From a virus: a stretch of DNA of 64,000 nt. The stretch covers positions 1 through 64,000 of IMG/VR virus record IMGVR_UViG_3300005529_000010; one strand, 5' to 3'. The notes below the pieces were generated by a model. It ran no database searches and was not told the DNA's origin. It was given only the letters and a program-made list of their open reading frames with translations. Each line of letters begins with the position of its first letter. Position 1 is the stretch's first letter. Positions 1 to 64,000 of the stretch are shown piece after piece. The translations under genes were made by a program, and so were the position numbers.

Positions 1-946
1 AGCAGTGACCCCGGAAATGGGAATAGAAGAGCGGCCCGCCGTTGTCGGTGCGAAACACCGGCGAGTCGTCGTCGGCCGGCGTGGCTTCCATGTAGGCAAG
101 CAAGCGATCCATGAAGGAGCGCGGCACAACGACGTCGCGGTTGCCGGCCCGCGTTTTGGGGTTGTCGATCGCGATCGTGTCGGTGTCGGCGCGCTGCCGG
201 ATCTGGATCACGCATTGAGCCCCGAGCACATGCTTGCGGGCAAAGCCACGCATCTCCCCCGGCCGCATGCCGGTATAGGCCAAGGTCTCGAACATCATGC
301 GCCAGCGGCCCCAGGCGCTGCGGTGCCGGCGGAACTGGTGGTTCGCCATCTCGGCGACCATGTTGAACATCGCCGTCAGCTCGGGGGGCTCGGGAATCGC
401 GCACTCGTCATCACCGCGATCGTCCATGCCGATCTTGGGCACGAACTCGAACGGGTCATGCGCCATCAGCTCCCATTGCCGGGCTTCATGCAGGGCTTCC
501 CGAAAGCGGTCGAGCGCACGTCGGGCCTGGTCCCGGGTCTCGTTTTCCAGGAGCGAGGTCCGGATGGCCATCAACAGCGCTTTGTTGAGCTTCGTCAGTT
601 TGATATCGCCGACCCTTCGGCCGTCGTCTAAGACCAGGCCGATAACCTTGGCGCTCTCCATGCGGTAATGACGCAGCGAGCTTCGGCCGACCGGGGCCCG
701 ATCGCCGCGTCCGGTCGTCTCGCAGACCTTGAGCCAGTTCTTGAACGCCTCTTCAACCGTGATCGATTCGCGATCGGGGACGTATTCCGAGGCGCCGACC
801 GTCGACAGATGCGTGACGGCGTCCTTGCGCTTCTTAAAGTTCTTCGTGAACGGCCGACCCGTTTTCGGGTTGGCGCCCCACCGCGCCTCATAGGTTGTCT
901 TCCCCGTCCGCTTGCTGACACGCGGGAATATGCTGCTGCTTGCCAT
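1..946 (-). CDS. int: Tyrosine recombinase / phage integrase (C-terminus cut by window edge)
   Basis: Site-specific recombinase expected to join phage and host att sites through a covalent Tyr-DNA intermediate. The minus-strand frame is open from ATG at 946 to base 1 (315 residues seen). The N-terminus is basic and looks like an arm-binding domain (GKTTYEARW, residues 15-23), followed by a SAM-like core-binding region (about 62-165). The catalytic half starts with the box around YTGMRPGE, Arg228 being the expected first catalytic Arg, and Lys264 in NPKTRAGNR is the expected beta-hairpin Lys. The HxxR, second His/Trp and Tyr motifs would lie outside the window. It diverges from the 1046 gene, with an operator-type palindrome between them. 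Confidence 0.93.
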   Translation of the reverse strand, partial: MASSSIFPRVSKRTGKTTYEARWGANPKTGRPFTKNFKKRKDAVTHLSTVGASEYVPDRESITVEEAFKNWLKVCETTGRGDRAPVGRSSLRHYRMESAKVIGLVLDDGRRVGDIKLTKLNKALLMAIRTSLLENETRDQARRALDRFREALHEARQWELMAHDPFEFVPKIGMDDRGDDECAIPEPPELTAMFNMVAEMANHQFRRHRSAWGRWRMMFETLAYTGMRPGEMRGFARKHVLGAQCVIQIRQRADTDTIAIDNPKTRAGNRDVVVPRSFMDRLLAYMEATPADDDSPVFRTDNGGPLFYSHFRGHC

Positions 947-985
947 CTCACCACACAACCCGTCCGTTGACCGTCCCAGCTTATT

Positions 986-1000
986 CGGACAAACTGTCCG
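986..1000. promoter_or_regulatory. Operator site 1 (CGGACA-AAC-TGTCCG)
   Basis: Perfect half-sites with a 3-bp spacer, in the divergent gap between the integrase (minus, starts 946) and the 1046 gene (plus). On the minus strand a weak TTGCTT -35 and GAATAA -10 can be placed around it at 17-bp spacing, so it may control integrase. The plus-strand promoter is unclear. Confidence 0.75.
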
Positions 1001-1045
1001 GAAAAGCAACTGTTAAAACACGACATTTCACAGGAGAACAGGACT

Positions 1046-2086
1046 ATGGCGGTACAGCCAAAAGGATACGTGAACGGCGTTCGGAAGCTCTCATGCGAGA
1101 TCATCGACGTCGACAAGCGCCTGGCTGGACATCTTTTGAAATCAACGCTCTTCCCCCGTCAGAGGGACGTGTCTCAGCAGCAGGTGGACCGCTACGTAAG
1201 CGAGATGCGTCACGGCTGGTGGATACCCGGCTCACCTCTGTTTTTTGCGGTCCTGCCGAACGACGACATGTTTCTCTTAAATGGCCAGCATTCTTTATCG
1301 GCCGTCGTCGCCTCGGGGATCAGCCAGCCCTTCACGGCCACGTTTTACGGTTGCCGCGACATGGATGAAGCCGGGCACCTCTACTCGCGATTTGATATCC
1401 ATCGCCGCCGGAGCTGGAACGATGCCTATAAGGCGGCCGGCTTCCACGAGAAATTCAGCCTTCACAAAACCTGGATCGGCGCCTTTGGGTCGTCGATTCG
1501 GCTGCTGCTCGCCCGCTTCCGCCCATACGATCGGGAATTCAGCGAAATGCTGTACAGCCGCGAAATGCAGCTCCGGATCTTCGAGGGCTACATCCCGCAC
1601 GCGAACGCCTACATCGACGCGTTGGCCCACACGACCGGCGTCCGGTCGCTGGTATGGCGCCGGTCCGGCGTGATGAGCGTCGCGATGGAGCTGTTCCGCT
1701 ACCAGCCCAAGAAGGCGGCGGAGTTTTTCCGCCTCGCCTCGAACGACGATAGGCTGCCGAAGGGCGAAGGCCCCAAGGTGCTCCTCGACTATCTGAACTA
1801 CACGAACGGCATGTCGTGGGAGAACCGCCAGCTCATGGCCTACACGACCATGCTGTGCTGGAACGCCTTTTGGCGCGGCGACCTGGTCGGCCAGGTGCAG
1901 CCTGGCCGCGTCACCGATATGAGGCTCCTCGGCACGCCCTGGTCGAAGGCGGGCTATGATCCTTTCGCCGGCCAGTTCGCCGAGCTGGAAAAGACCGTCA
2001 AGCCGGTAAAATACGAGAAGTTCACCACGGGCATGCTTTTCACCGGCCAGGGCGAGCGAATTCCGGTCACGCAGGCGGCCCAATGA
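1046..2086 (+). CDS. Conserved phage-type protein with NGQH motif, function unknown
   Basis: 346 residues; a strong AGGAG lies about 9 nt before ATG 1046. The N-terminal third carries FLLNGQHSLSAVVASG (about residues 73-88), which resembles the (D/N)GQHR signature of ParB/Srx-like and DGQHR domains, but His is followed by Ser instead of Arg. The rest is mixed alpha/beta and rich in Trp and Tyr, with no signal peptide or membrane segment. It is the first gene of a six-gene plus-strand unit that diverges from integrase behind operator site 1. I do not recognise a specific function; a nucleotide- or DNA-binding fold is only suggested by the motif. Confidence 0.8.
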   Translation: MAVQPKGYVNGVRKLSCEIIDVDKRLAGHLLKSTLFPRQRDVSQQQVDRYVSEMRHGWWIPGSPLFFAVLPNDDMFLLNGQHSLSAVVASGISQPFTATFYGCRDMDEAGHLYSRFDIHRRRSWNDAYKAAGFHEKFSLHKTWIGAFGSSIRLLLARFRPYDREFSEMLYSREMQLRIFEGYIPHANAYIDALAHTTGVRSLVWRRSGVMSVAMELFRYQPKKAAEFFRLASNDDRLPKGEGPKVLLDYLNYTNGMSWENRQLMAYTTMLCWNAFWRGDLVGQVQPGRVTDMRLLGTPWSKAGYDPFAGQFAELEKTVKPVKYEKFTTGMLFTGQGERIPVTQAAQ

Positions 2087-2284
2087 ATGATGTTTCTCAA
2101 TGTGCTGATGGCGCTAAATTTCGGGCTATCGGCCGGCAACCTCTACCTGCTGCGCCAGAACCGGAAATTACATCTCGTTCTCAGTAATGAGATCGCCGCT
2201 TGGCAATCCATGAACAACGAAATGATCGGCACTCTCGCGGCGGAGCGCAGGCGAGCAAGCGACTCTCACCACGGAGCGGAATGA
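2087..2284 (+). CDS. Small membrane-anchored protein
   Basis: 65 residues, starting directly after the upstream stop codon. Residues 1-20 are hydrophobic (MMFLNVLMALNFGLSAGNLY) and are probably a single N-terminal membrane anchor; the charged remainder would face the cytoplasm. Second gene of the 1046-3280 unit. Family not recognised. Confidence 0.6.
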   Translation: MMFLNVLMALNFGLSAGNLYLLRQNRKLHLVLSNEIAAWQSMNNEMIGTLAAERRRASDSHHGAE

Positions 2285-2533
2285 ATGGCCTGGAAAGCAA
2301 GGACGGGACAGAGGATCGAGACGATCTATGCCTGGGTCGCAACCGAGCCTGACGGCGGCGAGGGCATCGTGGCGTCGAACTTCGGCGGCGGCACGATGTA
2401 TCCGCTGATCGGCGCCGACACGGAGCGCATCGAAAGCATGCGGGAGGAAGCTCTCCGGATCGCGAAGCTGACCGGCTTTCCGATCAAGCTGGTCGAGTTC
2501 ACAGCCCGGCGCGAGCTGGAGAGCCACGGGTGA
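2285..2533 (+). CDS. Small hypothetical protein
   Basis: 82 residues, abutting the previous stop. The compact alpha/beta sequence (IYAWVATEPDGGEGIVA early, then a helical REEALRIAKLTG segment) looks like a small soluble domain of the kind common in Rhizobiales phages and plasmids. No catalytic motif is evident. Function unknown. Confidence 0.65.
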   Translation: MAWKARTGQRIETIYAWVATEPDGGEGIVASNFGGGTMYPLIGADTERIESMREEALRIAKLTGFPIKLVEFTARRELESHG

Positions 2534-2811
2534 GCTGGCACCCCTACATCATCCTCGCGATGAACATCGTTATCGTGATGCTGGCTGGGCTGCTGTGGAT
2601 CAAGCGGCTCCGGCGCTGGCTCCACGCGATTGTTATCATCGTCAACCTCGGCTCGGCCTCACTGTTTTTGTACGAGATCTGGCCGAACGCATCGGCGGGC
2701 TGCTTCCCGTGGAGCCCGGCCGAGGTCGAGTTCTATCAGGGCATGACCCTCTGCCCGCACCAGCGGGCCCGCGTGACAATCCCCTTGGCGCTGCCATGGC
2801 CGAACACGTAA
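2530..2811 (+). CDS. Small two-pass membrane protein
   Basis: 93 residues from GTG 2530, which overlaps the upstream TGA (GTGA). Two hydrophobic stretches (residues about 6-23 and 31-48) separated by a basic KRLRRWLH loop predict two membrane helices; two Cys occur in the C-terminal part. Unknown role; it could influence the envelope. Confidence 0.6.
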   Translation: MSWHPYIILAMNIVIVMLAGLLWIKRLRRWLHAIVIIVNLGSASLFLYEIWPNASAGCFPWSPAEVEFYQGMTLCPHQRARVTIPLALPWPNT

Positions 2812-3080
2812 AAAATCAGCAAGAGATCATGCGGGCGATATGGCTCGTCATCGACTCCCAAAAGGAGGTCGGCGCCGACGCGCACACGATCCACGAGATG
2901 GCCCGCACGCCAGGCGCGCGCGGCGGCTTCCGTCCGATCGACTTTTCGGTTCTGATGTTCGTGCTCGGATTGATGCACGGGATGAACCGGATCGACTTCG
3001 CCGATCGCGACCAGCCTTGGACCGGGGAATGGTCGGACGTCCGATGGAAGACGGTCCCGCAGGCGGAGTGGCGCGAATGA
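2796..3080 (+). CDS. Small hypothetical protein
   Basis: 94 residues from ATG 2796, overlapping the previous gene by 16 nt in another frame. A helical N-terminal half is followed by a hydrophobic patch FSVLMFVLGLMHGM. The acidic/Trp-rich end has no recognised motif. It sits in a continuous overlapping series, which supports it as coding. Confidence 0.55.
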   Translation: MAEHVKNQQEIMRAIWLVIDSQKEVGADAHTIHEMARTPGARGGFRPIDFSVLMFVLGLMHGMNRIDFADRDQPWTGEWSDVRWKTVPQAEWRE

Positions 3081-3280
3081 CCCTGCTGCATGTTGCCTGG
3101 ATTCTCGACGCCGTCCTGTTGGCGCGATCGTGGGTCTATCTGGTCAACGTCACCGACCACTACGTGGTCGTGCAGGGCCGGAAGATTGCCGACAACAACA
3201 CCGGCAAGCCGGTATGGCTGAAAGAGTATCCGCACCGTCGAGCGCGCGTGTGGAAGACTTGGCGAATTGTGAAAAAATAA
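3077..3280 (+). CDS. Small basic protein, function unknown
   Basis: 67 residues, with ATG 3077 overlapping the prior TGA. The N-terminus is hydrophobic (about residues 3-26) and could be a membrane or signal segment; the C-terminus is strongly basic (RRARVWKTWRIVKK). Last gene of the left plus-strand unit. Confidence 0.55.
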   Translation: MTLLHVAWILDAVLLARSWVYLVNVTDHYVVVQGRKIADNNTGKPVWLKEYPHRRARVWKTWRIVKK

Positions 3281-3285
3281 AAGCC

Positions 3286-3326
3286 ACGAAAAAGCCCCGG
3301 CCGGGTTGCTGCGCCTGGTCGGGGCT
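3286..3326 (-). terminator. Intrinsic terminator of the lysis/beta-helix unit
   Basis: Inverted repeat AGCCCCGGCC (3293-3302) / GGTCGGGGCT (3317-3326), with a run of A just left of it (3289-3293) that becomes the U-tract on the minus strand. It lies 57 bp beyond the stop of the minus-strand beta-helix gene. The hairpin could also slow transcripts from the plus-strand unit, but no T-run follows on that strand. Confidence 0.8.
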
Positions 3327-3382
3327 AAGGTTTCCATTGGGTATGGAAGTGATGCTGCGCCCGAGTCGCGGGCGCGTCAATA

Positions 3383-4726
3383 CTATCCGTTGTCTCCCGG
3401 GTACTGCCCGTTCTGGAACAGTGCCAGCACCTCCGGCGGGAACGGGATCGGCGCGGTCGCCGGCAGATCCTGCGGCGTGCCCGTGATCACAACATTGCCG
3501 GTGAAGTCCGGCCGGGGCCCGATGAAGATCGGGTTGTTGAGCGTGATCGTGCGGCCGCCCTCGACCACGATGTGAGCGACCCCGACATAATTCACAAAGA
3601 CCGGGCTATCGTCGAACCAATCCTGCTGCCAATCGCCGGCCTCGGCATCCTGGTCATGGGTGATGAAATTGTGGTTCGGGGCGCCGGCGCCCTTGATGTA
3701 GATATTGTTCTTCCCCTGCCATTTGCCGCCGTCTGAATTGTCGACGCACGCGCCGTTGCCGCCCAGCCCAGAGCCCGGGATCAGCCGCGAATCGAACACG
3801 CAGCCGGTCATGATGTGCGAACCGGCGCGGCTCTTGAATTCGTGGGCGTAAAGCGACTTCCGCCACACCGAATGAGTCGCGGTCACGACGTCGAGATCAG
3901 AGATCCCGCCGTCTTCGTTCAGGTACGTGTTGTGCGTGCAGCCGGTCGTCGAGCACGAGTCGGTGCCGTTGTGGTGGAAATGGGAGTTGAAGAAATTCAC
4001 GTTGCCGCCGAGCCCGCGCGCGCCCTGCTGGCAGCCGTACACCTCGACGTGATCGAGGGTGTAGTCATAGGGCGCGGCCGGATGCCCGTGAGCGCCGTTG
4101 CACACACCCGCCGCGTTCTGCCCGTCGGCCTGCGACACGTCCCATTGCCGGATCGTGATGTTCGACAGTACCGCGCCGCCAGGCACCGAGGAGCCTTCGA
4201 ACACAGCCATGGCCTTGCGGTAGATCGGCCGCTTTTTTGTGCCGTCAAAAATCGTCGCGGCCGCCGTGCCGACCTGGCACTCCATGCCGGCGCCGGTCAC
4301 CTTGGCGTTGTTCGTGATGTCCATCACCTGCGTAAAGAGCCCGGACGGAATCACAGTGTCGACCGAGATCGGCCCGGTGTCCGGATTGGGCGGAACCGGC
4401 AGCACGGGGTTTGAATATTTCTGCTGGTCGGTCGATGTCGCGCTCGGCGTCGGCACCGGCATGAACGGCTGATCCGACGGCGCGGCCGTGCGCTGGACCC
4501 AATCCGCCGGCGGGGGCGGAGGCGGAGGCGACGGCGGCGAGACCGGGATGGCATGGATCGCCGCGAGCACCGAAGCGAACTGCGCGTCCATGTCCGCCTT
4601 CAATGCGGCGATGGCCTGCAGGATCGCCGGCTGGGTCGCAGCAGATATGTCGGCGGCGGAGGGGATCGACCCCGCAAGCGTGATCGGCTTGCCCTGAAAT
4701 GTCCCCGTGAGAATGAGATTTTGCAT
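3383..4726 (-). CDS. Right-handed beta-helix protein, candidate tailspike/depolymerase
   Basis: 447 residues from ATG 4726, with AGGAGG about 11 nt upstream. A short N-terminal domain and a helical segment (about 20-70) lead to a Pro-rich linker (PPSPPPPPPPADW), then to a long beta-repeat region typical of pectate-lyase-like helices (VLSNITIRQWDVS, YTLDHVEVYGCQQGARG, NFFNSHFHHNGTDSC). Such folds in phages often bind or cut host polysaccharides. There is no signal peptide, unlike the five fibre-like genes at 7-16 kb. It is last in the operator-controlled unit that begins with the holin. Enzyme activity is inferred from the fold only. Confidence 0.7.
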   Translation of the reverse strand: MQNLILTGTFQGKPITLAGSIPSAADISAATQPAILQAIAALKADMDAQFASVLAAIHAIPVSPPSPPPPPPPADWVQRTAAPSDQPFMPVPTPSATSTDQQKYSNPVLPVPPNPDTGPISVDTVIPSGLFTQVMDITNNAKVTGAGMECQVGTAAATIFDGTKKRPIYRKAMAVFEGSSVPGGAVLSNITIRQWDVSQADGQNAAGVCNGAHGHPAAPYDYTLDHVEVYGCQQGARGLGGNVNFFNSHFHHNGTDSCSTTGCTHNTYLNEDGGISDLDVVTATHSVWRKSLYAHEFKSRAGSHIMTGCVFDSRLIPGSGLGGNGACVDNSDGGKWQGKNNIYIKGAGAPNHNFITHDQDAEAGDWQQDWFDDSPVFVNYVGVAHIVVEGGRTITLNNPIFIGPRPDFTGNVVITGTPQDLPATAPIPFPPEVLALFQNGQYPGDNG

Positions 4727-4757
4727 GGGGCCTGCCCCCTCCTCCGGTTTTGGGCCT

Positions 4758-5198
4758 TTACGGGGTCGTGCCGGGCACGAAGGAGCCGAACTGGCCAGAG
4801 ACCGGGCCACCAGCCACGCTTTGATCGGTGACGTCGGTCGTGAAGCTGAACGGGCCGTTGGCGCCGGTGCCGCTCCAGGTCAGCGTCGAGGTGATGTTGG
4901 CGGCCGTCATGGTGGCGTTGACCGCCTGGCCGTCGGCCGACAGCGCGACCTGCACGGTCGGGTCAGAAGACGAGACAGAGCCGCCGGCCGGGCCCGGAAC
5001 GTTGTTGCCGTTTGCGTCCTGGAAAATCAGCGGACAGGTAAACGGCGTATTCACGGTGAGTTGTTGCATAGCCACGATGATCTCTCCTTTGGGGGTGGTG
5101 GTGTAAGCGCCGGCAAACCGCCCTCTCACAGGCGGGCCGAATTCTTCCGCAAGCAGGGCTTGGAGAAGCTCGATGATCAGTTTTTTGAACAGGCTCAT
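4758..5198 (-). CDS. Ig-like domain protein
   Basis: 146 residues if started at ATG 5198 (ATGA overlap with the protease gene). The last 100 residues look like a bacterial Ig-like beta-sandwich (TCPLIFQDANGNNVPGPAGG, SSSDPTVQVALSADG), a type often found as capsid or fibre decoration that binds carbohydrate or stabilises surfaces. An internal ATG at 5069 starts exactly at this domain and has an AGGAG upstream, so a 103-residue product could be the main or a second form. The extra N-terminus (SLFKKLIIELLQALLAEEF) is amphipathic. Confidence 0.65.
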   Translation of the reverse strand: MSLFKKLIIELLQALLAEEFGPPVRGRFAGAYTTTPKGEIIVAMQQLTVNTPFTCPLIFQDANGNNVPGPAGGSVSSSDPTVQVALSADGQAVNATMTAANITSTLTWSGTGANGPFSFTTDVTDQSVAGGPVSGQFGSFVPGTTP

Positions 5199-5971
5199 GT
5201 CTTGCTCGTGAGCGTGACGGTCCAAAAATCCGCACAAAGATCGGAGTCGGTGATGTAGGTGTAGGGCATCCAGAAATGGCCGTTCAGCGTCGGGTCGCTC
5301 CAGCCGGTGCCCCAGCCCGTGCCCCAGCTATTGCGGCACAGGACGGCCTGCATTGCGTTGTCGTAGCCCACTGCGCACACGGCATGTCCGCCGATCGGTT
5401 CGTCCGCTGGATTCGGCAGCTCGACGATCGGGATCGTCGCCGGATCGATGTTCTCGAATTGCTGGAAGACGGAAAATCCGAACACGAACGGCAGACCGCT
5501 CGCCAGGCAGGTTTTCAAAACCGAGAGCGCCGTCCCGTCGATGCTGCGGTAGGCGTAGGCGCGGTGCTCCAGAGCGTTCGTGAAGTCACCGATCGGGGGC
5601 TCGTCCGCAAACTTCGTGATGTCGTAAGGCCAGTCCGCTTCCGTGCAGACGCCGTTCCAACCCAGCGTGTGCAGCCCGTCGCGGATCTCGGCGCCAGCAT
5701 CGACCCCAACCGTGCCCTCGATGGCGCGCTCATTGAAATAGATGAACAGCCGAGACGGCGTGATGAACGGCAGACCTTCCTTGCCGCGTACGAAGTCGAA
5801 AGCGGCGGCGATGGCGTTGGCGGTGCAGCTCCCGAGCTGGCCTTGGTCGTAAATCGGCGGCGCCTTGGCGTGCAGATCGACGGCCGGCGGAAGCGCAATT
5901 GCTGTCGGCCGATACATGTAATCTCGATGATCGAGGCGATCACGGCGCCAGCCGTAGCGCGCGATCTTCAT
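5195..5971 (-). CDS. Papain-like (C1 family) cysteine peptidase
   Basis: 258 residues from ATG 5971 (ATGA overlap with the lipoprotein gene). All papain-fold catalytic elements are visible: Gln43 and Cys49 in QGQLGSC (Q to C spacing of 6 as in papain), His196 in IGGHAVCAVGYD, and Asn214 in NSWGTGWG. No signal peptide or pro-domain is evident. A likely target is protein, either host envelope proteins or phage proteins in maturation. Its place between a lipoprotein and virion-type genes, just after the holin, suggests use late in infection. Longer upstream starts exist but would run far into the lipoprotein gene. Confidence 0.88.
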   Translation of the reverse strand: MKIARYGWRRDRLDHRDYMYRPTAIALPPAVDLHAKAPPIYDQGQLGSCTANAIAAAFDFVRGKEGLPFITPSRLFIYFNERAIEGTVGVDAGAEIRDGLHTLGWNGVCTEADWPYDITKFADEPPIGDFTNALEHRAYAYRSIDGTALSVLKTCLASGLPFVFGFSVFQQFENIDPATIPIVELPNPADEPIGGHAVCAVGYDNAMQAVLCRNSWGTGWGTGWSDPTLNGHFWMPYTYITDSDLCADFWTVTLTSKT

Positions 5972-6258
5972 GGGCGGATGACCTGCATCGGCATGTTCGC
6001 CGGCATGACGATTGTCGGAACCGGCGGCACGACGTTCATGCCCTGCTTCACGTCGCATTGCGGGGAGACTTCGGTCGAGTTCTGGTTCACCCGATTCACG
6101 GTGATGTCCTCGAAAGCCGAATTGATGTGCACGCACCCGGTCGCCGTCACCGGCAGAGCGGCCGCGATTTTCGAGGCGTCGCTACAGCCGCCGCTGAGCC
6201 CGAGGGCACACATCAGGCCAACGAGCGCGAGCGCGCCCGAGATCGAGCGCCAGTTCAT
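5968..6258 (-). CDS. Small lipoprotein, possible spanin-type protein
   Basis: 96 residues, ATGA overlap with holin. An N-terminal hydrophobic segment (about 8-22) ends in LSGGC, a lipobox-like sequence with Cys25 as the predicted lipidated residue. The mature part has few charges and a Pro-rich end (PPVPTIVMPANMP). Position next to the holin suggests an outer-membrane lysis role similar to an o-spanin, but it is not nested in an Rz-like gene and no matching inner-membrane partner is adjacent, so this remains tentative. Confidence 0.65.
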   Translation of the reverse strand: MNWRSISGALALVGLMCALGLSGGCSDASKIAAALPVTATGCVHINSAFEDITVNRVNQNSTEVSPQCDVKQGMNVVPPVPTIVMPANMPMQVIRP

Positions 6259-6455
6259 TGCCCACCAATCTGGTGCGGCGTGAAAAACACGGCGGCGGAA
6301 ACGATGAGCGTCTGCAGCGCGCCGACCACCTCATTCGGGAGCTGGTGGCCGGAGTCGGCGACGTAGGTATCGAACAGATAGACGAGGATTATGGTCAGCG
6401 CGCCGGCCAGCGCGGAGGCGACCGTTTTCGCTACTCCAGGTGTCGGGTCGGCCAT
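6255..6455 (-). CDS. Holin-like small membrane protein
   Basis: 66 residues from ATG 6455. Two hydrophobic segments (about residues 8-28 and 45-60) are separated by a short polar loop (DTYVADSGHQLPNE), giving a small two-helix protein; this fits holins that let the endolysin reach the wall. It is the first gene after an operator-containing promoter and lies 113 bp from the hydrolase gene. A longer start at 6521 would place the promoter inside the gene and is disfavoured. Confidence 0.7.
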   Translation of the reverse strand: MADPTPGVAKTVASALAGALTIILVYLFDTYVADSGHQLPNEVVGALQTLIVSAAVFFTPHQIGGQ

Positions 6456-6492
6456 TTTTGCGGCCTCAATTTCGAAGGTTGATTTCGCGGCA

Positions 6493-6521
6493 ACAATAAC
6501 CGGACAGATCGTCCGGTTCAA
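6493..6521 (-). promoter_or_regulatory. Promoter with operator site 2, drives the holin unit
   Basis: Minus strand: -35 TTGAAC (6516-6521), 17-bp spacer, -10 TATTGT (6493-6498). The operator CGGACA-GAT-CGTCCG (6501-6515, plus-strand reading) fills the spacer, so a bound repressor would block RNA polymerase. The next gene downstream is the holin at 6455. Confidence 0.8.
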
Positions 6522-6568
6522 TTACTGTTTTTGCGGGAAATTCGCCAATAAAAGAAATGGATAATATT

Positions 6569-6979
6569 TTATGTGAGGTCATAGAATTGCTGTCGTCCGA
6601 TCACCGCGAGCGGCTCGCGCGGCGGCAGCGGCCAATGCGCTGGCCACCCTTCCCAGTTCGCCTTGTAGCTTGTGGCTCCGTGGGTGATGTCGGCGAGGTC
6701 GCCCGAGATCGCCTCGGCCGCGATCGTCAGTGCTTCGGCGAACGTCGGATCGGTCTCGTCGACCTCTTCGAGCTGCTTGCGGTTCACGTCGTGCGGCATC
6801 CAGCAATCGAATTGCTCGCGCGCCAGGCATACCGAGATCACGTCGTGCCCCCACCAGGTCGGATCGGACACGCGGTTCATGACCACGTTGGCGACGGCCT
6901 GCATGCCGTCCCAACCGTCGCCGCGCGCCTCCCCCCAGATTGTGCGCGCAAGCACGTCACGAGGGTCGGCGAGATTCAT
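6569..6979 (-). CDS. SleB-type cell wall hydrolase (endolysin)
   Basis: 136 residues from ATG 6979 (ATGA overlap). It begins directly with the Hydrolase_2/SleB domain: DVLARTIWGEARG holds the expected catalytic Glu17, followed by VVMNRVSDPTWWG and the central and C-terminal parts typical of the family. The domain cleaves peptidoglycan glycan strands. There is no signal peptide, so release needs the holin. It is last in the transcript coming from the XhlA-like gene and is separated from the holin by a promoter. Confidence 0.88.
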   Translation of the reverse strand: MNLADPRDVLARTIWGEARGDGWDGMQAVANVVMNRVSDPTWWGHDVISVCLAREQFDCWMPHDVNRKQLEEVDETDPTFAEALTIAAEAISGDLADITHGATSYKANWEGWPAHWPLPPREPLAVIGRQQFYDLT

Positions 6980-7374
6980 TTGCCGAATAGCTTGGTCAGC
7001 ACGAAGCCTATGGCGGTGCCGACCAGGCCGGCGATCCCGGTCCACCAGGCGCGATTGATCGAGCTGTGCAGCGCGCCGCGATCCTGTTCGCGCTCGACGG
7101 CGCGCAGCCGCCGCTCCCAATCGAGCCCATCGACCAACCGGTTTGATGCCTTGTAATCCGAGATGACGCTTTCAAGTGCGCGGAGCCGCTTTTCATATTC
7201 GATGTAATCGATCTGCAGCTTGTTCGCCCGCTCGTGATGTGCCGCGAAGCGGTCGTTCGTCGTCTCATTGAGCGAATCGTATTGTTGCTCCAGTCGTGTT
7301 AAGCGGTCGCGTTCTTCGGGCGTCATATCGGCATTCTGGCGGCCGGCAATCTCCACAACCTCCGCGACAGACAT
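6976..7374 (-). CDS. XhlA-like coiled-coil membrane protein, lysis accessory
   Basis: 132 residues. A long charged coiled coil (about 18-105, LTRLEQQYDSLNE onward) is followed by one C-terminal membrane helix (about 110-127, WWTGIAGLVGTAIGFVL). This layout matches XhlA-type hemolysin and other small lysis helpers. Its stop overlaps the start of the SleB hydrolase (ATGA), indicating translational coupling. A longer N-terminus than 7374 is not available. Confidence 0.65.
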   Translation of the reverse strand: MSVAEVVEIAGRQNADMTPEERDRLTRLEQQYDSLNETTNDRFAAHHERANKLQIDYIEYEKRLRALESVISDYKASNRLVDGLDWERRLRAVEREQDRGALHSSINRAWWTGIAGLVGTAIGFVLTKLFGK

Positions 7375-7431
7375 CCTAGCAGCCTCGCGCGAGTATTCGT
7401 CTCACGAATTTCGCCCCCGGTAGGCCACCCT

Positions 7432-9846
7432 TCATCGCATCGCCAGCCGCTTTGAGCGGAAGCTCGGGGCGGCAACGAGCGCCGAGTCCCATTCGGAATA
7501 GAGAGCTTGCATGAATTTGGAGCTGGGCTCGTTGTCGTTGGCCGGGTCGTTCATGCCCATGCCGCGCAAAAGCAGCCCGCCGCCGCCAAGGAATGTCCCG
7601 GGCGACTCCGCCATGATCGTCGCGATGTCGGTCACCAGCGCGCTTTCCTGCGTGCGGCGCAGATACCAGGCATTGCCCGACGGTGTCGCGTTGAAGCAGT
7701 TGTTGTTAACGGTGCAGCCGGTGACCGCGCCAATCACCTGCGTTGCGTTGTTGCCGCCAGCAACGACCATCCAGCCGCCCTTGCCGCTGAGACCCTGATA
7801 TGCGTACTGGAACCAATAGGTCCAGAGGTCCCAGTACGTGCGATAGCAAGCCGCCGCCGGGAAGGACGAACAGCTTGAGCCGCCATGTCCGGCCGCCACT
7901 GCCTGGGACGAAGATTTCATCCCATCTTCGCCCGGCACTGTCGCCGCGTTCAGCGTGTTGACGAAGCCGCCGTAAATCCAGCCTTGGGAGGGGAACGGCA
8001 CGGAGCCACCGGCCACAGGGTTCGTGTTCTCCACGCCGGAATAGACGCGCGGGCCGGTGTAATTCGAGGCCAGATTGTTCCAGTCGCTCGGGACCTGGCT
8101 GCAATTGTATTCGAGCCCAGTGCTCCAATACGCCGAGGTCGGCATATTGCATTGCATTAGGATGATGCCGGCGACATTCGCGTTGAGCGTCGACAGGTGA
8201 TTCGTGACCAGCAGTTGGTCGATCGCCGACTGGCCACCATTGGCAAGCCAGACACCGGAGTTCGCCGCAATGATGTCGGCCCAAAGCCACTCGGCATCGG
8301 GATAGTTGCCGCGATCCGTGTTGGTCGTCACCGCCGAGAGGGTTGCTCCAGAACCGCCGCCGCTTAGAGAGGTAAGAGTGCAAGCGCTCGTGCAATTCGG
8401 CGCGGTCGAATAGCTGGATAGCTGCGTCATTTGCGCGAGCGTCGAGCCCCAATATTCGCGCATGGTGGCGATGCCAGTGTTCGCTCCGGCTGTCGTCGTC
8501 AAAACCTTCCACTGCTGCCGCTGCGTGGTGTCGTTGGTCTCCAGCGTGCCGCAATTCGTTCCGCCACACGACGCGCCTAGCTGAACGATGTCGCCGACGT
8601 TGTAGCCAGTCCCAGCGTTGCCGATGGTCCAGGCGGTGATTCCGACATCGGTCTTGTCCCAGGGCCGGAAATCGGTCTCGACGTTCCCGAACCCGTCATC
8701 GGTGTTGCCGTAGGCCGTGTTCGTACCCTGGTACGCACCGACCGGCACCCGCCCATCCAAGGCCCAATAATGCAGCAGCGCGCGGAAAGCGCTGGCGCAC
8801 GCGACATTGCGCGCGTTCGAAGCCATCGACAGAAGCTGATTGGCGTTGCGATACACGCCGTCCGCCAAAATTTGGAACGTGATCCAGTCGTCCGCGTCCG
8901 AGCAGTCTTTCTCGAACATGATCTTTTGGTTTTGCGCTGGCGCGCTGAGCGTCGATCCGTTGTTCTGGTAGAACAGCGAGTGATACGTCAGCGCAATATC
9001 CAGCGGGAAATTCGACGACGGTCCGAGGCGCGAGGTGCTACCTTCCGGCCCATTTACGCTGTAGAGCGCGAGGTCCTGCCAAGTGACGGCAGTGCTGTTG
9101 TTCGCCTCGGCAATGATGACTGATGTGCCGCCATTCCAGCTCGCCGCGCCGGGGTTGCTGCCGCCGGTCAGGACTGCCGGAAACGCGGCGCCGTCCTGAT
9201 AGAACGTGAAGTCGCTGCTGGTGCCGGTGCCGCCGCCATTGTCGCAGACTCCGATATGGTGCGGCGACGTGCCGACGAGGTTGGGTGAGTTCTGTGCGGC
9301 GAACGTGCCGCCAACGCCCGTAACCGTCGTCGGACTGAAGAATACGCGGACGTTCGTGCCGTCGATGTTTTCGACGCCGAAATACCAGGACGTGAAGTGC
9401 GGGGAGCCGGTGGTCAGTTCGTAAACCGCAATCGCGGCGTTGCCGGACGAGGGCAGCGCACCGGAGGGGACCTTAACCAGGACCTCCATGCACCAGCCTT
9501 TGTTGTAGTCGATGTTCGAGTATGCGCTCGATCCGGTGTTGGCGTTGGTCGTCCAGGTCGCTGCGTTCGTGACGCTGATTGCAGTCGGCGGCGACCCGCC
9601 ACCCTCAAGCGCTGTCACGCCACACGTCGCGCCCGAGCCCGTCAGAGTCGCGGTGTACGCATTCGAGGAGCTGTCGTGCAGCGTCGTGCACGGACTCGCT
9701 GCTTCGTCGAATTTCCAGAGGCTGATGAGCGAGGACTGGCTGAGGATGTCCTGCTGGTAGTTGCTTGTGGCGCGCACCTCTCCGATCGCGAGAAGCGCGA
9801 GCAGCAACCCGAAAATCGCGCGACGCATCATCTTTTGGTTGCTCAC
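7432..9846 (-). CDS. Large exported protein with LamG-like N-terminus, fibre-associated
   Basis: 804 residues from GTG 9846, or 799 from ATG 9831. The N-terminus is a Sec signal (MRRAIFGLLLALLAIGEVRA). Residues about 30-270 resemble a LamG/concanavalin-type jelly roll (SLISLWKFDEAA; later DIDYNKGWC-like and YFGVENIDGT strands). A GxGY repeat (NAGTGYNVGDIVQLG) lies near the middle and a Trp/Gly-rich Cys-containing C-terminal half follows, unassigned. A sugar-binding surface or virion role is likely; an enzyme cannot be excluded. It is last in the run of five signal-peptide genes. Confidence 0.7.
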   Translation of the reverse strand: MSNQKMMRRAIFGLLLALLAIGEVRATSNYQQDILSQSSLISLWKFDEAASPCTTLHDSSSNAYTATLTGSGATCGVTALEGGGSPPTAISVTNAATWTTNANTGSSAYSNIDYNKGWCMEVLVKVPSGALPSSGNAAIAVYELTTGSPHFTSWYFGVENIDGTNVRVFFSPTTVTGVGGTFAAQNSPNLVGTSPHHIGVCDNGGGTGTSSDFTFYQDGAAFPAVLTGGSNPGAASWNGGTSVIIAEANNSTAVTWQDLALYSVNGPEGSTSRLGPSSNFPLDIALTYHSLFYQNNGSTLSAPAQNQKIMFEKDCSDADDWITFQILADGVYRNANQLLSMASNARNVACASAFRALLHYWALDGRVPVGAYQGTNTAYGNTDDGFGNVETDFRPWDKTDVGITAWTIGNAGTGYNVGDIVQLGASCGGTNCGTLETNDTTQRQQWKVLTTTAGANTGIATMREYWGSTLAQMTQLSSYSTAPNCTSACTLTSLSGGGSGATLSAVTTNTDRGNYPDAEWLWADIIAANSGVWLANGGQSAIDQLLVTNHLSTLNANVAGIILMQCNMPTSAYWSTGLEYNCSQVPSDWNNLASNYTGPRVYSGVENTNPVAGGSVPFPSQGWIYGGFVNTLNAATVPGEDGMKSSSQAVAAGHGGSSCSSFPAAACYRTYWDLWTYWFQYAYQGLSGKGGWMVVAGGNNATQVIGAVTGCTVNNNCFNATPSGNAWYLRRTQESALVTDIATIMAESPGTFLGGGGLLLRGMGMNDPANDNEPSSKFMQALYSEWDSALVAAPSFRSKRLAMR

Positions 9847-9852
9847 GCCGAT

Positions 9853-10311
9853 TTACTTATAGAGGAAATTCACAAGAAACGTGGTGGCCGCAGGGGCGCC
9901 CGTATCATTATCGGCGTAGCCCGTCGTCACGCAGGCCGTGATAGCCGTGGTGAATGTCACCCCCAAACCTGTCATCGAGACATAGCCGGCGCCGAGGCTT
10001 GATGCGTTCGCGGGAATCAACCCGCGCCACTTCGGCGTTCCGCTCCCACAGGTCGTCGACCCCTGTGAGGCATCATAGATCTTGATGTACGCCATCGTGG
10101 CGCCGTTGTTGAAGGTCTCAACGCCGTAAAGCTGACCAGGGCTCGCATCGACAGCGACAGACGTTGTGTTGTTTGCCACCTGCAGGCTTTTGACGCTGAG
10201 TCCGGTCGTCGTGCCCGGGATCGGCTGAACCTGATTGCCGAGATACGAAGCGGTGGCCGGGTGGGCCAGAAAAAGGAGCGCAAGGAGCGCGATCAGAATC
10301 TTCGTTTTCAT
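9853..10311 (-). CDS. Small secreted protein of the fibre cluster
   Basis: 152 residues from ATG 10311, whose first base overlaps the upstream stop (TGATG). A textbook Sec signal ends in LAHPATA before Ser22. The mature part is beta-rich, low in charge, with two Cys pairs (TTCGSGTPKW, ITACVTTGYAD) that could form disulfides in the periplasm. Likely a small beta-sandwich; function unknown. Co-transcribed with the fibre genes. Confidence 0.7.
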   Translation of the reverse strand: MKTKILIALLALLFLAHPATASYLGNQVQPIPGTTTGLSVKSLQVANNTTSVAVDASPGQLYGVETFNNGATMAYIKIYDASQGSTTCGSGTPKWRGLIPANASSLGAGYVSMTGLGVTFTTAITACVTTGYADNDTGAPAATTFLVNFLYK

Positions 10312-11555
10312 CAGTTCACACTCCACTCAGTGCCGTTGTAGATGACGTCGATCGCGGCGTAGGGGCTGTTGATCACCGCCGTTGCGCCGCCGTCGATCGT
10401 GCCGGCGGCCGGCGTCACGGTGATGTTGTTGGTTGCCGCGTCGCCCTTGCAGTCCTTGATTTTGTAGTAGAGGCCGGTCGCCGGAGAGGACGGTAGGTTG
10501 ACCGTCGTCGCCGCGCCGACCGTTTTGTTGATGCAGACGAAAAAATCCGTCGTCGCCGAAACCGTCACGGCGCCCGCCGCCGTCACGACACGCGTCGGCA
10601 CCGATAGGCTGCCGGTGAACGTCGTCGTGCCGGAGTGCGAGACGTTGCCGGTGAAGGTCGACGTACCGGAATAGGTGTTGTTGCCGTTCAGCAGCGGGAT
10701 CGTCGCGCCAGACGTGCCAGTGTTCTGCGTCGCGGCCGTGCCAAACGACACTCCGTTCGTCTTCGTGACGGTGAGCGCGCCAGTGCCGGTGTTCAGCGTG
10801 CCGTCGCCGCCAACCGTGAACCCACCGAACGCGCCAGCATTGTTGTACTGCACCTGCCCGGACGAACCGCCAGGCGTGCCGCCGCCACCGCCGCACGTCG
10901 AACCGTTGTCGATGAAATTGCCGCTCGCATCGATCTTCACGCAGTCGTTCGTGGTCAGCGATCCGGTCGTGGTGACGAACGTCGTGGTGTTGCCCGATCG
11001 CGTGCCAACCGAGGGGGCAACGCCGGCGCCGCCGCCGATCACCGGAGCGTTGGCTGTGAGCGCGGCCGACGAAGCCAATGTGCTCGCGCCAGAAAAATAG
11101 GGGATGCCGCCGCTGGTGCCGCTCGCCGTGACCGCTAGCGTGCCGGATGTCGTGATCGGGCTGCCGCCAACCGAGAAGATCCCGGGCATCGTCAGCGCGA
11201 CCGACGTCACCGTGCCGCTGCCACCGCCGGCGCCGCAATCGCTACCGGTGCCTGAGAGGACACCCGACGTGTTGACGTGCAGACATTGCGTCGAGCCGGT
11301 GATGCCCGAGAACGTCGTACCGCCGAGCGTCACGCCACCGCTAAAGATGTTCGTGCCCGTGAAGGTGCTGTTGCTGCCCTGCAGCAGATTTGCGATGGCC
11401 TGCGTCGTGGTTTTCACCGCCGGATTGGCGGTCTGAAAGATCGGCACGCTTTCGGTGCCGGTGAGCGACGATGCCGATCCGAGCGCGTTGATCGTGGAGT
11501 CCGCAAAGGCGGGCCCGGCGATCAACATCAGAAGCGCGACAAGTATCTTTTTCAT
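10311..11555 (-). CDS. Fibre-like repeat protein with signal peptide
   Basis: 414 residues. The N-terminus MKKILVALLMLIAGPAFA is a canonical Sec signal ending in AFA. The mature start (STINALGSASSLTGTE) and the body of short Gly/Thr/Ser beta repeats (GTPGGSSGQVQYNNAG, NTGTSGATIPLLNGNNTYSG) are typical of phage tail-fibre shafts. The same modules recur in the 11852-15814 gene. There is no S74 chaperone domain; the end is a small beta-rich tip (YYKIKDCKGDAATNNITVT). A secreted fibre is unusual because tails normally assemble in the cytoplasm. Confidence 0.78.
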   Translation of the reverse strand: MKKILVALLMLIAGPAFADSTINALGSASSLTGTESVPIFQTANPAVKTTTQAIANLLQGSNSTFTGTNIFSGGVTLGGTTFSGITGSTQCLHVNTSGVLSGTGSDCGAGGGSGTVTSVALTMPGIFSVGGSPITTSGTLAVTASGTSGGIPYFSGASTLASSAALTANAPVIGGGAGVAPSVGTRSGNTTTFVTTTGSLTTNDCVKIDASGNFIDNGSTCGGGGGTPGGSSGQVQYNNAGAFGGFTVGGDGTLNTGTGALTVTKTNGVSFGTAATQNTGTSGATIPLLNGNNTYSGTSTFTGNVSHSGTTTFTGSLSVPTRVVTAAGAVTVSATTDFFVCINKTVGAATTVNLPSSPATGLYYKIKDCKGDAATNNITVTPAAGTIDGGATAVINSPYAAIDVIYNGTEWSVN

Positions 11556-11567
11556 ATATGCGGCCCC

Positions 11568-11855
11568 TTACTGGACAAGCATCTTGACGCCGGTGTTCAC
11601 CAGCAGCGCGGAGCCGGTATCCACGAGCAGGACCGACGTGCCGCAGGCGCCGGCCTGCACAAGCATGTTGATCCCGGTGTTCACGAGCAGGTTGACCCCG
11701 GTGTTCACCAGCAGGACCGAGGCCGGAGAGCAGGTGCCGGCTGTGCGCGGGCCGCCGCCAACTTCGGGCAGCAAAAAGACGCTCTGTCCGATCGCGCCCT
11801 GAGACACGACCAGGGCGGCGACGATCAGCAGCAGAACGGCGGCGATACCCTTCAT
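11568..11855 (-). CDS. Secreted LLVNTG-repeat protein
   Basis: 95 residues, ATGA overlap with the large fibre gene. The signal peptide is about residues 1-23 (LLLIVAALVVSQGAIG). The mature part is almost entirely repeats: VLLVNTGVN, LLVNTGIN, MLVQAGACG, VLLVDTGSA, LLVNTGVKMLVQ, i.e. a 7-8 residue period with alternating hydrophobic and turn positions, as in narrow beta-helices or beta-solenoids. Two Cys may stabilise it. It probably forms a short rod or cap with the neighbouring fibres. Confidence 0.65.
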   Translation of the reverse strand: MKGIAAVLLLIVAALVVSQGAIGQSVFLLPEVGGGPRTAGTCSPASVLLVNTGVNLLVNTGINMLVQAGACGTSVLLVDTGSALLVNTGVKMLVQ

Positions 11856-14800
11856 CGCGCCCTCGCCGACCTTTTGTGTTCGAGGAGATCGAGCCGCCGC
11901 TTGAGTTCGGCGTTCTCGGCCGAGAGCTGCTGGACGGATTTGATCAGCGGCCCGATCAGCTCGTCATAGGCCAGGCCATAGCGCTCATGGTCGTTGGCCG
12001 GCTTGTGCAGCCCGCCAAAATCTTCGCCGTCGAGCGCCGCGTCGAGCTGCTGTGCGATCAGCCCATAATGGCGGTGATGATCTTCACCTGTCCGCCACTG
12101 GAAGGAGACCGGGTTCAGTTTGTTGATAAAGGCGAGCCCGAGGTCGTCCGGCTGAATGTTTGTTTTGTCGCGACGATCCGACGTCTGGATCGTTCCGTTG
12201 ACCGCCCACACGTCGATCCACCGATCGCCAGTGTTGCCGAGATGAGTTGCGTTGTCCGTTGTCGGCCCGAGCGTTGGCGTGTTGACGCCGACTGAGAACG
12301 AGCCCTTGAGCAACAGCGTCGTGCTGCCGGAGCTGCTGACCTGCGCGTTCGTGGCGCCGCCGAAATTGAGCGCGCCGCCGCCGGCAATCCACGCGTTGGC
12401 CCATTCCAGAGACGACGTGCCCAAGTCGTAAGTGTTGTCGGCGTTGGGCTCGATCGTCATGCCGGTTGCGAACTTCAAAGCCGCGCCGGTCAGCGTGACG
12501 GTCGAACCGTTGCCCGACAAAACCGCCGTGGCGCCGAGATCGATGTTGCCGTTGTTCGGCAGGGCCAGCCCGGGCGACCCATTTGCGGTGATCGTGCCCG
12601 AGAAGGTCGGGTTGCTGACGACGTTCAGCGTGCCGCTCCCGGTGATCGGGCTGCTCGGCGAGGCCGAGAGATTCGTGCCCGCCGCGATCGACGTCACCGT
12701 TCCACTGCCCGCCGAAGTCCACGACGGATCAGCGCTCGCGCCATTGCTGGTGAGCACTTGCCCGGCGGTCCCAGGGGCGAGCCAGGTCGGCGCCGGGTGG
12801 GCATAGAGGATGGCACCTTGCGAGCCAGGCGCGAGCTGGCTCCAGCCACCGACCGTCCGCTCGGCAATACCGCCGACGGTGCTGCCGAGGTCGTGATCGA
12901 GGACGCCGCCGATACCGGCCAAGCTCTGCATCGTCGGGGCCGCAGAGCCACCGCTGATATTGGCGAGCACCGTCGCGTCAGAGGCCGAGGCCATGGAAAC
13001 GGTGACCGCGCCAGTGGTCGGGCTCGCCGACACGGCGCCGGAGCCGGTGACAGACGAGACGGCGCCACCAGATCCGCACGCGCTGCCCGTTCCGGAGAGA
13101 ACGCCAGAGCTGTTCGCCTGCACGCACTGTGTGGAGCCGGTGATGTTGGTCGTGAGGTTGCCCGACAGCGTCTCGGTGACGGTGCGGACGTCCGAATACC
13201 GCAGCAGGTTTGTGCCGAGCGAGATCGTGTTGTCATTCACCGGATTGAGCGGCGCCTCGGCCAGGAGCTGCGTCGCGTTGATGCCGAGCTGGCGCGCGCC
13301 CAAATTGGCCCCGTCGCAGATCGTCGACCAACAAAGCTGATCGGCTGCCCCGAGGGCGATGTTCGCGTTGAACGTGTTCACGCCGCTCCAGGTATTTGTG
13401 CCGTTCAGGAGCGGAATGTTGGCGCCGGAGGTCCCCGTATTGTCGAAAGCAGCCGTCCCGAAAGCCGTGCCGTTCGACTTCGTGCAGACGATCACGCCGA
13501 CAGTGATCGTGCAGTCACCGCTCATGGTGAAGCCGCCGAAAACGCCGCCGTTATTGTACTGAATTTGCCCGCTGCTGCCGCCAGGCGTTGAGCCCGAGCC
13601 GCCGCACACCGCGCCCGTCCCGGAGATCACGCCGGACGAGTTCACCTGCAGACACTGTGCCGTGCCGGTGATTCCCGTGGTGATGTTGCCGCTGAACGTC
13701 GCGGTGTTGACGTGAAAATCGGACCAACGAAGCGCGTTCGTCCCGAGCGTGAGCGTGTTGTCATTGACCGGGTTAAGGGCCGATTCGGCAAGAACCTGAG
13801 TGCTGCCGATGCCGAGCTGCCGCGCGCCGAGCGCCGCACCGTCACAGATCGTCAGCCAGCACGCTTGCTGACCGGAGCCGAAAGCGATGCCGGCATTGGC
13901 GGTGATCAGGCCCGAGAACGTTGGGTTGTTGACCACCGCGATCGTGCCGGTCCCGGTGATCGGATTCGGCGTCGCGGTGATGTTCGTGCTCTGGCTGATC
14001 GAGGTGATACCGCCACCGCCACCGCCGCCCTGGTTGCAGCCGATCAGCGTCATCGACTCGCCTTGGATGCCAGAGCAAAAGGCGAGGTTGGCGTTGCTGC
14101 CGATGACGATGCCGCCGACGTTATTGCTGCTGACGTCGACACCCTGGAACGTCAGCCCTGTTCCATTGAGCGCGCCGATCCCGTACGCCTGCGTCGTGGC
14201 GCCGGTGCGATTGGCGTAGCTGCCTCCCGTGATCAGACCGGTCAGAGTCGTGCCGATCGACAGACCATGATAGGTCGCGCCCGGCGTGGATTGGCCGTTC
14301 AGCTCGGAAATGTTCGCATTGGCTTCGAGGAAATTGAGCGCGCCGGACTGGATCGCGATGCCGTCTTTGGAGGCGCCCTCGATCACGTTCTGAACGAGCG
14401 AGAGCTTGTCGTTCTGGCCGGTGACGTTGATGCCGTTGCCAACGTGGGAGGCCGCCGTCGCTTGCGCGCGGCCGGTCGCGATGACCCCCTCAGAGCCCAT
14501 CTGTGTGCTCGAAATCAGAATCGGCAGTTGGCCATAGCTGCTGATCTGGATCGAGTCGTTGCCGTCGCCGTTCAGGATGCCGTTGACGAGCTGGAAATTC
14601 TCGATCGCCTTGCCGGTCGATCCTGCGACCTGAATGCCGCCGCCGCTATTGGCGAATGTCGAGATGTTGTACCAGGGCAGCAGGTAGGACGGCCCGGTGA
14701 AATTGGTCGTGACCTGAACGCCCCAGCCATTATTGAACTGCGCGATGGAGTTCTGAAAATTCCATTGCATCGAACCCGAAAAGAACAGGTTCGTCATCAG

Positions 14801-15814
14801 GAAGCCGGCGTTGAAATTGCTGTCGGCTTCGAGACCGGAGGCGAACGACCAGGCGGACGGCCCCAGCAAAAACCCGTTGTACTGGTTGCGCGCCTTGAGG
14901 TCATAGAGCGTGAACTGATTGGTCACGCCCGCCATCGACAGGCCGATGGCGCCCGAAGTCGCGGGCGAGCCCGAGCGGTCGAACGTGATGCCCTGAATCA
15001 AGCCGTTGGTCGCGGCGTTGTTCAGCAGCACGTTGTTGGTGCCGGTCGCTTTGAGGGTCACAAGCGCGCTGCCGGCGCCGACGATCGTCGTGTTCGTGCA
15101 GGAGCCCGTCGTGAGGTTGCCGGCCACCTTGTACGTCCCGGGCGGGAGGTAAGCGGCGCACGTCGCAAGCGCGGTGTTGATCGGCGTCGTGCTGTCGGCG
15201 GCGCCGGTCGGATCGGCGCCCTCGGCGATCACGTTGTCCAGCGTCGACATCAGCGTGTTGATTTGCTCGGGCGTCATTGCCGCCGCCGGCGCCGTCACGC
15301 CGGAGATGTTGCCCAGCATCGTGTCGTTGGGGATCGATATGCTGCCGCCGCTGCCGCACGCCGCGCCCGCGTCGCCGATCGAGGAGGCGCCGGTCCAGGT
15401 CGCGCAGTGGCCGCTGGTCGGGGTGCCCGTGACGGTCACCAGCCCCGTGGTCGAGCCGCTGAGCGAAAGGACGGTGTTCCCGTCGACAACGATGTTCAGC
15501 GGCTCGGACGGCGCTCCGCCGAGCGCTTCAAGATCAAGGGTCGCGCCGCCGTTGGTCGTGGCGCCGATGCACAGCTCTTGATACGGGCCGGAGATCGGCC
15601 CGGAGTTGACGCAGATCGCCTTGCCGCCGTTTTTTGTGACCCCGAATTCGGTGGCGGCGCCGGCGGTCGCGGGCCCAGCGTCCATCAGCACGCCATCGGT
15701 GGCCCACATCCCGACATGACCGGGCGTCACATTGCCGGATTGAACGATGTATCCGGCTTCCGCCTCAAGCGAAAAAGAAATCGCAGCGATTAAGGCGACG
15801 AGCCACTTTTTCAT
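11852..15814 (-). CDS. Large tail-fibre/spike protein with S74 self-cleaving chaperone domain
   Basis: 1320 residues from ATG 15814. Signal peptide MKKWLVALIAAISFSLEAEA, then fibre repeats, a beta-helix region (about 190-540, with NGIQGITFDR-like and AIENFQLVNGILNG segments), two tandem modules starting CWLTICDGA and CWSTICDGA, and a C-terminal intramolecular chaperone (residues about 1212-1320; SDRRDKTNI, LNPVSFQW, HYGLIAQQLDAAL, terminal coiled coil). In characterised S74 proteins this domain trimerises the fibre and cuts itself off at the SD motif, which is present here. The most likely receptor-binding protein, oddly with a Sec signal. Confidence 0.9.
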   Translation of the reverse strand: MKKWLVALIAAISFSLEAEAGYIVQSGNVTPGHVGMWATDGVLMDAGPATAGAATEFGVTKNGGKAICVNSGPISGPYQELCIGATTNGGATLDLEALGGAPSEPLNIVVDGNTVLSLSGSTTGLVTVTGTPTSGHCATWTGASSIGDAGAACGSGGSISIPNDTMLGNISGVTAPAAAMTPEQINTLMSTLDNVIAEGADPTGAADSTTPINTALATCAAYLPPGTYKVAGNLTTGSCTNTTIVGAGSALVTLKATGTNNVLLNNAATNGLIQGITFDRSGSPATSGAIGLSMAGVTNQFTLYDLKARNQYNGFLLGPSAWSFASGLEADSNFNAGFLMTNLFFSGSMQWNFQNSIAQFNNGWGVQVTTNFTGPSYLLPWYNISTFANSGGGIQVAGSTGKAIENFQLVNGILNGDGNDSIQISSYGQLPILISSTQMGSEGVIATGRAQATAASHVGNGINVTGQNDKLSLVQNVIEGASKDGIAIQSGALNFLEANANISELNGQSTPGATYHGLSIGTTLTGLITGGSYANRTGATTQAYGIGALNGTGLTFQGVDVSSNNVGGIVIGSNANLAFCSGIQGESMTLIGCNQGGGGGGGITSISQSTNITATPNPITGTGTIAVVNNPTFSGLITANAGIAFGSGQQACWLTICDGAALGARQLGIGSTQVLAESALNPVNDNTLTLGTNALRWSDFHVNTATFSGNITTGITGTAQCLQVNSSGVISGTGAVCGGSGSTPGGSSGQIQYNNGGVFGGFTMSGDCTITVGVIVCTKSNGTAFGTAAFDNTGTSGANIPLLNGTNTWSGVNTFNANIALGAADQLCWSTICDGANLGARQLGINATQLLAEAPLNPVNDNTISLGTNLLRYSDVRTVTETLSGNLTTNITGSTQCVQANSSGVLSGTGSACGSGGAVSSVTGSGAVSASPTTGAVTVSMASASDATVLANISGGSAAPTMQSLAGIGGVLDHDLGSTVGGIAERTVGGWSQLAPGSQGAILYAHPAPTWLAPGTAGQVLTSNGASADPSWTSAGSGTVTSIAAGTNLSASPSSPITGSGTLNVVSNPTFSGTITANGSPGLALPNNGNIDLGATAVLSGNGSTVTLTGAALKFATGMTIEPNADNTYDLGTSSLEWANAWIAGGGALNFGGATNAQVSSSGSTTLLLKGSFSVGVNTPTLGPTTDNATHLGNTGDRWIDVWAVNGTIQTSDRRDKTNIQPDDLGLAFINKLNPVSFQWRTGEDHHRHYGLIAQQLDAALDGEDFGGLHKPANDHERYGLAYDELIGPLIKSVQQLSAENAELKRRLDLLEHKRSARAR
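13068..13885. repeat. Two diverged direct repeats of about 270-285 bp inside the large fibre gene
   Basis: Segments near 13068-13355 and 13600-13885 encode the same module: an ICDGAxLGARQLGI start, NPVNDNTxxLGTNxLR, then a CxQxNSSGVxSGTGxxCG end. Spacing is about 530 bp. Boundaries are approximate. A related CLHVNTSGVLSGTG unit occurs in the 10311-11555 gene. Confidence 0.7.
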
Positions 15815-15851
15815 GGCCCATCAAATAATACCCTTGCTCAAATACTAGCAA

Positions 15852-15866
15852 AGGACATCTTGTCCG
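15852..15866. promoter_or_regulatory. Operator site 3 (AGGACA-TCT-TGTCCG)
   Basis: One mismatch in the left half-site. It lies in the 84-bp gap before the large fibre gene. On the minus strand an extended -10 (TGCTAGTAT) follows the operator directly, but the -35 is poor, so the promoter is less certain than at other sites. Confidence 0.6.
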
Positions 15867-15898
15867 GACGGAATTACCCGTAATGTTTTTGATTTAAC

Positions 15899-16198
15899 TT
15901 ATCGTCGTCTGAGCACGACGACGTTCACCGCGAGCACGAATAGCCCGTACATCCCGAGCGATAGAAGCTGGTTCATGTCGGGGTCGGGCGTCGAAAGCCA
16001 GAGCCAAAACATCGAGCCGACCGTCAGCAGCGTGAACAGGCTTGCGAGGGCGACTAGCGCCCGCTGCGACAGGCTCTTGAGCGCCAGAGCGAAGAGCTGC
16101 GCCGCACGATCGTCTTGAGACGACTCCGACAGAGTCGAACCGTCGGCCATCTCCGGGGTCGCTTCACGCTCTGCGACCAACTCGAAAGGCTTTGCCAT
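15899..16198 (-). CDS. Small two-helix membrane protein
   Basis: 99 residues. An acidic N-terminal half is followed by two hydrophobic helices (about 45-68 and 78-95) and ends in a basic LRRR. It could be a holin-like or membrane-modifying protein, but it lies far from the lysis genes. Second gene after the minus-strand promoter near 16430. Confidence 0.6.
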   Translation of the reverse strand: MAKPFELVAEREATPEMADGSTLSESSQDDRAAQLFALALKSLSQRALVALASLFTLLTVGSMFWLWLSTPDPDMNQLLSLGMYGLFVLAVNVVVLRRR

Positions 16199-16207
16199 GG
16201 CTGGACC

Positions 16208-16423
16208 TCATGCAACTTTCTGGATGCGTTTTTTCATAGCCGTAAATCCGCCGCCTGATCCTTCGTCGTCGCCGAGCTTGGCGTTCGCCTTACGCACCGC
16301 CGCGTCATAGCTCGCGAGGATGCGAAACGCCTCAAGTCGTTGATCGAGCGTGATATCGGGTTTTTCGAGATCGGCGGCGATTTTGTTCGCCAGGTCCGCG
16401 AGGACGTCGCTGATATCGGCCAT
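16208..16423 (-). CDS. Small helical protein
   Basis: 71 residues, nearly all helical and charged (MADISDVLADLANKIAADLE), with a basic end. No motif recognised. First gene behind a minus-strand -10 TATAGT (16430-16435), whose -35 region is overlapped by operator site 4. Confidence 0.6.
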   Translation of the reverse strand: MADISDVLADLANKIAADLEKPDITLDQRLEAFRILASYDAAVRKANAKLGDDEGSGGGFTAMKKRIQKVA

Positions 16424-16429
16424 GGCCGG

Positions 16430-16464
16430 ACTATACGCACACCCGCAACCGGACAGCTAGTCCG
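16430..16464 (-). promoter_or_regulatory. Operator site 4 over a minus-strand promoter
   Basis: CGGACA-GCT-AGTCCG at 16450-16464 (last half-site has one change). The minus-strand -10 TATAGT is at 16430-16435 and the operator covers its weak -35. The same operator lies 8 bp before the -35 of a strong plus-strand promoter, so it could control both directions. Confidence 0.65.
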
Positions 16465-16472
16465 GTTTTGGT

Positions 16473-16501
16473 TTGACGACCGGAAGGAAATAAAATAAAA
16501 T
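16473..16501 (+). promoter_or_regulatory. Plus-strand promoter for the microprotein trio
   Basis: -35 TTGACG (16473-16478), 17-bp spacer, -10 TAAAAT (16496-16501). It is one of the best sigma-70-type matches in the window and sits in an AT-rich stretch 34 bp before the first microprotein gene. Confidence 0.7.
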
Positions 16502-16534
16502 ATTGTGAATTAACGTTGGGTATGGAGAGGGACG

Positions 16535-16666
16535 ATGGATGGTCGAATTCCGGCGAAAGCCCTGCCGCTGGTCGCGGTGTTATTCATGTTCGCCTTAGTA
16601 GCCGTCGGCGGCGGGCTTTACATGCTCCTCGACGCGCTCGGATTTCAGATCGGCGTGATCGGCTGA
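16535..16666 (+). CDS. Membrane microprotein 1
   Basis: 43 residues, ATG 16535 preceded by GGAGAGGGAC. A single hydrophobic helix (about 8-34, LPLVAVLFMFALVAVGGG onward). First of three consecutive plus-strand membrane peptides set in an otherwise minus-strand late region. Confidence 0.55.
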   Translation: MDGRIPAKALPLVAVLFMFALVAVGGGLYMLLDALGFQIGVIG

Positions 16667-16668
16667 AT

Positions 16669-16746
16669 ATGCGCATCGTCGCCGGCGTGGTGCTGCTGAC
16701 GATCGTGTTGTTTTTCTTGGCCCTGGTGTTCGGCGTGGGAGGCTGA
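16669..16746 (+). CDS. Membrane microprotein 2
   Basis: 25 residues from ATG 16669, two bases after the previous stop. Almost entirely one hydrophobic helix (VAGVVLLTIVLFFLALVFG). Very short; support comes from its exact fit between two neighbours. It could be a toxin-like or regulatory membrane peptide. Confidence 0.45.
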   Translation: MRIVAGVVLLTIVLFFLALVFGVGG

Positions 16747-16747
16747 G

Positions 16748-16972
16748 ATGTACTGGAAATGGTCGGTTGGCACCGGATTTTTCGTGTTCCTCGCCACCTA
16801 CGTCTATGCGATCTCGGCCTACGGGCTGTTGCTGGGCGGCGGCCTGGGGTGGTTTCCCGCGATCATCATCGCCGTGGTCGCCGGGGCCCTGTGGCCGGTC
16901 CTAGCTTTCGCGACCGTCATGGGCGCGCTGGTTACGGTGATCGTGACAATCCTGGCGATCCAGCCGCACTAA
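16748..16972 (+). CDS. Membrane microprotein 3 (two to three helices)
   Basis: 74 residues starting one base after the previous stop. Hydrophobic stretches at about 8-30, 35-52 and 53-70 predict two or three membrane helices with few charges. Its end overlaps by 4 bp the end of the convergent 1027-residue ejection-type gene. Confidence 0.6.
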   Translation: MYWKWSVGTGFFVFLATYVYAISAYGLLLGGGLGWFPAIIIAVVAGALWPVLAFATVMGALVTVIVTILAIQPH

Positions 16973-19900
16973 CGGCCATATTGCTGTTTGGACCGGGTGC
17001 GCCAGTCTTCGGCCGGAGGTTTCTGTTCCCCTTGCTCTTGGTCGCCACCCGCGCTGTAGCTCGGGGTCAGCACCTGCCCGACGCCACCGCCGGCGCCGCC
17101 GGATTCCTGCAGGATGCGATTGAACTCCTGGCGCACCGTCTCCCGCTCCGCCGGCGCCCCATCGAGACCCTTCACCACCCATTTGATGAATGACGGGTGC
17201 GTGACCCCATAGGTCAGTGCCGCGTAGTATTTCGCGAGGATGAAGCGGCCGGCTGCATTGCCGCCTGGCAGGTGCGAGAGAAAGCTGATCGGACCGCTGG
17301 TGCCGAGCGTGCCCCAGGGGTGCAGCACGCGGCTCGCGGCCGCCATGGAGCCGCCGGTGTCGCCGCTCACCTCACCCGCGCTGCCCAGCAAGAAATTCAT
17401 ATCCTTTGCCAGCGCCACGGCCTCATCACGGGAGACGCCAGGGAACAGCAGCGCCTGCGTCTCCGGAGAGATCTTTTCACCGAACTCGGCCGCCAGATTT
17501 CCGGTCTTACCAAGCGGCCGCTGCAACAGCCGCAGCGCTCCGGTCTGACGAAGCAGCGTGAACTCTGGTGACGTCTCGCCGAAGCGACGCGCGGCCGCCA
17601 TCATGAGATCTGGCGATTTGAGAATCTTGTCTGCCGATCGGATGGCGAGCGCGGTTGGCTGCGTCAAGAAATTGAGCGCGTCACGGTTTCGCGACTGCTG
17701 CAGGGCCGCGCGGTTGCGCGCGAACTCCTTGTCCATCTTGGACAGCTCGGATGTCAGGTTGCCCAGCGGGTCGCGCTCGGCGAGTGTCTTCACCGCCGCT
17801 TCCGCGTCTTCCGCCCGCTTAAGAAACGATGCGACGTCGTCGCCTGGCGTGTGCGCGATCGACAGCTTGCCCTCGATCATCATCACCCGCTGCGCCTGCT
17901 GCTGCAGCTTGCGCGCCGTGGCCGAATCGTACGCCGCGTCAAATATGCCGCTCTGCACGCGATCGAGCACCTCACGCGCGAATGTCGCAGGATCGACTTG
18001 CCCCGGCACAAGAGTCTTAGCGGAATCGAACATCGATTGGGTGTCGGCCGCCGTGACCGCGTTCCAAAGATTTTTGCCGACGATCTTTCGGATCTCGCGA
18101 ATGCGCTCCGTCTGGTTCGGCTGCAAAATCATCTTGGCCAGCCCTTTGGGGTCGGCCGGCATGCCCGCGCGCAGCGCTTCGGTCATCCCGCGAATCGTCT
18201 CGTCACGGAAACGCGGCATGTTCTTGGCGTAATAGGCGTCCGCATGGTCGAGAATTTTAGCGGCGGCTTTCAGCTCGGGGTCTGCCTCGGCGTCATGCAG
18301 CACCGCATCGAGCTTGCCGGCAAAGAGCTTGTAAACGCCGTCCCGCTGCGATGGCGTGAGGTCGAACGGGTCGACATCTTGCCGGAACATGGACCGCAGA
18401 CGCCGGAGCTGGCCGAACGTGGGCTGTGTCCCCGTCTTGTCGGGATCGCCGAGGGCTTCGAGCGCCTTCACGATATCCGGATGCTTCGCCTGGAACGGCT
18501 CGGGCAAACTTTCCCGCAGCGCCTTGGCGTCCTCGGTGAGCGCCGAGATATTGGGGTAGTGATCGCCAGCCGCCGCGTCGGCAGCGTCGTACATCTTGCC
18601 GGCGCGCGCCTTCACTGCACGGCTGAGTGTCTGCACCTTTTCCGCCGCCTGACGGAAAAGATCGCCCGGATTGCCGCCGCCTTTGACGGCCTGCACGAAG
18701 CCATCGACGTCAGCGCGGATCGCCTTGAATCCGTCATCGGTGATCTGCTGGGCCGCCTGCCGACTGCTGTCGGCCACCTTCACGAGCTGGTCGTGCGCGG
18801 CGGTGAGATCGGCCTGCGCTTCTTTCTGGCCGATGCCGAAGGCGCGCATGGTAGCTGCCTCGCGCGCGTGGCTCATGGCTTTATCCAGCTCGGCGTCTTC
18901 CTGCGCGATCGTCTCGTGGGCCCGGTCCATGAGGGCGCGGCCGGCCTTTTCGCTCGACGGCGGCGCCGTGGCGCCGGTCAGCGTCTCGCCGGCCGGACGC
19001 TCCACGCCCAGCTCGGACAGAATTCGGCTGCCTTCGCGCTCGTAATATTGCTCGGCCGACGTTTTGAGCACGTTCTGCTTGCGGAACGCAGGGTCGAATT
19101 GCTCGACCGCTTTGTGGATATACGGGGCTTCTGGCGCCCAAGCCGACGGCGGGACCTTCACGCCACGCTCGGCCAACCTCAAAGCCTCGCGCGCGGCGTC
19201 GGGCGTCTGGCTGGCCCCGAGGTAATCGGCAATAACGCTGGGTCCTTGTTCGGTGACGCGCCGAATGCCGGCCTTGACCGAGGGGATCGCCGCAGTCACC
19301 ACGCGCCCGGCTCCCTCACCGACCGCCGATCCGGCGGCGGTTACCGCGAGGTTGCCGGCCTCCTGGCCGACCGAGCGGTCGTAAATGCCCGCCAGCTTGA
19401 GCACCAGGTCATTGAAAGCCTGGCCGCCTGCACCGCCTGCACCAGCGCCGCCAGCCGCGCCAGCGATCACGCCGGCGGGCCCACCGGCGGTGCCGAGAAC
19501 GCCGCCGCCGATCCCGCCGAGCACAGCGCCAGCCGTGGGCGCCGCCTCTGACGCGACGAAGCCGCCGAGGGTGGCCAGCTTTCCGTGCCCGGGCTTGTAG
19601 CGCTTGCCATCTTTTTCGACGTAGAGATCGCCCGCCGGGTCTTCCTTGACGTTGGCGGCCCCATAGCCGGCGGCCAGCGCCTTGCGCCGCTCTTTGGGAT
19701 TGAGCGACATGTCGTAAAGCGTCTGGGTTGTCAGATCGACGCCCTCGTACGTCGGCTTGAGGCGCACCTTCCCCTCGGGGTCGGTGTAATGGCTCCCTTC
19801 CGGCACGGCTTCATAGCTCTTCGCGTCAGTGACGGTGTACGCTTTGCGCCGCTTCTGGCCTTCGGGATCGAGATATTCCGCGCCCGCCTGGAGAGCGTCA

Positions 19901-20052
19901 TATCCCGCCTGGTCAGCGATTTTGGGGAGGGCATTATCCAGCCCGCCGGGCATCATCATCATTTCCGGCACAACGGCCGGGCCGCCCTTCCGATATAGTC
20001 TCGATTCAGGAAGGGCCAGGTCGGACGTTTGAAGCTCGACCGGATCGGGCAT
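16969..20052 (-). CDS. Very large internal virion / ejection-type protein
   Basis: 1027 residues. The N-terminal region carries several DPEG(K/Q) repeats (YLDPEGQKRRKAYTVTD, YTDPEGKVRLKP), then a long Gly/Ala zipper (about 165-215, TAGAVLGGIGGGVLGTAGG) able to enter membranes, then about 700 residues of charged helices. Size, composition and position as third in a row after two similar genes fit the DNA-ejection proteins of short-tailed phages, which leave the virion and form a channel across the envelope. No peptidoglycan-hydrolase motif was found. Assignment rests on architecture and context. Confidence 0.7.
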   Translation of the reverse strand: MPDPVELQTSDLALPESRLYRKGGPAVVPEMMMMPGGLDNALPKIADQAGYDALQAGAEYLDPEGQKRRKAYTVTDAKSYEAVPEGSHYTDPEGKVRLKPTYEGVDLTTQTLYDMSLNPKERRKALAAGYGAANVKEDPAGDLYVEKDGKRYKPGHGKLATLGGFVASEAAPTAGAVLGGIGGGVLGTAGGPAGVIAGAAGGAGAGGAGGQAFNDLVLKLAGIYDRSVGQEAGNLAVTAAGSAVGEGAGRVVTAAIPSVKAGIRRVTEQGPSVIADYLGASQTPDAAREALRLAERGVKVPPSAWAPEAPYIHKAVEQFDPAFRKQNVLKTSAEQYYEREGSRILSELGVERPAGETLTGATAPPSSEKAGRALMDRAHETIAQEDAELDKAMSHAREAATMRAFGIGQKEAQADLTAAHDQLVKVADSSRQAAQQITDDGFKAIRADVDGFVQAVKGGGNPGDLFRQAAEKVQTLSRAVKARAGKMYDAADAAAGDHYPNISALTEDAKALRESLPEPFQAKHPDIVKALEALGDPDKTGTQPTFGQLRRLRSMFRQDVDPFDLTPSQRDGVYKLFAGKLDAVLHDAEADPELKAAAKILDHADAYYAKNMPRFRDETIRGMTEALRAGMPADPKGLAKMILQPNQTERIREIRKIVGKNLWNAVTAADTQSMFDSAKTLVPGQVDPATFAREVLDRVQSGIFDAAYDSATARKLQQQAQRVMMIEGKLSIAHTPGDDVASFLKRAEDAEAAVKTLAERDPLGNLTSELSKMDKEFARNRAALQQSRNRDALNFLTQPTALAIRSADKILKSPDLMMAAARRFGETSPEFTLLRQTGALRLLQRPLGKTGNLAAEFGEKISPETQALLFPGVSRDEAVALAKDMNFLLGSAGEVSGDTGGSMAAASRVLHPWGTLGTSGPISFLSHLPGGNAAGRFILAKYYAALTYGVTHPSFIKWVVKGLDGAPAERETVRQEFNRILQESGGAGGGVGQVLTPSYSAGGDQEQGEQKPPAEDWRTRSKQQYGR

Positions 20053-20055
20053 TTT

Positions 20056-21513
20056 TCAGTGGCCTACTATCGGATCATTCGCCCAAGGCGTACCACCGGC
20101 CGGTGGCTGAGCGCCAGGCGCTGGAGCTGGCCCGCCGCCCAGCGGGGCGCCGCCGGGTTGGAAATCGCCTCCGAGAATACCCAACACATCCTGCCGATCG
20201 GACAAATACCAATCGCGCAGCGACTGCAGAGCGCGGATCGTGTTCGCCGTCGTGTCGCCGAGATTGAGGCCGGCGACCACGTCATTGACCTTGGCAGAAT
20301 CGGCGGATAGCGGACGCCCGTCGGCGCCGGTGAGAAGCCTGCCGGCGCTCGCCTGCAGCGTTTCGATGTCGCGCCGAAACTGCACATAGTCGGTCGAATT
20401 GCTGCCTAGCAGATTGCCCACGACTTCGCCGAGCCGCTCGGCGCGACCCGACAGGCCGGCGGCGCCGACATGCGTCTGCAGCACGTTGAGTACCTGGTCG
20501 ATCTTGTCGAGGTTCAGGTCGAGCTGCGAAATCTTCCCTTCGTATTTCGCCTTTACGTTGCCGGTTAGGCCGCCCTTCATGCCGTCATTGACGATCTGAG
20601 CTTCGACCTGCGCCGGCATTGTCTGTCCGGGGTGGTTCTTGCGCCAATCGTTCTTGAGATCCTCGATGACCTGGTATTTCTCGGCGTTCAGCGCCGACAT
20701 GCGCCCTCCGTAGGGCGTCTGGATGATTCCCCACCGAACGGCCGCCTGCGCTTTTTGCGTGGAGTCACCGTCCTTCCAATCGGGATCGTTTAGCAGGCCG
20801 GTGTACTGGACATGCCGGCGTTCCAGCTCGGGCATGATGCCAAGCAGGCTGATCGCCGCATTCTGGCGGCCCTGCATGATGCTCTCATAGTCCTGGAGCA
20901 TGCCGGACTGCCGCTGGAACAGCGCGATCTCATCGCCGTGGCGCGCGCCGAACATCGTCATTTCGGCGTCGTACGCGGACATATCGTCCTTGTTCTTGTC
21001 GCGGAGCGCTTGCCACTCCTCCATCATCGCTTTGTGCCGATCGAGCGCCAGCGCCGTGTTGTCTTTCCAGGCTGAATACGCGTCGTGATAGTTTTCGTAA
21101 TCGTTTTGCTTGATCGCGTTCATTGCGGCCGCGCCGGCGTTGAGCGCGTTGATCATCGGCTGATGTGTGAACCCGGCCGCGATCTGGGCGAAGACCGACG
21201 CGAACGAGCCGAAGGCGCTCGCCGGATCGGTCATGTAGTCTTTTTTCTGGGGCTGCTCCGGGAATCTTAGCGGCTCAATGCGCTTGTAAAACTCGTCCTC
21301 TTGCTGCTGCGACTTGTCGAGCCGCTCGATGTATTTCTTGCGAACAGGCTCCATTTCGCGCTCGTACCGCGCGGTCTCTTCCTGGTCGCGCTTCATCAGC
21401 GCCATGATCGGCGCGGCCGAGGCGCCGCCGCCCTGCGCCTGCGCCATCAGCTTGTCGATGTCGAGCGACGTGTCCTTGGCGCCGCTGTCGGCGGTGGTCT
21501 GTGGATCAGCCAT
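20056..21513 (-). CDS. Internal virion / ejection-type protein
   Basis: 485 residues. Strongly helical and charged (YEREMEPVRKKYIERLDKSQ), with a small-residue segment about 95-135 (ASVFAQIAAGFTHQP, ALNAGAAAMNAIKQ) and a disordered Pro/Gly tail. Middle member of the three-gene ejection set. Start MADP overlaps the previous gene by 8 bp. Confidence 0.65.
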   Translation of the reverse strand: MADPQTTADSGAKDTSLDIDKLMAQAQGGGASAAPIMALMKRDQEETARYEREMEPVRKKYIERLDKSQQQEDEFYKRIEPLRFPEQPQKKDYMTDPASAFGSFASVFAQIAAGFTHQPMINALNAGAAAMNAIKQNDYENYHDAYSAWKDNTALALDRHKAMMEEWQALRDKNKDDMSAYDAEMTMFGARHGDEIALFQRQSGMLQDYESIMQGRQNAAISLLGIMPELERRHVQYTGLLNDPDWKDGDSTQKAQAAVRWGIIQTPYGGRMSALNAEKYQVIEDLKNDWRKNHPGQTMPAQVEAQIVNDGMKGGLTGNVKAKYEGKISQLDLNLDKIDQVLNVLQTHVGAAGLSGRAERLGEVVGNLLGSNSTDYVQFRRDIETLQASAGRLLTGADGRPLSADSAKVNDVVAGLNLGDTTANTIRALQSLRDWYLSDRQDVLGILGGDFQPGGAPLGGGPAPAPGAQPPAGGTPWANDPIVGH

Positions 21514-22879
21514 AGGTTTGGTTCTGGCGGCCGCCGCCGAGCGACGCGACGAAATTGGCTATCGCGCTGCCGGTCTCCGCGTCCTGCTTCTGGTTGATGC
21601 CGATGATCTGAGCCAGGATGTCGGCCGATATGCCCGTCTGCCGGACGCCGGTGTCCAGTAGGTCCTTCGCCATGGTGAACCGCTGCGCGTCGCTCGCGAG
21701 CTTGAGATTAGCGAGGTCCGTTGCCTCGGCCGAAGAACCCGACATGCCGAGGCCGGAATAGAACGACCGGACCCGCGCCTCGGCGCCCTTGTCCGCGAGC
21801 TGGAGCTGCGACTGCGCGCCGGGCGGCAGCGTGCCGTTTTGGATATAGCCCTGATTCGCGGTGCCTTGCGTGTTGAGCGTATTGGCCAGGCCCTTGAGGT
21901 TGTCGAGCCCAGGGATCGTGTTTCCCGCGAACAGGTTCTTCAACAGCAGCCCGCCGCTGAGCACGGGACCGGCGTTCGATTCGAGCGCCTTCCAACCGGT
22001 TTTCAGGCTCGGATCGGCGAGGAATTTATCGAATGTGCTGGTGCCACCGGCGCCACCGCTTCCGCCGACGCCATACGTCGCGGCGAGGTCGTTCATCGAC
22101 GCGGCGTTGCCCGCAACGCTTCCCGCTGCGTTGGTCGGGTCCACCGCCGGAATACCAAAACCACCGCCAGCGTTACCGCCGCCCGCCGCCGCAAGGGTCT
22201 GATCGAGCTGACCGACACCGGACACGCCGGCGCCGTTCCCCGTGGGGTCGGTGACCAGGCTGAAATTCGTGGTGCCGCCGCCCGGCATCCCGGCGAGCGT
22301 GGGGTCCGGCACGGTGAGATTTGCCGTTCCGAGACCAGAAAAATCAGAGGTGACGGAGCCGCCGCCGGTGAGATCGACCGGAGCGCCCGACGCGCCACTG
22401 ACCGGCGCCGCGCTCGCCGCCGACGCGCCGCCGCCCGTGGTTCCCGCGCCGCCAGCCGCACCGGCGCCGCTGAATGCCGAATTTGCCAACCCCGGAAGCG
22501 CCCCGAGCCCGGCAGAGATGAATGGGTTGGAGCCGGTGAACGCGCTGGATAGCGCGCCGCCCGCCGCGCCGCCGAGCGCCTCGCCGATTCCTGTCGAAAC
22601 ACCGAGATCGCCGGCAAACGCCCCGCCGGCGCCGAATCCTGCCCCACCGATCGCGCCGCCCAGCGCGCCGAGGCCGGGATCGCCACCCGTCGCCGCGCCC
22701 AACACAGCACCGCCGCCGGCGCCTAGCAGAGCATCGGCGCCGATCGCGCCGGCCGTGGCGCCCAACCCGATGTCGGTCGCGAGAAACGCGGCGATGCTTT
22801 CTGTGACCCCAAAAAACAGCTCGCGGCGCGCGCGGGCGTGTGCGTGATCGGAAAGAGCGAAACGCGGATCGGTTTTCAT
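21506..22879 (-). CDS. Gly/Ala-rich internal virion protein
   Basis: 457 residues. After about 35 ordinary residues comes a very long run of Gly/Ala zipper sequence (about 36-300, ALLGAGGGAVLGAATGG), then a helical C-terminal 150 residues. Similar low-complexity proteins are injected by short-tailed phages. ATGA overlap with the upstream gene. Function inferred from position and composition. Confidence 0.62.
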   Translation of the reverse strand: MKTDPRFALSDHAHARARRELFFGVTESIAAFLATDIGLGATAGAIGADALLGAGGGAVLGAATGGDPGLGALGGAIGGAGFGAGGAFAGDLGVSTGIGEALGGAAGGALSSAFTGSNPFISAGLGALPGLANSAFSGAGAAGGAGTTGGGASAASAAPVSGASGAPVDLTGGGSVTSDFSGLGTANLTVPDPTLAGMPGGGTTNFSLVTDPTGNGAGVSGVGQLDQTLAAAGGGNAGGGFGIPAVDPTNAAGSVAGNAASMNDLAATYGVGGSGGAGGTSTFDKFLADPSLKTGWKALESNAGPVLSGGLLLKNLFAGNTIPGLDNLKGLANTLNTQGTANQGYIQNGTLPPGAQSQLQLADKGAEARVRSFYSGLGMSGSSAEATDLANLKLASDAQRFTMAKDLLDTGVRQTGISADILAQIIGINQKQDAETGSAIANFVASLGGGRQNQTYG

Positions 22880-23649
22880 GGCCGGCTCACCTGGATTCGC
22901 CCTTCTACAAAGCGCAGCAAGCCGAGATCGAAGCGGATAACGGGCGGGTTTTCCTCGACGATCGAAATAACCTTATGGCGAGACACGACGGCCCAACGGT
23001 TATAGAGCGCGACGCCCTTTTTGAGCTGGCCGGCGATGATCATGGCGAGCGCGGCGCCGGCGTAGCGATTGTGATTTTCATCGTCCGTGTGTGCTGGCTC
23101 CTGCACATCGAGCCGCGCAGCCTCGCGCTGCAGCTCGGCGTGGAACCACATGCCCAGCTCGACCAGGCCGGGCGCCTGCCGCATCCAATCCTGGACGCGG
23201 AACGACATGATCTCCACCGGTCGCGTCTCGCCGAGGAATTTGCAGCCGTCGGGCCGCTGGAATTCCGGCATCATGCCGGCGGCAAGCGCCAACGCGCGGG
23301 CCGCGACGTGGCCCATCGGAACGCGGGTCAGGATGTCGTAACAGTCGGTCCGGGTGAACATCCAATCGCTGCCAGCGCGCACGAAGTCGAGCGACCACTT
23401 GCCCCGCCCCTCGGGCAGAACCTGCGTGTGAACCTCATAGACGCCCGGGAAGATCTGGAAACACATGCAGCCGCCGTACTTGCCCATCAGGAGCACGTTT
23501 CTCGGGTTGGCGACCTGCTGCGAGATGTCGATCTCGCCTTCGCTCATATCCGCGACCCAAGGCCGAATCTCTGGGTGGTTCAAAACCGCGTTGATCCGGC
23601 TCGCGTCATGCTCGCGCCAAAGAATTTTTGCCGAGGAGCCGTCCGGCAT
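22876..23649 (-). CDS. GNAT-like acetyltransferase of the virion gene block
   Basis: 257 residues. The first 150 residues look like the phage GNAT/DUF2824-type fold: INAVLNHPEIRPWV, GGCMCFQIFPGVYEVHTQVLPEGRG, then a helix and strand TDCYDILTRVP. The C-terminal 100 residues are helical and not assigned. Lies between connector genes and ejection genes. Whether it modifies a virion protein or is structural is unknown. Confidence 0.55.
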   Translation of the reverse strand: MPDGSSAKILWREHDASRINAVLNHPEIRPWVADMSEGEIDISQQVANPRNVLLMGKYGGCMCFQIFPGVYEVHTQVLPEGRGKWSLDFVRAGSDWMFTRTDCYDILTRVPMGHVAARALALAAGMMPEFQRPDGCKFLGETRPVEIMSFRVQDWMRQAPGLVELGMWFHAELQREAARLDVQEPAHTDDENHNRYAGAALAMIIAGQLKKGVALYNRWAVVSRHKVISIVEENPPVIRFDLGLLRFVEGRIQVSRP

Positions 23650-23652
23650 TTC

Positions 23653-24171
23653 CTAGCCCACCCTCACAATCGCAAGGTCGTAATCGGTCACCTTGCCGAT
23701 CGCTTTCACGATCATGTCGCGCGGCACATCCGAGAAACGGTCGACCACCATTTCCGTGGCGCCGGCGCCCTTGGCCCAACTGTACATCGCCGAATAGAGC
23801 GCGGCGCCCTCTTCGAGTGCATCGTTGCGGCAAAGCACGAACACCTCTTCGAGATACGGCACCGGATCGAGCGGCCAGCGCGAGAGCTGCGCCAGGCACA
23901 CCGCGTCATTCGTGCGCAAAAACAGCATGTCGTTCGAATTCATGAGCGAGCGCACCCAGCCGGAGAAAATGCGATCCGTCAGGTGCGGGAAATGCTTCAC
24001 GAGCCGCTCGAACAGCCACATACCCATCGGCTCCATGTCGGCCAGGCCGAAGCGGCGGACATTCACATCCGGGGGCGAGATCGGCGGCGGACGGTTGGCG
24101 CGCGCCTCCTGCATCTGCCGCATACGCTCGCTGCGGCGCTTCCGTTCTTCCTCGCTGATGTTATAGGCCAT
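23653..24171 (-). CDS. Second GNAT-like protein
   Basis: 172 residues from ATG 24171, 2 bp after the previous stop. A basic helical N-terminus (SEEERKRRSERMRQMQEA) is followed by a fold with DMLFLRTNDAVCLAQL, EEVFVLCRNDALEEGAALY and VVDRFSDVPRDM, compatible with a small acetyltransferase that has lost the first helix. Paired with the 22876 gene. Confidence 0.5.
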   Translation of the reverse strand: MAYNISEEERKRRSERMRQMQEARANRPPPISPPDVNVRRFGLADMEPMGMWLFERLVKHFPHLTDRIFSGWVRSLMNSNDMLFLRTNDAVCLAQLSRWPLDPVPYLEEVFVLCRNDALEEGAALYSAMYSWAKGAGATEMVVDRFSDVPRDMIVKAIGKVTDYDLAIVRVG

Positions 24172-24173
24172 CT

Positions 24174-24509
24174 TCAAACCCCCAGAATTTTGCTCACCTG
24201 CAGGTGCTCCTGGAAATTGAGCCAAATCCATTCCGCGCGCTGCGTGCGGTCCTGCCAATTGACGTCCGTTAAATCAAATCCGTCAATATTTAGAACGGCG
24301 TCCATCTGCTGGTGCATACTTTGATGGTTATACGCCCAGCCCCCCAAACTATACAGCGGCATTGGGTCGAGCTGATATTCGATTAAATAAATCTTATATA
24401 TTTCTCGAATGCGCCGAATGATGTCGCGGTGGTGCGCCATGTGCGAGAACGCCCAGGTGTTCATCGCGGGCTGATCGTTGGGGATGTTGGCGATGCTGGC
24501 GACGCTCAT
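24174..24509 (-). CDS. Small structural-block protein, function unknown
   Basis: 111 residues, ATGA overlap with the large stabiliser gene. Helical and rich in Tyr, His and Trp (HHRDIIRRIREIYKIYLIEY). No motif. It is likely a minor virion or assembly protein because of its position. Confidence 0.55.
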   Translation of the reverse strand: MSVASIANIPNDQPAMNTWAFSHMAHHRDIIRRIREIYKIYLIEYQLDPMPLYSLGGWAYNHQSMHQQMDAVLNIDGFDLTDVNWQDRTQRAEWIWLNFQEHLQVSKILGV

Positions 24510-26746
24510 CCGCGATAATTCCAGGCCACGTCGGTCATCATCACCGACACGAGCGACATGTCAGCCGCGTAGGTCTCAATCGTGACGCCGGTCAGCTCGC
24601 CCTGCTGACCGATCGCCTGCGGCTGGCTCACATAGGCGCCGGGAACCGGAACCGTCGGCGTGAGCGTGTAGACCTGCGTCGTGTCGCCGGTCTGATCGTC
24701 GACCGCGTCGATCGTCACGCTGATTTCCGGCGCCAGGTTGTCGTAATACTGCGCGAGCGCCCAGAGCCGGCTCGCCGTCTTGTTCAGGTGATAGCCGCCG
24801 GGCTCCTCCCACAACTTCGATTGCACAATCTTTTTGAAGCCCGTGGACGGCCTCGCGAACAGCGGCCGGATGTTGATCCCGTCCGTGCCATAGGCGGTGA
24901 TGATCGAGTTCAGCTCCTGGTGCTGCACGAAGATCAGCGGGAAATCCTGGCTCGCCGCCCACCACCTTTTGCCGTCCCAGCACAGCAGCTTGTTCACCCG
25001 CACATTCGTTATCGGGTCGATGATCGGAAGCAGGAGGCACCAGATCTTGATGCCGAAATGGATGGCTTTGCAGGCTGACGGCGTGAAGCTGCCGAAGAAC
25101 GGCACCGAGCTATAGACGCCGTCGAGCTGGTCAGAGACCTTCGTCACCGCGCCGCCATACGAGACATGCACGCCGAACAGGTTGGCGAGCACGATATTGC
25201 GGCTGAACACGTCGATCGTGTCCGGCCAGGCGGTGCCGATCTCGGGGTCCGCGTTCTGGTTCGTGTAGGTCGTCGTCGCCAAGCCGCTGGCGTTGTTGAC
25301 CGTCGTGCTGACGCCGGAGATGTAATTGATCGAGCTGTCGGCGATCAGATAGAGAAAGCCGTTCGTCTGCAGCGGCTTCGTGAACGACACCCGCAGGAAG
25401 GAATCGAAGCTCTGCTGCACGCCCCCGCCGTCGGTGGCTGCGAAATCGGTCACGGACTCGGCGGCCGTGAACAGAAATTTGGGCCCGTCGGTGATCCACA
25501 CGCGCGAGACATAGGTCTCGATTGCGGTCCCCTTCACGCCAAACGGCATCAGGCTCACGGTCGCGTCAGCCGCGTTGTTGCCGCCCGAGATCTGCACCTC
25601 GGCCTGCGTATAGCCGTTGCCAGGATTCACGACATTGATCGCGGTGACCGCGCCGCCGGCGATCTGCGCGACCGCCGTCGCGCCCGTCCCGTCGCCGACG
25701 ATCGTCACGATCGGCGTCGAGGTGTAGCCGGAACCGCCGTCGCTGACGGCGATCGAGGCGATACCGCCGAACGCGATCTCGGTGTAGCCGGCGAACCCGG
25801 AGCCGTGCGGTGTCGCCGGATCGTTGAGCGAAATGGCCGGCGGCGAGGTGAAGCCATGCCCGGGGTTGATGATCGTGAACCCCGTCACCGTGCCGTTCTG
25901 CGCGTTGATGGAGGCCGAAAAGCCCGTACCGCCGCCACCGCCGGTGAGCACGATTGTCGTCTGCGCGGTGTAGCCGGCGCCGCCGTTCGTGACGACGACT
26001 CCGGAAATCCCGGCCGTCGTGTCGATCGTCGCCGTCGCTTTGGCGCTGTTGTCCGACCCGCCGCCCTGGATCGTCACGACCATGTCCTGGTCGGTCACCA
26101 GGTATCCGCTGCCCGGGTTGGTGACGTTGATCTCGCTGATCGCTCCGTTTTCGAGCGTCGCGGTGAATGTCGCGCCCGAGCCCGTGCCGCCGGCGACGGC
26201 GATTGTCGGTTGGCTCGTATAATTCTGTCCGGGATTCGTGACCGTCACGACCGGCCCGAGCGTGCCGGCGGTGAAAACATTCGTGCCGTCCCACAGCCAA
26301 TATCCATTTGGCTGGTCGGCAACGAACAGCAAATATTTCGAGCCCCACTGGCTCAAACCCCATTCGCCCACCGCCGGGTTCTGGATCGCGCCGGCCGGCA
26401 GCACGTTCACCTCGACGTTCGTCTGCAGGTTGATCGCATCGATCGCGCCGTCGCTGCGCAGGACGACGCAATACGGGACCGAGCCGATGTTCCCAAAATC
26501 GAACGCGACGATCGTCAGCCCGTCTTCGATTTTGTAGACGCTGTCGCCCACACCCCACATGGCGCGGAGATTGTTCTTGCCGAACGGCATGAAGCCGTCG
26601 ATCCAAAAGCACTCTTTCTCGTCGACACCAGGGCGAGACGGCTTCGTGTTCATCCCTTCGAATGAATCGAAGCGGAGCGGTTCCGGGCCCGGCGGAACCC
26701 ACGGGCCCGATTGCTGGCCGGGAGCTTGCGGTGCGTCGAGCGGCAT
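24506..26746 (-). CDS. Tail stabilisation / tubular-B-like protein with inserted GxGYT repeats
   Basis: 746 residues. The two ends together resemble the beta-propeller-like stabilisation proteins of short tails (SFEGMNTKPSRPGVDEKE, LLFVADQPNGYWLWDG, then SRVWITDGPKFLFTAAES to the C-terminus). About residues 165-385 are a separate insert with six GxGYT-type units (NPGQNYT, NPGSGYL, NGGAGYT, NPGHGFT, DGGSGYT, NPGNGYT). The insert probably projects from the tail as a beta-rich appendage. Gene order next to two connector genes supports the tail role. Confidence 0.72.
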   Translation of the reverse strand: MPLDAPQAPGQQSGPWVPPGPEPLRFDSFEGMNTKPSRPGVDEKECFWIDGFMPFGKNNLRAMWGVGDSVYKIEDGLTIVAFDFGNIGSVPYCVVLRSDGAIDAINLQTNVEVNVLPAGAIQNPAVGEWGLSQWGSKYLLFVADQPNGYWLWDGTNVFTAGTLGPVVTVTNPGQNYTSQPTIAVAGGTGSGATFTATLENGAISEINVTNPGSGYLVTDQDMVVTIQGGGSDNSAKATATIDTTAGISGVVVTNGGAGYTAQTTIVLTGGGGGTGFSASINAQNGTVTGFTIINPGHGFTSPPAISLNDPATPHGSGFAGYTEIAFGGIASIAVSDGGSGYTSTPIVTIVGDGTGATAVAQIAGGAVTAINVVNPGNGYTQAEVQISGGNNAADATVSLMPFGVKGTAIETYVSRVWITDGPKFLFTAAESVTDFAATDGGGVQQSFDSFLRVSFTKPLQTNGFLYLIADSSINYISGVSTTVNNASGLATTTYTNQNADPEIGTAWPDTIDVFSRNIVLANLFGVHVSYGGAVTKVSDQLDGVYSSVPFFGSFTPSACKAIHFGIKIWCLLLPIIDPITNVRVNKLLCWDGKRWWAASQDFPLIFVQHQELNSIITAYGTDGINIRPLFARPSTGFKKIVQSKLWEEPGGYHLNKTASRLWALAQYYDNLAPEISVTIDAVDDQTGDTTQVYTLTPTVPVPGAYVSQPQAIGQQGELTGVTIETYAADMSLVSVMMTDVAWNYRG

Positions 26747-26759
26747 CGTTCAGCCCGCC

Positions 26760-27722
26760 CTAGAACCGACCGTAGGGGTTCGACCACCTTCCGGGGCGGG
26801 CGTAGGCGCCATATCGGGTCATGAAGCGATCGAACTCGCTCGACATGAAGCGCGCCGAGTTGAAGTTCTGCAGGTCCATGAAGGCGAAATAGGCCGCCAT
26901 ATACGGCACGCCGTCGGTCCACGGCCGGGGCAGCGCCTCGTAATCCTGGTCGCGGATCAGGTCACTCGGCAGGCACAGACAGTCCCATTCCATCTGATAG
27001 GGCTGCGAGGCGATCGGGTAGAAATAGATCGAGCCGTCGGTGCCTTGCCCATATTGAGCGCAGATCGTCGGGACATACTGATATTGGAACGGATACTGCC
27101 GAATATAGGCTTGATAAGTCGAAAAGCTGTATTGCGGCAGGCTGTAGCGGTAATTCGCGTAGATAATACTTACCGACAGCACTGCGAATATTGCATCGAC
27201 GCCTGGCCACATCGACGTGTCGACCCCGGCGAACGGGTACACCTCCTGCCCCTCTTGCTGGAGGTTCATGAAGCTGAGATTGGGCGACAGGATCGCGCCG
27301 TTCCCCGTGGGATCGACGATCGACACGTTGGGCTGGAAATAGCCGGCGCCGCCGTAGGTCAGGTTGACGCTCGTGATCGATCCGCCGCCGAGGCTGCAAA
27401 TCGCGGTGGCCTGCTTGCCGTTCGGGTTCGGCTGTGCGCCGGACGGAAAGTCGGGCGGCGTGATCAGCACCGACGGAGCTGTGTATCCCGAGCCGCCGGC
27501 GGTGACGTCGATCGATTTGATCGAGCCGGTGATCGGCGTCAGGCGGCGCAGGCATTGCGTCCGCATCGCGACCTCACGGCGCGAGCGGTTGACGTACTCG
27601 ATCAGATCGGCCGGATCGAGCATCTCCATCTTGCCGTCGTGCAGCAGGCGCTGCGTCTGCTTGAGATATTCGAACAGCGTGCCGCGCGTAGGTGCGGTAG
27701 CTGGGCCGGCGTACGAGATCAC
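26760..27722 (-). CDS. Head-tail connector protein B with GxGYT insert
   Basis: 320 residues. Helical start (LFEYLKQTQRLLHDGKM) and C-terminal half match the neighbouring 27719 gene: YGQGTDGSIYFYP, LCLPSDLI, EALPRPWTDGVPYMAAY. Residues about 70-130 are an added beta domain with two GxGY units (AGGSGYTAPSV, YGGAGYFQP). It probably forms a connector ring below the portal. Evidence of duplication followed by domain insertion. Confidence 0.68.
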   Translation of the reverse strand: MISYAGPATAPTRGTLFEYLKQTQRLLHDGKMEMLDPADLIEYVNRSRREVAMRTQCLRRLTPITGSIKSIDVTAGGSGYTAPSVLITPPDFPSGAQPNPNGKQATAICSLGGGSITSVNLTYGGAGYFQPNVSIVDPTGNGAILSPNLSFMNLQQEGQEVYPFAGVDTSMWPGVDAIFAVLSVSIIYANYRYSLPQYSFSTYQAYIRQYPFQYQYVPTICAQYGQGTDGSIYFYPIASQPYQMEWDCLCLPSDLIRDQDYEALPRPWTDGVPYMAAYFAFMDLQNFNSARFMSSEFDRFMTRYGAYARPGRWSNPYGRF

Positions 27723-28450
27723 GGTCCACCTCCGCCACCGCCGTTCGAGAGGCCGAGCTGGTTGTTCCGTACCGGGTTGCCGCTGTTTTCATAGATGAAC
27801 GGCAGCACGTCCGCGTTCGACATCTTGCGCGCGCGATTCTGGAATTCCTGATAGCGCTGGAACATCCGGTTCGCATCGTCCTGGCGCGCGGCGCTCTGGG
27901 CCGACAGCAGCGCGTAATAGGCCGCGAAGAACGGCACGCAATCGGTCCACGGGTACGGGATCGCTTCCGGCGTTGCGTCGTCGACCAGCGGGATTGGATA
28001 ACAGGCCGTGTCCATCAGCAGCGTTGTGTCGATGGCCGGCACCGGGTCGACATAGATTGTGCCGTCGGCGCCCTGGCCGTATTGCGACCATTCGGTGATC
28101 TCACCAGGCGCCGGCGCGGGATTGTTCAGCCGATAGAAGAAGAACCAGGAGTACGGGCGCGGCCGCAGCCAGATCATCCCGTTGCCGAGCGTCCAGCCCA
28201 TTTGCCGGATGTTGAAGATCCCCGCCACCTTGGGGTTGATCGCCTGCACGGCTGCATTGGGAAACGCGAAGCTGCGCGTTCCCGCCGGCAGCAGGTACGT
28301 CGCCTGGACCCGAATACACTCGCCATCGCCGGCGGTCTGCCCGCGCGCCGTGTTGATAAAATTCGTGAGGTCCGCCGTCTTGTAGAGCGACTCAGGGGCC
28401 GGCGGATTCTGTAGAAGCTCTCGGGTCGCCGTCAGATAAGCGTTGAGCAT
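27719..28450 (-). CDS. Head-tail connector protein A
   Basis: 243 residues, ATGA overlap with the next gene. Helical N-terminus (ATRELLQNPPAPESLY), central beta part, and the shared block YGQGADGTIYVDP, CYPIPL, EAIPYPWTDCVPFFAAYYALL. Size, position between coat and stabiliser genes and secondary structure resemble tail tubular A/gp4-type adaptors of podoviruses. The paralogue follows directly. Confidence 0.7.
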   Translation of the reverse strand: MLNAYLTATRELLQNPPAPESLYKTADLTNFINTARGQTAGDGECIRVQATYLLPAGTRSFAFPNAAVQAINPKVAGIFNIRQMGWTLGNGMIWLRPRPYSWFFFYRLNNPAPAPGEITEWSQYGQGADGTIYVDPVPAIDTTLLMDTACYPIPLVDDATPEAIPYPWTDCVPFFAAYYALLSAQSAARQDDANRMFQRYQEFQNRARKMSNADVLPFIYENSGNPVRNNQLGLSNGGGGGGP

Positions 28451-28499
28451 TCATCCCCCGGCGATCGGGGCGGGGACCAGCCCCGCCCCATCGGACGTA

Positions 28500-29591
28500 T
28501 TACGGGGCGGGCTGGAGGACGACCGTGTCGTTCACCGAGCCCAGGGTCAGCGTGACCGTGCCGCCGGTGCCAGCACCGACAACGAGCGCGGTCGGCGTGC
28601 CGGCGAACAAGCCACCGTCATAGATCGTGCCGAAGCCCGTGATCGAACCCGCCGACAGCGTTGCACCGATCGATGCCTTGCGCGGACGGTAGAGGTTGAA
28701 TTCGAACGCCGGATTGACCCACTGCGGCGTGCCGGCAGGCTGTCCGCCAACCGTCGTGATCTCGGCGGCCGAGCCGTATCCGGAGCCCGCACCGGTGACC
28801 ACCACGGACGTAACGGTGGTGAGCTGCACCGCGACGATCGACGCTGCGACCGTGCCGCCGCCCGCCGTCAGCGTGGGAAGCGAGGTCACGGGGCTGCCCG
28901 CGTTCGTGCAGAGCACGCCGGTAATCGAGCCCGCACCCACCAGGCCCAGCGTCACCGTCGGGTTGCTCGTGGGAGGAGACGGATCGTACGGGCTCGGCAA
29001 GATCAGCGCCGTCGGCGCCGTCGTGTAGCCCGCGCCGACATTGGTCAGCGACACACTGGACACCGTGCCGCCGGTCAGCAGCGCGACAGCAGTCGCGGGG
29101 ATGCCAGGGCTCGGCGGTGCCGGGATGAACACGAGCGGCTGCTGCGTGTAGGTGAGCCCGGCCGCGCCGGTCACCGTGACGACGGAGCACTGTCCGCCGA
29201 CGATCGGCTGCCAGGTCGAGTTACCGGCCGAAGCGGTCACCGTGGCCTTGGCCTGGGTGTAGCCCGAGCCGCCGGCGACGACGATCGCGCCGATCATGCA
29301 GCCCGTCAGGTTGGCGATGCGCGCGTTGAAGCCATCCGACTTCACGAACTGCATGCCGGTGCGCGCGCTCTCGTGGCCCCTCCACGTCCCGCTGATCGGG
29401 TCTTGGAACTGAACCATCGAGACGTTGCCGCTGCCGACGTACCAATCGCCGGCCGGAAGCGTTATCGCTTCGCCCGGCTCTAGCGTCAGCTCGTTGGTCG
29501 AGGTGTCGTACGGAGCGTTGTAAAGCTCGGACGGATAGAGATAGGTCGGGAGCGGAAGACCGTTGCCCGGGCCATTCAAGGGCTGTGGCAT
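28500..29591 (-). CDS. Virion surface/decoration protein with GxGYT repeats
   Basis: 363 residues. The N-terminal 110 residues form a possible base domain (EPGEAITLPAGDWYVG, MVQFQDPISGTWRG). The rest contains four repeats (AGGSGYTQAKATV, AAGLTYTQQPLV, NVGAGYTTAPTA, GAGSGYGSAAEI) and a beta-rich tip. Directly follows the coat gene, which suggests head decoration or a head fibre. Confidence 0.62.
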   Translation of the reverse strand: MPQPLNGPGNGLPLPTYLYPSELYNAPYDTSTNELTLEPGEAITLPAGDWYVGSGNVSMVQFQDPISGTWRGHESARTGMQFVKSDGFNARIANLTGCMIGAIVVAGGSGYTQAKATVTASAGNSTWQPIVGGQCSVVTVTGAAGLTYTQQPLVFIPAPPSPGIPATAVALLTGGTVSSVSLTNVGAGYTTAPTALILPSPYDPSPPTSNPTVTLGLVGAGSITGVLCTNAGSPVTSLPTLTAGGGTVAASIVAVQLTTVTSVVVTGAGSGYGSAAEITTVGGQPAGTPQWVNPAFEFNLYRPRKASIGATLSAGSITGFGTIYDGGLFAGTPTALVVGAGTGGTVTLTLGSVNDTVVLQPAP

Positions 29592-29604
29592 TTGTCAGTC
29601 CTCC

Positions 29605-30648
29605 TTACCAGGCGCTTCCGCCGATGTTGTACACCCACGCTCCAGAGTTCGACTTGGCGCAGACCAAGTTGTACCCAAGAACGACGATCCCCTGCTGGCC
29701 GATCTGGCCAAGAGGAACCAGAGAATAGAAGCCCGAGAAATCGAGATTCGCGTCCTCCGATATGTACATGTTGAAGTATTTGAGGTTCGGGACGAACATC
29801 GAGCCCTTTGGCACGAAGTGATCCGCGAAGATCGGCACGCCCGAGACATTGAGGTTCGGGAAGCTCGACCGCGCCGGCGTTGAAATCTCGTACTGATTGC
29901 CGGGCCTGACGAACTGCTGCTCGGTCCCGATGAAGTCGGCGTTGAGCGTGGCGTGATCGGCCGGGTTCATGACCCCGAAGGTCGGCGCCTCGCCACCGGC
30001 GTTGTCGGTGATGTATTCCAGGACCGCCGCCATGGCCTTGCGGTTGAAGCCCAGCGTGTTCACCGAATAGGTGGAGAACTGGGTGGCCATGTTGATGTAC
30101 TGGCCCTGGAAAGCCGAATTGCCGGGCGCGTTGCGGTTGATGCCGCCGTAGGTCGGAACGTTCGTGCCGTTGTCGAACGCCTCGACGAAACCCTGCGGCA
30201 ATTGCAAATTGTTCGAATTGTTCGTGAACATCAGCCGCGCCATGTTCTGGCGGGTGACGGCGTAGGCGTCGTTCATGCGGGCCTTAAGCAGCGAGATCTC
30301 TCGCTCCGTGGCCTGGATGACCGTTTCGCCGAACGGCAGCGGGATCGGCACGACCCAATAGGCTGTCGCCCATTGCCCGTTCTGTATGCCCGGCGTGATG
30401 ACTGGCGAGTTGAACCCGCCGCCATAGCCGGTGAACTGGCCCTGCACCATCGACTGTCCCTGCATCGGGATCGTGATCTGGTTGAGGCCGCCGGCGGAAC
30501 GCTGTGCGTTGCCAAGCAAATAGAAGAGGGTCGCCGAAGCGAAATAGATTTGGACGAACAGCTTGGGCACGAACGCGCGGCGTGTGACCGCCGTCAATTC
30601 GTTGTACAGCCCGCCGGTCGGAACTGCGCCAATACCTGGTAGCGGCAT
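29605..30648 (-). CDS. Major capsid protein candidate
   Basis: 347 residues, good GGGAG ribosome site. It follows the scaffold-like gene and precedes decoration and connector genes, the usual place of the coat gene. Mixed alpha/beta with features such as TIPMQGQSMVQGQFTGYGGG and the C-terminal ILVF-rich strand GQQGIVVLGYNLVCAKSN. No sequence motif is diagnostic by eye, so the fold (HK97-like) is assumed from context. Confidence 0.75.
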   Translation of the reverse strand: MPLPGIGAVPTGGLYNELTAVTRRAFVPKLFVQIYFASATLFYLLGNAQRSAGGLNQITIPMQGQSMVQGQFTGYGGGFNSPVITPGIQNGQWATAYWVVPIPLPFGETVIQATEREISLLKARMNDAYAVTRQNMARLMFTNNSNNLQLPQGFVEAFDNGTNVPTYGGINRNAPGNSAFQGQYINMATQFSTYSVNTLGFNRKAMAAVLEYITDNAGGEAPTFGVMNPADHATLNADFIGTEQQFVRPGNQYEISTPARSSFPNLNVSGVPIFADHFVPKGSMFVPNLKYFNMYISEDANLDFSGFYSLVPLGQIGQQGIVVLGYNLVCAKSNSGAWVYNIGGSAW

Positions 30649-30661
30649 CTCGTGATCTCCC

Positions 30662-31252
30662 TTACTTACGGACGCCGCCGCGCAGCTCGGTCAGAGTGCC
30701 GTCGATCATGCGGCGAAGCGCGATTTCGTCTTCGCCCCGCGTGTCCAAGAGCTTCTTGAATTGCTCGTCGTCCCGCGACGTCGGCTCGAACAGATTCCAG
30801 CTCCCGTACCCGTTGGTCGGGGCGCTGACATCGGTCGGCGGATGACGTTTGCGGAACAGAGCCTCGGCCGCTTCGAGATCCGGAATGCCGCGCTCTTCGG
30901 CGAGCTTCTCGATCTCGGCAATGCCTTCGTCGGTGTAGCCCTCGGCCCGAAGTCCGGCCTTCTGCTTCTCCCAACTGTTGGCGAAAGCGTCGCGGCGGGA
31001 TTGCGCCTCGCGCTCGGCCTTCTCGTCGGCGATCTGCTTTTCGAGGGCTAGACGCGCCTCGCGTTCCTTCGCGATCTCGTCGCGAATCTCCGCCTTGGCG
31101 TCTGTCAGTGGCGTGGCCGCGTTCGGGTCGATTTCCCGGATTGCAGCTTCGAGCTTCTCGCGCGATTTCGGATTGCGCAGGAGATTTCCATACAGCTCCC
31201 GCAGCTTTACATTCGCGACAAATTCGCTCTCTTCGATCTCGCGCGTCGCCAT
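30662..31252 (-). CDS. Scaffold-like coiled-coil protein
   Basis: 196 residues, 13 bp before the coat gene. Highly charged long helix (about 45-115, DAKAEIRDEIAKEREARL) followed by a helical hairpin and a short C-terminal basic tail (LTELRGGVRK), the usual look of capsid scaffolding proteins, which bind coat through the C-terminus. Confidence 0.7.
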   Translation of the reverse strand: MATREIEESEFVANVKLRELYGNLLRNPKSREKLEAAIREIDPNAATPLTDAKAEIRDEIAKEREARLALEKQIADEKAEREAQSRRDAFANSWEKQKAGLRAEGYTDEGIAEIEKLAEERGIPDLEAAEALFRKRHPPTDVSAPTNGYGSWNLFEPTSRDDEQFKKLLDTRGEDEIALRRMIDGTLTELRGGVRK

Positions 31253-31255
31253 GGC

Positions 31256-31429
31256 TTAGGTCTTCGAGCCGGCGTTGGGGACGTGCTGGATCGACAGGTC
31301 GGGGCTTTTGCCCTGCGACGGAAGGTGATCCTTCCGGCCGCCGATCTCGTTCTCGTCCATGCGGACGCGGACGATCTGATCGTCCGACTTGGGCACCGTC
31401 TTGGTGCTGTCCTGGAAGATGTTAGCCAT
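31256..31429 (-). CDS. Small hydrophilic virion-block protein
   Basis: 57 residues from ATG 31429 with GAGGA 6 nt upstream. Hydrophilic (TVPKSDDQIVRVRMDENEIG), no predicted membrane part. Between a Pro-rich protein and the scaffold; probably a minor assembly factor. Confidence 0.55.
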   Translation of the reverse strand: MANIFQDSTKTVPKSDDQIVRVRMDENEIGGRKDHLPSQGKSPDLSIQHVPNAGSKT

Positions 31430-31438
31430 GTTGTGTCC

Positions 31439-31870
31439 TCACGCGGCGGTGGGCATCGGGCTCGGCGCGGGTCCACCGCCGCCGGCGCCTTGCTGCTGCG
31501 CCGCTCGCATTTGAGCGATCTGCGGACCGGCCGAGGCCGACCGCAGCATCATGTTTTGAAGCTGATTCTTTTCGGCCGCCGGGTTGAGCGTGCCGGGTGG
31601 CGCGTGCTTCGCCAGTCGGCCGATCGCCTGATGGACGTCTCGGCCGACTTCCGAAGCGGTCCCCACAAGGGGGAGCGCCCGCTCCAATATCTGGACCGCA
31701 AGAGCGACCTGCTTGATGCCGGCCATCTCCATGCCGCGATTTTGCGTCGGCTGCGTAGCCGGGGAGGAGCCCATAGGCGGCTGACCCGATTGCGCAGCGG
31801 CGCCGGGGGGCGAACCACCCGGAGTCGCGGCCGGAGGAGCACCGGCATTCATGGTCGCGCCGTCAGCCAT
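31439..31870 (-). CDS. Pro/Gln-rich assembly-block protein
   Basis: 143 residues. The first 45 residues are disordered Pro/Ala/Gly (AGAPPAATPGGSPPG); a helical middle (MAGIKQVALAVQILERALP) and a second disordered tail follow. It may bridge portal and scaffold. Unknown family. A 261-bp gap with no gene of its own lies upstream (31871-32131). Confidence 0.55.
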   Translation of the reverse strand: MADGATMNAGAPPAATPGGSPPGAAAQSGQPPMGSSPATQPTQNRGMEMAGIKQVALAVQILERALPLVGTASEVGRDVHQAIGRLAKHAPPGTLNPAAEKNQLQNMMLRSASAGPQIAQMRAAQQQGAGGGGPAPSPMPTAA

Positions 31871-32131
31871 CGGCTAACAGCGACCCTTTACGCTTTTTCA
31901 TCCGATATCGGAGCATGGGGTTAGCGGTGCTTCCGACCGCGCCGACGATAGCGTACGTCCATGACGTGCCTCCGTGGGTTAAGGGTTGCGCAACGACCCG
32001 GGAACTCCTCGTTTCAACCGCCACCGGTCGGGCACACCCGAACCCGGAAGCAAATTGCCTGGGTCGTCTGCAATATTTACGGAGTGGCGTTATTGCCGAA
32101 GCTGGCGAAAGGTTGTAATTGACGCGTCGAG

Positions 32132-32347
32132 ATGACTTACGCTGTTCATCACTCGACAGTGGCGGCGAAGAAAGAAATCAAATGGATTTCGCCGAAGCGC
32201 GCCGCGACCATTCTCGGTAAAACGGTCGAGTGGCTGATGCGGGCCCGAAAAAAAGGGAGCGGCCCGCCCTATTACAATTCCGGTGGTCGCATTCAGTACG
32301 ATGAAGACGAAGTGATCGCGTTTCGGGATTCGTGGCGCCGCGAATGA
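32132..32347 (+). CDS. Helix-turn-helix (excisionase/MerR-like) protein on the opposite strand
   Basis: 71 residues. WISPKRAATILGKTVEWLMR and QYDEDEVIAFRDS match the HTH_17 layout of Xis-type DNA-binding proteins: HTH, a wing (GPPYYNSGGRIQY) and a short helix. It is the only plus-strand gene between 17 and 50 kb, ends one base before the portal stop and faces the portal gene. Upstream 261 bp may hold its promoter, which I could not define. It could be an excisionase or a late regulator. Confidence 0.7.
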   Translation: MTYAVHHSTVAAKKEIKWISPKRAATILGKTVEWLMRARKKGSGPPYYNSGGRIQYDEDEVIAFRDSWRRE

Positions 32348-34087
32348 TCAGCGGCGGTGGCCGCCGCTCTTCTCCAGCAATTTGATGAAGCCTTCCGGGT
32401 CGGTCTTCTGCAGCTCGGCCATCATCTTCTGCTGCTGCTCCGCGCGCTTCTTGATGCTCGCGTGCAGTCTCTCCTTATTCGGGAACGGCAGATTGTCGAC
32501 GGCATAATCCGGGTCGACGAACCCCGCCTTGAGACCGAACGCGATGAGCTGCTGATGATCGTCGGCGAAGATCGGCGAGCCCGAATGCCCATCGACGCAA
32601 ACGCGGTAATCGACCGGCAGGTCAGACAGCGTGAAGCTGGTATCGTCGATCGTCTTGAGCGACGAACCGTCGGTCCAGAAATTTCGATTTTCCTTCGCCT
32701 CCATCATGCGCAACCGGAGATGCGCGGCCGAGGCGCATTGGCGCTCGACGATCAGCGACCGATCGCGCAGCGTCGGGCTGCCGGTTTTCAGGAGCGTGTT
32801 CGCATGGACGCCGGCGCGCACACCCTGCTCGCCCTTGCCCTGCATCAGCGCTTCGAAGCCGCCGAGGCTGTCGATCGCGCTCATGACCAGCTCCATGAGC
32901 GGGATGATCTCCGGCGGAAACTTCGGCGTCAGGTCCGACACGTTCGAGCCGGCGACGCCGTTGAAGAATCCAGCCGAGCGCATCTGGTCGTAAGTCTCGA
33001 CCGTGATGCCGTCGAAGCCGGAGAACGCGAGGATCTTATCCACCTGCAGTCCTGCCAGGCGCATGATGTCGACGCAGATCGTCGACAGCCAACCCTGCGG
33101 CTCGATCAGATCGGTGATCTCGGAACGGCCCCAGATATAGCCGGTGACCGCGTTCGGCTGGATCAGCGTATAGGGATGCAGCCGGGTTTTGACCCGCGAT
33201 CCCATCAGCAGATTTTCGCGCTTGTAGCGCGTGATCAGCACATCGGGTTCGATGATCTGGATCGTCTTGTAATCGCCGTCATCGCCCCACACCCACAGCT
33301 CGTGCATTTTCACGAGATCAACACCCACCTCGGGGCCCATGATCGCGTAGTTCGGATCGTTGTTGAGCTGCACGATGCCGCCGGGCACCGGCCGCGTCAT
33401 GCCGACGTTGCCGGTGTTGAGCGTCGAGGTCGACAGCACCTGGTGCAAGAACGTGCTGAATTCGGTGTTCGTATTGCCGCGCTGCGCGTGATCCTTGATC
33501 CGCTTGAACAGCGTCGGCGCTTCCGGCATGTGGTAAACGCGCTTCCACACCTCAGGAAGCGACATAAGGGTCGTCTCGCACATGGCCGGCTGCTTGTCGA
33601 GGTCGGCCACGTCTTCGCGGTAGACGCCGAAATGCCATGGCATGACCAGGCGAGCGCTATAGGTCGGCTGGCCGTCGGGCTCCTTCTCCACCCATTGCTT
33701 GAGAATGGATGCGCCGTATTTCAGGCTTTCAAAAACACCCTGCGAAAAGGTGATGTCGGTGTTGTTGTGCTCCCAATCGCGCGACAGCACCTTTGCGACC
33801 ACCGCGCCGCGCTTCAGAATTTCTTCCGGATATTCGTTCTCGAAATCCACAGCGAAGCGAAGATCGGTCGGCGAGAACAGGTGAGAGGCCGCGCGATCGA
33901 CATGCTTGAAGAGCTTGTTGATCAGCGACCGCGTTCCGTCCTGGCGACCGGTCTCGACGATCGCGTTGATCTGCCGGCAGAACGCGGCGCGAATGCCCTG
34001 GCTGACCTGGCACGCCTCGATGTAATCGAGCGCTTCCTTGACGGCGCGGCGATTGTCGGGGGAGAGCGAGAGGACGGCGGCGACCAT
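32348..34087 (-). CDS. Portal protein
   Basis: 579 residues from ATG 34087. Located between terminase and scaffold genes. Predominantly helical at the start (NRRAVKEALDYIEACQ), a central mixed domain (MPWHFGVYREDV; EPDVLITRYKRENLLMG), and a long helical C-terminal segment (ASIKKRAEQQQKMMAEL) as in podovirus portals (T7 536, P22 725 residues). It would form the dodecameric DNA channel at one capsid vertex. Confidence 0.82.
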   Translation of the reverse strand: MVAAVLSLSPDNRRAVKEALDYIEACQVSQGIRAAFCRQINAIVETGRQDGTRSLINKLFKHVDRAASHLFSPTDLRFAVDFENEYPEEILKRGAVVAKVLSRDWEHNNTDITFSQGVFESLKYGASILKQWVEKEPDGQPTYSARLVMPWHFGVYREDVADLDKQPAMCETTLMSLPEVWKRVYHMPEAPTLFKRIKDHAQRGNTNTEFSTFLHQVLSTSTLNTGNVGMTRPVPGGIVQLNNDPNYAIMGPEVGVDLVKMHELWVWGDDGDYKTIQIIEPDVLITRYKRENLLMGSRVKTRLHPYTLIQPNAVTGYIWGRSEITDLIEPQGWLSTICVDIMRLAGLQVDKILAFSGFDGITVETYDQMRSAGFFNGVAGSNVSDLTPKFPPEIIPLMELVMSAIDSLGGFEALMQGKGEQGVRAGVHANTLLKTGSPTLRDRSLIVERQCASAAHLRLRMMEAKENRNFWTDGSSLKTIDDTSFTLSDLPVDYRVCVDGHSGSPIFADDHQQLIAFGLKAGFVDPDYAVDNLPFPNKERLHASIKKRAEQQQKMMAELQKTDPEGFIKLLEKSGGHRR

Positions 34088-34089
34088 GA

Positions 34090-34668
34090 TTACGATCCGG
34101 GTCCGGCGTTGCCGCGTCGCACGACTTCGAGCGCCGGGCTGTCCGTCACCAAGCCGCCCGCCGCAGCGTGAGCCCGTCGCAACATTTGGGATGTCCGCAG
34201 CCCGGCATACGGCTCGGGGCCCTGGCCGGTGGTTTGCGCATATGCCTCGCCGCCGGCGAACCCGACAGGCATGCCGCGCGCCTGCATCTCGGCCATGCGC
34301 CGTGTGACGTCGTTCGCCGGCATCGCTACAGCAGCGGTGTCGCCCTCGCGCAGATTGTCCTTGAGATCGGTGATCTTCATGTCGGCGAAGTCGGACTCCG
34401 GCTGGCCGGTCATCTCGGCGGCCGCCTCGATGCGCGACTGCGCCTCCGCCTCCATCATGCGGTATGTGGCATCGCCGGCTTTCGCCTTGTTCGTGCCGAT
34501 CATCGGCGCGGTGATCGCGGGGCTGAACTCGGCGGCCCGCTCTTCGGACTGCGTGTCGTATCCGCACAGCGGACAGAAACGCGGCGGAGCTGTGTCGGTC
34601 GACGGGTGGTGGAGGTGCGAGAACTGGCCGCCACACTCCGGGCAATTATATGTGCGAAGTTTCGCCAT
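34090..34668 (-). CDS. Zinc-ribbon protein between terminase and portal
   Basis: 192 residues from ATG 34668, TGATG overlap with terminase. N-terminal zinc ribbon YNCPECGGQFSH and FCPLCGYDT (two CxxC pairs, residues about 6-36), then helical and disordered parts. No terminase small-subunit signature, although the position would allow a role in packaging. Function unknown. Confidence 0.65.
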   Translation of the reverse strand: MAKLRTYNCPECGGQFSHLHHPSTDTAPPRFCPLCGYDTQSEERAAEFSPAITAPMIGTNKAKAGDATYRMMEAEAQSRIEAAAEMTGQPESDFADMKITDLKDNLREGDTAAVAMPANDVTRRMAEMQARGMPVGFAGGEAYAQTTGQGPEPYAGLRTSQMLRRAHAAAGGLVTDSPALEVVRRGNAGPGS

Positions 34669-36593
34669 CACCTGCGCCCTCTCCATTGAGCGCGCCGCAT
34701 CATAGCGAGTTGTGCTTGGCGCGCGCCAGCTTTTGCTTTGAAAAATGAATCCAATTGAGTTTGATTGAACATCGTTATTTGGTCTTTGATTGTCAGCCGC
34801 TTCTTGGCTTCTTCCTGCGCGCGCGTGCGACGGAAGGTGACCATCTCCTTGCGGGCGCGCTCTTCCCAGCAGCGCACGCCGAGCGCGAGCGAGATCACGC
34901 GATCATCTTTGTTGTTCTGTGACGCCTCGATCGAATCGCCCTCGCGCTGGATCGTCTTCATCTCCTCGATCGTGTCGTGCGATCGCAGACGAAGCATGCC
35001 GTTCGCGGTGAAATCGCGGAGGCGTTCCATCACGGCGACCTTGAGCTGAGCGGTCGTCTTGAAGTGCCAATTGTGGCCGGCCCCCATCGAGTCCGAGCGG
35101 TTGTAAATGTACTCCCGCACGTTGAAGAAAATGTTGCGCAGCCCCTTCTCGTCGATCGGCTTGGGCTGATAGCCGACCTGGATCTGATGCTTGAGCGATC
35201 GCAGCTCGTTCATCACCGCTTCGCCGGGACCGTTGATCTCCAGGATGAAATAGACGGTCGCCTTCCCATTGCCGCCGACGGTCGAATAGTGGCCGAGCAA
35301 AGACGCGATCACCCACGCGAACTGCCGCGTGTTGACGAGCGGCCAGGCATATTCGGCGACCTGGTCCATGCCATCGGCGTAGCAGCGCAACACCTGGATC
35401 GCCGAGCGATCGTTGTTCTCGTTGGCGCCGAAGGCGGGATCGGCCGCGATCACATAGACCGCGTCGTTCTCCGGCTCTTCCCACACCTTGAGCTGCACCG
35501 ATCGCGCGTTCGGCGCCGGATAGATGCTGGACTCGGCGAACTCGATTCCGGTGCCGTAGCTGTAGGTTTTGAATTTGTTGCTGACGTGATTGTTTTCCTG
35601 GTCGGTCAGAGATCCCGGATCGAAGAACGTGGCGCCGGTGACCTGGAAAGCCTCTTCCTCGGTCCACGGCTGTTCTTGGATTTCGAGCACGTCGCCCTCG
35701 AACTCCGCGTCGGCATCGCCGTCGGGCTCGGCGAGCGGGTCCATCTTCCAACGAATCCATGCGAGCTGTTCAGCCGTGACTTCCCAGCCGTAGCGATCGC
35801 GCACCTCGCGGATCTTCTGCAGCTCCTTGTCCGATGGCGGCTGCATGCCGTAGCGCAGGAAGTCGGGATGCTCGCGGGAGATGAACTGCGTGTCTTTGGC
35901 CCACCAGCCGATAAATATCGGGACCTGGTGCGAGGTGTCGGCTTTCGCCTCCCGCCACATCTTGTGCCACTGGTTGTAGCCGCGCGCCGTCGATTCCCAG
36001 AGATAGAGGCGATCGGGGTACTGGTCCGACAGCGAGTTCTCGAAGGCCGTCAGGCCCTCGGTATTGTCCCACGAGCACATCTCGCTCGCGTGAACGAAGT
36101 TGACACCGGCCGACCGACCGAGCACACCGGACGTCTTACCCGCACGCACGCCGGCCGAGGCGAAGTTGCAGATCGAATCGTTTTCGAGCTGCAGCATGGT
36201 CCGATTGTTCACGACGATGCCGGGGAAGTGCAGCGACTTCGGCAGGTTTTCCAGCATGACCGTCAGCTCGGTACGGGCGCGCTCTTTGTTGCCGTCGGTG
36301 TCGAACACCATGAAGCCGTTCAGGCCGTCATGGATGCCGATCCAGAACAGCGTGAGCGCGCGCGACAGCGTCGAGATTCCGAGCTGGCGAGATTTCAGAA
36401 CCTTGAAATCGTGCTTGTCCTGGCTGAGCCCGGAAAAGATGCCGTCCAGCAATCGCTGCTGAGCACGGTAGACGTGCTCGCCTAAAATAATCTTTCCTAA
36501 ATCTTTAGAGTTGACCTGGACGTACTGCAGGAAATTGAGGAATTCCTGTTCGAATATTTGAACCTTTTCTTTATTCCAGCCGCCGGTCAGCAC
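34668..36593 (-). CDS. terL: Terminase large subunit
   Basis: 641 residues from GTG 36593. Packaging motor ATPase and nuclease. Walker A-type KSRQLGIST (67-75), Walker B FVHASEM with Glu171, and coupling motif near LWESTARGYN (199-208). Nuclease domain acidic residues appear as Asp385 in AADPAFG, the Glu in FILEINGPG and Asp in DDRVISLALG. Directly followed by the zinc-ribbon and portal genes. The GTG start lacks a clear ribosome site and could be a few codons off. Confidence 0.92.
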   Translation of the reverse strand: MLTGGWNKEKVQIFEQEFLNFLQYVQVNSKDLGKIILGEHVYRAQQRLLDGIFSGLSQDKHDFKVLKSRQLGISTLSRALTLFWIGIHDGLNGFMVFDTDGNKERARTELTVMLENLPKSLHFPGIVVNNRTMLQLENDSICNFASAGVRAGKTSGVLGRSAGVNFVHASEMCSWDNTEGLTAFENSLSDQYPDRLYLWESTARGYNQWHKMWREAKADTSHQVPIFIGWWAKDTQFISREHPDFLRYGMQPPSDKELQKIREVRDRYGWEVTAEQLAWIRWKMDPLAEPDGDADAEFEGDVLEIQEQPWTEEEAFQVTGATFFDPGSLTDQENNHVSNKFKTYSYGTGIEFAESSIYPAPNARSVQLKVWEEPENDAVYVIAADPAFGANENNDRSAIQVLRCYADGMDQVAEYAWPLVNTRQFAWVIASLLGHYSTVGGNGKATVYFILEINGPGEAVMNELRSLKHQIQVGYQPKPIDEKGLRNIFFNVREYIYNRSDSMGAGHNWHFKTTAQLKVAVMERLRDFTANGMLRLRSHDTIEEMKTIQREGDSIEASQNNKDDRVISLALGVRCWEERARKEMVTFRRTRAQEEAKKRLTIKDQITMFNQTQLDSFFKAKAGARQAQLAMMRRAQWRGRR

Positions 36594-36599
36594 ATGGGG

Positions 36600-36869
36600 C
36601 TAATAGCGCCCGTATCCGCTTTGCGCAACCCGCTGTTTTTCCTCCAGCTCGGCGATCTGCATCTCGGCCGTGGTTTTCAGCAGCGACCAAAACATGGCTG
36701 GGCTTTTTTGATTGTTCAGCAACAGCAGCTCGACCGGATCGCCCTCGGGGGGCACGACGACGAAGGCGCCGGCGAACCCCTCTTGAGCGTTGAGGTCGAC
36801 GCGATCGGCCATCTTGCGGAACGGCGCCGATCGCGCGGCCGCGTCGATGTCTTCAATCAGGTTGGTCAC
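36600..36869 (-). CDS. Small protein upstream of terminase
   Basis: 89 residues, GTG start overlapping the previous stop (GTGA). Contains FVVVPPEGDPVELLLLN and a helical C-terminus. It occupies the usual place of a small terminase, but no HTH or coiled-coil oligomerisation pattern is clear. Role unassigned. Confidence 0.55.
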   Translation of the reverse strand: MTNLIEDIDAAARSAPFRKMADRVDLNAQEGFAGAFVVVPPEGDPVELLLLNNQKSPAMFWSLLKTTAEMQIAELEEKQRVAQSGYGRY

Positions 36870-37105
36870 GATGTTGGCTCCGAATACCAGATGTCGACTA
36901 TAGCCGAAGGGACGAACGCCCGGCGGGTCACGTTGCAAAGCGAGGCATAGACAGACACGGAGTCGCCGCGCGCGAGATCGACACTAATAAACGACTTGCC
37001 AATCTGCCGGGGCTTCATGATCAAAGCGGCAGGTGGGCTTAAGGCCGAGGTCGCAGCCAGCGCCGCGACTCCACGGAAGAAACCCCTGCGGTTTAGCTTT
37101 GTCAT
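36866..37105 (-). CDS. Small protein with twin-arginine signal
   Basis: 79 residues. Starts MTKLNRRGFFRGVAALAA, with the RRGFF twin-arginine core and a following hydrophobic segment, so Tat-dependent export to the periplasm is predicted. The mature part is about 50 residues, neutral to basic. Function unknown. Confidence 0.62.
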   Translation of the reverse strand: MTKLNRRGFFRGVAALAATSALSPPAALIMKPRQIGKSFISVDLARGDSVSVYASLCNVTRRAFVPSAIVDIWYSEPTS

Positions 37106-37114
37106 GGTGGCCTT

Positions 37115-37297
37115 TTATCGATGCCAGAGACCGAGTGGATGCAGCGGCATGTACTGCAGCAGCACCAACAGGAAGATGATCAGGAAGATGATGATCACGA
37201 CGGTTTTGAAGGGCGGAGGCAGGGGGATCATGGTGATCACCGCGTAGATCAGCCCAAAAAACAAAACCAGCACGAGCAAGGTGATTAAAATATCCAT
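37115..37297 (-). CDS. Thivi_2564-like small membrane protein
   Basis: 60 residues from ATG 37297 with a well placed GGAGG. Two hydrophobic helices separated by IPLPPPFKT, the pattern of small phage membrane proteins of the Thivi_2564 type. Possibly holin-like, but unproven. Confidence 0.6.
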   Translation of the reverse strand: MDILITLLVLVLFFGLIYAVITMIPLPPPFKTVVIIIFLIIFLLVLLQYMPLHPLGLWHR

Positions 37298-37311
37298 TAC
37301 GGCGTCCTCCA

Positions 37312-37407
37312 TCACCAGAACTTCAAGATGAAATGGGTGTAGGCGACAAGGATACCAACGATGTAGATGCCAAGAAGAACGAACGCGCCCTTGACCAGCG
37401 GGGTCAC
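37312..37407 (-). CDS. Membrane microprotein
   Basis: 31 residues, GTG 37407 overlapping the glycosyltransferase stop (GTGA). Single helix (KGAFVLLGIYIVGILVAY). Start-stop overlap supports translation. Confidence 0.45.
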   Translation of the reverse strand: MTPLVKGAFVLLGIYIVGILVAYTHFILKFW

Positions 37408-38171
37408 AGCGCGATCCCCTTCATTTGCAACAGGCGCTCGTAGATCGAGAAATCCTTGCAGTGCGTCAGGTAATCGATCCCATAGGGGAAGGCGTGCGCC
37501 AGGTTGTTGACCGTCACCCGATCGAGGTCGTTGCGCAGCCCGCGCAGCGGCAGGATGAACAGCTCGTCGCCGATCAGCCTCTCGAAAATAACCTCAGGGA
37601 TCGAGCCAGGCGTTAATGGCTCGTTTCCACGATTGGGCCAGTCGTATCGCTCGACGAAGCGTGATTTGCGCAGATAGGCGACGTCGAGGAACATCAGGCC
37701 GTTTTCGAGGAACTGATAGATCGGGTCCATCGGACACGCGGCGGCGATGCCGTGCCGAGCAAGCCTGTCGACGATCGGCGCGACCGGCCGCGTGAAGACG
37801 ATATCGACATCCTTGTACGCGATGAAGTCGTATTCGTGCTCGATCGCTATCTCGATGCCCCTGCATAGCGCCCGCCCCCATCCGTCCCGTCGTGTCGTGT
37901 TTAGGTGGCCGATATTGTCGGCGAATTCATAAATAGAATATTTCCGATTTTCCCTTCCGGTCCATCGTTGAAAGCCGTAGGGCTCCAAAAAGTCACGGGG
38001 CGGGGTCGGCGACGCGCTGTCGACGATCAGGATGTCCGTGTCCGGATTGAGATGCTGCGCCAGCCGCGCCCACAGCGTGACGAGCTTGGCCCCATAGCCC
38101 TGCGCGCCCTCGCCGACATAGGACGTGCCCAGGATGAGCGTGCGGGGCTTAATATCCTGGGAGGTGGTCAT
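37404..38171 (-). CDS. Glycosyltransferase-like protein (GT-A type)
   Basis: 255 residues. GT-A features: TLILGTSYVGEGA start, DILIVDSASPTPP, and YDFIAYKDVDIVFTRP holding a DxD-like motif (KDVDIVF, about residue 120). Later PMDPIYQFLENGLMFLD resembles acceptor-pocket segments. It would add a sugar to a surface or virion acceptor. Fourth sugar-type gene of the 37.4-42.8 kb block, separated from the other three by four small genes. Confidence 0.68.
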   Translation of the reverse strand: MTTSQDIKPRTLILGTSYVGEGAQGYGAKLVTLWARLAQHLNPDTDILIVDSASPTPPRDFLEPYGFQRWTGRENRKYSIYEFADNIGHLNTTRRDGWGRALCRGIEIAIEHEYDFIAYKDVDIVFTRPVAPIVDRLARHGIAAACPMDPIYQFLENGLMFLDVAYLRKSRFVERYDWPNRGNEPLTPGSIPEVIFERLIGDELFILPLRGLRNDLDRVTVNNLAHAFPYGIDYLTHCKDFSIYERLLQMKGIAL

Positions 38172-38367
38172 ACTTCCCCTCGATCTCCGTTGAAAGCGCC
38201 GTCCCCACCGAAGCTGAGTTCATGACCTGGTTGGCGAGCGCCTTGGGCACCCCGGCGTAGCGGGAAAATTTGCCGCTGATCCACATCACGACCAGCTCGC
38301 CGGTACTATCGTCCCAGCCGATTTTGCTTACGCGCTTGGAGAACACGTTGCGCATTTCCAAACTCAT
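38149..38367 (-). CDS. KTSC-domain protein
   Basis: 72 residues. Fits the KTSC domain: SKRVSKIGWDDSTGELVVMW, then SGKFSRYAGVPKALANQ and TEIEGKY, a small RNA-polymerase- or helicase-linked domain widely found in phages. Precise role unknown. Overlaps its neighbours by 23 and 62 bp. Confidence 0.7.
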   Translation of the reverse strand: MSLEMRNVFSKRVSKIGWDDSTGELVVMWISGKFSRYAGVPKALANQVMNSASVGTALSTEIEGKYDHLPGY

Positions 38368-38572
38368 GGGCGCGCTCCTGTTCGGGATGGGCCATTATTG
38401 CGTCGATGTTCTGTCGCACCCACGCGAGGGTCGCCGGCAGCCCGGCCTGCCGGTAGTAGGCGAGCACGGTTTCAGACGCGATTTTGATCGGCGCGTAATT
38501 GAGGAGCTGACGCAGCTCCGGAGGGAGCTGATCGTGAGCGGCCATTCGGCCCTCGACGCCGGCCTGAACCAT
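38306..38572 (-). CDS. Small hypothetical protein
   Basis: 88 residues from ATG 38572 (or 79 from 38545). Helical, LPPELRQLLNYAPIKI then ETVLAYYRQAGLPATLAWV. No motif. The overlap with KTSC is 62 bp, so the C-terminus of one of them may be functionally minor. Confidence 0.5.
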   Translation of the reverse strand: MVQAGVEGRMAAHDQLPPELRQLLNYAPIKIASETVLAYYRQAGLPATLAWVRQNIDAIMAHPEQERAHEFGNAQRVLQARKQNRLGR

Positions 38573-38573
38573 C

Positions 38574-38903
38574 TCATGCTCGGCCGACCTTCGGGGGCTC
38601 GACGCCGTAATTCTCGGCCGCGTCCTGCATCAGCTCATGCACGATCGGCCCAAGCACCGTGTCGTTGTCCTCGATCGTCTCGTCGGCGAACAGCAGCATG
38701 GGGATGCAGAGGATCGCGCCCTCCATCAGCCGCGAGCCGACCGGCACCTTCCACGCGATGATTCGCCGGCGCTCGGGATCATGCCCGCCGAGACCGCGGA
38801 ACTCCTCCAGCCGCTCGCCGGGCGCCGGCATGCGGATACGAAACTGCCGATCCGGATGCTCCTGGAAAAAGATGTTGTCGGCGACCTGGGCAAGCGCGCT
38901 CAT
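38574..38903 (-). CDS. Hypothetical protein
   Basis: 109 residues from ATG 38903 (ATGA). Mixed alpha/beta (FRIRMPAPGERLEEF, RRIIAWKVPVGS) with an acidic LFADETIEDNDT loop. Not recognised. Confidence 0.55.
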   Translation of the reverse strand: MSALAQVADNIFFQEHPDRQFRIRMPAPGERLEEFRGLGGHDPERRRIIAWKVPVGSRLMEGAILCIPMLLFADETIEDNDTVLGPIVHELMQDAAENYGVEPPKVGRA

Positions 38904-39322
38904 GTCGGACGCTCCTGCAAAATTTCCTTCGTGCGGTCCATCATGATCCGGCACCACCGCGCGGCCGCGTGCCATTCGTCATCACCGGTGACGAGCGCGC
39001 TCGCCCGGGCAACCTTGGCCAGACTTTGCGCCATAGCCTCGATCGTGTCTGTAATTTCGAGCTGCGCCCGCATATTGGCTGACCCGCGCTCGATCACCTC
39101 GCCAAGCGCGCGATCCACCTCCCGTTCCTGGCTCTCGTGCGCGTCGCGGCCGGCGTCGGTGATGACGTAATTGAACGCATCCAGCCCGTTCAGCAGGCCG
39201 CGCTGCGTGAGCGCGCGAACGGGCTTTTCCCATCGGCCGATCGGCGCGATCGAGCCGCCGCGCACGCAGATCTCCAGGACGGCCAGCTCGTCGGTCGTGA
39301 GCGGCTCGATGACTTCGCTCAT
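38900..39322 (-). CDS. Winged-helix-like protein
   Basis: 140 residues. The first 55 residues look like a winged helix (TTDELAVLEICVRGG, then VRALTQRGLLNGLDAF, YVITDAGRDAH). A long helix follows. Could bind DNA or serve as an adaptor. ATGA overlap with the TPR-glycosyltransferase. Confidence 0.55.
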   Translation of the reverse strand: MSEVIEPLTTDELAVLEICVRGGSIAPIGRWEKPVRALTQRGLLNGLDAFNYVITDAGRDAHESQEREVDRALGEVIERGSANMRAQLEITDTIEAMAQSLAKVARASALVTGDDEWHAAARWCRIMMDRTKEILQERPT

Positions 39323-40737
39323 ACCAGAATCCTCTGCCTGATCGCCTCGATGACGCGGTCCAGCACCGGCCGCCAGGCGCGGCTGTCGTCCTGCATGAAG
39401 ACGCGGTGTCGGGGATACCAGATCGCTCCATGCTTTTCGTCGCGGCCGATCCGGTAATCGTGGCCGTCCCGACTGTAGAGGACCCAGCACTCAACCTCGG
39501 CGGCGCCGCAGATATGGCCAAGCGACGTCTCGATCGTCACGACAAGGTCGAGATCGCGGACGATCTGCGCGGTATCGTGAGCGTCGCGGATGAAGGGCGC
39601 CAGGTCTTTGATCAACCCTTGGGCGCCGACGTCGTACAGGTCGCGCGCCCGCTCGCCGATCTGCAGGCTGTAGAGCTGCAACCCCGGGACCTTCGTCAGC
39701 TCCAGAAAGTCTGTGACCTTCATTGCCCGGTAACGTTCAAGGTCGTTGTTCGGGTCGCCCGCCCAACAGATTCCGACATGGAACTTGCGGCCCGGGAGCT
39801 TCCACGGGAACGTGGTTTCCAGGGGACGGTAAGGCACCGGCAAGCCTGGCGCCGTCTCGAACTCCTCGTCCGTCAGCCGATAGATCAGAGGCAGCGTCGT
39901 CAGCGAACACCAATAGTCGGCCGGCGGGATGTTTTGCTCCAAGGGCCCGATCAGCACGGTTTGCGTCTTGCCCATCAGCATGCCGGCGGCGAGCTTCATC
40001 AGCGGCGGGTGAAGCGTCAGGCACACCTGGCCACCATATTCGCCGATGCGCGGCACGAAGCGCAGATAGGAGAGCGCGTCGCCCATGCCTTGCTCGGCGG
40101 TCAGCAGCAACACCTTGCCGTCGAGCCGCTGCCCCTCCCATTTGGGATACGGCATTTGCCGGAAGTGGCGGTAGTTCCCTTGGCCGAAGCGGGACTCGAA
40201 ATGCAGCAGGCCGCGCATCCATTGCCGATCGAACAGGCAGGCGAACGCAAGCGCGAGTTCCGTGTCATCGTCGCCGCCAAGCTCCCACGCGCGCTGCGCT
40301 GCGTCGCACGCCTCTCGCGTTCGGCCGGTGATGGACTCGACGAGAGACAGATTCGACCACGACAGCGGCAAGTCCGGCTCCGCCCGGATCGCGGCGCGCA
40401 GCACGGTCTCGGCTTCGGCATAGCGCGCGGCTTCATAGAGCCGGTAGCCGAGATTGCAAAGGCACCGACCCCAGGACGGGTCCAGCTCGATCGCCCGGCG
40501 ATAACAGGCAATCGCGGCTTCGCGAAATCTGAGATCACCATTCGCGTTGCCCAGCTCGTACCAGCCCTCCTTGAAAGTCGGGTCGGTCTCGACGGCCGAC
40601 GACAGGAGCCGATACGCGGTATGGCGATCGGCCTCCGCCAGCTCGACGCCCTTCTGGCGCATGACGACCGCCTGGTTGTGATACCAGATCGCGCGGTTGC
40701 GCGGCGTGTCGGGGATCTCGATTTGCTGGTCCGTCAT
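39319..40737 (-). CDS. TPR-domain glycosyltransferase (GT9/GT41-like)
   Basis: 472 residues. About four TPR units (residues 15-170, e.g. GWYELGNANGDLRFREAAI, AIELDPSWGRCLCNLGYRL) precede a GT-B-type C-terminal domain with LLLTAEQGMGDALSYLRF, VGICWAGDPNNDLERYR and DLVVTIETSLGHICGA, the nucleotide-sugar-binding block seen in heptosyltransferase- and OGT-related proteins. TPRs may bind a protein acceptor. It follows the methyltransferase with ATGA overlap, so a shared pathway is likely. Confidence 0.8.
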   Translation of the reverse strand: MTDQQIEIPDTPRNRAIWYHNQAVVMRQKGVELAEADRHTAYRLLSSAVETDPTFKEGWYELGNANGDLRFREAAIACYRRAIELDPSWGRCLCNLGYRLYEAARYAEAETVLRAAIRAEPDLPLSWSNLSLVESITGRTREACDAAQRAWELGGDDDTELALAFACLFDRQWMRGLLHFESRFGQGNYRHFRQMPYPKWEGQRLDGKVLLLTAEQGMGDALSYLRFVPRIGEYGGQVCLTLHPPLMKLAAGMLMGKTQTVLIGPLEQNIPPADYWCSLTTLPLIYRLTDEEFETAPGLPVPYRPLETTFPWKLPGRKFHVGICWAGDPNNDLERYRAMKVTDFLELTKVPGLQLYSLQIGERARDLYDVGAQGLIKDLAPFIRDAHDTAQIVRDLDLVVTIETSLGHICGAAEVECWVLYSRDGHDYRIGRDEKHGAIWYPRHRVFMQDDSRAWRPVLDRVIEAIRQRILV

Positions 40738-41963
40738 GCGTGCAAATTCGGGGTTGGGAAATAGGTGAGAAACCGATCGTCCGAGTTCGGCCGAAGCGCT
40801 TTGATCTTGTCGACAATCTCGGCTTCCATATTCCAGGCGGGGATCAGGAACGCGATCTTGCCCATCTGATCGAGATGGCCGGGCGCCACGATCTCCGCGC
40901 CGCACGGGGCGATCTTGCCTTGCTTGAGCGGGTTGTCATCGAAGATGACGCCCAGCTCGACGCCGGCGAAATTCAGGAACGTCATGCCCTTTGCGGCCGC
41001 GCCGTAGCCCGCCGCGTCCCACCCTTCGCTTTCGAGCTTGACGAGCGTCGTGCGGACCCAATCGGCGGACTGCTGCGCACGCGTCTGCAGCGAATCGTAG
41101 ATATCCACCTGGTAATAACCGCGCCCCTTCTCGGCGTGACCCAGCTCGTAATCCTCGGCCACCTGGATCTCGGCAGCGCCCGGCCGGTTGATCAGCTCGA
41201 CCAGGTAAGACGTGCCGTGCACATCGACATGCGAGATCTTGTCGATGAACAAGCCGGCCCGCCGCGCGAGCGCGACCCACGAGCTGACGGTGAAGAACGA
41301 TAAATGTTCGTGGTAGCAGGTGTCGAACTCGCCGCGCTCGATCATGCGGGCCTGGCTCGTCTGGATATAAATCCGCCCGCCGGGCGCGAGCACCTGTTTA
41401 CAGAGCTGTAGAAAATTCAGTGGATTGGCGACGTGGCCGAGCACGTTCATCGCCACGACGACATCGTACGGCTCTTCGTCCGCGAGCAGCTCCACGACGC
41501 CGCGATGCCAATAATCGCAAATGGTCGGCACGTCGCCGCTGACCTTGAGGCCGATCGCAAGGTTCTGCGCAGGATCGACGCCCTGGACTTTGTGGCCGCG
41601 CGCCGCGAACGACCGCAACAACGTTCCGTCGTTGGACGCAATCTCCAGCACCCGGAACGGTTTATTAGGAGGAAATCCCTCCTCGACCCGGAAGACGAAG
41701 TCGGTGAAATAGTGCCTTAGGCTCGCGCTCGTTCCGCTGACATAGGGGTAGTCGCGGAACATCAGGTCGGGGTCGACAGACACCAGGTTCTGGCTGTGCC
41801 AGCACCGCACGCAGCGCTGCAGCCCGAGCGGGAAGGTCTTCAACGGCCCGTCGCCGCGCTCGCGGTAGGTGTTGGCGAGCGGCTGTTCGCCGAGATCGAG
41901 ATACAGCACCAGATCGCCGGCGCCACAGGCGAGGCATTCGTCCAGACGGATGAACCCTCTCAT
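40734..41963 (-). CDS. SAM-dependent sugar C-methyltransferase
   Basis: 409 residues. The three-part layout of NovU/TylC3-type enzymes: N-terminal zinc site (CLACGAGD and CVRCWHSQN), central class I SAM fold (VLEIASNDGTLLRSFAARG; YDVVVAMNVLGHV), and a C-terminal domain (GYGAAAKGMTFLNFAG). Such enzymes methylate a keto-deoxysugar nucleotide. Couples to the epimerase by ATGA overlap. Confidence 0.85.
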   Translation of the reverse strand: MRGFIRLDECLACGAGDLVLYLDLGEQPLANTYRERGDGPLKTFPLGLQRCVRCWHSQNLVSVDPDLMFRDYPYVSGTSASLRHYFTDFVFRVEEGFPPNKPFRVLEIASNDGTLLRSFAARGHKVQGVDPAQNLAIGLKVSGDVPTICDYWHRGVVELLADEEPYDVVVAMNVLGHVANPLNFLQLCKQVLAPGGRIYIQTSQARMIERGEFDTCYHEHLSFFTVSSWVALARRAGLFIDKISHVDVHGTSYLVELINRPGAAEIQVAEDYELGHAEKGRGYYQVDIYDSLQTRAQQSADWVRTTLVKLESEGWDAAGYGAAAKGMTFLNFAGVELGVIFDDNPLKQGKIAPCGAEIVAPGHLDQMGKIAFLIPAWNMEAEIVDKIKALRPNSDDRFLTYFPTPNLHA

Positions 41964-42799
41964 GGCGCGAAACTCCCGAGCGGCTGTTCGCGATGCAGCT
42001 CGACCAGGCCATCGACGATCGAGGCTGGAGTGTCCACCGGTGGAAAACCAGGGATATAAGTCGGCTCCATCGTGAAATCGTATGTCGGCGTCGGATCGTG
42101 CGTTTCGATCCTGGCGTTCAGCCGAGCCGCGACGAAATTAGCGAGCTTGCCGATCTGCGCATTGAAGCTCACCAGGTTGATGATCCCCGGCTCGACCCCG
42201 CCGCCCAGCAGACCCTCGACGCCGCTGCAGAGATCGCGCACGCCGAGGATCGGCCGCATCGCCTCCAGGTTGGACGCGTGCACGACTCCCGTTTCCAGGG
42301 CGCTCTTGACCATCGCCTGGATCACCATGTCAGGCCGCAGGTTGGGCGCGGCGCCGCACACGGTTCCAAAGCGCAGAACGTAGGTGTTTTCATAGATCGG
42401 CGGGATCAGCATCTCGGCCGCGATCTTGGTCAGATCATAGATGTTGCTGGGCCCGCCGAGATCGCGCGACAGCACCGACGCCGACGACGCGAACAGCAGT
42501 GGCTGGCCTGTGAGACGTCTGGTGACGTCGGCCAGCTCGGACACATTCTCGCGCACGGCGCGCGCCGGCTCGGCGACCGCGCGCCTGACGCTCGATCGGC
42601 CGGCAACCCAGATCACGGCTTCTATCTCTTCGAAATCGAAAGCGCGCGTCGCGCTGCACGAGCACTTCACATTTTCGGGGTTGGTACGGTTGCCGCGCTC
42701 TTCGGTGTCGACCGTCTGGACATCATGACCGCAGTCGGTGAGGTGAGCGAAAAGTGCGCTGCCGACATAGCCGCAGCCGCCGATGATCAAGATCTTCAC
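41960..42799 (-). CDS. NAD-dependent epimerase/dehydratase (extended SDR)
   Basis: 279 residues from GTG 42799 with GGGAG upstream. Rossmann motif GGCGYVGSALFAHL (GxxGxxG), NAD-binding VWVAGRSS-like region, and YDLTK (YxxxK, about residue 137-141). Acts on nucleotide sugars. First gene behind the operator-controlled promoter at 42.91 kb; its product probably feeds the methyltransferase and glycosyltransferase. Confidence 0.85.
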   Translation of the reverse strand: MKILIIGGCGYVGSALFAHLTDCGHDVQTVDTEERGNRTNPENVKCSCSATRAFDFEEIEAVIWVAGRSSVRRAVAEPARAVRENVSELADVTRRLTGQPLLFASSASVLSRDLGGPSNIYDLTKIAAEMLIPPIYENTYVLRFGTVCGAAPNLRPDMVIQAMVKSALETGVVHASNLEAMRPILGVRDLCSGVEGLLGGGVEPGIINLVSFNAQIGKLANFVAARLNARIETHDPTPTYDFTMEPTYIPGFPPVDTPASIVDGLVELHREQPLGSFAP

Positions 42800-42908
42800 G
42801 GTGTCTCCCTGCCTAGACCGGCGGGAAGCTGCGAACTGCGGAACCATTCACAGACTTCCCGCCGGGCCGATCAGGAGCGGCACCAGATTGCATCCCTCGG
42901 CGGCGGAA

Positions 42909-42937
42909 AACGTACCGGACGATTTGTCCGGTGTGAA
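42909..42937 (-). promoter_or_regulatory. Promoter with operator site 5, head of sugar/late operon
   Basis: Minus strand: -35 TTCACA (42932-42937), 17-bp spacer, -10 TACGTT (42909-42914). The operator CGGACG-ATT-TGTCCG (42916-42930) fills the spacer. No clear terminator was seen between here and the terminase, so this promoter may drive sugar and packaging genes together. Confidence 0.75.
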
Positions 42938-42955
42938 GAAGGATTTTTGCCCGAT

Positions 42956-43366
42956 TTATGTCGAGATCGTGGATAACTCGGCGGACAAATCGTCCGGTTG
43001 GTCGAAGAGCGTGTCGGCCAGCTCCTCGCCGCGACGATAGACGGCCATGTCGAGATGACCAGCGCGAACCATCTGGCGCCGCTGGTTGCGCGTGAACCGG
43101 TTGCGGATTTTCAGAAAGGCTCGTCGACAATCGAATGAGCGGCAGATCACCGGGCGCTTGTCATAGATCGTGCAGCCGGCATCGCCGAGAAAGAAGCAAT
43201 CGCCGTTCGGCTTGTGCTTGAGCACAGGAGCCAAGCCCGGACGTCTGGGGATGCCTTCTCTCACGCCGTCGCCATAGAGCGAAGGATCGTCGCCTTCGTC
43301 GATGTGCAGCGTGACGATCTCGTGCTTACAGCAGAGCGTGCAGCCGCCGCACGGAACGGCGGTCAT
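42956..43366 (-). CDS. YkgJ-type cysteine-cluster protein 1
   Basis: 136 residues, ATGA overlap with Rrf2 gene. CGGCTLCCKHE (CxxCxxCC, residues 6-13), CFFLGDAGCTIYDKRP and CRSFDC match the YkgJ/UPF0153 metal-chelating family, thought to bind zinc or iron. The 3' end of the gene contains operator site 6. The metal and biological role are unknown. Confidence 0.8.
   Translation of the reverse strand: MTAVPCGGCTLCCKHEIVTLHIDEGDDPSLYGDGVREGIPRRPGLAPVLKHKPNGDCFFLGDAGCTIYDKRPVICRSFDCRRAFLKIRNRFTRNQRRQMVRAGHLDMAVYRRGEELADTLFDQPDDLSAELSTIST
42982..42996. promoter_or_regulatory. Operator site 6 (CGGACA-AAT-CGTCCG)
   Basis: Lies inside the 3' end of the YkgJ-type gene, 66 bp centre-to-centre from site 5. 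No promoter elements flank it, so it may be an auxiliary operator for cooperative binding or looping. Confidence 0.65.
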
Positions 43367-43785
43367 GCGGCGCGCAGCGCCTCGGCCGACACCAGGAAAT
43401 CCGCGAGCGTGACCCGCCGCAGGTTTTCCTGAAAATGTGACACGAGCTGCGGAAAGATCGGCTCCAACAGCGCGGCCGCATCGGCGTTCAGGCCAAGATC
43501 GCGATCGGGCCCGACCTCCGTCGTGTTGACGCATTCGAGCACGTCCAGCATCGAAATTTCGTTCGCCGCACGCGCCAGTTGATATCCGCCCATTGGTCCA
43601 CGCAGGCCCTTGATCACGCCGCCCCGGGTCAAGCTCTGCAGCACCGGTTCGAGATAGCGGCGTTCGCTACCCATGAAGGCCATCAGCTCGGCCGCTTGGA
43701 TCGACCGGCCCTCTTCCTGGCGCGCGATGTGGATCATCGCGACCAACGTCAGCGCGTATTTTCTCGACATCTGAAACAGCATCAT
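43363..43785 (-). CDS. Rrf2-family transcription regulator
   Basis: 140 residues from ATG 43785 (AAGGAG upstream). Typical Rrf2 start LFQMSRKYALTLVAMIHIAR, winged HTH (IQAAELMAFMGSERRYLEPVLQSL, GVIKGLRGPMGGYQLARA). Only one Cys (about residue 92), so it lacks the three-Cys iron-sulfur site and is probably not a redox sensor of the classic type. Linked to a metal-binding YkgJ gene. Confidence 0.85.
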   Translation of the reverse strand: MMLFQMSRKYALTLVAMIHIARQEEGRSIQAAELMAFMGSERRYLEPVLQSLTRGGVIKGLRGPMGGYQLARAANEISMLDVLECVNTTEVGPDRDLGLNADAAALLEPIFPQLVSHFQENLRRVTLADFLVSAEALRAA

Positions 43786-43811
43786 CGGTCCTGTCTCCTT
43801 TCCCTCGGGAT

Positions 43812-44120
43812 TTATGCGTGTCCGCCCTTTTTGTCGTCTGGCGTGCCAATCGTGTCGCGCATGATCTCCCAGGCGAGCGACATATTGAGCAGCGTCGCCA
43901 TCGCCTCGGCGTCCAGCTCCTGCCAATCGCGCTCTTCGATCTTTCGCACCCGGATATCGTCGGTGAACACCAGGAACCCGCCGCACGAGATGCACATGGA
44001 GATGTCGCCCGGCCTCGGCTCTTTCTTTTCGCCCTCGGCCACGCTGGCGCGATCGAAGCCGTAGCCGCAATGCGGGCAGAGCGCCGTCGGCACCATGACG
44101 CCGGGATCTCGCTCGGTCAC
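43812..44120 (-). CDS. Zinc-ribbon protein
   Basis: 102 residues. CPHCGYGFD and CISCGGFLV give two CxxC pairs for one zinc ribbon; the C-terminal half is helical. ATGA overlap with 44117 gene. Function unknown. Confidence 0.65.
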   Translation of the reverse strand: MTERDPGVMVPTALCPHCGYGFDRASVAEGEKKEPRPGDISMCISCGGFLVFTDDIRVRKIEERDWQELDAEAMATLLNMSLAWEIMRDTIGTPDDKKGGHA

Positions 44121-44542
44121 GCGGCCCCCGCCTGGTCAGAGACGGCGATCGGTTGCACGACGTTGATCGCGACGTCGCCCGGCCGATCCAGATTCTCAAT
44201 CCACACCCGGCAGGCATGCAGCCCGTCCACGAAACCGAGTTCCTTGGCGACGGTCCACACTGCGATCTCGTTCGGCGATCGACCTTCCCGGTCCACGGAC
44301 ATGGACATATGTCGGCAGGTGCCCACGGGGTGGTTCAGCTCGATCGAGAACGTCACCCAATAGTCGAACGGGATTTTGATCGTCTGCCGGGTCATCTGTT
44401 CTTTGTGCGCGCGCTTGCCGGCCGCCGATTTGAGCCGCTCCATCAGCGGCAGCATGTCCACCGGATTCGCGGCCGCCAAGGTCCGCAGGCCCTCCAGCGC
44501 CAGCAGCTCGTCGCGGCCGATGAACATCGGCGTCCCGCCCAT
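44117..44542 (-). CDS. Hypothetical protein
   Basis: 141 residues from ATG 44542 (TGATG). A helical start (DELLALEGLRTLAAANP) and a beta-rich C-terminus (PFDYWVTFSIELNHPVG; WIENLDRPGDVAINV). Not recognised. Confidence 0.6.
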   Translation of the reverse strand: MGGTPMFIGRDELLALEGLRTLAAANPVDMLPLMERLKSAAGKRAHKEQMTRQTIKIPFDYWVTFSIELNHPVGTCRHMSMSVDREGRSPNEIAVWTVAKELGFVDGLHACRVWIENLDRPGDVAINVVQPIAVSDQAGAA

Positions 44543-44946
44543 CAGCGCATCTCCCACAGCCGCGAGACCGCCTCGATCAGCGTCGGCGCCGTCGCCATGC
44601 TTTCAGCTCGGGCGCGCGCGATTCCGCCCCGCGCCGGCGAGACCATGTATCCGACGGGCTCATGCCCTTGGGCCGGATTGAGAGCGATCCCCATCCCTTC
44701 GAGCATGCGCACGATGTAGCCGATCGGCTGACCGTTCACCGTGACGTCGGCGCGATGCGTCGACACGGTCTGCAGCCTGATCCCGGGCATCTGGGTCAGC
44801 CGGTTCTGGCAATCATCGCAGACGACCGCGCAATCCTCGACATCGACGCCGGGGTATTTGCTCTCCAGCTCCGCGACCGCGTCGGCGTCTGACCACGCCT
44901 TGGGGAAGCTCTGTTCGCAGCCATCGCAGCGAAATGTGTCGGCCAT
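44542..44946 (-). CDS. Zinc-binding hypothetical protein
   Basis: 134 residues from ATG 44946. FRCDGCEQSF and CAVVCDDCQNRL provide a four-Cys zinc site in the first 55 residues. The rest is alpha/beta. TGATG overlap on both sides. Confidence 0.6.
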   Translation of the reverse strand: MADTFRCDGCEQSFPKAWSDADAVAELESKYPGVDVEDCAVVCDDCQNRLTQMPGIRLQTVSTHRADVTVNGQPIGYIVRMLEGMGIALNPAQGHEPVGYMVSPARGGIARARAESMATAPTLIEAVSRLWEMR

Positions 44947-45074
44947 CAGAGTCTCCCGCGCAGCCGGCGCACCAACAGCACGCCGGTTCCCCAAAACAAA
45001 AAACCGCTCAACGCGACGATCGCAGCCAGCATCAGCACGACGCCAGCCCCAATGATCAGGTGCGGCAGATCCAT
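44946..45074 (-). CDS. Membrane microprotein
   Basis: 42 residues. One long hydrophobic helix (LIIGAGVVLMLAAIVALSG) and a basic end (VRRLRGRL). Fits precisely between two genes with a one-base overlap. Confidence 0.5.
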   Translation of the reverse strand: MDLPHLIIGAGVVLMLAAIVALSGFLFWGTGVLLVRRLRGRL

Positions 45075-45085
45075 CTCTCCCCACC

Positions 45086-45274
45086 TCATCGTTTGGGTTT
45101 TACAGCTTCATCGACTTCGTCCATCAGCGCCCGCATCCGCATGGCGAGCCCGCGCACGCGCGGCCGAGCCTGGCCGCGCTGCAGGACGTAGCGCTCGATC
45201 GCAACCGACAGTTCAAGCGAGGCGCGCGCGACGTCGGCCGAAAGGCGGTGGAACATCAGAGAATCGTCGCTCAC
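45086..45274 (-). CDS. Small helical protein
   Basis: 62 residues, ATGA overlap with the 45271 gene. Helical and basic (ARASLELSVAIERYVLQRG). Unknown. Confidence 0.5.
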   Translation of the reverse strand: MSDDSLMFHRLSADVARASLELSVAIERYVLQRGQARPRVRGLAMRMRALMDEVDEAVKPKR

Positions 45275-45882
45275 GATTGCCTCCCCTCGGCAGGGACTTC
45301 GATCTTGACCACCAGGCGCGCGAGCTGGCGGGCCAGGCTCTCGACCTCGCCCCGCACATAGGATTCGTCGCGATACACATCCCGATATTCGGGCGGGATC
45401 GCCACCTTGGGAAACGGGAGCCGGGGCAGCTCGCGCTTGATGGCCTCAAGGCCAGGCACGAGATCGAACGCGTGGCAGCAATCAAACCCAAACCACCAAA
45501 GATCCCCCTCGCCCTCCCACTGGGCGGCATAGGTCAGCCCGCCATGAACCTCGATGTCCTGGACCCGCTCACCGATTCCTGGCACCACCTCCGGCCGTTT
45601 GGTGGCCGGCCCATCGCCCGCCTTGAGCCGCGCAAGCGCCTTCCCCGATCGCATCTCGGCGCGGGACTCGTCCAGGTATTCCTCGAATTCCGAGGCAACG
45701 TTGCCATCGTAAGACAGCTCATAGGCTGGATGCTCGGGCCCCACGCCGACATAGCCGCACCAGCTCCCATGGGTCGCGTGCCGGTTCATCAGACATTCGA
45801 GACCGGTTTCCGGGTCGGTCCAGCGGACCCGGTCGGGCTCGCGTTGCCACGGCCCATCGCCCCAACGCGATTTGTCGATCAT
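45271..45882 (-). CDS. Conserved hypothetical phage protein
   Basis: 203 residues. Contains DPETGLECLMNRHATHGSW, GYVGVGPEHPAYELSYD and FGFDCCHAFDLVPG; looks like a single folded domain common in alphaproteobacterial phages. No catalytic motif assigned. It is the first gene after operator site 7 and leads a run of tightly coupled genes down to the Rrf2/YkgJ pair. Confidence 0.65.
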   Translation of the reverse strand: MIDKSRWGDGPWQREPDRVRWTDPETGLECLMNRHATHGSWCGYVGVGPEHPAYELSYDGNVASEFEEYLDESRAEMRSGKALARLKAGDGPATKRPEVVPGIGERVQDIEVHGGLTYAAQWEGEGDLWWFGFDCCHAFDLVPGLEAIKRELPRLPFPKVAIPPEYRDVYRDESYVRGEVESLARQLARLVVKIEVPAEGRQS

Positions 45883-45975
45883 TGCGGAAAGACCCTCTGG
45901 CGCTGCGACGGGCTCATGAGCCGGGCCTGTTCGCTAACCATAGACTGCAGGAGGCCCGCCGCAGCGAGGAGAGAA

Positions 45976-45990
45976 TGGACAAATTGTCCG
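45976..45990. promoter_or_regulatory. Operator site 7 (TGGACA-AAT-TGTCCG)
   Basis: Intergenic, 94 bp before the 45882 start and just beyond a minus-strand terminator. On the minus strand a weak TTGCGC -35 and CATTCT -10 (17 bp) can be drawn around it. Confidence 0.65.
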
Positions 45991-46006
45991 GTCGGCGCAA
46001 GAGGGC

Positions 46007-46053
46007 AGAAAAGGAAAAGCCCGGCTGCGCGCTCGAAACAAGCAGCCGGGCTT
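46007..46053 (-). terminator. Strong intrinsic terminator
   Basis: Perfect 12-bp stem AAGCCCGGCTGC (46017-46028) / GCAGCCGGGCTT (46042-46053), 13-nt loop, followed on the minus strand by TTTTCCTTTT. Ends the unit coming from 47-46 kb, before site 7 restarts transcription. Confidence 0.85.
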
Positions 46054-46065
46054 CCCTTACGCCAA

Positions 46066-46095
46066 GGGCCCGGTCGATTTTGCTCGACCAGGCCC
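46066..46095. other. Interrupted hairpin
   Basis: GGGCC-GGTCGA / TCGACC-GGCCC with single-base bulges, near the terminator above. No U-tract. It might assist termination or protect RNA ends. Nothing else is seen in 45883-46167. Confidence 0.45.
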
Positions 46096-46167
46096 CCGAC
46101 GAAGCAACGAACACAGCAGGGGAGGAAAAGACCTTTGAGGGGGCATCTTCCGAAACAGACTATACAC

Positions 46168-46428
46168 TCAAATCGGCCGCGTGCACAGCCAATAGAAGCG
46201 CTTGCGCCGCCAGCCGCGCCCGGGCCCGCCCATCGCCTGCCGGAAGGTCACGACACCGGCTGCGTACAGCTCATTTAGGCAGACGTAGAGCGGCACCAGG
46301 CCGATGCCGGTTTTGCGGTAAAGGTCAACCGTCGACAGCTCCCGGTCGGTGTGCAGCAGCGCGATCACGATCGCGTCACGCGCCTTCTGCCCGCCGAAAT
46401 GCCGCGACCACCACGACAGCTCAGCCAT
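46168..46428 (-). CDS. Winged-helix protein
   Basis: 86 residues from ATG 46428. IVIALLHTDRELSTVDLYRK and GLVPLYVCLNELYAAGVVT match a small winged helix with a basic C-terminus (GRGWRRKRFYW). Probable DNA-binding regulator. Confidence 0.6.
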   Translation of the reverse strand: MAELSWWSRHFGGQKARDAIVIALLHTDRELSTVDLYRKTGIGLVPLYVCLNELYAAGVVTFRQAMGGPGRGWRRKRFYWLCTRPI

Positions 46429-46636
46429 CGAAATCCCCGTCCATCGCCCGGGCGGCGATGTCATCCAGGCCCTCGGTGATCGCGTCGGCGACGAGCTGCA
46501 TGATCGGGGTGGCGAGCGGCGAGGTGAAGTCGCCGTAAATTCCTTCCTTGGCCTGGTCGATCATCCACGCCGGCGCCTTGGCCGTCTCAAGCGCCTCGAC
46601 CAGCCGGGCGCGCGCTTTGTCGCTGTCAGCTCTCAT
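46421..46636 (-). CDS. Small hypothetical protein
   Basis: 71 residues from ATG 46636 (ATGA). Helical, ends acidic. DKARARLVEALETAKAP and a second helix LVADAITEGLDDIAARA. Unknown. Confidence 0.55.
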   Translation of the reverse strand: MRADSDKARARLVEALETAKAPAWMIDQAKEGIYGDFTSPLATPIMQLVADAITEGLDDIAARAMDGDFDG

Positions 46637-46806
46637 AATCCAAACGACTGCCGATGCTTGAACTGGGCGAGTCGGCGCCGCAGCTTTTCGATCTCTGCGG
46701 CCGCCTCGGCAAACAGCTCGCCGTGAAGGCTGCCCGATGCCCTGGCGTTCAGCCTGGCGACCAGGTCGGACGGCAGGCCCGGCATACGCTGACGATTTAC
46801 CTTCAA
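46633..46806 (-). CDS. Small basic/coiled-coil protein, start uncertain
   Basis: 57 residues from TTG 46806 (GGAG upstream), or 50 from ATG 46785. Basic, then a coiled-coil (FAEAAAEIEKLRRRLAQFK). A 30-codon frame (46895-46803) ends over the TTG as TTGA and could be a coupled leader peptide. Confidence 0.45.
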   Translation of the reverse strand: MKVNRQRMPGLPSDLVARLNARASGSLHGELFAEAAAEIEKLRRRLAQFKHRQSFGL

Positions 46807-46948
46807 ACGACGATCTCCCGCCGGATCGACCACCCGGCCCCGCTTTGTCGCATCCACCCGACGCCCTCCGCAAACGTTGGTGCTGCGCCGACCATGGCCA
46901 CATGAACCGAGAGGGATTTTCGGGTCAACACAACCGGCGCAGCGGCCA

Positions 46949-46978
46949 ATCATTCGGACAAAATGTCCGGCGCGTCAA
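46949..46978 (-). promoter_or_regulatory. Promoter with operator site 8
   Basis: Minus strand: -35 TTGACG (46973-46978), 18-bp spacer, -10 AATGAT (46949-46954). Operator CGGACA-AAA-TGTCCG at 46955-46969 fills the spacer and also codes for the last residues of the upstream gene. Confidence 0.7.
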
Positions 46979-47174
46979 CCGGGATCGCGACGCCGGCAGC
47001 TATCAGCTCGGGAAGATCACGCCGAAGCACACACAGACCGCACAGCTCCCGAACCCATTCGCCCGGCAGTTCGCCGGCGAGGGCCGCAACGACGTCACGG
47101 GCCAGCGTGAACCCATTGCACAGGCTGATCGGGCGTCCGCATTCGATGCAATGCCGCTTGCGTTCGGTCGTCAT
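46950..47174 (-). CDS. Small cysteine-rich protein
   Basis: 74 residues. HCIECGRPISLC and LCGLCVLRRD give CxxC pairs, probably one zinc site. Its 3' end overlaps the site 8 promoter. A 100-bp gap with nothing evident lies upstream. Confidence 0.55.
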   Translation of the reverse strand: MTTERKRHCIECGRPISLCNGFTLARDVVAALAGELPGEWVRELCGLCVLRRDLPELIAAGVAIPVDAPDILSE

Positions 47175-47274
47175 GAACGCGTGCCACCGCGTGCCATGAA
47201 AGCCTGCCTCGGCAGATTTCGCAGTGTGCGAAAGCTAGAAATCTGGGGTGAGAAATCTTGACAAATGCGACCGA

Positions 47275-47529
47275 TCATCCTTGCCCCCGGAACCAGGTCA
47301 GCGCCTCGGGCATCACTTTGAAGATCCGGAACAGCGTGCCCGGCTGCATTCCCGAATCCATAATGAACGATACATCGATCAGCCTCACCCACTCCCGGAG
47401 CTGCAGCCGCTCCAGCGCCCGTTGCATCTCAGGCGAAAGCACCCCGAGCCCGATCGGCACCGCAAATTTGTGCGTGTCGTCGGTCATCACCTTCAACACC
47501 GAATATTCGTCGCGCTCGTCTTCCGTCAT
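47275..47529 (-). CDS. Small hypothetical protein
   Basis: 84 residues from ATG 47529 (ATGA). Mixed alpha/beta (VPIGLGVLSPEMQRALERL; DVSFIMDSGMQPG). Unknown. Confidence 0.55.
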   Translation of the reverse strand: MTEDERDEYSVLKVMTDDTHKFAVPIGLGVLSPEMQRALERLQLREWVRLIDVSFIMDSGMQPGTLFRIFKVMPEALTWFRGQG

Positions 47530-48134
47530 GCCGGCACCGGCCACGCAGAGTTCTCCGGCACACTGATGTTCGACCGGGTTTCGAACCAATCGCCGTTCGG
47601 ACTCAGCCCCGGAGCGAGCACCAAAAACGCCTCCCACGAGCCGATGCGGACCAACGTCGCCATGCCGAACATCCGCGCGATCTCTTCGATCGCCCGCCGG
47701 ACGATCGGCGCCCGGTAGGCGTTGGGAAAGCGCGGGTCGACCCAGAGCTGGATGACGCTGCGCTCCTGCGACTCCCCGGTCACATTGTTCCGGAGCGCGA
47801 CCGAGTCGGTCATCATGTCGAAAATCACATGGCTGCGACGCGGCTGCAGCTCCTCAGGCCATTCCTTCGTCGCGGCCCACAGGCACGACCAGGCCGAGCA
47901 CGAGAACGGTCGATCGGCATAGATCGCGCAGCCCTTGCCGCCCATCGCGTGCTGGCACCAGATCCCGGCTGGCTTCTCCAGCTCGGCGACCGGCAGCACC
48001 CGGCAGCACAGCGTACAATCACCGCACGGCCGCTGACTCGGATTGCCGACGACCTTGTGCTTGCCGGGCTTGGTCGGATGCGGCTCCAGGGTCAGGTTGA
48101 GCCACGGCGCCGCCGCCTTGTCACCGAATGCCAT
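47526..48134 (-). CDS. YkgJ-type cysteine-cluster protein 2
   Basis: 202 residues from ATG 48134. CGDCTLCCRVLP (CxxCxxCC, about 37-44), WCQH, GCAIYADRPFSCSAWSCLW match the YkgJ/UPF0153 family; the C-terminal 90 residues are extra. Second member in this genome, only distantly similar to the 42956 gene. Probably binds zinc or iron. Confidence 0.78.
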   Translation of the reverse strand: MAFGDKAAAPWLNLTLEPHPTKPGKHKVVGNPSQRPCGDCTLCCRVLPVAELEKPAGIWCQHAMGGKGCAIYADRPFSCSAWSCLWAATKEWPEELQPRRSHVIFDMMTDSVALRNNVTGESQERSVIQLWVDPRFPNAYRAPIVRRAIEEIARMFGMATLVRIGSWEAFLVLAPGLSPNGDWFETRSNISVPENSAWPVPA

Positions 48135-48399
48135 GCTCCCGGTCCACCTCTTCGAGTTTCGTCGCCGACGCGCCCAGCTCCGCATATTGCTGGCACCACC
48201 ACGCCATCGCGCCGGCCTGCCGCGCCAGCGACAGCGAGGTCCGCATGAGCACCGTAATGGCGATTTCCGTGTAGCTCCGGTCGCCCTCGGCAAACCGCCG
48301 CACCGCCGCGAACAAGGCCGCGTTGCGCACCTCCCCCTCGGCATCCAGCAGCGACGCGAGGATAGGATCATCAGCCACCTCGGGTGTCGGCTCAGACAT
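48121..48399 (-). CDS. Small helical protein
   Basis: 92 residues. All-helical (NAALFAAVRRFAEGD, LMRTSLSLARQAGAM). Overlaps both neighbours by a few bases. Unknown. Confidence 0.55.
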   Translation of the reverse strand: MSEPTPEVADDPILASLLDAEGEVRNAALFAAVRRFAEGDRSYTEIAITVLMRTSLSLARQAGAMAWWCQQYAELGASATKLEEVDREHGIR

Positions 48400-48496
48400 G
48401 GCAACGCCCGATCATCACGCCCACGCCCAGCAGGAAGCCGCCGAACATGAACCCGAACACCAGGGCCGCGACCTCCCAATCCTTCCATTCGCTCAC
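48392..48496 (-). CDS. Membrane microprotein
   Basis: 34 residues, GTG 48496 overlapping the previous stop (GTGA). One hydrophobic helix (VAALVFGFMFGGFLLGVGV). Confidence 0.5.
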   Translation of the reverse strand: MSEWKDWEVAALVFGFMFGGFLLGVGVMIGRCHV

Positions 48497-48750
48497 CGGC
48501 GCCTCCACGGATAGTCCTTCGGGAACAGCACCGGATCGAGATACAGCAGCGCCGTCGACAGCGCCGGGCCCACCGCGATCAGCAGCACGACCTCCCAAAA
48601 CGGCCAATGAAACCAGAAATTCGCCGCCGCCGGCGCGAAGGCCAGATAAGCGAGCCACATCCGATACCGTCGCCGCCGACAATAGCGCTCAAACCGCCGC
48701 GCGCTCTCGGCCGCGAGTTCCCACAGCTCCACGTTGGACGTCTCAGCCAC
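48493..48750 (-). CDS. Small two-pass membrane protein
   Basis: 85 residues. Basic start (RRFERYCRRRRYR), then two hydrophobic helices (about 32-48 and 51-68). Coupled to the 34-residue peptide that follows. Confidence 0.55.
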   Translation of the reverse strand: MAETSNVELWELAAESARRFERYCRRRRYRMWLAYLAFAPAAANFWFHWPFWEVVLLIAVGPALSTALLYLDPVLFPKDYPWRRR

Positions 48751-48792
48751 CGCGCGCCTCCCGGACCCGGGCAGCTCACCACCGCCCGGGTC

Positions 48793-48981
48793 TCACTCCC
48801 AAAACGCCGCCAGGTGCGAGCGCGCGGTCTCGACGATCAGGGACACGACAAAGTCGTGCGCCAGATCCCCAGCAGCCGCCGCCGCATGAACCAGCAGCAC
48901 ATGCACATCATGGATCGCGGCCGCCACGATCGCCGTAACGGCCGCCCGCGCGCAGACCCGCGCGTAGCGAAACATCGTCAT
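48793..48981 (-). CDS. Small hydrophobic/Ala-rich protein
   Basis: 62 residues from ATG 48981 (71 from 49008). Ala/Val-rich helix (ARAAVTAIVAAAIHDVHVLL). First gene after the site 9 promoter. No good ribosome site at either start. Confidence 0.45.
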   Translation of the reverse strand: MTMFRYARVCARAAVTAIVAAAIHDVHVLLVHAAAAAGDLAHDFVVSLIVETARSHLAAFWE

Positions 48982-49031
48982 GGCAAACCGTCCGTGGCAC
49001 GAAACCATCCCCGTCAGAAAAAGAAGTCGGA

Positions 49032-49060
49032 TCGTTATTCGGACAAACTGTCCGCGTCAA
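49032..49060 (-). promoter_or_regulatory. Promoter with operator site 9
   Basis: Minus strand: -35 TTGACG (49055-49060), 17-bp spacer, -10 TAACGA (49032-49037). Operator CGGACA-AAC-TGTCCG (49040-49054) is identical to site 1 and lies in the spacer. Confidence 0.8.
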
Positions 49061-49085
49061 CATGCTTTCCGGGAATGGCTGGTGT

Positions 49086-49526
49086 TCATGGCCGACGAGC
49101 CCGCTCCTCAGGCGCCTCATCCGCCGCCGCCTCCGCCAACGCGATCAGCGCCTTGAGCCCCGTCGCCCATCGCCGCACCGCAGCCCGCGCGCCCGGCCCC
49201 CGGAACGACAGCCGCGACAGCTCAACCGTCAGCGCCAACGACGCCTGCCCAATCCGTTCCGCCAGCTCCTGCGGAAGCCGCCGCTTCTGGCTCGGCGTCA
49301 ATCCCTTCGCCTTCCGCTTAAGCACATAGCATTTCCGCGTCATGTCGTACGCCATCAGGTTCGGCGACGCCGCCATCACCTTCCCGATATCGATCGACGC
49401 CTGAGGCCGCGAAATCCCAAACCGGTCCATCACGTCCGCCCGCCGAAGCGTCCCATGCTCGCGAACATGCGCCGCGATCCACGCCAGCCGCTCAATCTCC
49501 CCGTGCCTCAAAGCCGGCGCCGCCAA
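49086..49526 (-). CDS. HTH transcription regulator-like protein
   Basis: 146 residues. DeoR-type winged HTH at the start: RLAWIAAHVREHGTLRRADV, then RFGISRPQASIDIGKVM and a wing YDMTRKCYVLK. The C-terminal half is helical and basic. Probably regulates nearby genes. Overlaps the upstream gene by 19 bp. Confidence 0.65.
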   Translation of the reverse strand: MAAPALRHGEIERLAWIAAHVREHGTLRRADVMDRFGISRPQASIDIGKVMAASPNLMAYDMTRKCYVLKRKAKGLTPSQKRRLPQELAERIGQASLALTVELSRLSFRGPGARAAVRRWATGLKALIALAEAAADEAPEERARRP

Positions 49527-49789
49527 GCTCGGGCCGTCTCAGCCTCAAACCGCACCCATGGGTCCGGACCAAAATGCCGCCGCCTCATGAACACGACGCC
49601 AGGGTTCTCAAAAATAACATCCGTCCCCGCCACCTGACCGCGCGACCACCGATATCCGTACCGCGCCAAATCATTCACCGTCAGACGCCCCACGATCGCG
49701 GACAGCAGCTCAACCGCCGCCTTCCGGCTCGGCGCCGCCACCGCAATCTCAGGATGGCGCCCATGCATCAAAGTCGCGTGCACCTTCAT
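49508..49789 (-). CDS. Small basic protein
   Basis: 93 residues. Short alpha/beta (MKVHATLMHGRHPEIAVAA; AAVELLSAIVGRLTVNDL) with a basic end. Coupled to the HTH gene. No promoter recognised in the 544-bp upstream gap. Confidence 0.55.
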   Translation of the reverse strand: MKVHATLMHGRHPEIAVAAPSRKAAVELLSAIVGRLTVNDLARYGYRWSRGQVAGTDVIFENPGVVFMRRRHFGPDPWVRFEAETARAWRRRL

Positions 49790-50333
49790 CGACGTCCTTA
49801 ATTCTAAACAGCCCCACCGCCTCGATAATAAATCGGTTCGATTTTCCGCGTCGACCCGATTTTTTCCTACAGCTCACGCGCGGGCGGGCGCAGGTCCAGC
49901 ACGATCGGCTCCGTGTTCTGGCTCGTCGTGTGCCAGCAGTGGCAGACCGGGCACCGGTAAACCCGCTGACCATACCGCCGCGCCCACCGGTTCGCCTTCC
50001 GCTCCGGGCCGTCGCCCTAGCCTCACCAATTAAAGAAATGACGCCGATTAACCGCTCCGTCCAGATTTTTTCCTGGGGGGCGGAAGCGTTGGGCACACTT
50101 CGATTCGAACCGTCACGGTCCCGACGGGTGCGGAAAATGGCTCGGCTGGCCGGCCGGCGCCCGCTTTTCAACCCGTCCGCGCGGGTCTCGATGTGGTGAA
50201 TCGTGTGGTGTGGGACCGGGCCCGCCTGTAATTCTAAGCACTTATGATCTGTTCAGCGGCGTTGCTGTATCGCCAGGACTATTCATTTCAGCCATCTTGC
50301 GGGCTTTTTGCGCCTGTGGAAAACCTCTCAGCC
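49790..50333. other. Gene-poor stretch
   Basis: No intact gene. It contains the broken zinc-ribbon frame (49867-50026) and, near 50085-50135, sequences GATTCGAA and CCCGACGGG that faintly recall a tRNA T-arm but do not pair. The local AT content rises toward 50240. Confidence 0.6.
49867..50026 (-). pseudogene. Frameshifted zinc-ribbon gene remnant
   Basis: One frame reads RKANRWARRYGQRVYRCP, then VCHCWHTTSQ, and ends at a TAG (49867); this resembles common phage zinc-ribbon proteins. The frame has no start codon after an in-frame TAG upstream. The only GTG (50026) leads a different frame, one base off, so a frameshift is likely. Confidence 0.45.
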
Positions 50334-50789
50334 ATGACTGACACAGCGGCGAATTCTCAAATAGAAAAGCGGCGATTTATTCGCGTGCCCCGAAAATTTG
50401 CGCGTTCCATTGTTCCCCGGAGAACTCCGACCCGGGATAATTTAATCAATCGGGCTCTTTTCCTTTTGCTGCCATGGGAGTTTCGGGACTATCCGGGCAT
50501 TTACCGGGGATCGGCCGAGTTGCTCGGGATGACGGCTGATTCGATCCGGCAATATCGCAAGGGTCGGCGAGAAATATCGGGCCCGATGGCTCGCAAGCTG
50601 TCAGCGGCGATTAAGGCGCGTTTTTCTCAGGCGGAGAAAATTATCGCCGAGCTTGATGCTTATGCTGACGGTTGGCGAGATGGGCGGGGGCGACCTGCTG
50701 GGTTTTGCGTGGTTCGGGATCGCGGCGGGCTTATGACCGACGGGAGACCGAAGCGAGCGCCATTGAGGGAGCGTCGAGGGAAGGGCTAA
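50334..50789 (+). CDS. HTH-containing hypothetical protein
   Basis: 151 residues from ATG 50334; an in-frame ATG at 50244 would add 30 residues. Basic N-terminus, then ELLGMTADSIRQYRKGRREI resembling an XRE HTH, a helix KLSAAIKARFSQAEK and a basic tail. It may be a regulator. The gene is AT-richer than its neighbours, hinting at separate origin. Confidence 0.6.
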   Translation: MTDTAANSQIEKRRFIRVPRKFARSIVPRRTPTRDNLINRALFLLLPWEFRDYPGIYRGSAELLGMTADSIRQYRKGRREISGPMARKLSAAIKARFSQAEKIIAELDAYADGWRDGRGRPAGFCVVRDRGGLMTDGRPKRAPLRERRGKG

Positions 50790-50878
50790 CGGGCCAAGCG
50801 GTTTCGCTTTCGCTGCACCGCAGGGTCTCGCTTTCGCTCGCATTTGGGCATAGGTCCCCAAAACCCCAGGAAATGAAG

Positions 50879-50931
50879 AGAAAAACGGGTGGCGCGGCTT
50901 CGATGCTACGTCGGTGACGGTGCCACCCGTT
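50879..50931 (-). terminator. Intrinsic terminator of the 50997 gene
   Basis: Stem AACGGGTGGC (50884-50893) / GCCACCCGTT (50922-50931) with a 28-nt loop; on the minus strand the arm is followed by TTTTTCTCTTCATTT. Located 66 bp beyond the stop of the minus-strand zinc-finger gene. Confidence 0.75.
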
Positions 50932-50996
50932 GGGTCCGGCTTCCGATCTGCTGAGATCGGCGAGGCGCCTCGCGGAGAAATGAATCTCTGGCGGGT

Positions 50997-51347
50997 CTAG
51001 CGCGCTCTGTCAGGGCCGGTATGTCGTGCCATCGAGCGATTGTAGCGGTCTGCGGCCGCCGCTTTTTTGTGCGTTCTTGTTTTATCGACTCGACAATGAG
51101 TGAAAGCCTTTTCAATCGATCCAAAGCCGGCTGCTCGGCGCGGCGGGCAGATTGTGATGTGCGGCGCCTGTCCGCTGATCCGGATCGGCTCCGGGTCGGC
51201 TTGGGGCGAGGCGAATTCGTGATACCGCTCGATATGAAGCCGAACGCGTTTGCGGCCGGCTTTGCCTCGGCAATCTTCGCCAGCGCCCGCCCGGCAATTC
51301 GGACAGGCTATGGAGTTGCGCACAAGGTCTCTGTTCGAGTGCGGCAT
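50997..51347 (-). CDS. Zinc-finger protein
   Basis: 116 residues from ATG 51347; ATG 51386 would start right against operator site 10. CPNCRAGAGEDCRGKAGRKR with a later His-containing HIERYH is the same zinc-finger style as the 56622 gene. Divergent from DUF932 and followed by a terminator, both of which support it. Confidence 0.6.
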   Translation of the reverse strand: MPHSNRDLVRNSIACPNCRAGAGEDCRGKAGRKRVRLHIERYHEFASPQADPEPIRISGQAPHITICPPRRAAGFGSIEKAFTHCRVDKTRTHKKAAAADRYNRSMARHTGPDRAR

Positions 51348-51379
51348 GAGGGCGCCGATTTGGCGCCTGAAAAAAATGT

Positions 51380-51408
51380 TTGTCATCGGACAAGTTGTCC
51401 GGTATGGT
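51380..51408 (+). promoter_or_regulatory. Promoter with operator site 10, drives DUF932 gene
   Basis: Plus strand: -35 TTGTCA (51380-51385), 17-bp spacer, -10 TATGGT (51403-51408). Operator CGGACA-AGT-TGTCCG (51387-51401) lies inside the spacer. Expected leader about 65 nt with GGAGGG before ATG 51480. Confidence 0.8.
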
Positions 51409-51479
51409 CGGGCTTGGGTTTGGTCATGTGACCGACCCGACAGCGGCATTTTCGCCGCGCTTACACGGAGGGTATTCCG

Positions 51480-52457
51480 ATGGCTCATCAAATCGATTTC
51501 TCGAACAATCGCGCTAACATTGCCTTTGTCGGCGAGACGCCATGGCACGGGCTCGGCGAGTGCTTGCCGGAAGGCGAGCCGATTGAGGTTTGGAAGGTCG
51601 CGGCGGGCATGAATTGGGAGATCCAGCGGGCGCCGGTTCAGTATCGAATCGATACGCCTGCCGGTAAGGCTTACGTGAAAATGCCAGAGCGGGATGTGCT
51701 CTATCGTTCCGACACGATGGCGGGCTTGGGCGTGGTTTCGGACAGCTACCAAATCGTTCAGCCTGGCGAGGTTCTCGAATTCTTCCGCGACCTGGTCACG
51801 GCATACGATTATCAATTGGAGGTCGCGGGCTGTCTGTTCGGGGGCAAGCGCTTTTGGGCGCTGGCGCGGACTCCCGACTCCGATTTCGTCGCTGATCGGC
51901 GCGACACGATGCGCAAGTATCTGCTGCTGTGCACTTCGGCCGATGGATCGCTCGCCACGGTCGGCGAGGACACATCCGTCCGCGTGGTCTGCAACAACAC
52001 GCTGTCGCTTTCCTTGGGCGAGAAAAACGACTCCCGCATCAAGATCTCGCACCGGTCGGCGTTCAATGCCGATGAAGTAAAGCGGCGCCTCGGGATCTCG
52101 CGCGAGACGTTCGCCGAGTTCATGGACACCATGCGGACTCTTGCCGCGACTCCCGTCTCTCGCATCGTGGCAGCCAAGGCGACGGTTGAGCTGTTCCCGA
52201 CGACGCGCAAGGACGTCGACCCGGTCTCGACGTTCCCGGTTCAGAGCGTGCTTTCGCTGTTCAACGGGAAGGCGCGCGGCTCGCAATTCTCAGGCGTGCA
52301 AGGCACCGCGTACGGCTGGCTTCAAGCCGTGACCGAATTCGTCGACCACCAGGCGCGCGCGCACAACAACGACAACCGGCTCAATAACGCGTGGTTCGGT
52401 CGCGGAAGCGATTTGAAGCGCGACGCGGTGCGCGTGATCACAGAGCTTGCGGCTTAG
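51480..52457 (+). CDS. DUF932 family protein
   Basis: 325 residues with a good GGAGGG site. Family hallmarks: PWHGLG (21-26), DRRDTMRKYLLLCTSADGS, VRVVCNNTL, and the late GTAYGWLQAVTEFVDH. This family is common on phages and plasmids (TIGR03299-like), with unknown biochemical role. First gene of the 51.5-55.0 kb plus-strand unit and under operator site 10. Confidence 0.88.
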   Translation: MAHQIDFSNNRANIAFVGETPWHGLGECLPEGEPIEVWKVAAGMNWEIQRAPVQYRIDTPAGKAYVKMPERDVLYRSDTMAGLGVVSDSYQIVQPGEVLEFFRDLVTAYDYQLEVAGCLFGGKRFWALARTPDSDFVADRRDTMRKYLLLCTSADGSLATVGEDTSVRVVCNNTLSLSLGEKNDSRIKISHRSAFNADEVKRRLGISRETFAEFMDTMRTLAATPVSRIVAAKATVELFPTTRKDVDPVSTFPVQSVLSLFNGKARGSQFSGVQGTAYGWLQAVTEFVDHQARAHNNDNRLNNAWFGRGSDLKRDAVRVITELAA

Positions 52458-52473
52458 GCTGTCGGTTCGGTGG

Positions 52474-52553
52474 AGCGGGCGCCGCGAGCGCCCGCTCTGG
52501 GGCCAATCCTGACGGCCTTACTGGAGGGCCCTGACTCGCGTTCGGGCCCTCTG
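52474..52553. other. Two GC-rich hairpins between genes
   Basis: GAGCGGGCGC / GCGCCCGCTC (52474-52498) and GAGGGCCC / GGGCCCTC (about 52525-52552), in the 157-bp gap after the DUF932 gene. No U-tract, so RNA processing or stability is as likely as termination. Confidence 0.5.
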
Positions 52554-52614
52554 GCAAGCCCGGCTGTGGCTTGGAGCGGCAATCCCGCCGCGATGCACGG
52601 AGAGGAGTCCGATC

Positions 52615-53148
52615 ATGTCCGCTTTTGTTGTCGGTCACGCGCACATCGATGCGCTGCTTACCTGGTCAATCGACAACCAGGTTAATTACTACGTGTCACC
52701 ATTCCACGCGGGAAACCCGGGCGGGCTCCGCGTCACGATCACTGACGCGAATGCGAGCGAGGTAGGCCGGATATTGCTCGACGAGAACGAGCGTTCGGTG
52801 CGTTACCGCTACCCCGAGTGCAAGGACGATGACTTACCGGGAACGATCGGCGAGTCGTCGAGCAATTATGAGTTCCGGCGCTGGAATTCGCCGCTTGCCG
52901 CTCTGTCGATTTTGAAGGCGTGCGATTGCCTTGATTACCAGTGCTGTGAAACCGACACATGGGAGCAATCGCTTGCGTGGGCAGTGCTGCACGATATCCG
53001 TACGTTCGCGGTGCGTCGCCTGCCAGGCTATGACAACGCGCCCGGCTGGGAATTCGACCGGGAGAAACACGACAACCCGCACATAGTTCGGTTGTCCGGC
53101 CGCCATGCGCGCGGGTTTGCGCGCGGTCCGCGACACGCCAGAGGGTAA
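52615..53148 (+). CDS. Conserved hypothetical protein
   Basis: 177 residues, GGAGAGGAG upstream. FVVGHAHIDALLTW, GRILLDENERSVRYRYP, ALSILKACDCLDYQCCE and RRLPGYDNAPGW define a family seen on plasmids and phages of proteobacteria; function unknown. Several Cys in the middle (CDCLDYQCC) could hold metal. Confidence 0.7.
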   Translation: MSAFVVGHAHIDALLTWSIDNQVNYYVSPFHAGNPGGLRVTITDANASEVGRILLDENERSVRYRYPECKDDDLPGTIGESSSNYEFRRWNSPLAALSILKACDCLDYQCCETDTWEQSLAWAVLHDIRTFAVRRLPGYDNAPGWEFDREKHDNPHIVRLSGRHARGFARGPRHARG

Positions 53149-53154
53149 GTGATC

Positions 53155-53280
53155 ATGGGCGCGCATCATTGGGGAAACCTCGATCCCATTGTGCATTGGG
53201 CGTTCCCGGCCGTCGTGGCGGTTGGAATCCTGGCGCTGGCCTGCGCTGCAATTTGGACGGAGGTTCGGCGCCAACGGTAA
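53155..53280 (+). CDS. Membrane microprotein
   Basis: 41 residues. One hydrophobic helix (about 14-34, AFPAVVAVGILALACAAIW) and a basic end. Follows the previous stop by 6 bp. Confidence 0.5.
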   Translation: MGAHHWGNLDPIVHWAFPAVVAVGILALACAAIWTEVRRQR

Positions 53281-53286
53281 AGGCGA

Positions 53287-53313
53287 AACCGGACGCGCGT
53301 GCCCGCGCGCGTC
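53287..53313. other. Strong GC hairpin
   Basis: ACCGGACGCGCG / CGCGCGTCCGGT arms around TGCC plus CG. Contains CGGACG/CGTCCG halves, but the arm spacing differs from the operators. No T-run follows. Confidence 0.5.
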
Positions 53314-53400
53314 CGGTCACGCGCGGGCAGTGCCGCGCGTCTGACGAGCCAGCTTGCCTAACCCAGCGGCCCGCGCGCCGCGCCACAAGGAGTCCGTCCT

Positions 53401-53925
53401 ATGTCTCTAATCGAAATGCCACGGTTTGCCCGAACCGATTTCCCGGCCGGAGATTTGATGGCCCGCATTCGCGAGCTGGAAGCCGAGCTTGCGGCCGAAA
53501 GGGCAAAGAATGCCGAGCTGGCCACCCATACGCGCGTCGCGCGCGTCGCAACGCGGGCCCGCAAGGGGGCGCCGGATTGGCGCACGGCTGCCGAGTGCTG
53601 GCTTGCCGGCGAGCCCGTCGTGCGGCCGTCCCGCGCGGCCTACAAGCGATCCAAGGCGCCGCAAACGGTCCGCGTCGATTTTGCGGACGGAGAAAGCGTC
53701 CGGCTGTCGACCACGCTCGACGGGCCCGAGGGCATCGCCGAGTGCGTCCGCACCGCGCGCGCGTCGCGGCAAGGGCGCCCCCGAATGGTCGACAGATTGC
53801 GCGCCCGCGCGGCGAAAAATGAAACGAGCGGCGAATGGGTCCGCGACGCGGTCGGCCGCTGGAGATGCGTCGAGGTATGGCCGTGCCCGGCCGTTCTGTC
53901 GGCCGAATTTGTGGAGTGCGAATGA
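53401..53925 (+). CDS. Hypothetical protein with coiled coil
   Basis: 174 residues. Coiled coil about 20-45 (RIRELEAELAAERAKNAEL); central region VRVDFADGESVRLSTTLDG and a basic helix. Unknown family. Good ribosome site AAGGAG. Confidence 0.6.
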   Translation: MSLIEMPRFARTDFPAGDLMARIRELEAELAAERAKNAELATHTRVARVATRARKGAPDWRTAAECWLAGEPVVRPSRAAYKRSKAPQTVRVDFADGESVRLSTTLDGPEGIAECVRTARASRQGRPRMVDRLRARAAKNETSGEWVRDAVGRWRCVEVWPCPAVLSAEFVECE

Positions 53926-54332
53926 TGTTCAAATCATCCGTTCAGCCGCTTTGCCGTTGCTGCGGCAAGCCGATCAAAAAATGGACGCGCCCTATATGGG
54001 TCCGACCCGAGCCGCGCGACACGCCTATGTCCGATCGAACCGTTGTTGGCCTGCTCCGGTCCAAAGAAGATTGCCAGCGGCTGACGAACGAAAAAGTGAC
54101 AGCAGTCCGATACACCGATTATCCGGAGCATCTCGGGCGACACGCGGTCAGTTTCAACACTTGGGACGGCGAGAGCTACGAAAGCGAGTTTTTCTGTTCC
54201 GGCACCTGTGCGCAAAACTTCGGGTTGCTAGCGGCGAAGCTGAACCGGCTTACGACGCGCGCATACTCCGAGGCGATCGAAGAACGGAAGGATCGCGAGT
54301 GGCTTCGCAATCAACGGAGGGACAAGCCATGA
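53922..54332 (+). CDS. Zinc-ribbon protein
   Basis: 136 residues, ATGA overlap. CRCCGKPIKKW near residue 10 and FFCSGTCAQNFG near 98 can supply two CxxC-type pairs. Mixed alpha/beta between. Unknown role. Confidence 0.6.
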   Translation: MMFKSSVQPLCRCCGKPIKKWTRPIWVRPEPRDTPMSDRTVVGLLRSKEDCQRLTNEKVTAVRYTDYPEHLGRHAVSFNTWDGESYESEFFCSGTCAQNFGLLAAKLNRLTTRAYSEAIEERKDREWLRNQRRDKP

Positions 54333-54538
54333 TCGCGCGGGCGCCGGATCTCTTCCCCGAGTCCCCGCGTCGGCCGCGTCGCGTCATGATGCACGTCGTC
54401 GATGCTGGCGAGGGCGGATGGTGCAAGGTGATCCACTTCAAATGTTCCACCTGCGGGTACGATGAGGGGTGGACCGAAGATCACCGGACGATCGGCGAGA
54501 ACAAGCGCGGCCGTCCATGCCCGAGATGCAACACATGA
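54329..54538 (+). CDS. Small zinc-ribbon protein
   Basis: 69 residues, ATGA. FKCSTCGYDEGW and RPCPRCNT form a four-Cys ribbon at the C-terminus. Confidence 0.6.
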   Translation: MIARAPDLFPESPRRPRRVMMHVVDAGEGGWCKVIHFKCSTCGYDEGWTEDHRTIGENKRGRPCPRCNT

Positions 54539-54768
54539 TCGCGCAATACAAGCTGGAGCATGCCGGGGGCGGGCGTTGGGTTCTCCTGACGCCCAACCTG
54601 GAGCACCTCGCCGGCGATCCCGCGCGCTGCGGCAAATGGGTTCGCATTTGGGAGGGCGTGGACGTCGATCAGGCGTTGAGCCGGGTCAAGGTGCTCCTGA
54701 TGACCGAGATCGCGTCAGGCGGCGAAAAATTCATTGTCACCGTGGATTCTGGCGGCGATTCTTCCTGA
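54535..54768 (+). CDS. Small hypothetical protein
   Basis: 77 residues from ATG 54535 (ATGA); 54517 is a second start. Beta-rich (YKLEHAGGGRWVLLTP; KWVRIWEGVDVDQAL). Unknown. Confidence 0.55.
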   Translation: MIAQYKLEHAGGGRWVLLTPNLEHLAGDPARCGKWVRIWEGVDVDQALSRVKVLLMTEIASGGEKFIVTVDSGGDSS

Positions 54769-54769
54769 C

Positions 54770-55042
54770 ATGTCCGAGTCGATGCCCCCCGAGACCTTTC
54801 GCGAGATTGTCCGCCTGCTATGGGGCGAGCGCTGGACCGAGCCCGCCTCGGAAGCGCTGGGCGGGGTCGGACCGCGCACCCTGCAACGATACGCGGCCGG
54901 CAAGATGCCGATTCCCGATTGGATGCCCGAGCGCCTCGCGGACGCAGTGGCAACCCGCGCTGAGGATCTGCAGCGGGTATACGATTTGCTAGGGGTGGAG
55001 AGCCCGATCGATAAGCAATTCTGGGACAGCCCGAACATTTAG
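54770..55042 (+). CDS. HTH-like small protein
   Basis: 90 residues from ATG 54770. EIVRLLWGERWTEPASEALG and GPRTLQRYAAGKMPIPDWM look like an XRE-type HTH. Ends overlapping by 4 bp the end of the convergent replication unit. Confidence 0.6.
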   Translation: MSESMPPETFREIVRLLWGERWTEPASEALGGVGPRTLQRYAAGKMPIPDWMPERLADAVATRAEDLQRVYDLLGVESPIDKQFWDSPNI

Positions 55043-55689
55043 AAGAACTCCGGCGCATGACTCGCGCGCGCGGGCGCGTCGCGCGGGCTCACGTCCTCGT
55101 CCGTGCAAGCATCGATGCGGTCGAGAGAAAGCGCGCTCAAATCGACCGAAACGCCAACCTTTCTGCCGGCTTCCATCACGAGATTTCGAGCCACAAAAAC
55201 CGCCTCGACCGAATAGACCGGGTAATACTGATCGCCGAACTTCTCCCACGTCCCCGCGCCCGCGCGCGCGACCATCGCGTTGCGCATGATCAACCACGGG
55301 TCGGCCGCCGCGATGCGAGACAGCGCGTTGGCGAGCGCCACCAGCGGGTCCTCGGTGCTGTCCCATCGACAGAGCCGCCGCAGCTCGGGCAGCCGCGAAT
55401 CCCACTTCCACGCGGCCGGCATCGCGGTCCAGTTCGGACCGCCGGTGATCTCTTCCGGCATGTGGCGCCGGATCACCGCCGGGGTCGGCCAGAACGGCCC
55501 TTCATACCCGCCGACAACGCGATCCATCGCCGCCTTGAGGCGCGCGGCCGGCGATTCGCGAAACGCTTCAAAATACGCTTCGCATGCCTTCGCGTACGAT
55601 TTCGGTTCCTTCGCCGGGTTCTTGCGTGATGACCAAAGGCTCTCCATCCGGTCGATCACGATTTCCTGCACTTCGGTCCGGGTTGCCAT
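55039..55689 (-). CDS. Replication-associated protein, possible helicase-loader type
   Basis: 216 residues from ATG 55689; ATG 55647 would reduce the 122-bp overlap with the initiator gene. Helical start (EVQEIVIDRMESLWSS, KACEAYFEAFRES), FWPTPAVIRRHMPEE as in lambda P-like N-termini, then a mixed region with no Walker motifs. It follows the initiator gene, the place of P/DnaC-like loaders. Assignment mainly by position. Confidence 0.5.
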   Translation of the reverse strand: MATRTEVQEIVIDRMESLWSSRKNPAKEPKSYAKACEAYFEAFRESPAARLKAAMDRVVGGYEGPFWPTPAVIRRHMPEEITGGPNWTAMPAAWKWDSRLPELRRLCRWDSTEDPLVALANALSRIAAADPWLIMRNAMVARAGAGTWEKFGDQYYPVYSVEAVFVARNLVMEAGRKVGVSVDLSALSLDRIDACTDEDVSPRDAPARASHAPEFF

Positions 55690-56482
55690 TTTCTAGCCCC
55701 AAAAACGACGGTTGCTTGCGTTCGGCCTCTTGGCGATCGGCTTCGGCTGCTGCTGCGCGGACCGCCTCGCGTGTCAGCTCGCCGCGATCCACCGGCGAGG
55801 CTCGGGCATACGCACCCTCGCGCAGCTTGTGGAACGGCTCCGCTCGGATCACGAAATCGAAATCCGCTTTCCAGCCGCGATCGTTGTCGCCCAGCAGGAA
55901 CGCGCTCTCCGGCACCCGCTCGATCGCCTGCAAAAAACCCTCGATCCCCACCTCGGCGAGCCTGGCGCGAAGGTGCGTCTTGCGCCCCTCGGTTAGCCGC
56001 TGAACGCTCGCCAGCCCGTGCGATTTAGCGAGCTTATTCCACCCATCTACGGCCTGCTTTTCGACGGAAATAACGCTTAAAGGGGTGGACCCTTTAGGGT
56101 CCGGGGTTTCATGGGTTTTAGATCTCGGTGTAACCTCAGACTCAGAACCAGAAGAGTTATCTACTACACGCACGCGTGAGGGCTTATTTTTGGCTCTGGA
56201 TAAGGGTTTTCCGACCTTAATAAGCAGGCGGTCAGCTAACTTTAAGGGCTTAAATAAGCCGTCCTGCCGGCCAAATAAGCCTAATTCATCGAGCCGATTA
56301 AGCGCTATTTCGGCCTCATTTAAGGGCAATCTAAGCAAATAAGCGGCGTCATCTAAGCTCGGAATAAGGCCGCCGTACCGGTTAGAAATAGCGTTGAGAT
56401 TGATCCAGATTTTGAACAGCTCGGCGGGCAGTCTTTGCACCTGTGGATCGTCGAGGATATCGCGACGCGTCACCCGGAACAT
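55568..56482 (-). CDS. Phage replication initiator / replisome organiser
   Basis: 304 residues. N-terminal winged helix (ILDDPQVQRLPAELFKIW, AISNRYGGLIPSLDDAAYLL, LDELGLFGRQDGLFKPL), a linker (about 95-140), and a C-terminal block EGFLQAIERVPESAFLLGD plus GWKADFDFVIR, typical of DnaD-like/lambda O-type initiators that recruit a helicase. The middle of the gene is AT-rich with TTA codons and many TAAG motifs, which may be the origin. Confidence 0.78.
   Translation of the reverse strand: MFRVTRRDILDDPQVQRLPAELFKIWINLNAISNRYGGLIPSLDDAAYLLRLPLNEAEIALNRLDELGLFGRQDGLFKPLKLADRLLIKVGKPLSRAKNKPSRVRVVDNSSGSESEVTPRSKTHETPDPKGSTPLSVISVEKQAVDGWNKLAKSHGLASVQRLTEGRKTHLRARLAEVGIEGFLQAIERVPESAFLLGDNDRGWKADFDFVIRAEPFHKLREGAYARASPVDRGELTREAVRAAAAEADRQEAERKQPSFLGLENGNPDRSAGNRDRPDGEPLVITQEPGEGTEIVREGMRSVF
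56201..56368. other. Candidate replication origin (TAAG-rich iteron-like cluster)
   Basis: Eleven TAAG motifs (56201, 56221, 56243, 56255, 56276, 56299, 56321, 56332, 56340, 56353, 56365), most as AATAAGC/G or TTTAAGGG, in a local AT-rich patch of a GC-rich gene. This parallels the lambda origin inside gene O. Functional proof is absent. Confidence 0.55.
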
Positions 56483-56625
56483 GGCTCGACCCCCACGCCG
56501 GCCGGCGAGATGACCGTCTCGCAGCTTTGGCAGACCCAGCCGACCTTATCCTTCCACACGATCTTTTGATGGCGGGCGCCGCAATGCCGGCAGCGATCGA
56601 GCGTCGGACCGACCTTGCGGCTCAT
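56470..56625 (-). CDS. Small zinc-ribbon protein
   Basis: 51 residues from ATG 56625 (ATGA). CRHCGARHQKIVWKDK and VCQSCETV: a four-Cys ribbon. Confidence 0.65.
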   Translation of the reverse strand: MSRKVGPTLDRCRHCGARHQKIVWKDKVGWVCQSCETVISPAGVGVEPCSG

Positions 56626-56831
56626 GGCGTGCGGTCCAACAACGGGGCCGGCGCGACGATCGCGAACCCCAGCTCCTCGGCGATCGTCCGACGGATCGAA
56701 TGGACCCCGGAACCGTGTCCGGGCGGGATGGCGCATTCCTGGCCCTGAGGGGCGTTGCAAGCCGGGCATGGCACCGCCAAGCCGACCTCCTCCCAATCGC
56801 TACCCCGGCCGGCCCTCCAAACGACGGTCAC
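56622..56831 (-). CDS. Small zinc-finger protein
   Basis: 69 residues, GTG 56831 (GTGA overlap with resolvase stop). CPACNAPQGQECAIPPG and HSIRR match the CPxC...C...H finger seen also in the 50997 gene. Confidence 0.62.
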   Translation of the reverse strand: MTVVWRAGRGSDWEEVGLAVPCPACNAPQGQECAIPPGHGSGVHSIRRTIAEELGFAIVAPAPLLDRTP

Positions 56832-57352
56832 AGCAGCCGCGCGGGATTGCCGATCGCCGTCCGCCGGGGCTCGCTGTTCGGGTAATAGGCATTGACCGCC
56901 CAGGCGAGCACGGCAGCGGCGTCCGCCGCGTTGTCGTCTGGCGGTTCCCAGCCCCGCCGCTCGCACTCCTGAATCACCCGGCCCTTGGCTCGTTTGTTTG
57001 ACGAGCCATCGCCGATGAAGAATTTGCGGACGGTCGACACCGGCACCGACGCGACCGGAATGTGCAGCTCGGCCGACACAATCTCGGTCACGTAGGCGAA
57101 GCCCATGGCGATCGACGCCACGGCGGTTGAGCTTTGAAATTTGGGCGGCAACGGCCGCTCGTAGATCACACGCTCCGGGCCCCATGCGATCATTATCCCT
57201 CTTAGCCAGCGCATAAATTCGAGCCCTTGCGGGCCCGTCCGCGCCGTGTTGAAGCGCGGAAAATGCTTGGTCCCCAACAGAGGCGGCACCCCGGGAATCT
57301 CGATCGCGTATCCCACCCTAGAAGCGAGATCGAGAGCGAGAATCCCGGCCAT
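56828..57352 (-). CDS. RuvC-like Holliday junction resolvase
   Basis: 174 residues from ATG 57352 (a start at 57439 would overlap the upstream gene by 74 bp). RNase H-fold acidic residues: Asp9 of LALDLASRVGYAI, Glu of VIYERPLPP (about 66), and Asp pair in DDNAADAAAVLAW. Resolves branched DNA before packaging or after replication. Part of the replication operon. Confidence 0.82.
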   Translation of the reverse strand: MAGILALDLASRVGYAIEIPGVPPLLGTKHFPRFNTARTGPQGLEFMRWLRGIMIAWGPERVIYERPLPPKFQSSTAVASIAMGFAYVTEIVSAELHIPVASVPVSTVRKFFIGDGSSNKRAKGRVIQECERRGWEPPDDNAADAAAVLAWAVNAYYPNSEPRRTAIGNPARLL

Positions 57353-57365
57353 CGCCTTGGTTTTC

Positions 57366-57923
57366 TTAGGCGGCTTGCTGGTCGCTCTCGTCTTGCTGCT
57401 TTTTGCCCGAGCCAGGCGGGCGGCCGCGACGCGGGACAAGCCCCTCCTCCATCTTCTGCCGCTGCTGGCGGTGTGCTTCGGCCCACGCCGAATGTGCCAG
57501 CGTGCCGGCGGTGAAGGGGTTGTTGCTTGCGGGCTCGTTGTTCTTGGCGGCGTTCAAGCCCTGCTGGCCGGCATCCCACGCGGCTTGCTCTTCCTTCGCT
57601 CGCTCGGACAGATCCACCGCCTTGTCCTGATCGTCGAGTAAGGAAAGTTGAGTGCCGATCGGCACCTGGAGCACGCGAGCGTAGTGAATGAAGGTTCGGA
57701 ACTCTTCCCCAAGCTCGTCCTGGTCGCGGCGGGCAAACTCGATCACGCGATCGAGCTGCTTGATATCGATGCCCCAACTCTCGATTTTCTTGCCGCAGTT
57801 CCGGTAACGCGCTTTCGCCGTTTCCAGGGCGTCTTTTGCCTCTGCCCGCTCCCGGCGAGCGGTCAGAATCGTTTCAGGCGTAACGTTGGTCCGCGCAGCG
57901 TCTGCGGAGGCGCTTTCTGCCAT
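57366..57923 (-). CDS. Replication-operon leader protein, function unknown
   Basis: 185 residues, GGAGA upstream. First 55 residues form a helical charged segment (ILTARRERAEAKDALETA), then IDIKQLDRVIEFARRDQDEL and a disordered, basic/Gln tail (GLVPRRGRPPGSGKK) with an AT-hook-like RRGRPPG. First gene of the 57.9-55.0 kb minus unit. Confidence 0.65.
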   Translation of the reverse strand: MAESASADAARTNVTPETILTARRERAEAKDALETAKARYRNCGKKIESWGIDIKQLDRVIEFARRDQDELGEEFRTFIHYARVLQVPIGTQLSLLDDQDKAVDLSERAKEEQAAWDAGQQGLNAAKNNEPASNNPFTAGTLAHSAWAEAHRQQRQKMEEGLVPRRGRPPGSGKKQQDESDQQAA

Positions 57924-58042
57924 TTATGATCTCCATGGCCATGTTTTGGCGCTCCGCTACGCCAGGTTGAGGTAAGACAGCCCTTCCATTTTTCCGAATA
58001 CACCCGTATGTTACCCGTCCAGATTGGCCGCCGAGATTCTGG

Positions 58043-58279
58043 TTACTCGGCAGCCTCGGATTGGGGTGTTTCGGGGTCGGTTGTGGCTTGGGTTTTCAGG
58101 TTCTCAAAAAAGTCCATGGCGACCATGCGGCCGTGGCTAGCAAATTGCTTAATCAACGGAACGTGCCAGCGAAATGGAACGTTATTCCGCTCACGCCACT
58201 TTCGGACCGCCTCGGGATGGACGCCCAGCTCGCGGGCGCACGTTTCGATCAGTCCCCATGAACTCTCGTGAGATGCCAT
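58043..58279 (-). CDS. HTH regulator of the divergent switch (Cro/repressor candidate)
   Basis: 78 residues from ATG 58279, leaderless as the -10 ends 8 bp away. HTH at residues about 10-35: IETCARELGVHPEAVRKW, then VPFRWHVPLIKQFASHG, a Cro-like layout. It has no dimerisation domain beyond the HTH. Divergent from the XRE gene with operator site 11 between them. Confidence 0.7.
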   Translation of the reverse strand: MASHESSWGLIETCARELGVHPEAVRKWRERNNVPFRWHVPLIKQFASHGRMVAMDFFENLKTQATTDPETPQSEAAE

Positions 58280-58286
58280 GGCCGGC

Positions 58287-58315
58287 ACAATCGTACAATC
58301 TGTCCGGTCGGTCAA
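58287..58315 (-). promoter_or_regulatory. Promoter with operator site 11
   Basis: Minus strand: -35 TTGACC (58310-58315), 17-bp spacer, -10 GATTGT (58287-58292). Operator CGTACA-ATC-TGTCCG (58292-58306) has one mismatch. The start point would fall at or next to ATG 58279, giving a leaderless mRNA. Confidence 0.7.
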
Positions 58316-58360
58316 TGGGGCCGCAAGAGAGCGGGCAAGCACAAGAGGGACGCCATTCAA

Positions 58361-58675
58361 ATGAAAAAGGTCGTTCAGTTTCCGTTGGAGAAACCAATGC
58401 CGGATCGGGTTAGTCTCGAAAGACAATTCATCGCTCGAACTCGCGAGCTGCGTGAGCGCGCCCAGCTCACCCAGCGCGAGATCGCGAGCCTGCTGGGCTG
58501 CAATGAAGAGGCGTACCGAAAGTATGAAACGCGGTCGCCGCTGCCCGTGGTGCTGGTCGGCAAGTTTGCCGTCGCGGTCAAGGCGGATCTGCATTTCGTG
58601 GTGACCGGCTATCATCGGAAAGCGGAAAAGGCAGAGGTCGTGACGCGATTGCGAACGGCAGCAGCTCGTCGCTGA
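58361..58675 (+). CDS. XRE-family HTH protein (repressor candidate)
   Basis: 104 residues from ATG 58361. HTH about 28-60: ARTRELRERAQLTQREIASL, GCNEEAYRKYETRSPLP; C-terminal helix-strand (FAVAVKADLHFVVTGYH). Too short for a CI cleavage domain, but able to bind as a dimer. Gene order (site 11, this gene, site 12, early operon) is that of a lysogeny repressor. Its role in binding the CGGACA sites is a hypothesis. Confidence 0.7.
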   Translation: MKKVVQFPLEKPMPDRVSLERQFIARTRELRERAQLTQREIASLLGCNEEAYRKYETRSPLPVVLVGKFAVAVKADLHFVVTGYHRKAEKAEVVTRLRTAAARR

Positions 58676-58684
58676 ACGCAGCCG

Positions 58685-58718
58685 GCCCCGAGTCGGGGCG
58701 CTGTCAAATTAATTTTTT
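58685..58718 (+). terminator. Weak terminator after the XRE gene
   Basis: GCCCC-GAGTC-GGGGC hairpin (58685-58699), then AT-rich AATTAATTTTTT about 7-12 nt later. The gap between stem and T-run weakens the call. Confidence 0.4.
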
Positions 58719-58736
58719 AAATTTAGAAATCCGGGC

Positions 58737-58766
58737 TTGACGTGACCGGACAATCTGTCCGATCTT
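58737..58766 (+). promoter_or_regulatory. Early promoter with operator site 12
   Basis: -35 TTGACG (58737-58742), 18-bp spacer with CGGACA-ATC-TGTCCG (58747-58761), -10 GATCTT (58761-58766). The predicted start coincides with ATG 58773, which has no ribosome site, so a leaderless mRNA is likely. Drives the plus-strand early operon. Confidence 0.7.
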
Positions 58767-58772
58767 GCCCGG

Positions 58773-58985
58773 ATGGAAGCGACTTGTGCCCAGCGGGTCA
58801 GCGCTTTTCTGCGCTGCGGGCCCGCAAGCTTTTCTGAGATAATCAAATATTTAGGCGTCGATGACGAGACGCTACGCTTGTGTCTCGGGATCATGCTGCG
58901 AGCCGGCCAAATCGTCCGGGACGAAGCCGGCGAAATCCTCTACATGCTGCCCGGCGAAGCACGCCGGCGGACGGCCGCCGAATGA
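58773..58985 (+). CDS. Winged-helix-like protein, first early gene
   Basis: 70 residues. CAQRVSAFLRCGPASFSEII, LGVDDETLRLCLGIMLRAG and a strand EILYMLPG suggest a small winged helix. Probably an early regulator (Cro- or CII-like by position). Confidence 0.6.
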   Translation: MEATCAQRVSAFLRCGPASFSEIIKYLGVDDETLRLCLGIMLRAGQIVRDEAGEILYMLPGEARRRTAAE

Positions 58986-59323
58986 GCGACGAACTGATGA
59001 CGCCGCTCGATCCGATCGCGGGCTCACCCGGCTTTTATAAAACCAGAAAAGTTCGGCATGGCGCATTCATCCCGGCGCGGCTCTGGACGGAAGAGACGCG
59101 CGACGAAGACGGCCATCTGATCGCCGACGTCCGCTATTGCGCCGAGATCGGGCTGGAGCCGGTCGACGCTTACGACCCGCCCGGCTGGCCCTGGGTCCGC
59201 ATCACCGAGTCAGCCTGGCGCTATCTGCGCGCCGATCTCGAATATTGCTTGAAGCACGAGCGCGATCGGCCGATCGCCAACCCGCACAAGCCTGCCGGCG
59301 CCGCCCCACGCGAGGTGTGGTGA
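58982..59323 (+). CDS. Early hypothetical protein
   Basis: 113 residues, ATGA. KVRHGAFIPARLWTEETRDE and YDPPGWPWVRITESAWRYL; alpha/beta with many Trp and Arg. Not recognised. Confidence 0.6.
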   Translation: MSDELMTPLDPIAGSPGFYKTRKVRHGAFIPARLWTEETRDEDGHLIADVRYCAEIGLEPVDAYDPPGWPWVRITESAWRYLRADLEYCLKHERDRPIANPHKPAGAAPREVW

Positions 59324-59958
59324 TGGGACAGATGAAGGATGCCGCCGCGCGCGGCGAGGCGCCCAAGGATCGCCCGCCGTCGATCGGCCACAACCAGCCA
59401 CCGCCCGACGATCCGCTGCGCGCCTATCTGGAGGATCTGGCTGAGGGCCTAGCGCCGACGCTGGAGCAGCTCAACAAGCTGGTGTCGACGTACAAGCCCA
59501 AATACGACACCGAGCGCCCGACACTGGCCGACAATGCGCAAGCCTGCAAAGCCGTCGAGATGGCGCTGTTCTTGCGTGATCTGCTGACGACGGTTGAGGC
59601 GCAGGTGAAGAGCCACCGCAAGCCGCTCGACGACATGTCGGATCTCATGAAAACCAACGGCGAGGCATGGACCGAGCCTGGCGCGGCGTTCGAGCAAGAA
59701 ATGCGCGACCGCCTGTTCGCCTACATCAATGAACACGGCGAGGTGCGGACCGAGTACGGCTCGCTGGCCTTCATGCAGAATCCGTGGCGGTTCGAGATCA
59801 CTGACCCGGACAAGGTGCCGCTGTCGCTGTGCTCGCCAGACGAAGGGCTGATCAAGGAGATGATCAAGGGCCGCGACCCGAACAGCGATCCGCCCGAGGT
59901 GCCGGGCGTCCGATTCTTCCGCAAGCCGATCCTGGTTTTGAAGGATGGGAAATCGTGA
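59323..59958 (+). CDS. Early helical protein, possible nuclease-inhibitor/recombination accessory
   Basis: 211 residues from ATG 59323 (TGATG overlap). After a short linker there is an extended helix bundle (EGLAPTLEQLNKLVSTY; LLTTVEAQVKSHRKPLDDM) and a C-terminal beta part (YGSLAFMQNPWRFEITD; PGVRFFRKPIL). The general layout recalls phage recombination helpers, but no family is certain. Confidence 0.6.
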   Translation: MGQMKDAAARGEAPKDRPPSIGHNQPPPDDPLRAYLEDLAEGLAPTLEQLNKLVSTYKPKYDTERPTLADNAQACKAVEMALFLRDLLTTVEAQVKSHRKPLDDMSDLMKTNGEAWTEPGAAFEQEMRDRLFAYINEHGEVRTEYGSLAFMQNPWRFEITDPDKVPLSLCSPDEGLIKEMIKGRDPNSDPPEVPGVRFFRKPILVLKDGKS

Positions 59959-59974
59959 GCGAAAGAGCGCAACC

Positions 59975-61342
59975 ATGAACGACATTATCGTCCGCGATAC
60001 GGGCGCTTTTCAGCCTTCGAACGGCGGCCGCATCTTCCGGCCGACCGGCGGGATCATGATCAAGGGACTGACCCCGGCGCTCCCCGAGCGCGGCAAGATC
60101 AAGATCGGCATCAAGGGCGAGACGAAGCGTTCGCAGCGCGGAGTCGAATTCCAGCCGCCGGTGAAGCTCGACCATTTTGTGGTCACGACCTTGGAGCGCG
60201 ACCGCAGCGGCAATTTCAAAATGGACTCCGACGTCCATAACCTTCTGGGCTCGCCGAAGCCGACCAAGATCCCGATCTCGCTGCTGTACGACGACCCGAC
60301 GCTCAACTTCCCGACCCGCTACGGCTGCTATCACGGCCGCACGCTCTGGTGCTCGGGCGACGGCGAGGCGGCCATGCGGCTGGTCGACGAGAAATCCGAC
60401 AAGCCGGATGCACCGCGCCATCAGGTCGAATGCCCGTGCCCGCGCAAGGAGCCCTATTACAAGGGCCAGGACCGTTGCAAGATGAACGGGGTCCTCTCCT
60501 GCCTGATCGATGGCGCCGGCGGCCTGGGCGGCGTCTGGAAGCTGCGCACGACGTCCTACAATACGATCGTCGGCATCCTCTCTTCGATGGCGTTTTTAAA
60601 GAGCATCACGGGCGGACCGCTCGCCGGCATCCCGTTCGACCTGGTGATCCGCCCCAAGCAGGTGGCCGATCCCGAAGGCCGTGCGCAGGTGGTCTATGTG
60701 GTCGGGCTCGAATACGCCGGCAACATGACCGAGCTGCGGGAGCGCGGCCGGCTGATCGCCCTCGATCGGGCCACAACCCACCTCTACATCGAGACGATCG
60801 AGGACCAGGCCCGGGCGGCGCTCAACGCCCATACCCCAACGGTGCCGCTGCCAGGTGATACCACCGACGAAATCGTGGAGGAATTTTATCCCGAGCAAGC
60901 TCAAGGGGATAGCGCGCCTGTTTCACATGAAACACCAACGGAGCGGCCGAAGCCGGAGGATTTTGAGCCTGCAAAGCCGGGCGACGGCGTCCCCATTACG
61001 GATGCGCCGGAGCCGGCGCCAGAGTCCGACCCGCCGAATCCGGTCTATGCCTTCGAGCTGGTCATGCCCGACGACGAGCGGTTGCCGTACGAAAATATGG
61101 CAGACTTTCGAGAGGCTTACGGCAAGCACTTGGAAGAGAGCTTCAAGCGGTTCGGCGTGGCCGGCGGCGAGGGATTTTTCGAGACCAATCGGCCGGCCTT
61201 TTTGAAATGGGCTGAGAAGGATCGCGCCGGAGCTGTTGAAATGGAACGGCTTTATATGGCCATGCGCAACACCATGCTGCTGCAGCCGCAGAACGACGCG
61301 CCGAATCCGCCCCCACCCAACGGGCAAAGGGAGATGTGGTGA
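59975..61342 (+). CDS. Gp3/RDF-like metal-binding protein
   Basis: 455 residues from ATG 59975. The core matches the family often annotated hydrolase or metal-binding protein and related to phiC31 gp3: LDHFVVTTLERDRSGNF, CPCPRKEPYYKGQDRCKMNG with four Cys, GGVWKLRTTSYNTI and VVYVVGLEY. The phiC31 member is a recombination directionality factor for a serine integrase, whereas here the integrase is tyrosine-type. The last 150 residues are disordered then helical. Early operon position. Confidence 0.65.
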   Translation: MNDIIVRDTGAFQPSNGGRIFRPTGGIMIKGLTPALPERGKIKIGIKGETKRSQRGVEFQPPVKLDHFVVTTLERDRSGNFKMDSDVHNLLGSPKPTKIPISLLYDDPTLNFPTRYGCYHGRTLWCSGDGEAAMRLVDEKSDKPDAPRHQVECPCPRKEPYYKGQDRCKMNGVLSCLIDGAGGLGGVWKLRTTSYNTIVGILSSMAFLKSITGGPLAGIPFDLVIRPKQVADPEGRAQVVYVVGLEYAGNMTELRERGRLIALDRATTHLYIETIEDQARAALNAHTPTVPLPGDTTDEIVEEFYPEQAQGDSAPVSHETPTERPKPEDFEPAKPGDGVPITDAPEPAPESDPPNPVYAFELVMPDDERLPYENMADFREAYGKHLEESFKRFGVAGGEGFFETNRPAFLKWAEKDRAGAVEMERLYMAMRNTMLLQPQNDAPNPPPPNGQREMW

Positions 61343-61752
61343 TGGGAGAGATCGGAATTCTGAATGTCGGCGCCGGCGACACGAAGATCACGTTCGACAA
61401 ATCCAACCCGGCCGAGACGATCCGAGCTGGCCGCATCGTCCGCGACATGCTCCGGCGGGGCTACGCGCTGTTGGTCGAGGTCGACGTCAAAGGGGACAAG
61501 AAGGCTTTTCGGCGCGCGGAGGATTTCGACGAGAACACCGGCGAATACATCATCGCCGATTTCGATCCCGTAACGGCTGAGAAAGCGGACCAACAGGAGG
61601 CGGCGGCAAATGCGGAAGATGGCGGCGGCGAAGCGGCGGCGGCAGCAACAGCAGCAGAACCGCCAGCGGAAACGCCTCGCAAGCGCGGATACAAGCGGAT
61701 CGCCGCGTCCTCAACCCGTGGGGTGGCCGTCGCACGGACAGCCGGCGGATAA
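61342..61752 (+). CDS. Early hypothetical protein, Ala-rich tail
   Basis: 136 residues, TGATG overlap. The first 85 residues fold as alpha/beta (GRIVRDMLRRGYALLVEVD; FDENTGEYIIADFDP); the tail is Ala/Glu-rich and basic at the end. The last 143 nt overlap the next gene in another frame. Confidence 0.6.
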   Translation: MGEIGILNVGAGDTKITFDKSNPAETIRAGRIVRDMLRRGYALLVEVDVKGDKKAFRRAEDFDENTGEYIIADFDPVTAEKADQQEAAANAEDGGGEAAAAATAAEPPAETPRKRGYKRIAASSTRGVAVARTAGG

Positions 61753-62470
61753 GGTCGCTGTTCTCAACCAGCACGACAGCTTTTCGACGCTGCGAAATCG
61801 TCTCGGCCAGATCGCCGAGGTTCGGGAGCAATGGGCGGGGATTCCGATCCCGATCGAGGATGCACGCCTGGTGATCGAGCCGCGTTACGCCGAGCTGGCT
61901 GCGCTCAAAACGGTCGAAAGCGCCATTCATAAAGAACCTGAGGAAGACGACCATAAAGTCAAGCTACGCAACGTTTTTTACTCCACGAAATGGAAGTGCG
62001 ACATTTACGTGTGGGAGGAGGATGGCAAGATCCATCACGGCAAGGTGCCGAAGGTCCACCACCTGTCGTACGACATGATGACGATGGGCTGCAGCGTCGT
62101 CTGGGGGATCGAGCAAGAGCATCGGGCTCTCAAGCTGCTAGGCACGCTGATACCGCACCACGCCTTCAAAAAGTACCTGCTGACGGGGATGTTTCTGGAG
62201 ACCAGCAAGCGGAGCCGCCTCACCTACCTTTTCCGCAAGCTGAAACCGACCGTCGTCATCGATGCGCGCAGCAAGAGTTCAGATGAGAGCGCCCGCATCC
62301 TCTGTGCCCTCTGCATGCACCCGATCGCCTATTACGGCGGCTCGTGGGCGGGCGCCATGTGCCCGACGGACGACGTGATCGCCCACCTGATGCTGATGCG
62401 CGCGGACGAGCCGATGCTGTGGCGCCGCGCCAACCAGCACGCCCCCGACCGGCCGGAGGCGGGCCTATGA
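61610..62470 (+). CDS. Conserved early phage protein
   Basis: 286 residues from ATG 61610 with a perfect AGGAGG 9 nt upstream; a later GTG (61718) has none. Gln/Arg-rich start, then helical LNQHDSFSTLRNRLGQI, conserved YSTKWKCDIYVWEEDGKIHH and LTYLFRKLKPTVVIDA. No known function. Confidence 0.65.
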   Translation: MRKMAAAKRRRQQQQQNRQRKRLASADTSGSPRPQPVGWPSHGQPADKVAVLNQHDSFSTLRNRLGQIAEVREQWAGIPIPIEDARLVIEPRYAELAALKTVESAIHKEPEEDDHKVKLRNVFYSTKWKCDIYVWEEDGKIHHGKVPKVHHLSYDMMTMGCSVVWGIEQEHRALKLLGTLIPHHAFKKYLLTGMFLETSKRSRLTYLFRKLKPTVVIDARSKSSDESARILCALCMHPIAYYGGSWAGAMCPTDDVIAHLMLMRADEPMLWRRANQHAPDRPEAGL

Positions 62471-62670
62471 GCGACCTGCTCGGCGGCGCCGAGCCGCCGA
62501 TCTCGCTCGACGACATGCGCCGCTGCGCGCGCCGCGAGCTGGCCTACCGCAACCGCGTGTACCCGCGCTGGGTGTCGGAAGGAAAGATGAAGGCCGGCAT
62601 GGCCGAGCGCGAGCTGGCCGTGATGGGCGCGATCGTCGACACCCTGGATAAAATGGAGAAGCTGCCGTGA
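62467..62670 (+). CDS. Small early protein
   Basis: 67 residues, ATGA. Helical DDMRRCARRELAYRNRV and ELAVMGAIVDTLDKM. Belongs to a kind of small phage protein of unknown role. Confidence 0.6.
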   Translation: MSDLLGGAEPPISLDDMRRCARRELAYRNRVYPRWVSEGKMKAGMAERELAVMGAIVDTLDKMEKLP

Positions 62671-62864
62671 TCCTACGCATCCCCGAGCGCGAAACCCCAG
62701 AAGGCCGCAAAATCACGGAGTTACTGATCGCAGCTCACATCGACGCGGAAGGCGTTTGGCACCAAATGGATTGTCCGAACATCGATTCGTCGCGGCGCCT
62801 GAACGCGATCGGCATGCTGCGGCTGGCACATGTCGCCATTCAGCGGGGAGCGGTCGCGCCATGA
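62667..62864 (+). CDS. Small early protein
   Basis: 65 residues, GTG 62667 (GTGA overlap). Helical, RKITELLIAAHIDAEGVWH. Unknown. Confidence 0.55.
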   Translation: MILRIPERETPEGRKITELLIAAHIDAEGVWHQMDCPNIDSSRRLNAIGMLRLAHVAIQRGAVAP

Positions 62865-63094
62865 GCGAGCACGACGACACGAGCCGCGAGCTGCTCGAAA
62901 CCCGCAAACGCTCGTTCGCGCACTTCATGGATCATCCGCTCGTCAGGGTGGCCATCCAATCTGTGTCGCAAGAGCAAGGCGACCGGATACGGGCCCTGCT
63001 GGAGACTGCCCACAAGTCAGGGTTTGTCGACGGCATAGGGGCCTGCCTGAACGCGATCGAGAGGCCCGCAAATGTCCCGCCCAACGCGGCTTGA
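62861..63094 (+). CDS. Small early protein
   Basis: 77 residues, ATGA. Helical; SFAHFMDHPLVRVAIQSV and GDRIRALLETAHKSGFVDG. Unknown. Confidence 0.55.
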   Translation: MSEHDDTSRELLETRKRSFAHFMDHPLVRVAIQSVSQEQGDRIRALLETAHKSGFVDGIGACLNAIERPANVPPNAA

Positions 63095-63710
63095 AGACGT
63101 TCGGGCCTATCCGCTGCAATGGCCCGAGGAGCGGCCCCGGACGCCCCCTCGCCAGCGCAGGCTGTCCGAGTGGAACGTGGGAACGTTCGCCGGCGCCGTG
63201 CAGGATCTTCAGGTCGAGCTGCAAAGGGCTACCATCCACAACTGGATTCTCTCGACCGACGTCCGGCCACATTCCCGGCCGACGGACGCCGAGGACCCCG
63301 CGTGCGCCCTCTGGTTCAACCAACACGTTCGGGGCCGCTGGGTCCTCTCGGTGCTCGCCTGCGACCGCTATCAAAAGGTCTTCGGCAACGTGAAGGCCAT
63401 CGCCATGACGGTGCAGCGGCTCCGGCTGATCGATCAATACGGCTGCTATTCGGTCAGCCAGGCGATCGAGGGCGCCGCCTACCTGGCCCTGCCCGGCCCC
63501 GAGACGCCGGCCGCCAGGCCCTGGCGCGAGGTGCTCAAGGTCGACGGGCTGGAGCCCAGCTCGATCGTCGACATCGATGCTCATTACCGATTCCTGGCCC
63601 GCCGGTTTGCCTCTGAGGGAAACCAGGCGGCCATGGTCGAGCTGAACGTCGCCCGCGACGCGGGCAAGAAGGAACTGAACGCCCATGCCCCAACCCCAAC
63701 CAACTCTTGA
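63072..63710 (+). CDS. J-domain-like early protein
   Basis: 212 residues; ATG overlaps the previous gene by 23 bp. The C-terminal 55 residues resemble a J-domain: WREVLKVDGLEPSSIVDID, HYRFLARRFASEGN, LNVARDAGKKEL, though the HPD tripeptide is not present (EGN instead). A cofactor role with host DnaK is therefore doubtful. The N-terminal part is not recognised. Confidence 0.6.
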   Translation: MSRPTRLEDVRAYPLQWPEERPRTPPRQRRLSEWNVGTFAGAVQDLQVELQRATIHNWILSTDVRPHSRPTDAEDPACALWFNQHVRGRWVLSVLACDRYQKVFGNVKAIAMTVQRLRLIDQYGCYSVSQAIEGAAYLALPGPETPAARPWREVLKVDGLEPSSIVDIDAHYRFLARRFASEGNQAAMVELNVARDAGKKELNAHAPTPTNS

Positions 63711-63897
63711 TCCGGTCGTCACGATCCCGGAAGCCTATGAGCTGCTGAAAGCGGCGGGCTACAAGGTCACCCTGCGATCAGTCCGGCGCATGGCCGGCGA
63801 GCGCAAATTGCCCTTCAAGCGAGGGCCCGACAACAAGACGCTCTACTGCAAAATGTCCGAGCTGCGAACGGCGCTCGACAAGGGGTTCGACCCATGA
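63685..63897 (+). CDS. Excisionase-like HTH protein
   Basis: 70 residues from ATG 63685. VTIPEAYELLKAAGYKVTLR and SVRRMAGERKLPFKRG fit a MerR/Xis-type HTH with wing. It could be the excisionase for the integrase or a second regulator; another Xis-like gene is at 32.1 kb. Confidence 0.65.
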   Translation: MPQPQPTLDPVVTIPEAYELLKAAGYKVTLRSVRRMAGERKLPFKRGPDNKTLYCKMSELRTALDKGFDP

Positions 63898-64000
63898 ACG
63901 AAGCGCATGGTCGCTATATCCGGGTCCTGATCCGGATGGCCGGGACAGCCATGTATCGGTTCGACACGCTGGAGCAATTCGAGGCAGCGCTGGAGGCGAT
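63894..64000 (+). CDS. Early gene, cut by the window edge
   Basis: ATG 63894 overlaps the previous stop (ATGA). 35 residues seen (YIRVLIRMAGTAMYRFDTLE); no family call possible. Confidence 0.5.
   Translation, partial: MNEAHGRYIRVLIRMAGTAMYRFDTLEQFEAALEA

Follow-up and report, generated by a model that had tools for sequence, protein, structure and literature searches.

Signal peptides and paired cysteines in a late fibre cassette of an uncultured podovirus-like phage lineage

Five consecutive genes in the late region of a tailed phage, among them one for an S74 fibre of 1320 residues, each open with a type I Sec signal peptide, and in the lineage of this phage signal peptides go together with paired cysteines. 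This co-occurrence, with the even number and local pairing of the cysteines, argues for export to an oxidizing compartment, to which the cassette proteins, judged from their sequences, are very probably sent. Tailed-phage morphogenesis is taught as wholly cytoplasmic. The explanation that we hold to be the best one, and moderately probable, is that of a late cassette of exported fibres and accessory proteins that would dock onto tails at lysis. The parts of these tail fibres are known; their probable Sec export route is not.

The cassette and its signal peptides

The stretch of DNA that was analysed (the window, 64,000 nucleotides) comprises bases 1-64000 of an IMG/VR virus record of 64,826 bases. 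It belongs to a podovirus-like tailed phage with the gene order terminase, capsid, tail-tube/adaptor, nozzle-type, large internal proteins, exported cassette and lysis genes, part of the structural-gene names being taken from gene order and remote matches only. The features are as follows (window positions):

34668-36593, terminase
29605-30648, major capsid protein
24506-26746, 746-aa nozzle-type protein
16208-16423, minus strand, conserved 71-aa protein encoded ahead of the two-TM gene (27 sequences across the loci)
15899-16198, minus strand, two-TM membrane protein, its gene immediately preceding the exported cluster (26 sequences across the loci)
11852-15814, minus strand, 1320-aa S74 fibre: signal peptide, N-terminal module, beta-rich shaft, C-terminal S74 chaperone/protease
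15755-15814, minus strand, signal peptide of the S74 fibre, residues 1-20, predicted cut between EAEA and G, score 7.7
15470-15754, minus strand, N-terminal module of the S74 fibre, QSGNVTPGHxxxWxxxGVxxDAG, Cys68/Cys82, conserved across the lineage
12029-12181, minus strand, S74 intramolecular chaperone/protease domain with SDxxxK motif
11568-11855, minus strand, 95-aa exported LLVNTG-repeat protein, score 7.5, 2 Cys
10311-11555, minus strand, 414-aa exported fibre-like protein, score 9.0, 6 Cys in local pairs, phrog_15797
9853-10311, minus strand, 152-aa exported protein, score 9.3, 2 Cys
7432-9846, minus strand, 804-aa exported protein, start GTG or ATG 9831, score 8.1-8.6, 16 Cys
5968-7374, minus strand, lysis region directly after the fibres

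An earlier note on this DNA had assigned signal peptides to all five genes. The five ORFs are present on the minus strand, and their starts are backed by the close spacing of the genes: in gene order, neighbours overlap by 4 nt, are 12 nt apart, overlap by 1 nt and are 6 nt apart. Each ORF opens with a convincing Sec signal peptide of type I, and these five are the best in the 64.8-kb record. These signal peptides are MKKWLVALIAAISFSLEAEA, cut before G, in the S74 fibre; MKGIAAVLLLIVAALVVSQGAIG, cut before Q, in the 95-aa protein; MKKILVALLMLIAGPAFA, cut before D, in the 414-aa protein; MKTKILIALLALLFLAHPATA, cut before S, in the 152-aa protein; and MMRRAIFGLLLALLAIGEVRA, cut before T, in the 804-aa protein. 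Ideal A-x-A sites precede the cut in three of them (AEA, AFA and ATA), not in two as had been counted.

The signal-peptide score is home-made and considers the charge of the n-region, the hydrophobic core and the residues at -3 and -1. The cassette proteins reach 7.5-9.3. Known signal peptides (14 sequences) score between 5.6 and 8.8, and none of 8 cytoplasmic or transmembrane controls exceeds 4.8. Above a threshold of 6.3, which was picked after the data had been inspected, we found among all possible window starts (ORFs of at least 60 aa) the five cassette genes and four short ORFs that are probably spurious or transmembrane. Within the lineage, 38 of 477 non-redundant proteins pass the threshold, compared with 7 of 2385 shuffled N-termini (0.3%), and outside the cassettes signal peptides are nearly absent from the genomes except in lysis-region lipoproteins. 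The chance of five given genes among 71 being consecutive is about 5e-6. Close relatives differ in their signal peptides mainly by silent changes (13 versus 4 codons). A lipobox was looked for in the five proteins, none of which has a cysteine at +1, and a surface anchor was likewise found in none.

The description of all five genes as fibre-type held for two of them. In the S74 fibre, PF13884 matches residues 1212-1262 (3e-14, 53.4 bits against a cut-off of 22), the Ser/Lys pair for a putative self-cleavage is present (SDRRDK, Ser1212 and Lys1217), and the protein also matches a PHROG tail spike/fibre family; its 18 cysteines are all locally paired, which makes nine local pairs for the beta-rich shaft. 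The 414-aa protein has repeats in common with the S74 shaft and other fibres, and tblastn matches it to relatives' loci and to the tail fibre of Sinorhizobium phage phiM6. The assignment is weak for the 152-aa protein, which has signal-peptide-bearing relatives in L055 and in the unrelated long-tailed phage L124, and homology does not show it for the 95-aa repeat protein or for the 804-aa protein. The latter has no detectable relatives and is private to one phage, and its AlphaFold2 model, predicted alone, has a pLDDT of 32. To speak of a receptor-binding set overstates the case for the 95-aa and 152-aa genes.

The lysis region encodes a 132-aa XhlA-like holin candidate, a cell-wall hydrolase (PF07486), a small two-TM protein and an o-spanin-like lipoprotein with the lipobox LSGGC in its sequence. 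Relatives share a layout of 71-aa protein, two-TM protein, at least one fibre-type gene with signal peptide, and lysis genes. The two-TM protein carries a conserved LSQRALVAL motif, and its gene immediately precedes the exported cluster in almost every locus.

The N-terminal module and its cysteines

A search with the S74 fibre found matches in 20 of 28 related records, most of them over residues 1-160, i.e., the signal peptide and a module of about 100 residues. This module, which lies right after the cleavage site and begins QSGxVTPGHxxxWxTxGVIxDGG in relatives, is the conserved part of the fibre, and what follows it is swapped between phages. Its AlphaFold2 model is beta-rich with a pLDDT of 85, and neither a PDB profile search nor PDB and BFVD fold searches gave a significant match. 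A tblastn search of 50,697 phage records with one member of the module as query gave no match with E up to 1. The full alignment was too divergent for scanning; a narrower one identified 19 viral loci and had no match in 84,980 species genomes. A weak module match within a 1002-aa fibre of L112 without signal peptide was considered as a fusion link to a conserved tail protein and was rejected, as it consists of a short GHxxx...QDGG shaft motif only.

Forty distinct copies of the module, whole or its first 30 residues or so, could be compared. The cysteine pair is present in all 23 copies with a signal peptide and in none of the 17 without (Fisher, 1e-11), and with full-length modules only, in 20/20 versus 0/6 (4e-6), p-values that overstate the number of independent events, since the module tree, with at least two separate switches of the signal-peptide state and a cysteine change alongside each, forces just two. 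Every copy with a signal peptide has two (or four) cysteines. The full-length module fibres without signal peptide are those of L003, L007 (two), L016/L068, L043 and one of two in L062, the other copies of this class being short proteins of about 160 aa that contain just the first 30 or so module residues. An apparent exception in L067 was counted as exported, as a signal peptide lies just upstream in another frame, near 9100-9200; the frame change is probably a sequence error, the alternative being a frameshift. L058 and L076 score below the threshold, yet were read as signal peptides and counted as such, and L090, with 65 aa and one cysteine, was excluded from the table.

The effect on cysteine number is not confined to the module but reaches whole, mostly unrelated proteins. 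Among non-redundant proteins of at least 100 aa and two cysteines, the count is even in 31 of 32 with a signal peptide and in 122 of 192 without, a contrast that is conservative, because some entries of the second class are exported proteins with miscalled starts, and in which the count for L054 presumes a cut after LCA. Cysteine density in non-redundant proteins is 1.7% with and 0.75% without a signal peptide, and in the former, consecutive cysteines have a median gap of 14 within pairs versus 76 between them (p 3e-32). The cassette proteins have 18, 2, 6, 2 and 16 cysteines. Disulfide formation in the periplasm is the simplest reading of these pairs. The earlier proposal that the proteins are sent to the periplasm is thus strongly supported at the level of sequence, with signal peptide and cysteine pair coupled in 40/40 module copies and even cysteine counts, and the linkage also provides a general, culture-free genomic test for export.

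Two kinds of small proteins occur nearby in relatives. The short proteins without signal peptide join their module residues to a DQPIAIP domain (L058, L059, L060, L063, L075, L087 and others) and in several phages are encoded about 500 nt upstream of an exported long fibre. Small exported, coiled-coil-like proteins with a single cysteine (QQLPPLDPATQLGVCQQQ...) lie beside exported fibres in L058 (8908-9150), L063 (8818-9072) and L062 (7859-8065), and these are possibly disulfide-linked dimers or fibre chaperones.

The fate of the exported proteins

The route that we favour has the fibres folding in the periplasm and attaching to tails once the holin has breached the inner membrane. Each cassette protein would be synthesized as a precursor whose Sec signal peptide (type I) is cleaved off, and the mature chains would most likely fold, trimerize and form their disulfides in the periplasm, where the S74 domain would ensure trimerization and then cut itself off. 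The mature S74 fibre would begin with a docking-like module, which is present also in fibres of the lineage that have no signal peptide. The fibres may then wait in the periplasm until holin and endolysin act at lysis; with the inner membrane open, they might meet the cytoplasmic virions and dock on the tail as disulfide-hardened receptor-binding fibres. Once the holin has perforated the inner membrane, virions and periplasmic contents would mix, and joining at lysis is therefore plausible.

Of the three fates proposed in the earlier note, namely a coat on the host surface, a block to superinfection and entry into the virion at lysis, the last is favoured because relatives carry the module without a signal peptide in a tail slot, and because no other obvious fibre is encoded in the window. 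In L002 and L015, a fibre with signal peptide and 20 cysteines is encoded in the slot flanked by the last adaptor gene and the nozzle gene, and L016/L068 and L007 have a version without signal peptide there; together with L051 these form one supported tree group. The same fibre in the same tail slot, exported or not, is easiest understood if both versions become part of the tail. In the window phage, the adaptor-nozzle slot holds no fibre, and besides the cassette, the nozzle and a capsid-adjacent 363-aa protein there is no fibre-like gene, so the receptor-binding protein of this phage is probably to be sought in the exported cassette. The cassette itself lies in the late gene region and has its module in common with fibres in the tail slot of relatives. 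Against docking onto virions counts that the module has no structural match indicative of docking. G003 has both module fibres without signal peptide in the tail slot and an exported cluster in the late slot behind the two-TM gene, and the late cluster therefore need not supply the only fibres of the virion and may have a separate role. In G339 the two-TM gene is present, and the part of its cluster that can be read contains no gene with a signal peptide. The distant capsid relatives MW202753 and MW202825 have S74/endosialidase-like fibres without signal peptide, which suggests that fibre export is a derived state.

A scan with the 152-aa protein identified a second type of phage. L124 is a 60-kb phage without a match to the capsid family of the window and with a GTA-like long-tail hub protein (Phage-tail_3, Rcc01698); two proteins with signal peptides and 8 and 10 cysteines are encoded directly behind the hub gene and ahead of the lysis genes. 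The trait is therefore not restricted to one tail type, as judged from this single genome, in which it may be a product of gene exchange. It is a tentative but quite conceivable generalization that some tailed phages finish their virions outside the cytoplasm, with Sec-exported fibres, periplasmic oxidation and joining at lysis, as a trait that arises and disappears along with disulfides and is found also in an unrelated long-tailed phage. An unrelated long-tailed phage, L127, has two exported genes with paired cysteines behind its tail-hub gene (10147-15232).

The exported proteins could instead be no virion parts at all and reside in the periplasm or at the surface of the host cell, where they would occupy or destroy the phage's own receptor and block superinfection or re-adsorption to debris. 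We consider this rather unlikely, although the late cluster lies apart from the tail genes, almost always behind a conserved membrane protein, G003 holds both sets of fibres, and the window phage also encodes a sugar epimerase/C-methyltransferase set. In L002 and L015 the exported fibre itself occupies the tail slot, no other receptor-binding protein is evident in the window phage, and the five proteins lack a lipobox or surface anchor; moreover, known exclusion proteins are usually small, and the gene position suggests late rather than lysogenic expression. Improbable is a role as free soluble fibres, depolymerases or adhesins that are released at lysis and bind neither virion nor host: the large, beta-rich and C-terminally variable bodies, an S74 domain typical of polysaccharide-active spikes, and accessory proteins private to one phage, such as the 804-aa one, would fit such a pool, but a lysing phage can release proteins without any signal peptide, the conserved N-terminal module suggests docking, and a catalytic domain was not found.

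Lysogenic conversion, with surface fibres that serve the bacterial host as the MAT adhesins of Bdellovibrio do, would explain the common architecture of signal peptide, beta-rich domain of about 100-130 aa, fibre and S74 (PMC10769870). The cassette, however, lies on the same strand between structural and lysis genes, and the module is found in phage contigs only (0 in the 84,980 species genomes with the narrow pattern), which makes this reading very improbable. Least credible is a reading of the N-termini as hydrophobic anchors or products of chance rather than as cleaved signal peptides; the prediction does rely on a home-made score, but the co-variation with cysteines, their even counts and a predicted cut directly before the module speak against it, as does the 0.3% obtained with shuffled N-termini.

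Known systems and the phage lineage

Known S74 tail spikes and fibres lack a signal peptide and fold in the cytoplasm. The window fibre resembles those of tailed phages in its large, beta-rich body and its C-terminal S74 domain with SDxxxK, and differs from them, and from the two distant capsid relatives, by its signal peptide. The pIII-type minor coat proteins of filamentous phages are Sec-exported and disulfide-bonded before they join the virion, a parallel to the preferred docking route, but these phages are unrelated and extrude through the envelope, whereas the window phage is tailed and lyses its host. The closest described architecture is that of the MAT fibres, which are encoded by Bdellovibrio and were shown on its surface (PMC10769870). 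Both have a Sec signal peptide and a beta-rich domain (about 130 aa in MAT) followed by a fibre, often with S74, but the window genes are phage-encoded and lie between tail and lysis genes, and we count the likeness as one of architecture only, not of membership. Superinfection-exclusion lipoproteins of the T5 Llp type are likewise phage-encoded and exported, but small and with a lipobox, which all five cassette proteins lack, most of them being far larger. A literature search whose coverage mostly left out subscription papers and preprints gave no description of Sec-exported tail fibres in tailed phages. If the fibres are exported and disulfide-bonded, either virions are finished in the periplasm at lysis or the fibres are extracytoplasmic tools during infection, and either fate bears on the annotation and expression of receptor-binding proteins.

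The lineage was collected via the capsid protein, which has at least 49 relatives among viral contigs (62-81% identity) and only two distant ones (34%) among the 50,697 phage records; it is therefore an uncultured lineage. When viral contigs were scanned with the S74 fibre alone or with the 1027-aa upstream protein alone, no matches were obtained, nor did PADLOC or NCBIfam give any. Among the species genomes, the capsid alignment matched three MAG contigs, one of them of Acetobacteraceae: a relative's capsid gene lies on a contig binned with an Acetobacteraceae MAG from a bog. As no further match was found in 299 genomes of this family, an Acetobacteraceae host is merely suggested. Spanin-type lipoproteins point to Gram-negative hosts.

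Right after the lysis genes, the window encodes a papain-family cysteine protease (PF00112, E 1e-6; 5195-5971, minus strand), which is unusual for a phage. At 39319-42847 (minus strand), a TPR protein, a C-methyltransferase (Methyltransf_13/14) and an NAD-dependent sugar epimerase are encoded consecutively, and similar genes lie near the terminase in relatives, e.g., L015 and L118; these genes may alter host surface sugars.

Follow-up and report, generated by a model that had tools for sequence, protein, structure and literature searches.

A phage-encoded TPR-glycosyltransferase cassette ahead of the terminase in uncultivated temperate phages, with a possible role in protein glycosylation

The window analysed here is a stretch of 64,000 nucleotides (positions 1 to 64,000 of IMG/VR record IMGVR_UViG_3300005529_000010). 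From 42799 to 37404 its minus strand carries, in this order, genes for an SDR enzyme, a C-methyltransferase, a TPR-glycosyltransferase (TPR-GT), four small proteins and a GT2-like glycosyltransferase, followed 3' on the same strand by terminase, portal and capsid genes (Table 1). A sugar-modification cassette had been proposed in the initial annotation with exactly these bounds, from the GTG start of the epimerase to the end of the last glycosyltransferase-like frame, and domain content (Pfam and others) together with gene order bears it out as real. Its genes had also been described as translationally coupled. ATGA overlaps indeed exist at four junctions (epimerase/methyltransferase, methyltransferase/TPR-GT, TPR-GT/orf140 and orf140/orf109), but 15 of the 55 neighbouring pairs on the minus strand share a 4-base overlap in the gene calls of the window, so that there is nothing unusual in this arrangement and coupling was discarded as a sign of a special unit.

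Table 1. Features of the cassette, its upstream region and associated phage genes in the window
Feature	Position	Strand	Remark
Operator-like dyad O2	42982..42996	.	near 3' end of CxxCxxCC gene; inverted copy of O1
Operator-like dyad O1	42916..42930	.	within putative promoter
Extended-SDR NDP-sugar epimerase/4-ketoreductase	41960..42799	-	GTG start after gcagggagacacc; PF01370
NDP-sugar 3-C-methyltransferase	40734..41963	-	PF08421, PF13489, PF08484; full-length match to TylC3/TcaB9 structures
TPR-glycosyltransferase (TPR-GT)	39319..40737	-	TPR about 1-190, glycosyltransferase domain about 192-472
orf140	38900..39322	-	conserved small gene, TPR-GT/terminase interval
orf109	38574..38903	-	conserved small gene, TPR-GT/terminase interval
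orf88	38306..38572	-	DUF6525 similarity weak, below cut-off
KTSC-domain protein	38149..38367	-	position kept within clade
Divergent GT2-like (GT-A) glycosyltransferase, family GT255	37404..38171	-	weak PF00535 signal
Terminase large subunit	34668..36593	-	downstream, same gene run
Portal protein	32348..34087	-	homology to annotated portal in L003/L004
Major capsid protein	29605..30648	-	~72% identity across aligned clade members
Tyrosine integrase, 5' part	1..946	-	remainder at other record end (to 64417)

The SDR protein matched the epimerase family in Pfam above the cut-off (E 3.6e-18) and keeps the extended-SDR motifs GGCGYVG (GxxGxxG) and YxxxK. In the methyltransferase the architecture is complete, with a zinc-binding N-terminal domain, a SAM domain and the C-terminal PF08484, all three families lying above their curated cut-offs (E 3.7e-12 to 6.2e-20). 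It matched 4rv9, a sugar 3-C-methyltransferase of known structure, over its full length (E 7e-45), and with TylC3/TcaB9 it has full-length homology, the three-domain architecture and, as retained in the alignment, the YHEH motif in common, a region that is presumably catalytic. TylC3/TcaB9 make antibiotic sugars, whereas the phage enzyme is paired with one that is like a protein glycosyltransferase. Judged from these domains and motifs, the SDR and the methyltransferase would produce an unusual branched sugar. Nonulosonic-acid enzymes were not detected among the cassette proteins in the Pfam scan.

TPR-GT starts with TPR repeats (TPR_2, E 2.8e-11 in Pfam), and its C-terminal half is recognised as that of a TPR-containing glycosyltransferase by homology only. 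Annotated bacterial TPR-containing glycosyltransferases are its full-length homologues, with about 30% identity over 90-97% of the length, and the invariant residues EQGxGD, GxxWxG, LD and W are common to both. Three bacterial copies were inspected, of which two adjoin likely substrates or sugar genes: one lies beside a giant calcium-binding protein and type I secretion genes, another beside FkbM/GT2/GT4 genes, and the third is without neighbours of either kind. No membrane segment was found in TPR-GT (highest Kyte-Doolittle 19-window mean 1.22), and by sequence it resembles cytosolic protein glycosyltransferases. FlmG, the best studied TPR-containing glycosyltransferase, is cytosolic and joins a flagellin-binding TPR domain to a GT-B domain (PMC7591256). 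FlmG of Caulobacter and the bacterial family are likewise single chains with N-terminal TPR and C-terminal glycosyltransferase; the glycosyltransferase parts of TPR-GT and FlmG are similar in length (281 versus 288 residues), FlmG being likened here by description. Unlike FlmG, which attaches a nonulosonic acid to flagellin, TPR-GT is phage-borne and lies near the terminase, with a sugar 3-C-methyltransferase in place of nonulosonic-acid genes. The glycosyltransferase half alone had no sequence match in the PDB. Two AlphaFold models were of low quality (mean pLDDT 45 and 38), and a fold search with the first matched OGT at a TM of about 0.3, a match that rested on the TPR part; models and fold search were dropped as evidence. 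A scan of genome contigs with TPR-GT, which gave nine loci matching mainly via the TPR part, was also set aside.

The protein at the 3' end of the cassette is more divergent. As a single sequence it had no match at E 0.01 in Pfam or PHROGs and no relatives in phage records, viral contigs, plasmids or NCBIfam, and its sole PDB match was at E 0.91. After relatives had been gathered into the family GT255, three of six members matched PF00535 (best 2.9e-5; window copy 0.021), which weakly suggests a GT2-like glycosyltransferase. The family profile reached a probability of 41% against the GT-A proteins of relatives and 0.7% against their RGP-like proteins; against the PDB, it matched nothing but de novo TIM barrels and some short stretches that look like chance.

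An operator at the promoter of the cassette had been suggested, and the dyad behind it, CGGACAnnnTGTCCG, holds up as a predicted operator: with at most one mismatch it occurs at 12 sites in the window, two of them ahead of the cassette, against a mean of 0.33 and a maximum of 2 in 30 first-order Markov simulations. The centres of 11 of the 12 sites lie outside called genes, although these genes cover 86% of the window. Putative -35 and -10 boxes around 42916 on the minus strand (TTCACA-17-TACGTT) were read by eye and score 8/12, which is too low for the threshold of the promoter scan. The cassette is not singled out by the dyad, which is also present at about ten further phage promoters. From the cassette down to 16969, 27 minus-strand genes follow each other, and no dyad with at most one mismatch lies between 42916 and 16464. 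The proposed position of the cassette at the head of an operon thus agrees with a co-directional run to terminase, portal and capsid that no dyad interrupts, with the caveat that a 573-base gap (31774-32348) could conceal another promoter. Candidates for the repressor are weak HTH proteins only (50337-50789 and 58043-58279); an Rrf2 protein (43363-43785) is less likely to bind the operator, as a dyad so widely spread in the genome points to a regulator that serves the whole phage.

The phage is temperate, as the lysogen setting of the initial annotation implied, because a complete tyrosine integrase spans the junction of the record, whose ends overlap by 90 bases. It is of soil type, and its relatives are uncultivated. 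A search of named phages with the major capsid protein returned only two uncultivated records (34%), and plasmids gave no match. An RDF-like protein of the window had no match in the records of four relatives.

The cassette marks a large clade of uncultivated phages, of which no description was found in the literature searched. Loci were counted when at least 4.5 kb lay upstream of a related terminase, the terminase relatives being the best 80 of 240. TPR-GT was present in 44 of 47 such loci, including the window and L016, and in 42 of 45 among those picked by terminase alone, a scan that had missed these two; one copy (L034) was counted as present at 70 bits only. It was absent at L059, L061 and L100, and 35-kb relatives had no trace of it. 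The genes around TPR-GT belong to at least two sets that occupy the same genomic place. The set of the window was found complete in three phages, and a common one, type A, consists of an RGP-like glycosyltransferase, a GT-A protein, a dehydratase, a serine recombinase in the CcrB/XisF similarity range and an FkbM methyltransferase. Type A cassettes also carry a repeated dyad, of different sequence, adjoining promoter boxes, and this makes regulated expression more credible.

Among four relatives, TPR-GT was 79-85% identical, terminase 77-83% (three phages) and the sugar-making genes 47-72%, and dN was below dS for every cassette gene, with dS near saturation. When the window is compared with the relatives closest to it, identity was 43-44% for TPR-GT and 64-67% for terminase. 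Conservation within TPR-GT is lower in the TPR half than in the glycosyltransferase half (mean 40.0% versus 55.1%; 1,176 pairs of 49 sequences). With a less conserved TPR half and a divergence greater than that of terminase, TPR-GT may not have one fixed substrate.

We give a probability of about 0.5 to the reading that the cassette is a phage-encoded, cytosolic protein glycosylation system of the FlmG/OGT kind, expressed with the virion genes and most likely acting on a virion protein. The methyltransferase would place a branching methyl group on C-3 of a nucleotide-linked 4-keto-deoxysugar of the host, and the epimerase-like SDR would complete the branched sugar by epimerisation or 4-keto reduction. 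TPR-GT, as in Caulobacter FlmG, would grip the protein by its TPR domain and transfer the sugar in the cytosol, and the GT2-like enzyme may lengthen the glycan. By binding of a repressor to the promoter, the cassette would be silent in the prophage and switched on together with the production of terminase, portal and capsid; the target is probably a virion protein. More tentatively, this might be a near-core trait of a clade of temperate, uncultivated soil phages, in which a constant TPR-GT ahead of the terminase decorates a virion protein, a swappable sugar-gene module chooses the glycan, and an operator switches both on with virion assembly.

That the cassette alters glycans of the host surface or envelope, in the LPS core or the O-antigen, late in infection and so blocks superinfection or re-adsorption of progeny is rather unlikely in our view. 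The LPS core is a possible acceptor for cytosolic transferases, and exchangeable sugar genes would fit changing surface glycans. Glycosyltransferases of uncultivated phages are commonly read in this way (PMC7029224). However, lipid acceptors need no TPR domain, and TPR-GT is constant while its partner genes change. The gtr cassettes for O-antigen conversion also consist of sugar transferases borne by temperate phages, but a gtr-like conversion cassette was rejected here: Pfam and PHROGs gave no flippase or bactoprenol glucosyltransferase, no clear membrane segment appeared in the cassette enzymes (highest Kyte-Doolittle 19-window mean 1.60), and the cassette has an operator at its head and lies outside the typical position for lysogenic conversion. 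A target at the host surface is weakened by this lack of membrane segments and of Gtr-type flippase or transferase, and by the likeness of TPR-GT to cytosolic protein glycosyltransferases.

Equally improbable is that the target is a protein of the host, for example flagellin or a large adhesin, which would be glycosylated in the infected cell or lysogen with effects on motility or receptor masking. Flagellins are the targets of FlmG (PMC7591256), and one bacterial relative of TPR-GT adjoins a giant secreted protein, whereas the cassette lies in the virion operon, co-directional with terminase and capsid, and begins with an operator, which speaks against its being expressed in the lysogen. That the genes are mobile cargo (morons) without a phage function, moved in type A relatives by the serine recombinase, would agree with that enzyme and with different cassettes at one place, but appears very doubtful given the dN/dS values despite near-saturated dS, the high share of loci with TPR-GT in the above sample and the lack of a resolvase in the window. 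We attach still less weight to hypermodification of phage DNA by glycosylated bases against restriction. A TPR-linked transferase and a sugar C-methyltransferase are not known from DNA-glycosylation pathways, and no base-hypermodification gene was recognised in about 40 of some 90 window proteins scanned. Phages that glycosylate their DNA do exist (PMC7029224).

Virion glycosylation in phages is known from few systems, and what had been a guess from a single window is now a comparative data set. TPR-GT at the same place in most uncultivated relatives points to sugar-coated virus particles or to host proteins altered during infection. If the glycosylation reading is true, protein glycosylation would be a basic trait of these phages, with TPR-GT by the terminase and exchangeable sugar genes, and a tractable FlmG-like enzyme would be at hand, with its substrate probably among the products of its own operon. 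Reasons for coating particles with sugar, such as stability, receptor choice or escape from particle-binding defences, would then be testable.

In the mycobacteriophages Che8 and Rita, the major capsid protein is reported to be glycosylated by phage-encoded glycosyltransferases, whose genes are described as lying towards the 3' end of the genome (PMC11256854). The likeness to the window is by description, and the window differs in having a TPR-linked transferase and a sugar-making cassette ahead of the terminase. A podovirus from Manatee Spring (MW202512.1), of another phage lineage and with another gene order, carries a homologue of TPR-GT (25.5%) directly after its capsid gene, followed by an FkbM-type methyltransferase and GalT-like genes.

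The virus record comprises 64,826 bases, nearly all of which are covered by the window. The 90 bases at its start recur at its end, and the map is therefore probably circular, with a length of about 64.7 kb. The gene for a complete tyrosine integrase runs across the record junction, and the phage is thus temperate. A Gp3-like recombination directionality factor (PF18897) is also encoded, despite the tyrosine-type integrase. The sugar-modification genes proposed in the initial annotation were found on the minus strand at exactly the predicted coordinates (42799–37404), followed in the same direction by the genes for terminase, portal and capsid. Directly ahead of this cassette lies an Rrf2 regulator. 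The window further encodes a CxxCxxCC protein (YkgJ-like, PF03692) and a cysteine-rich protein that resembles it, the latter without a Pfam match.

Coordinates of features in the window and in related loci (L-numbers)
Feature	Position	Strand	Remark
Tyrosine integrase	946 to 1, continuing to record position 64417		across record junction
SDR (epimerase/reductase)	41960-42799	-	cassette
Methyltransferase	40734-41963	-	cassette
TPR-glycosyltransferase	39319-40737	-	cassette
255-aa protein	37404-38171	-	cassette
CxxCxxCC protein	42956-43366
Rrf2 regulator	43363-43785
Cysteine-rich protein	47526-48134
HTH frame	50337-50789	+
HTH frame	58043-58279	-
Directionality factor	59975-61342	+
CGGACAnnnTGTCCG dyads at operon starts	986, 6501, 15852, 16450, 42916, 45976, 46955, 49040, 51387, 58292, 58747		986 between integrase and divergent gene
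CGGACAnnnTGTCCG dyad, second copy	42982		66 bases upstream of 42916
Serine recombinase	L002 4279-4986; L016 8949-9656; L017 8058-8762; L018 8702-9412
GTAGTnnnnnnnACTAC dyads away from recombinase	L016 654, 2880, 3972; L074 9178
Terminase large subunit with insert	L016 13994-16912

A terminase profile matched 240 relatives in viral contigs, and the analysis used the best 80; with the duplicates L065 and L067 dropped and the window, L002, L016, L017 and L018 added, 82 rows were obtained. The 47 with at least 4.5 kb upstream of the terminase were kept, and the other 35 were too short. The TPR-glycosyltransferase was present in 44 of these 47 (50-bit cut), including L034 (only at 70 bits) and L105 (in three pieces), and missing in L059, L061 and L100. 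Without the window and L016, neither of which was returned by the terminase scan, the count is 42 of 45 (best 80 of 240). Among the 34 rows with at least 9 kb upstream, from the same best 80 of 240 plus added rows, the TPR-glycosyltransferase occurs in 33, a GT-A-like protein in 28, an RGP-like glycosyltransferase in 27, a dehydratase in 25, a recombinase in 24, an FkbM methyltransferase in 16, the 255-aa family in five and the window-type SDR plus methyltransferase in three. The complete window-type set was found in the window, L028 and L029. Three 35-kb Manatee Spring relatives (L003, L004 and L182; terminase 36–38%) showed no cassette gene within the stretches read, and the cassette may therefore mark the 60–67 kb branch.

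A terminase search with the window sequence identified one phage, L002, and a search with the TPR-glycosyltransferase pair identified L002 again and three more, L016–L018. Their gene order is RGP-like glycosyltransferase, GT-A-like protein, dehydratase/epimerase, serine recombinase, TPR-glycosyltransferase, FkbM methyltransferase, orf140, orf109, KTSC, terminase and portal; the cassette thus occupies the identical place as in the window, with mostly different partners. The RGP-like enzyme has PDB relatives (E 1e-28). No family was found for the GT-A-like protein in Pfam or PDB, and its name is a tentative one based on sequence motifs. Identity among the four is 79–85% for the TPR-glycosyltransferase, 86–90% for the portal, 47–72% for the sugar-making genes and other transferases and 59–77% for the recombinase; for the terminase it is 77–83% in three of the four, L016 being excluded here because its terminase carries an insert. 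All genes compared had dN < dS, with dS often above 1. The L016 insert, of about 330 residues, breaks the large subunit in frame and appears intein-like, with the end VPTHN. The recombinase of this cassette type is small, adjoins the GTAGT dyad and may shuffle the sugar genes.

The methyltransferase has a complete three-domain architecture with the YHEH region retained and matches D-mycarose 3-C-methyltransferase and TcaB9 over its full length (4rv9, E 7e-45). The first cassette gene codes for an SDR of the extended type (motifs GGCGYVG and YxxxK), predicted to be either an epimerase or a reductase. The third product carries TPR repeats and is about 30% identical to bacterial proteins across 90–97% of its length, some of them annotated as TPR-containing glycosyltransferase family proteins; EQGxGD, GxxWxG, LD and four tryptophans are kept in a ten-sequence alignment. 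Three bacterial copies were inspected, one beside a giant calcium-binding protein and type I secretion genes, one beside FkbM/GT2/GT4 genes and one in ordinary metabolic surroundings.

The 255-aa protein was an orphan before its relatives were collected. Glycos_transf_2 was matched by three of six family members (best 2.9e-5), and a conserved YDxxxxxxxD segment is accompanied by DxD or ExD. A family scan gave 32 loci. By our reading, the TPR-glycosyltransferase lies just upstream in all nine with an adjoining KTSC or terminase and at least 1.5 kb of upstream DNA (L028, L183, L185, L188, L190, L192, L206, L212 and L213), as in the window. No TPR-glycosyltransferase was seen in L184, where 1.7 kb precede the match, but barely 1.1 kb or so separates its first 255-aa copy from the end of the contig; contigs L187 and L201 are truncated at this locus, and the remaining members lie outside the window's clade. 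Two copies occur in L184, L203 and L207, and the family is found in many phages outside the clade.

CGGACAnnnTGTCCG occurs 12 times in the window at up to one mismatch (mean 0.33, maximum 2 in 30 simulated sequences of equal dinucleotide make-up), a phage-wide set suggestive of stoperators or of a regulon under one repressor. Several of the dyads are flanked by promoter-like hexamers, that at 42916 only weakly; dyads 51387 and 46955 are two of four promoter-scan matches, and five of the 12 have TTGAC (strict count) at most 24 bases upstream. Two small HTH frames with weak P22_Cro and HTH_3 matches are candidates for the phage switch, and dyad 58292 stands 13 bases before the ATG of the minus-strand frame.

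Apart from L104, CGGACAnnnTGTCCG was not found in the relatives' loci. Their common dyad is GTAGTnnnnnnnACTAC, with 39 sites (36 distinct), 28 of which have TTGAC at most 24 bases upstream (background 1.8% of random stretches). Many lie at the dehydratase stop codon, just ahead of the recombinase and TPR-glycosyltransferase, and others precede the first transferase; the relatives' cassettes thus also carry operator-like dyads at promoters, different in sequence from the window's. Alternatively, the serine recombinase could act at GTAGTnnnnnnnACTAC, but the dyad also occurs away from this gene, which favours the operator reading.

The cassette enzymes fall into established families. What is new to us is their setting and the constant-plus-swappable arrangement, and no description of a TPR-glycosyltransferase as a near-core, terminase-linked phage-clade trait was found in the open-licence literature searched. 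The glycosyltransferases of marine phages are usually interpreted as modifying the O-antigen of the host (PMC7029224), and glycans on capsid protein are reported for mycobacteriophages Che8 and Rita (PMC11256854).

In the proposed pathway, a host NDP-4-keto-deoxysugar would be methylated at C-3 by the methyltransferase, finished by the SDR and moved onto a protein selected by the TPR domain, and the glycan would perhaps be lengthened by the GT2-like 255-aa enzyme. The transfer step is modelled on Caulobacter FlmG, a cytosolic enzyme that binds flagellins through its TPR domain and attaches the sugar to them with its GT-B domain (PMC7591256). A virion protein is the best guess for the target, because gene order predicts expression of the cassette together with the terminase, portal and capsid genes. 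Counting against this reading, conservation is weaker in the TPR half than in the GT half (40.0% versus 55.1% identity), and window-type phages share 43–44% identity in the TPR-glycosyltransferase versus 64–67% in the terminase; judged from these sequences, substrate and sugar may change between phages. Across 49 phages, mean identity is 49.2% for the TPR-glycosyltransferase and 57.3% for the terminase, with a rank correlation of pairwise identities of 0.66.
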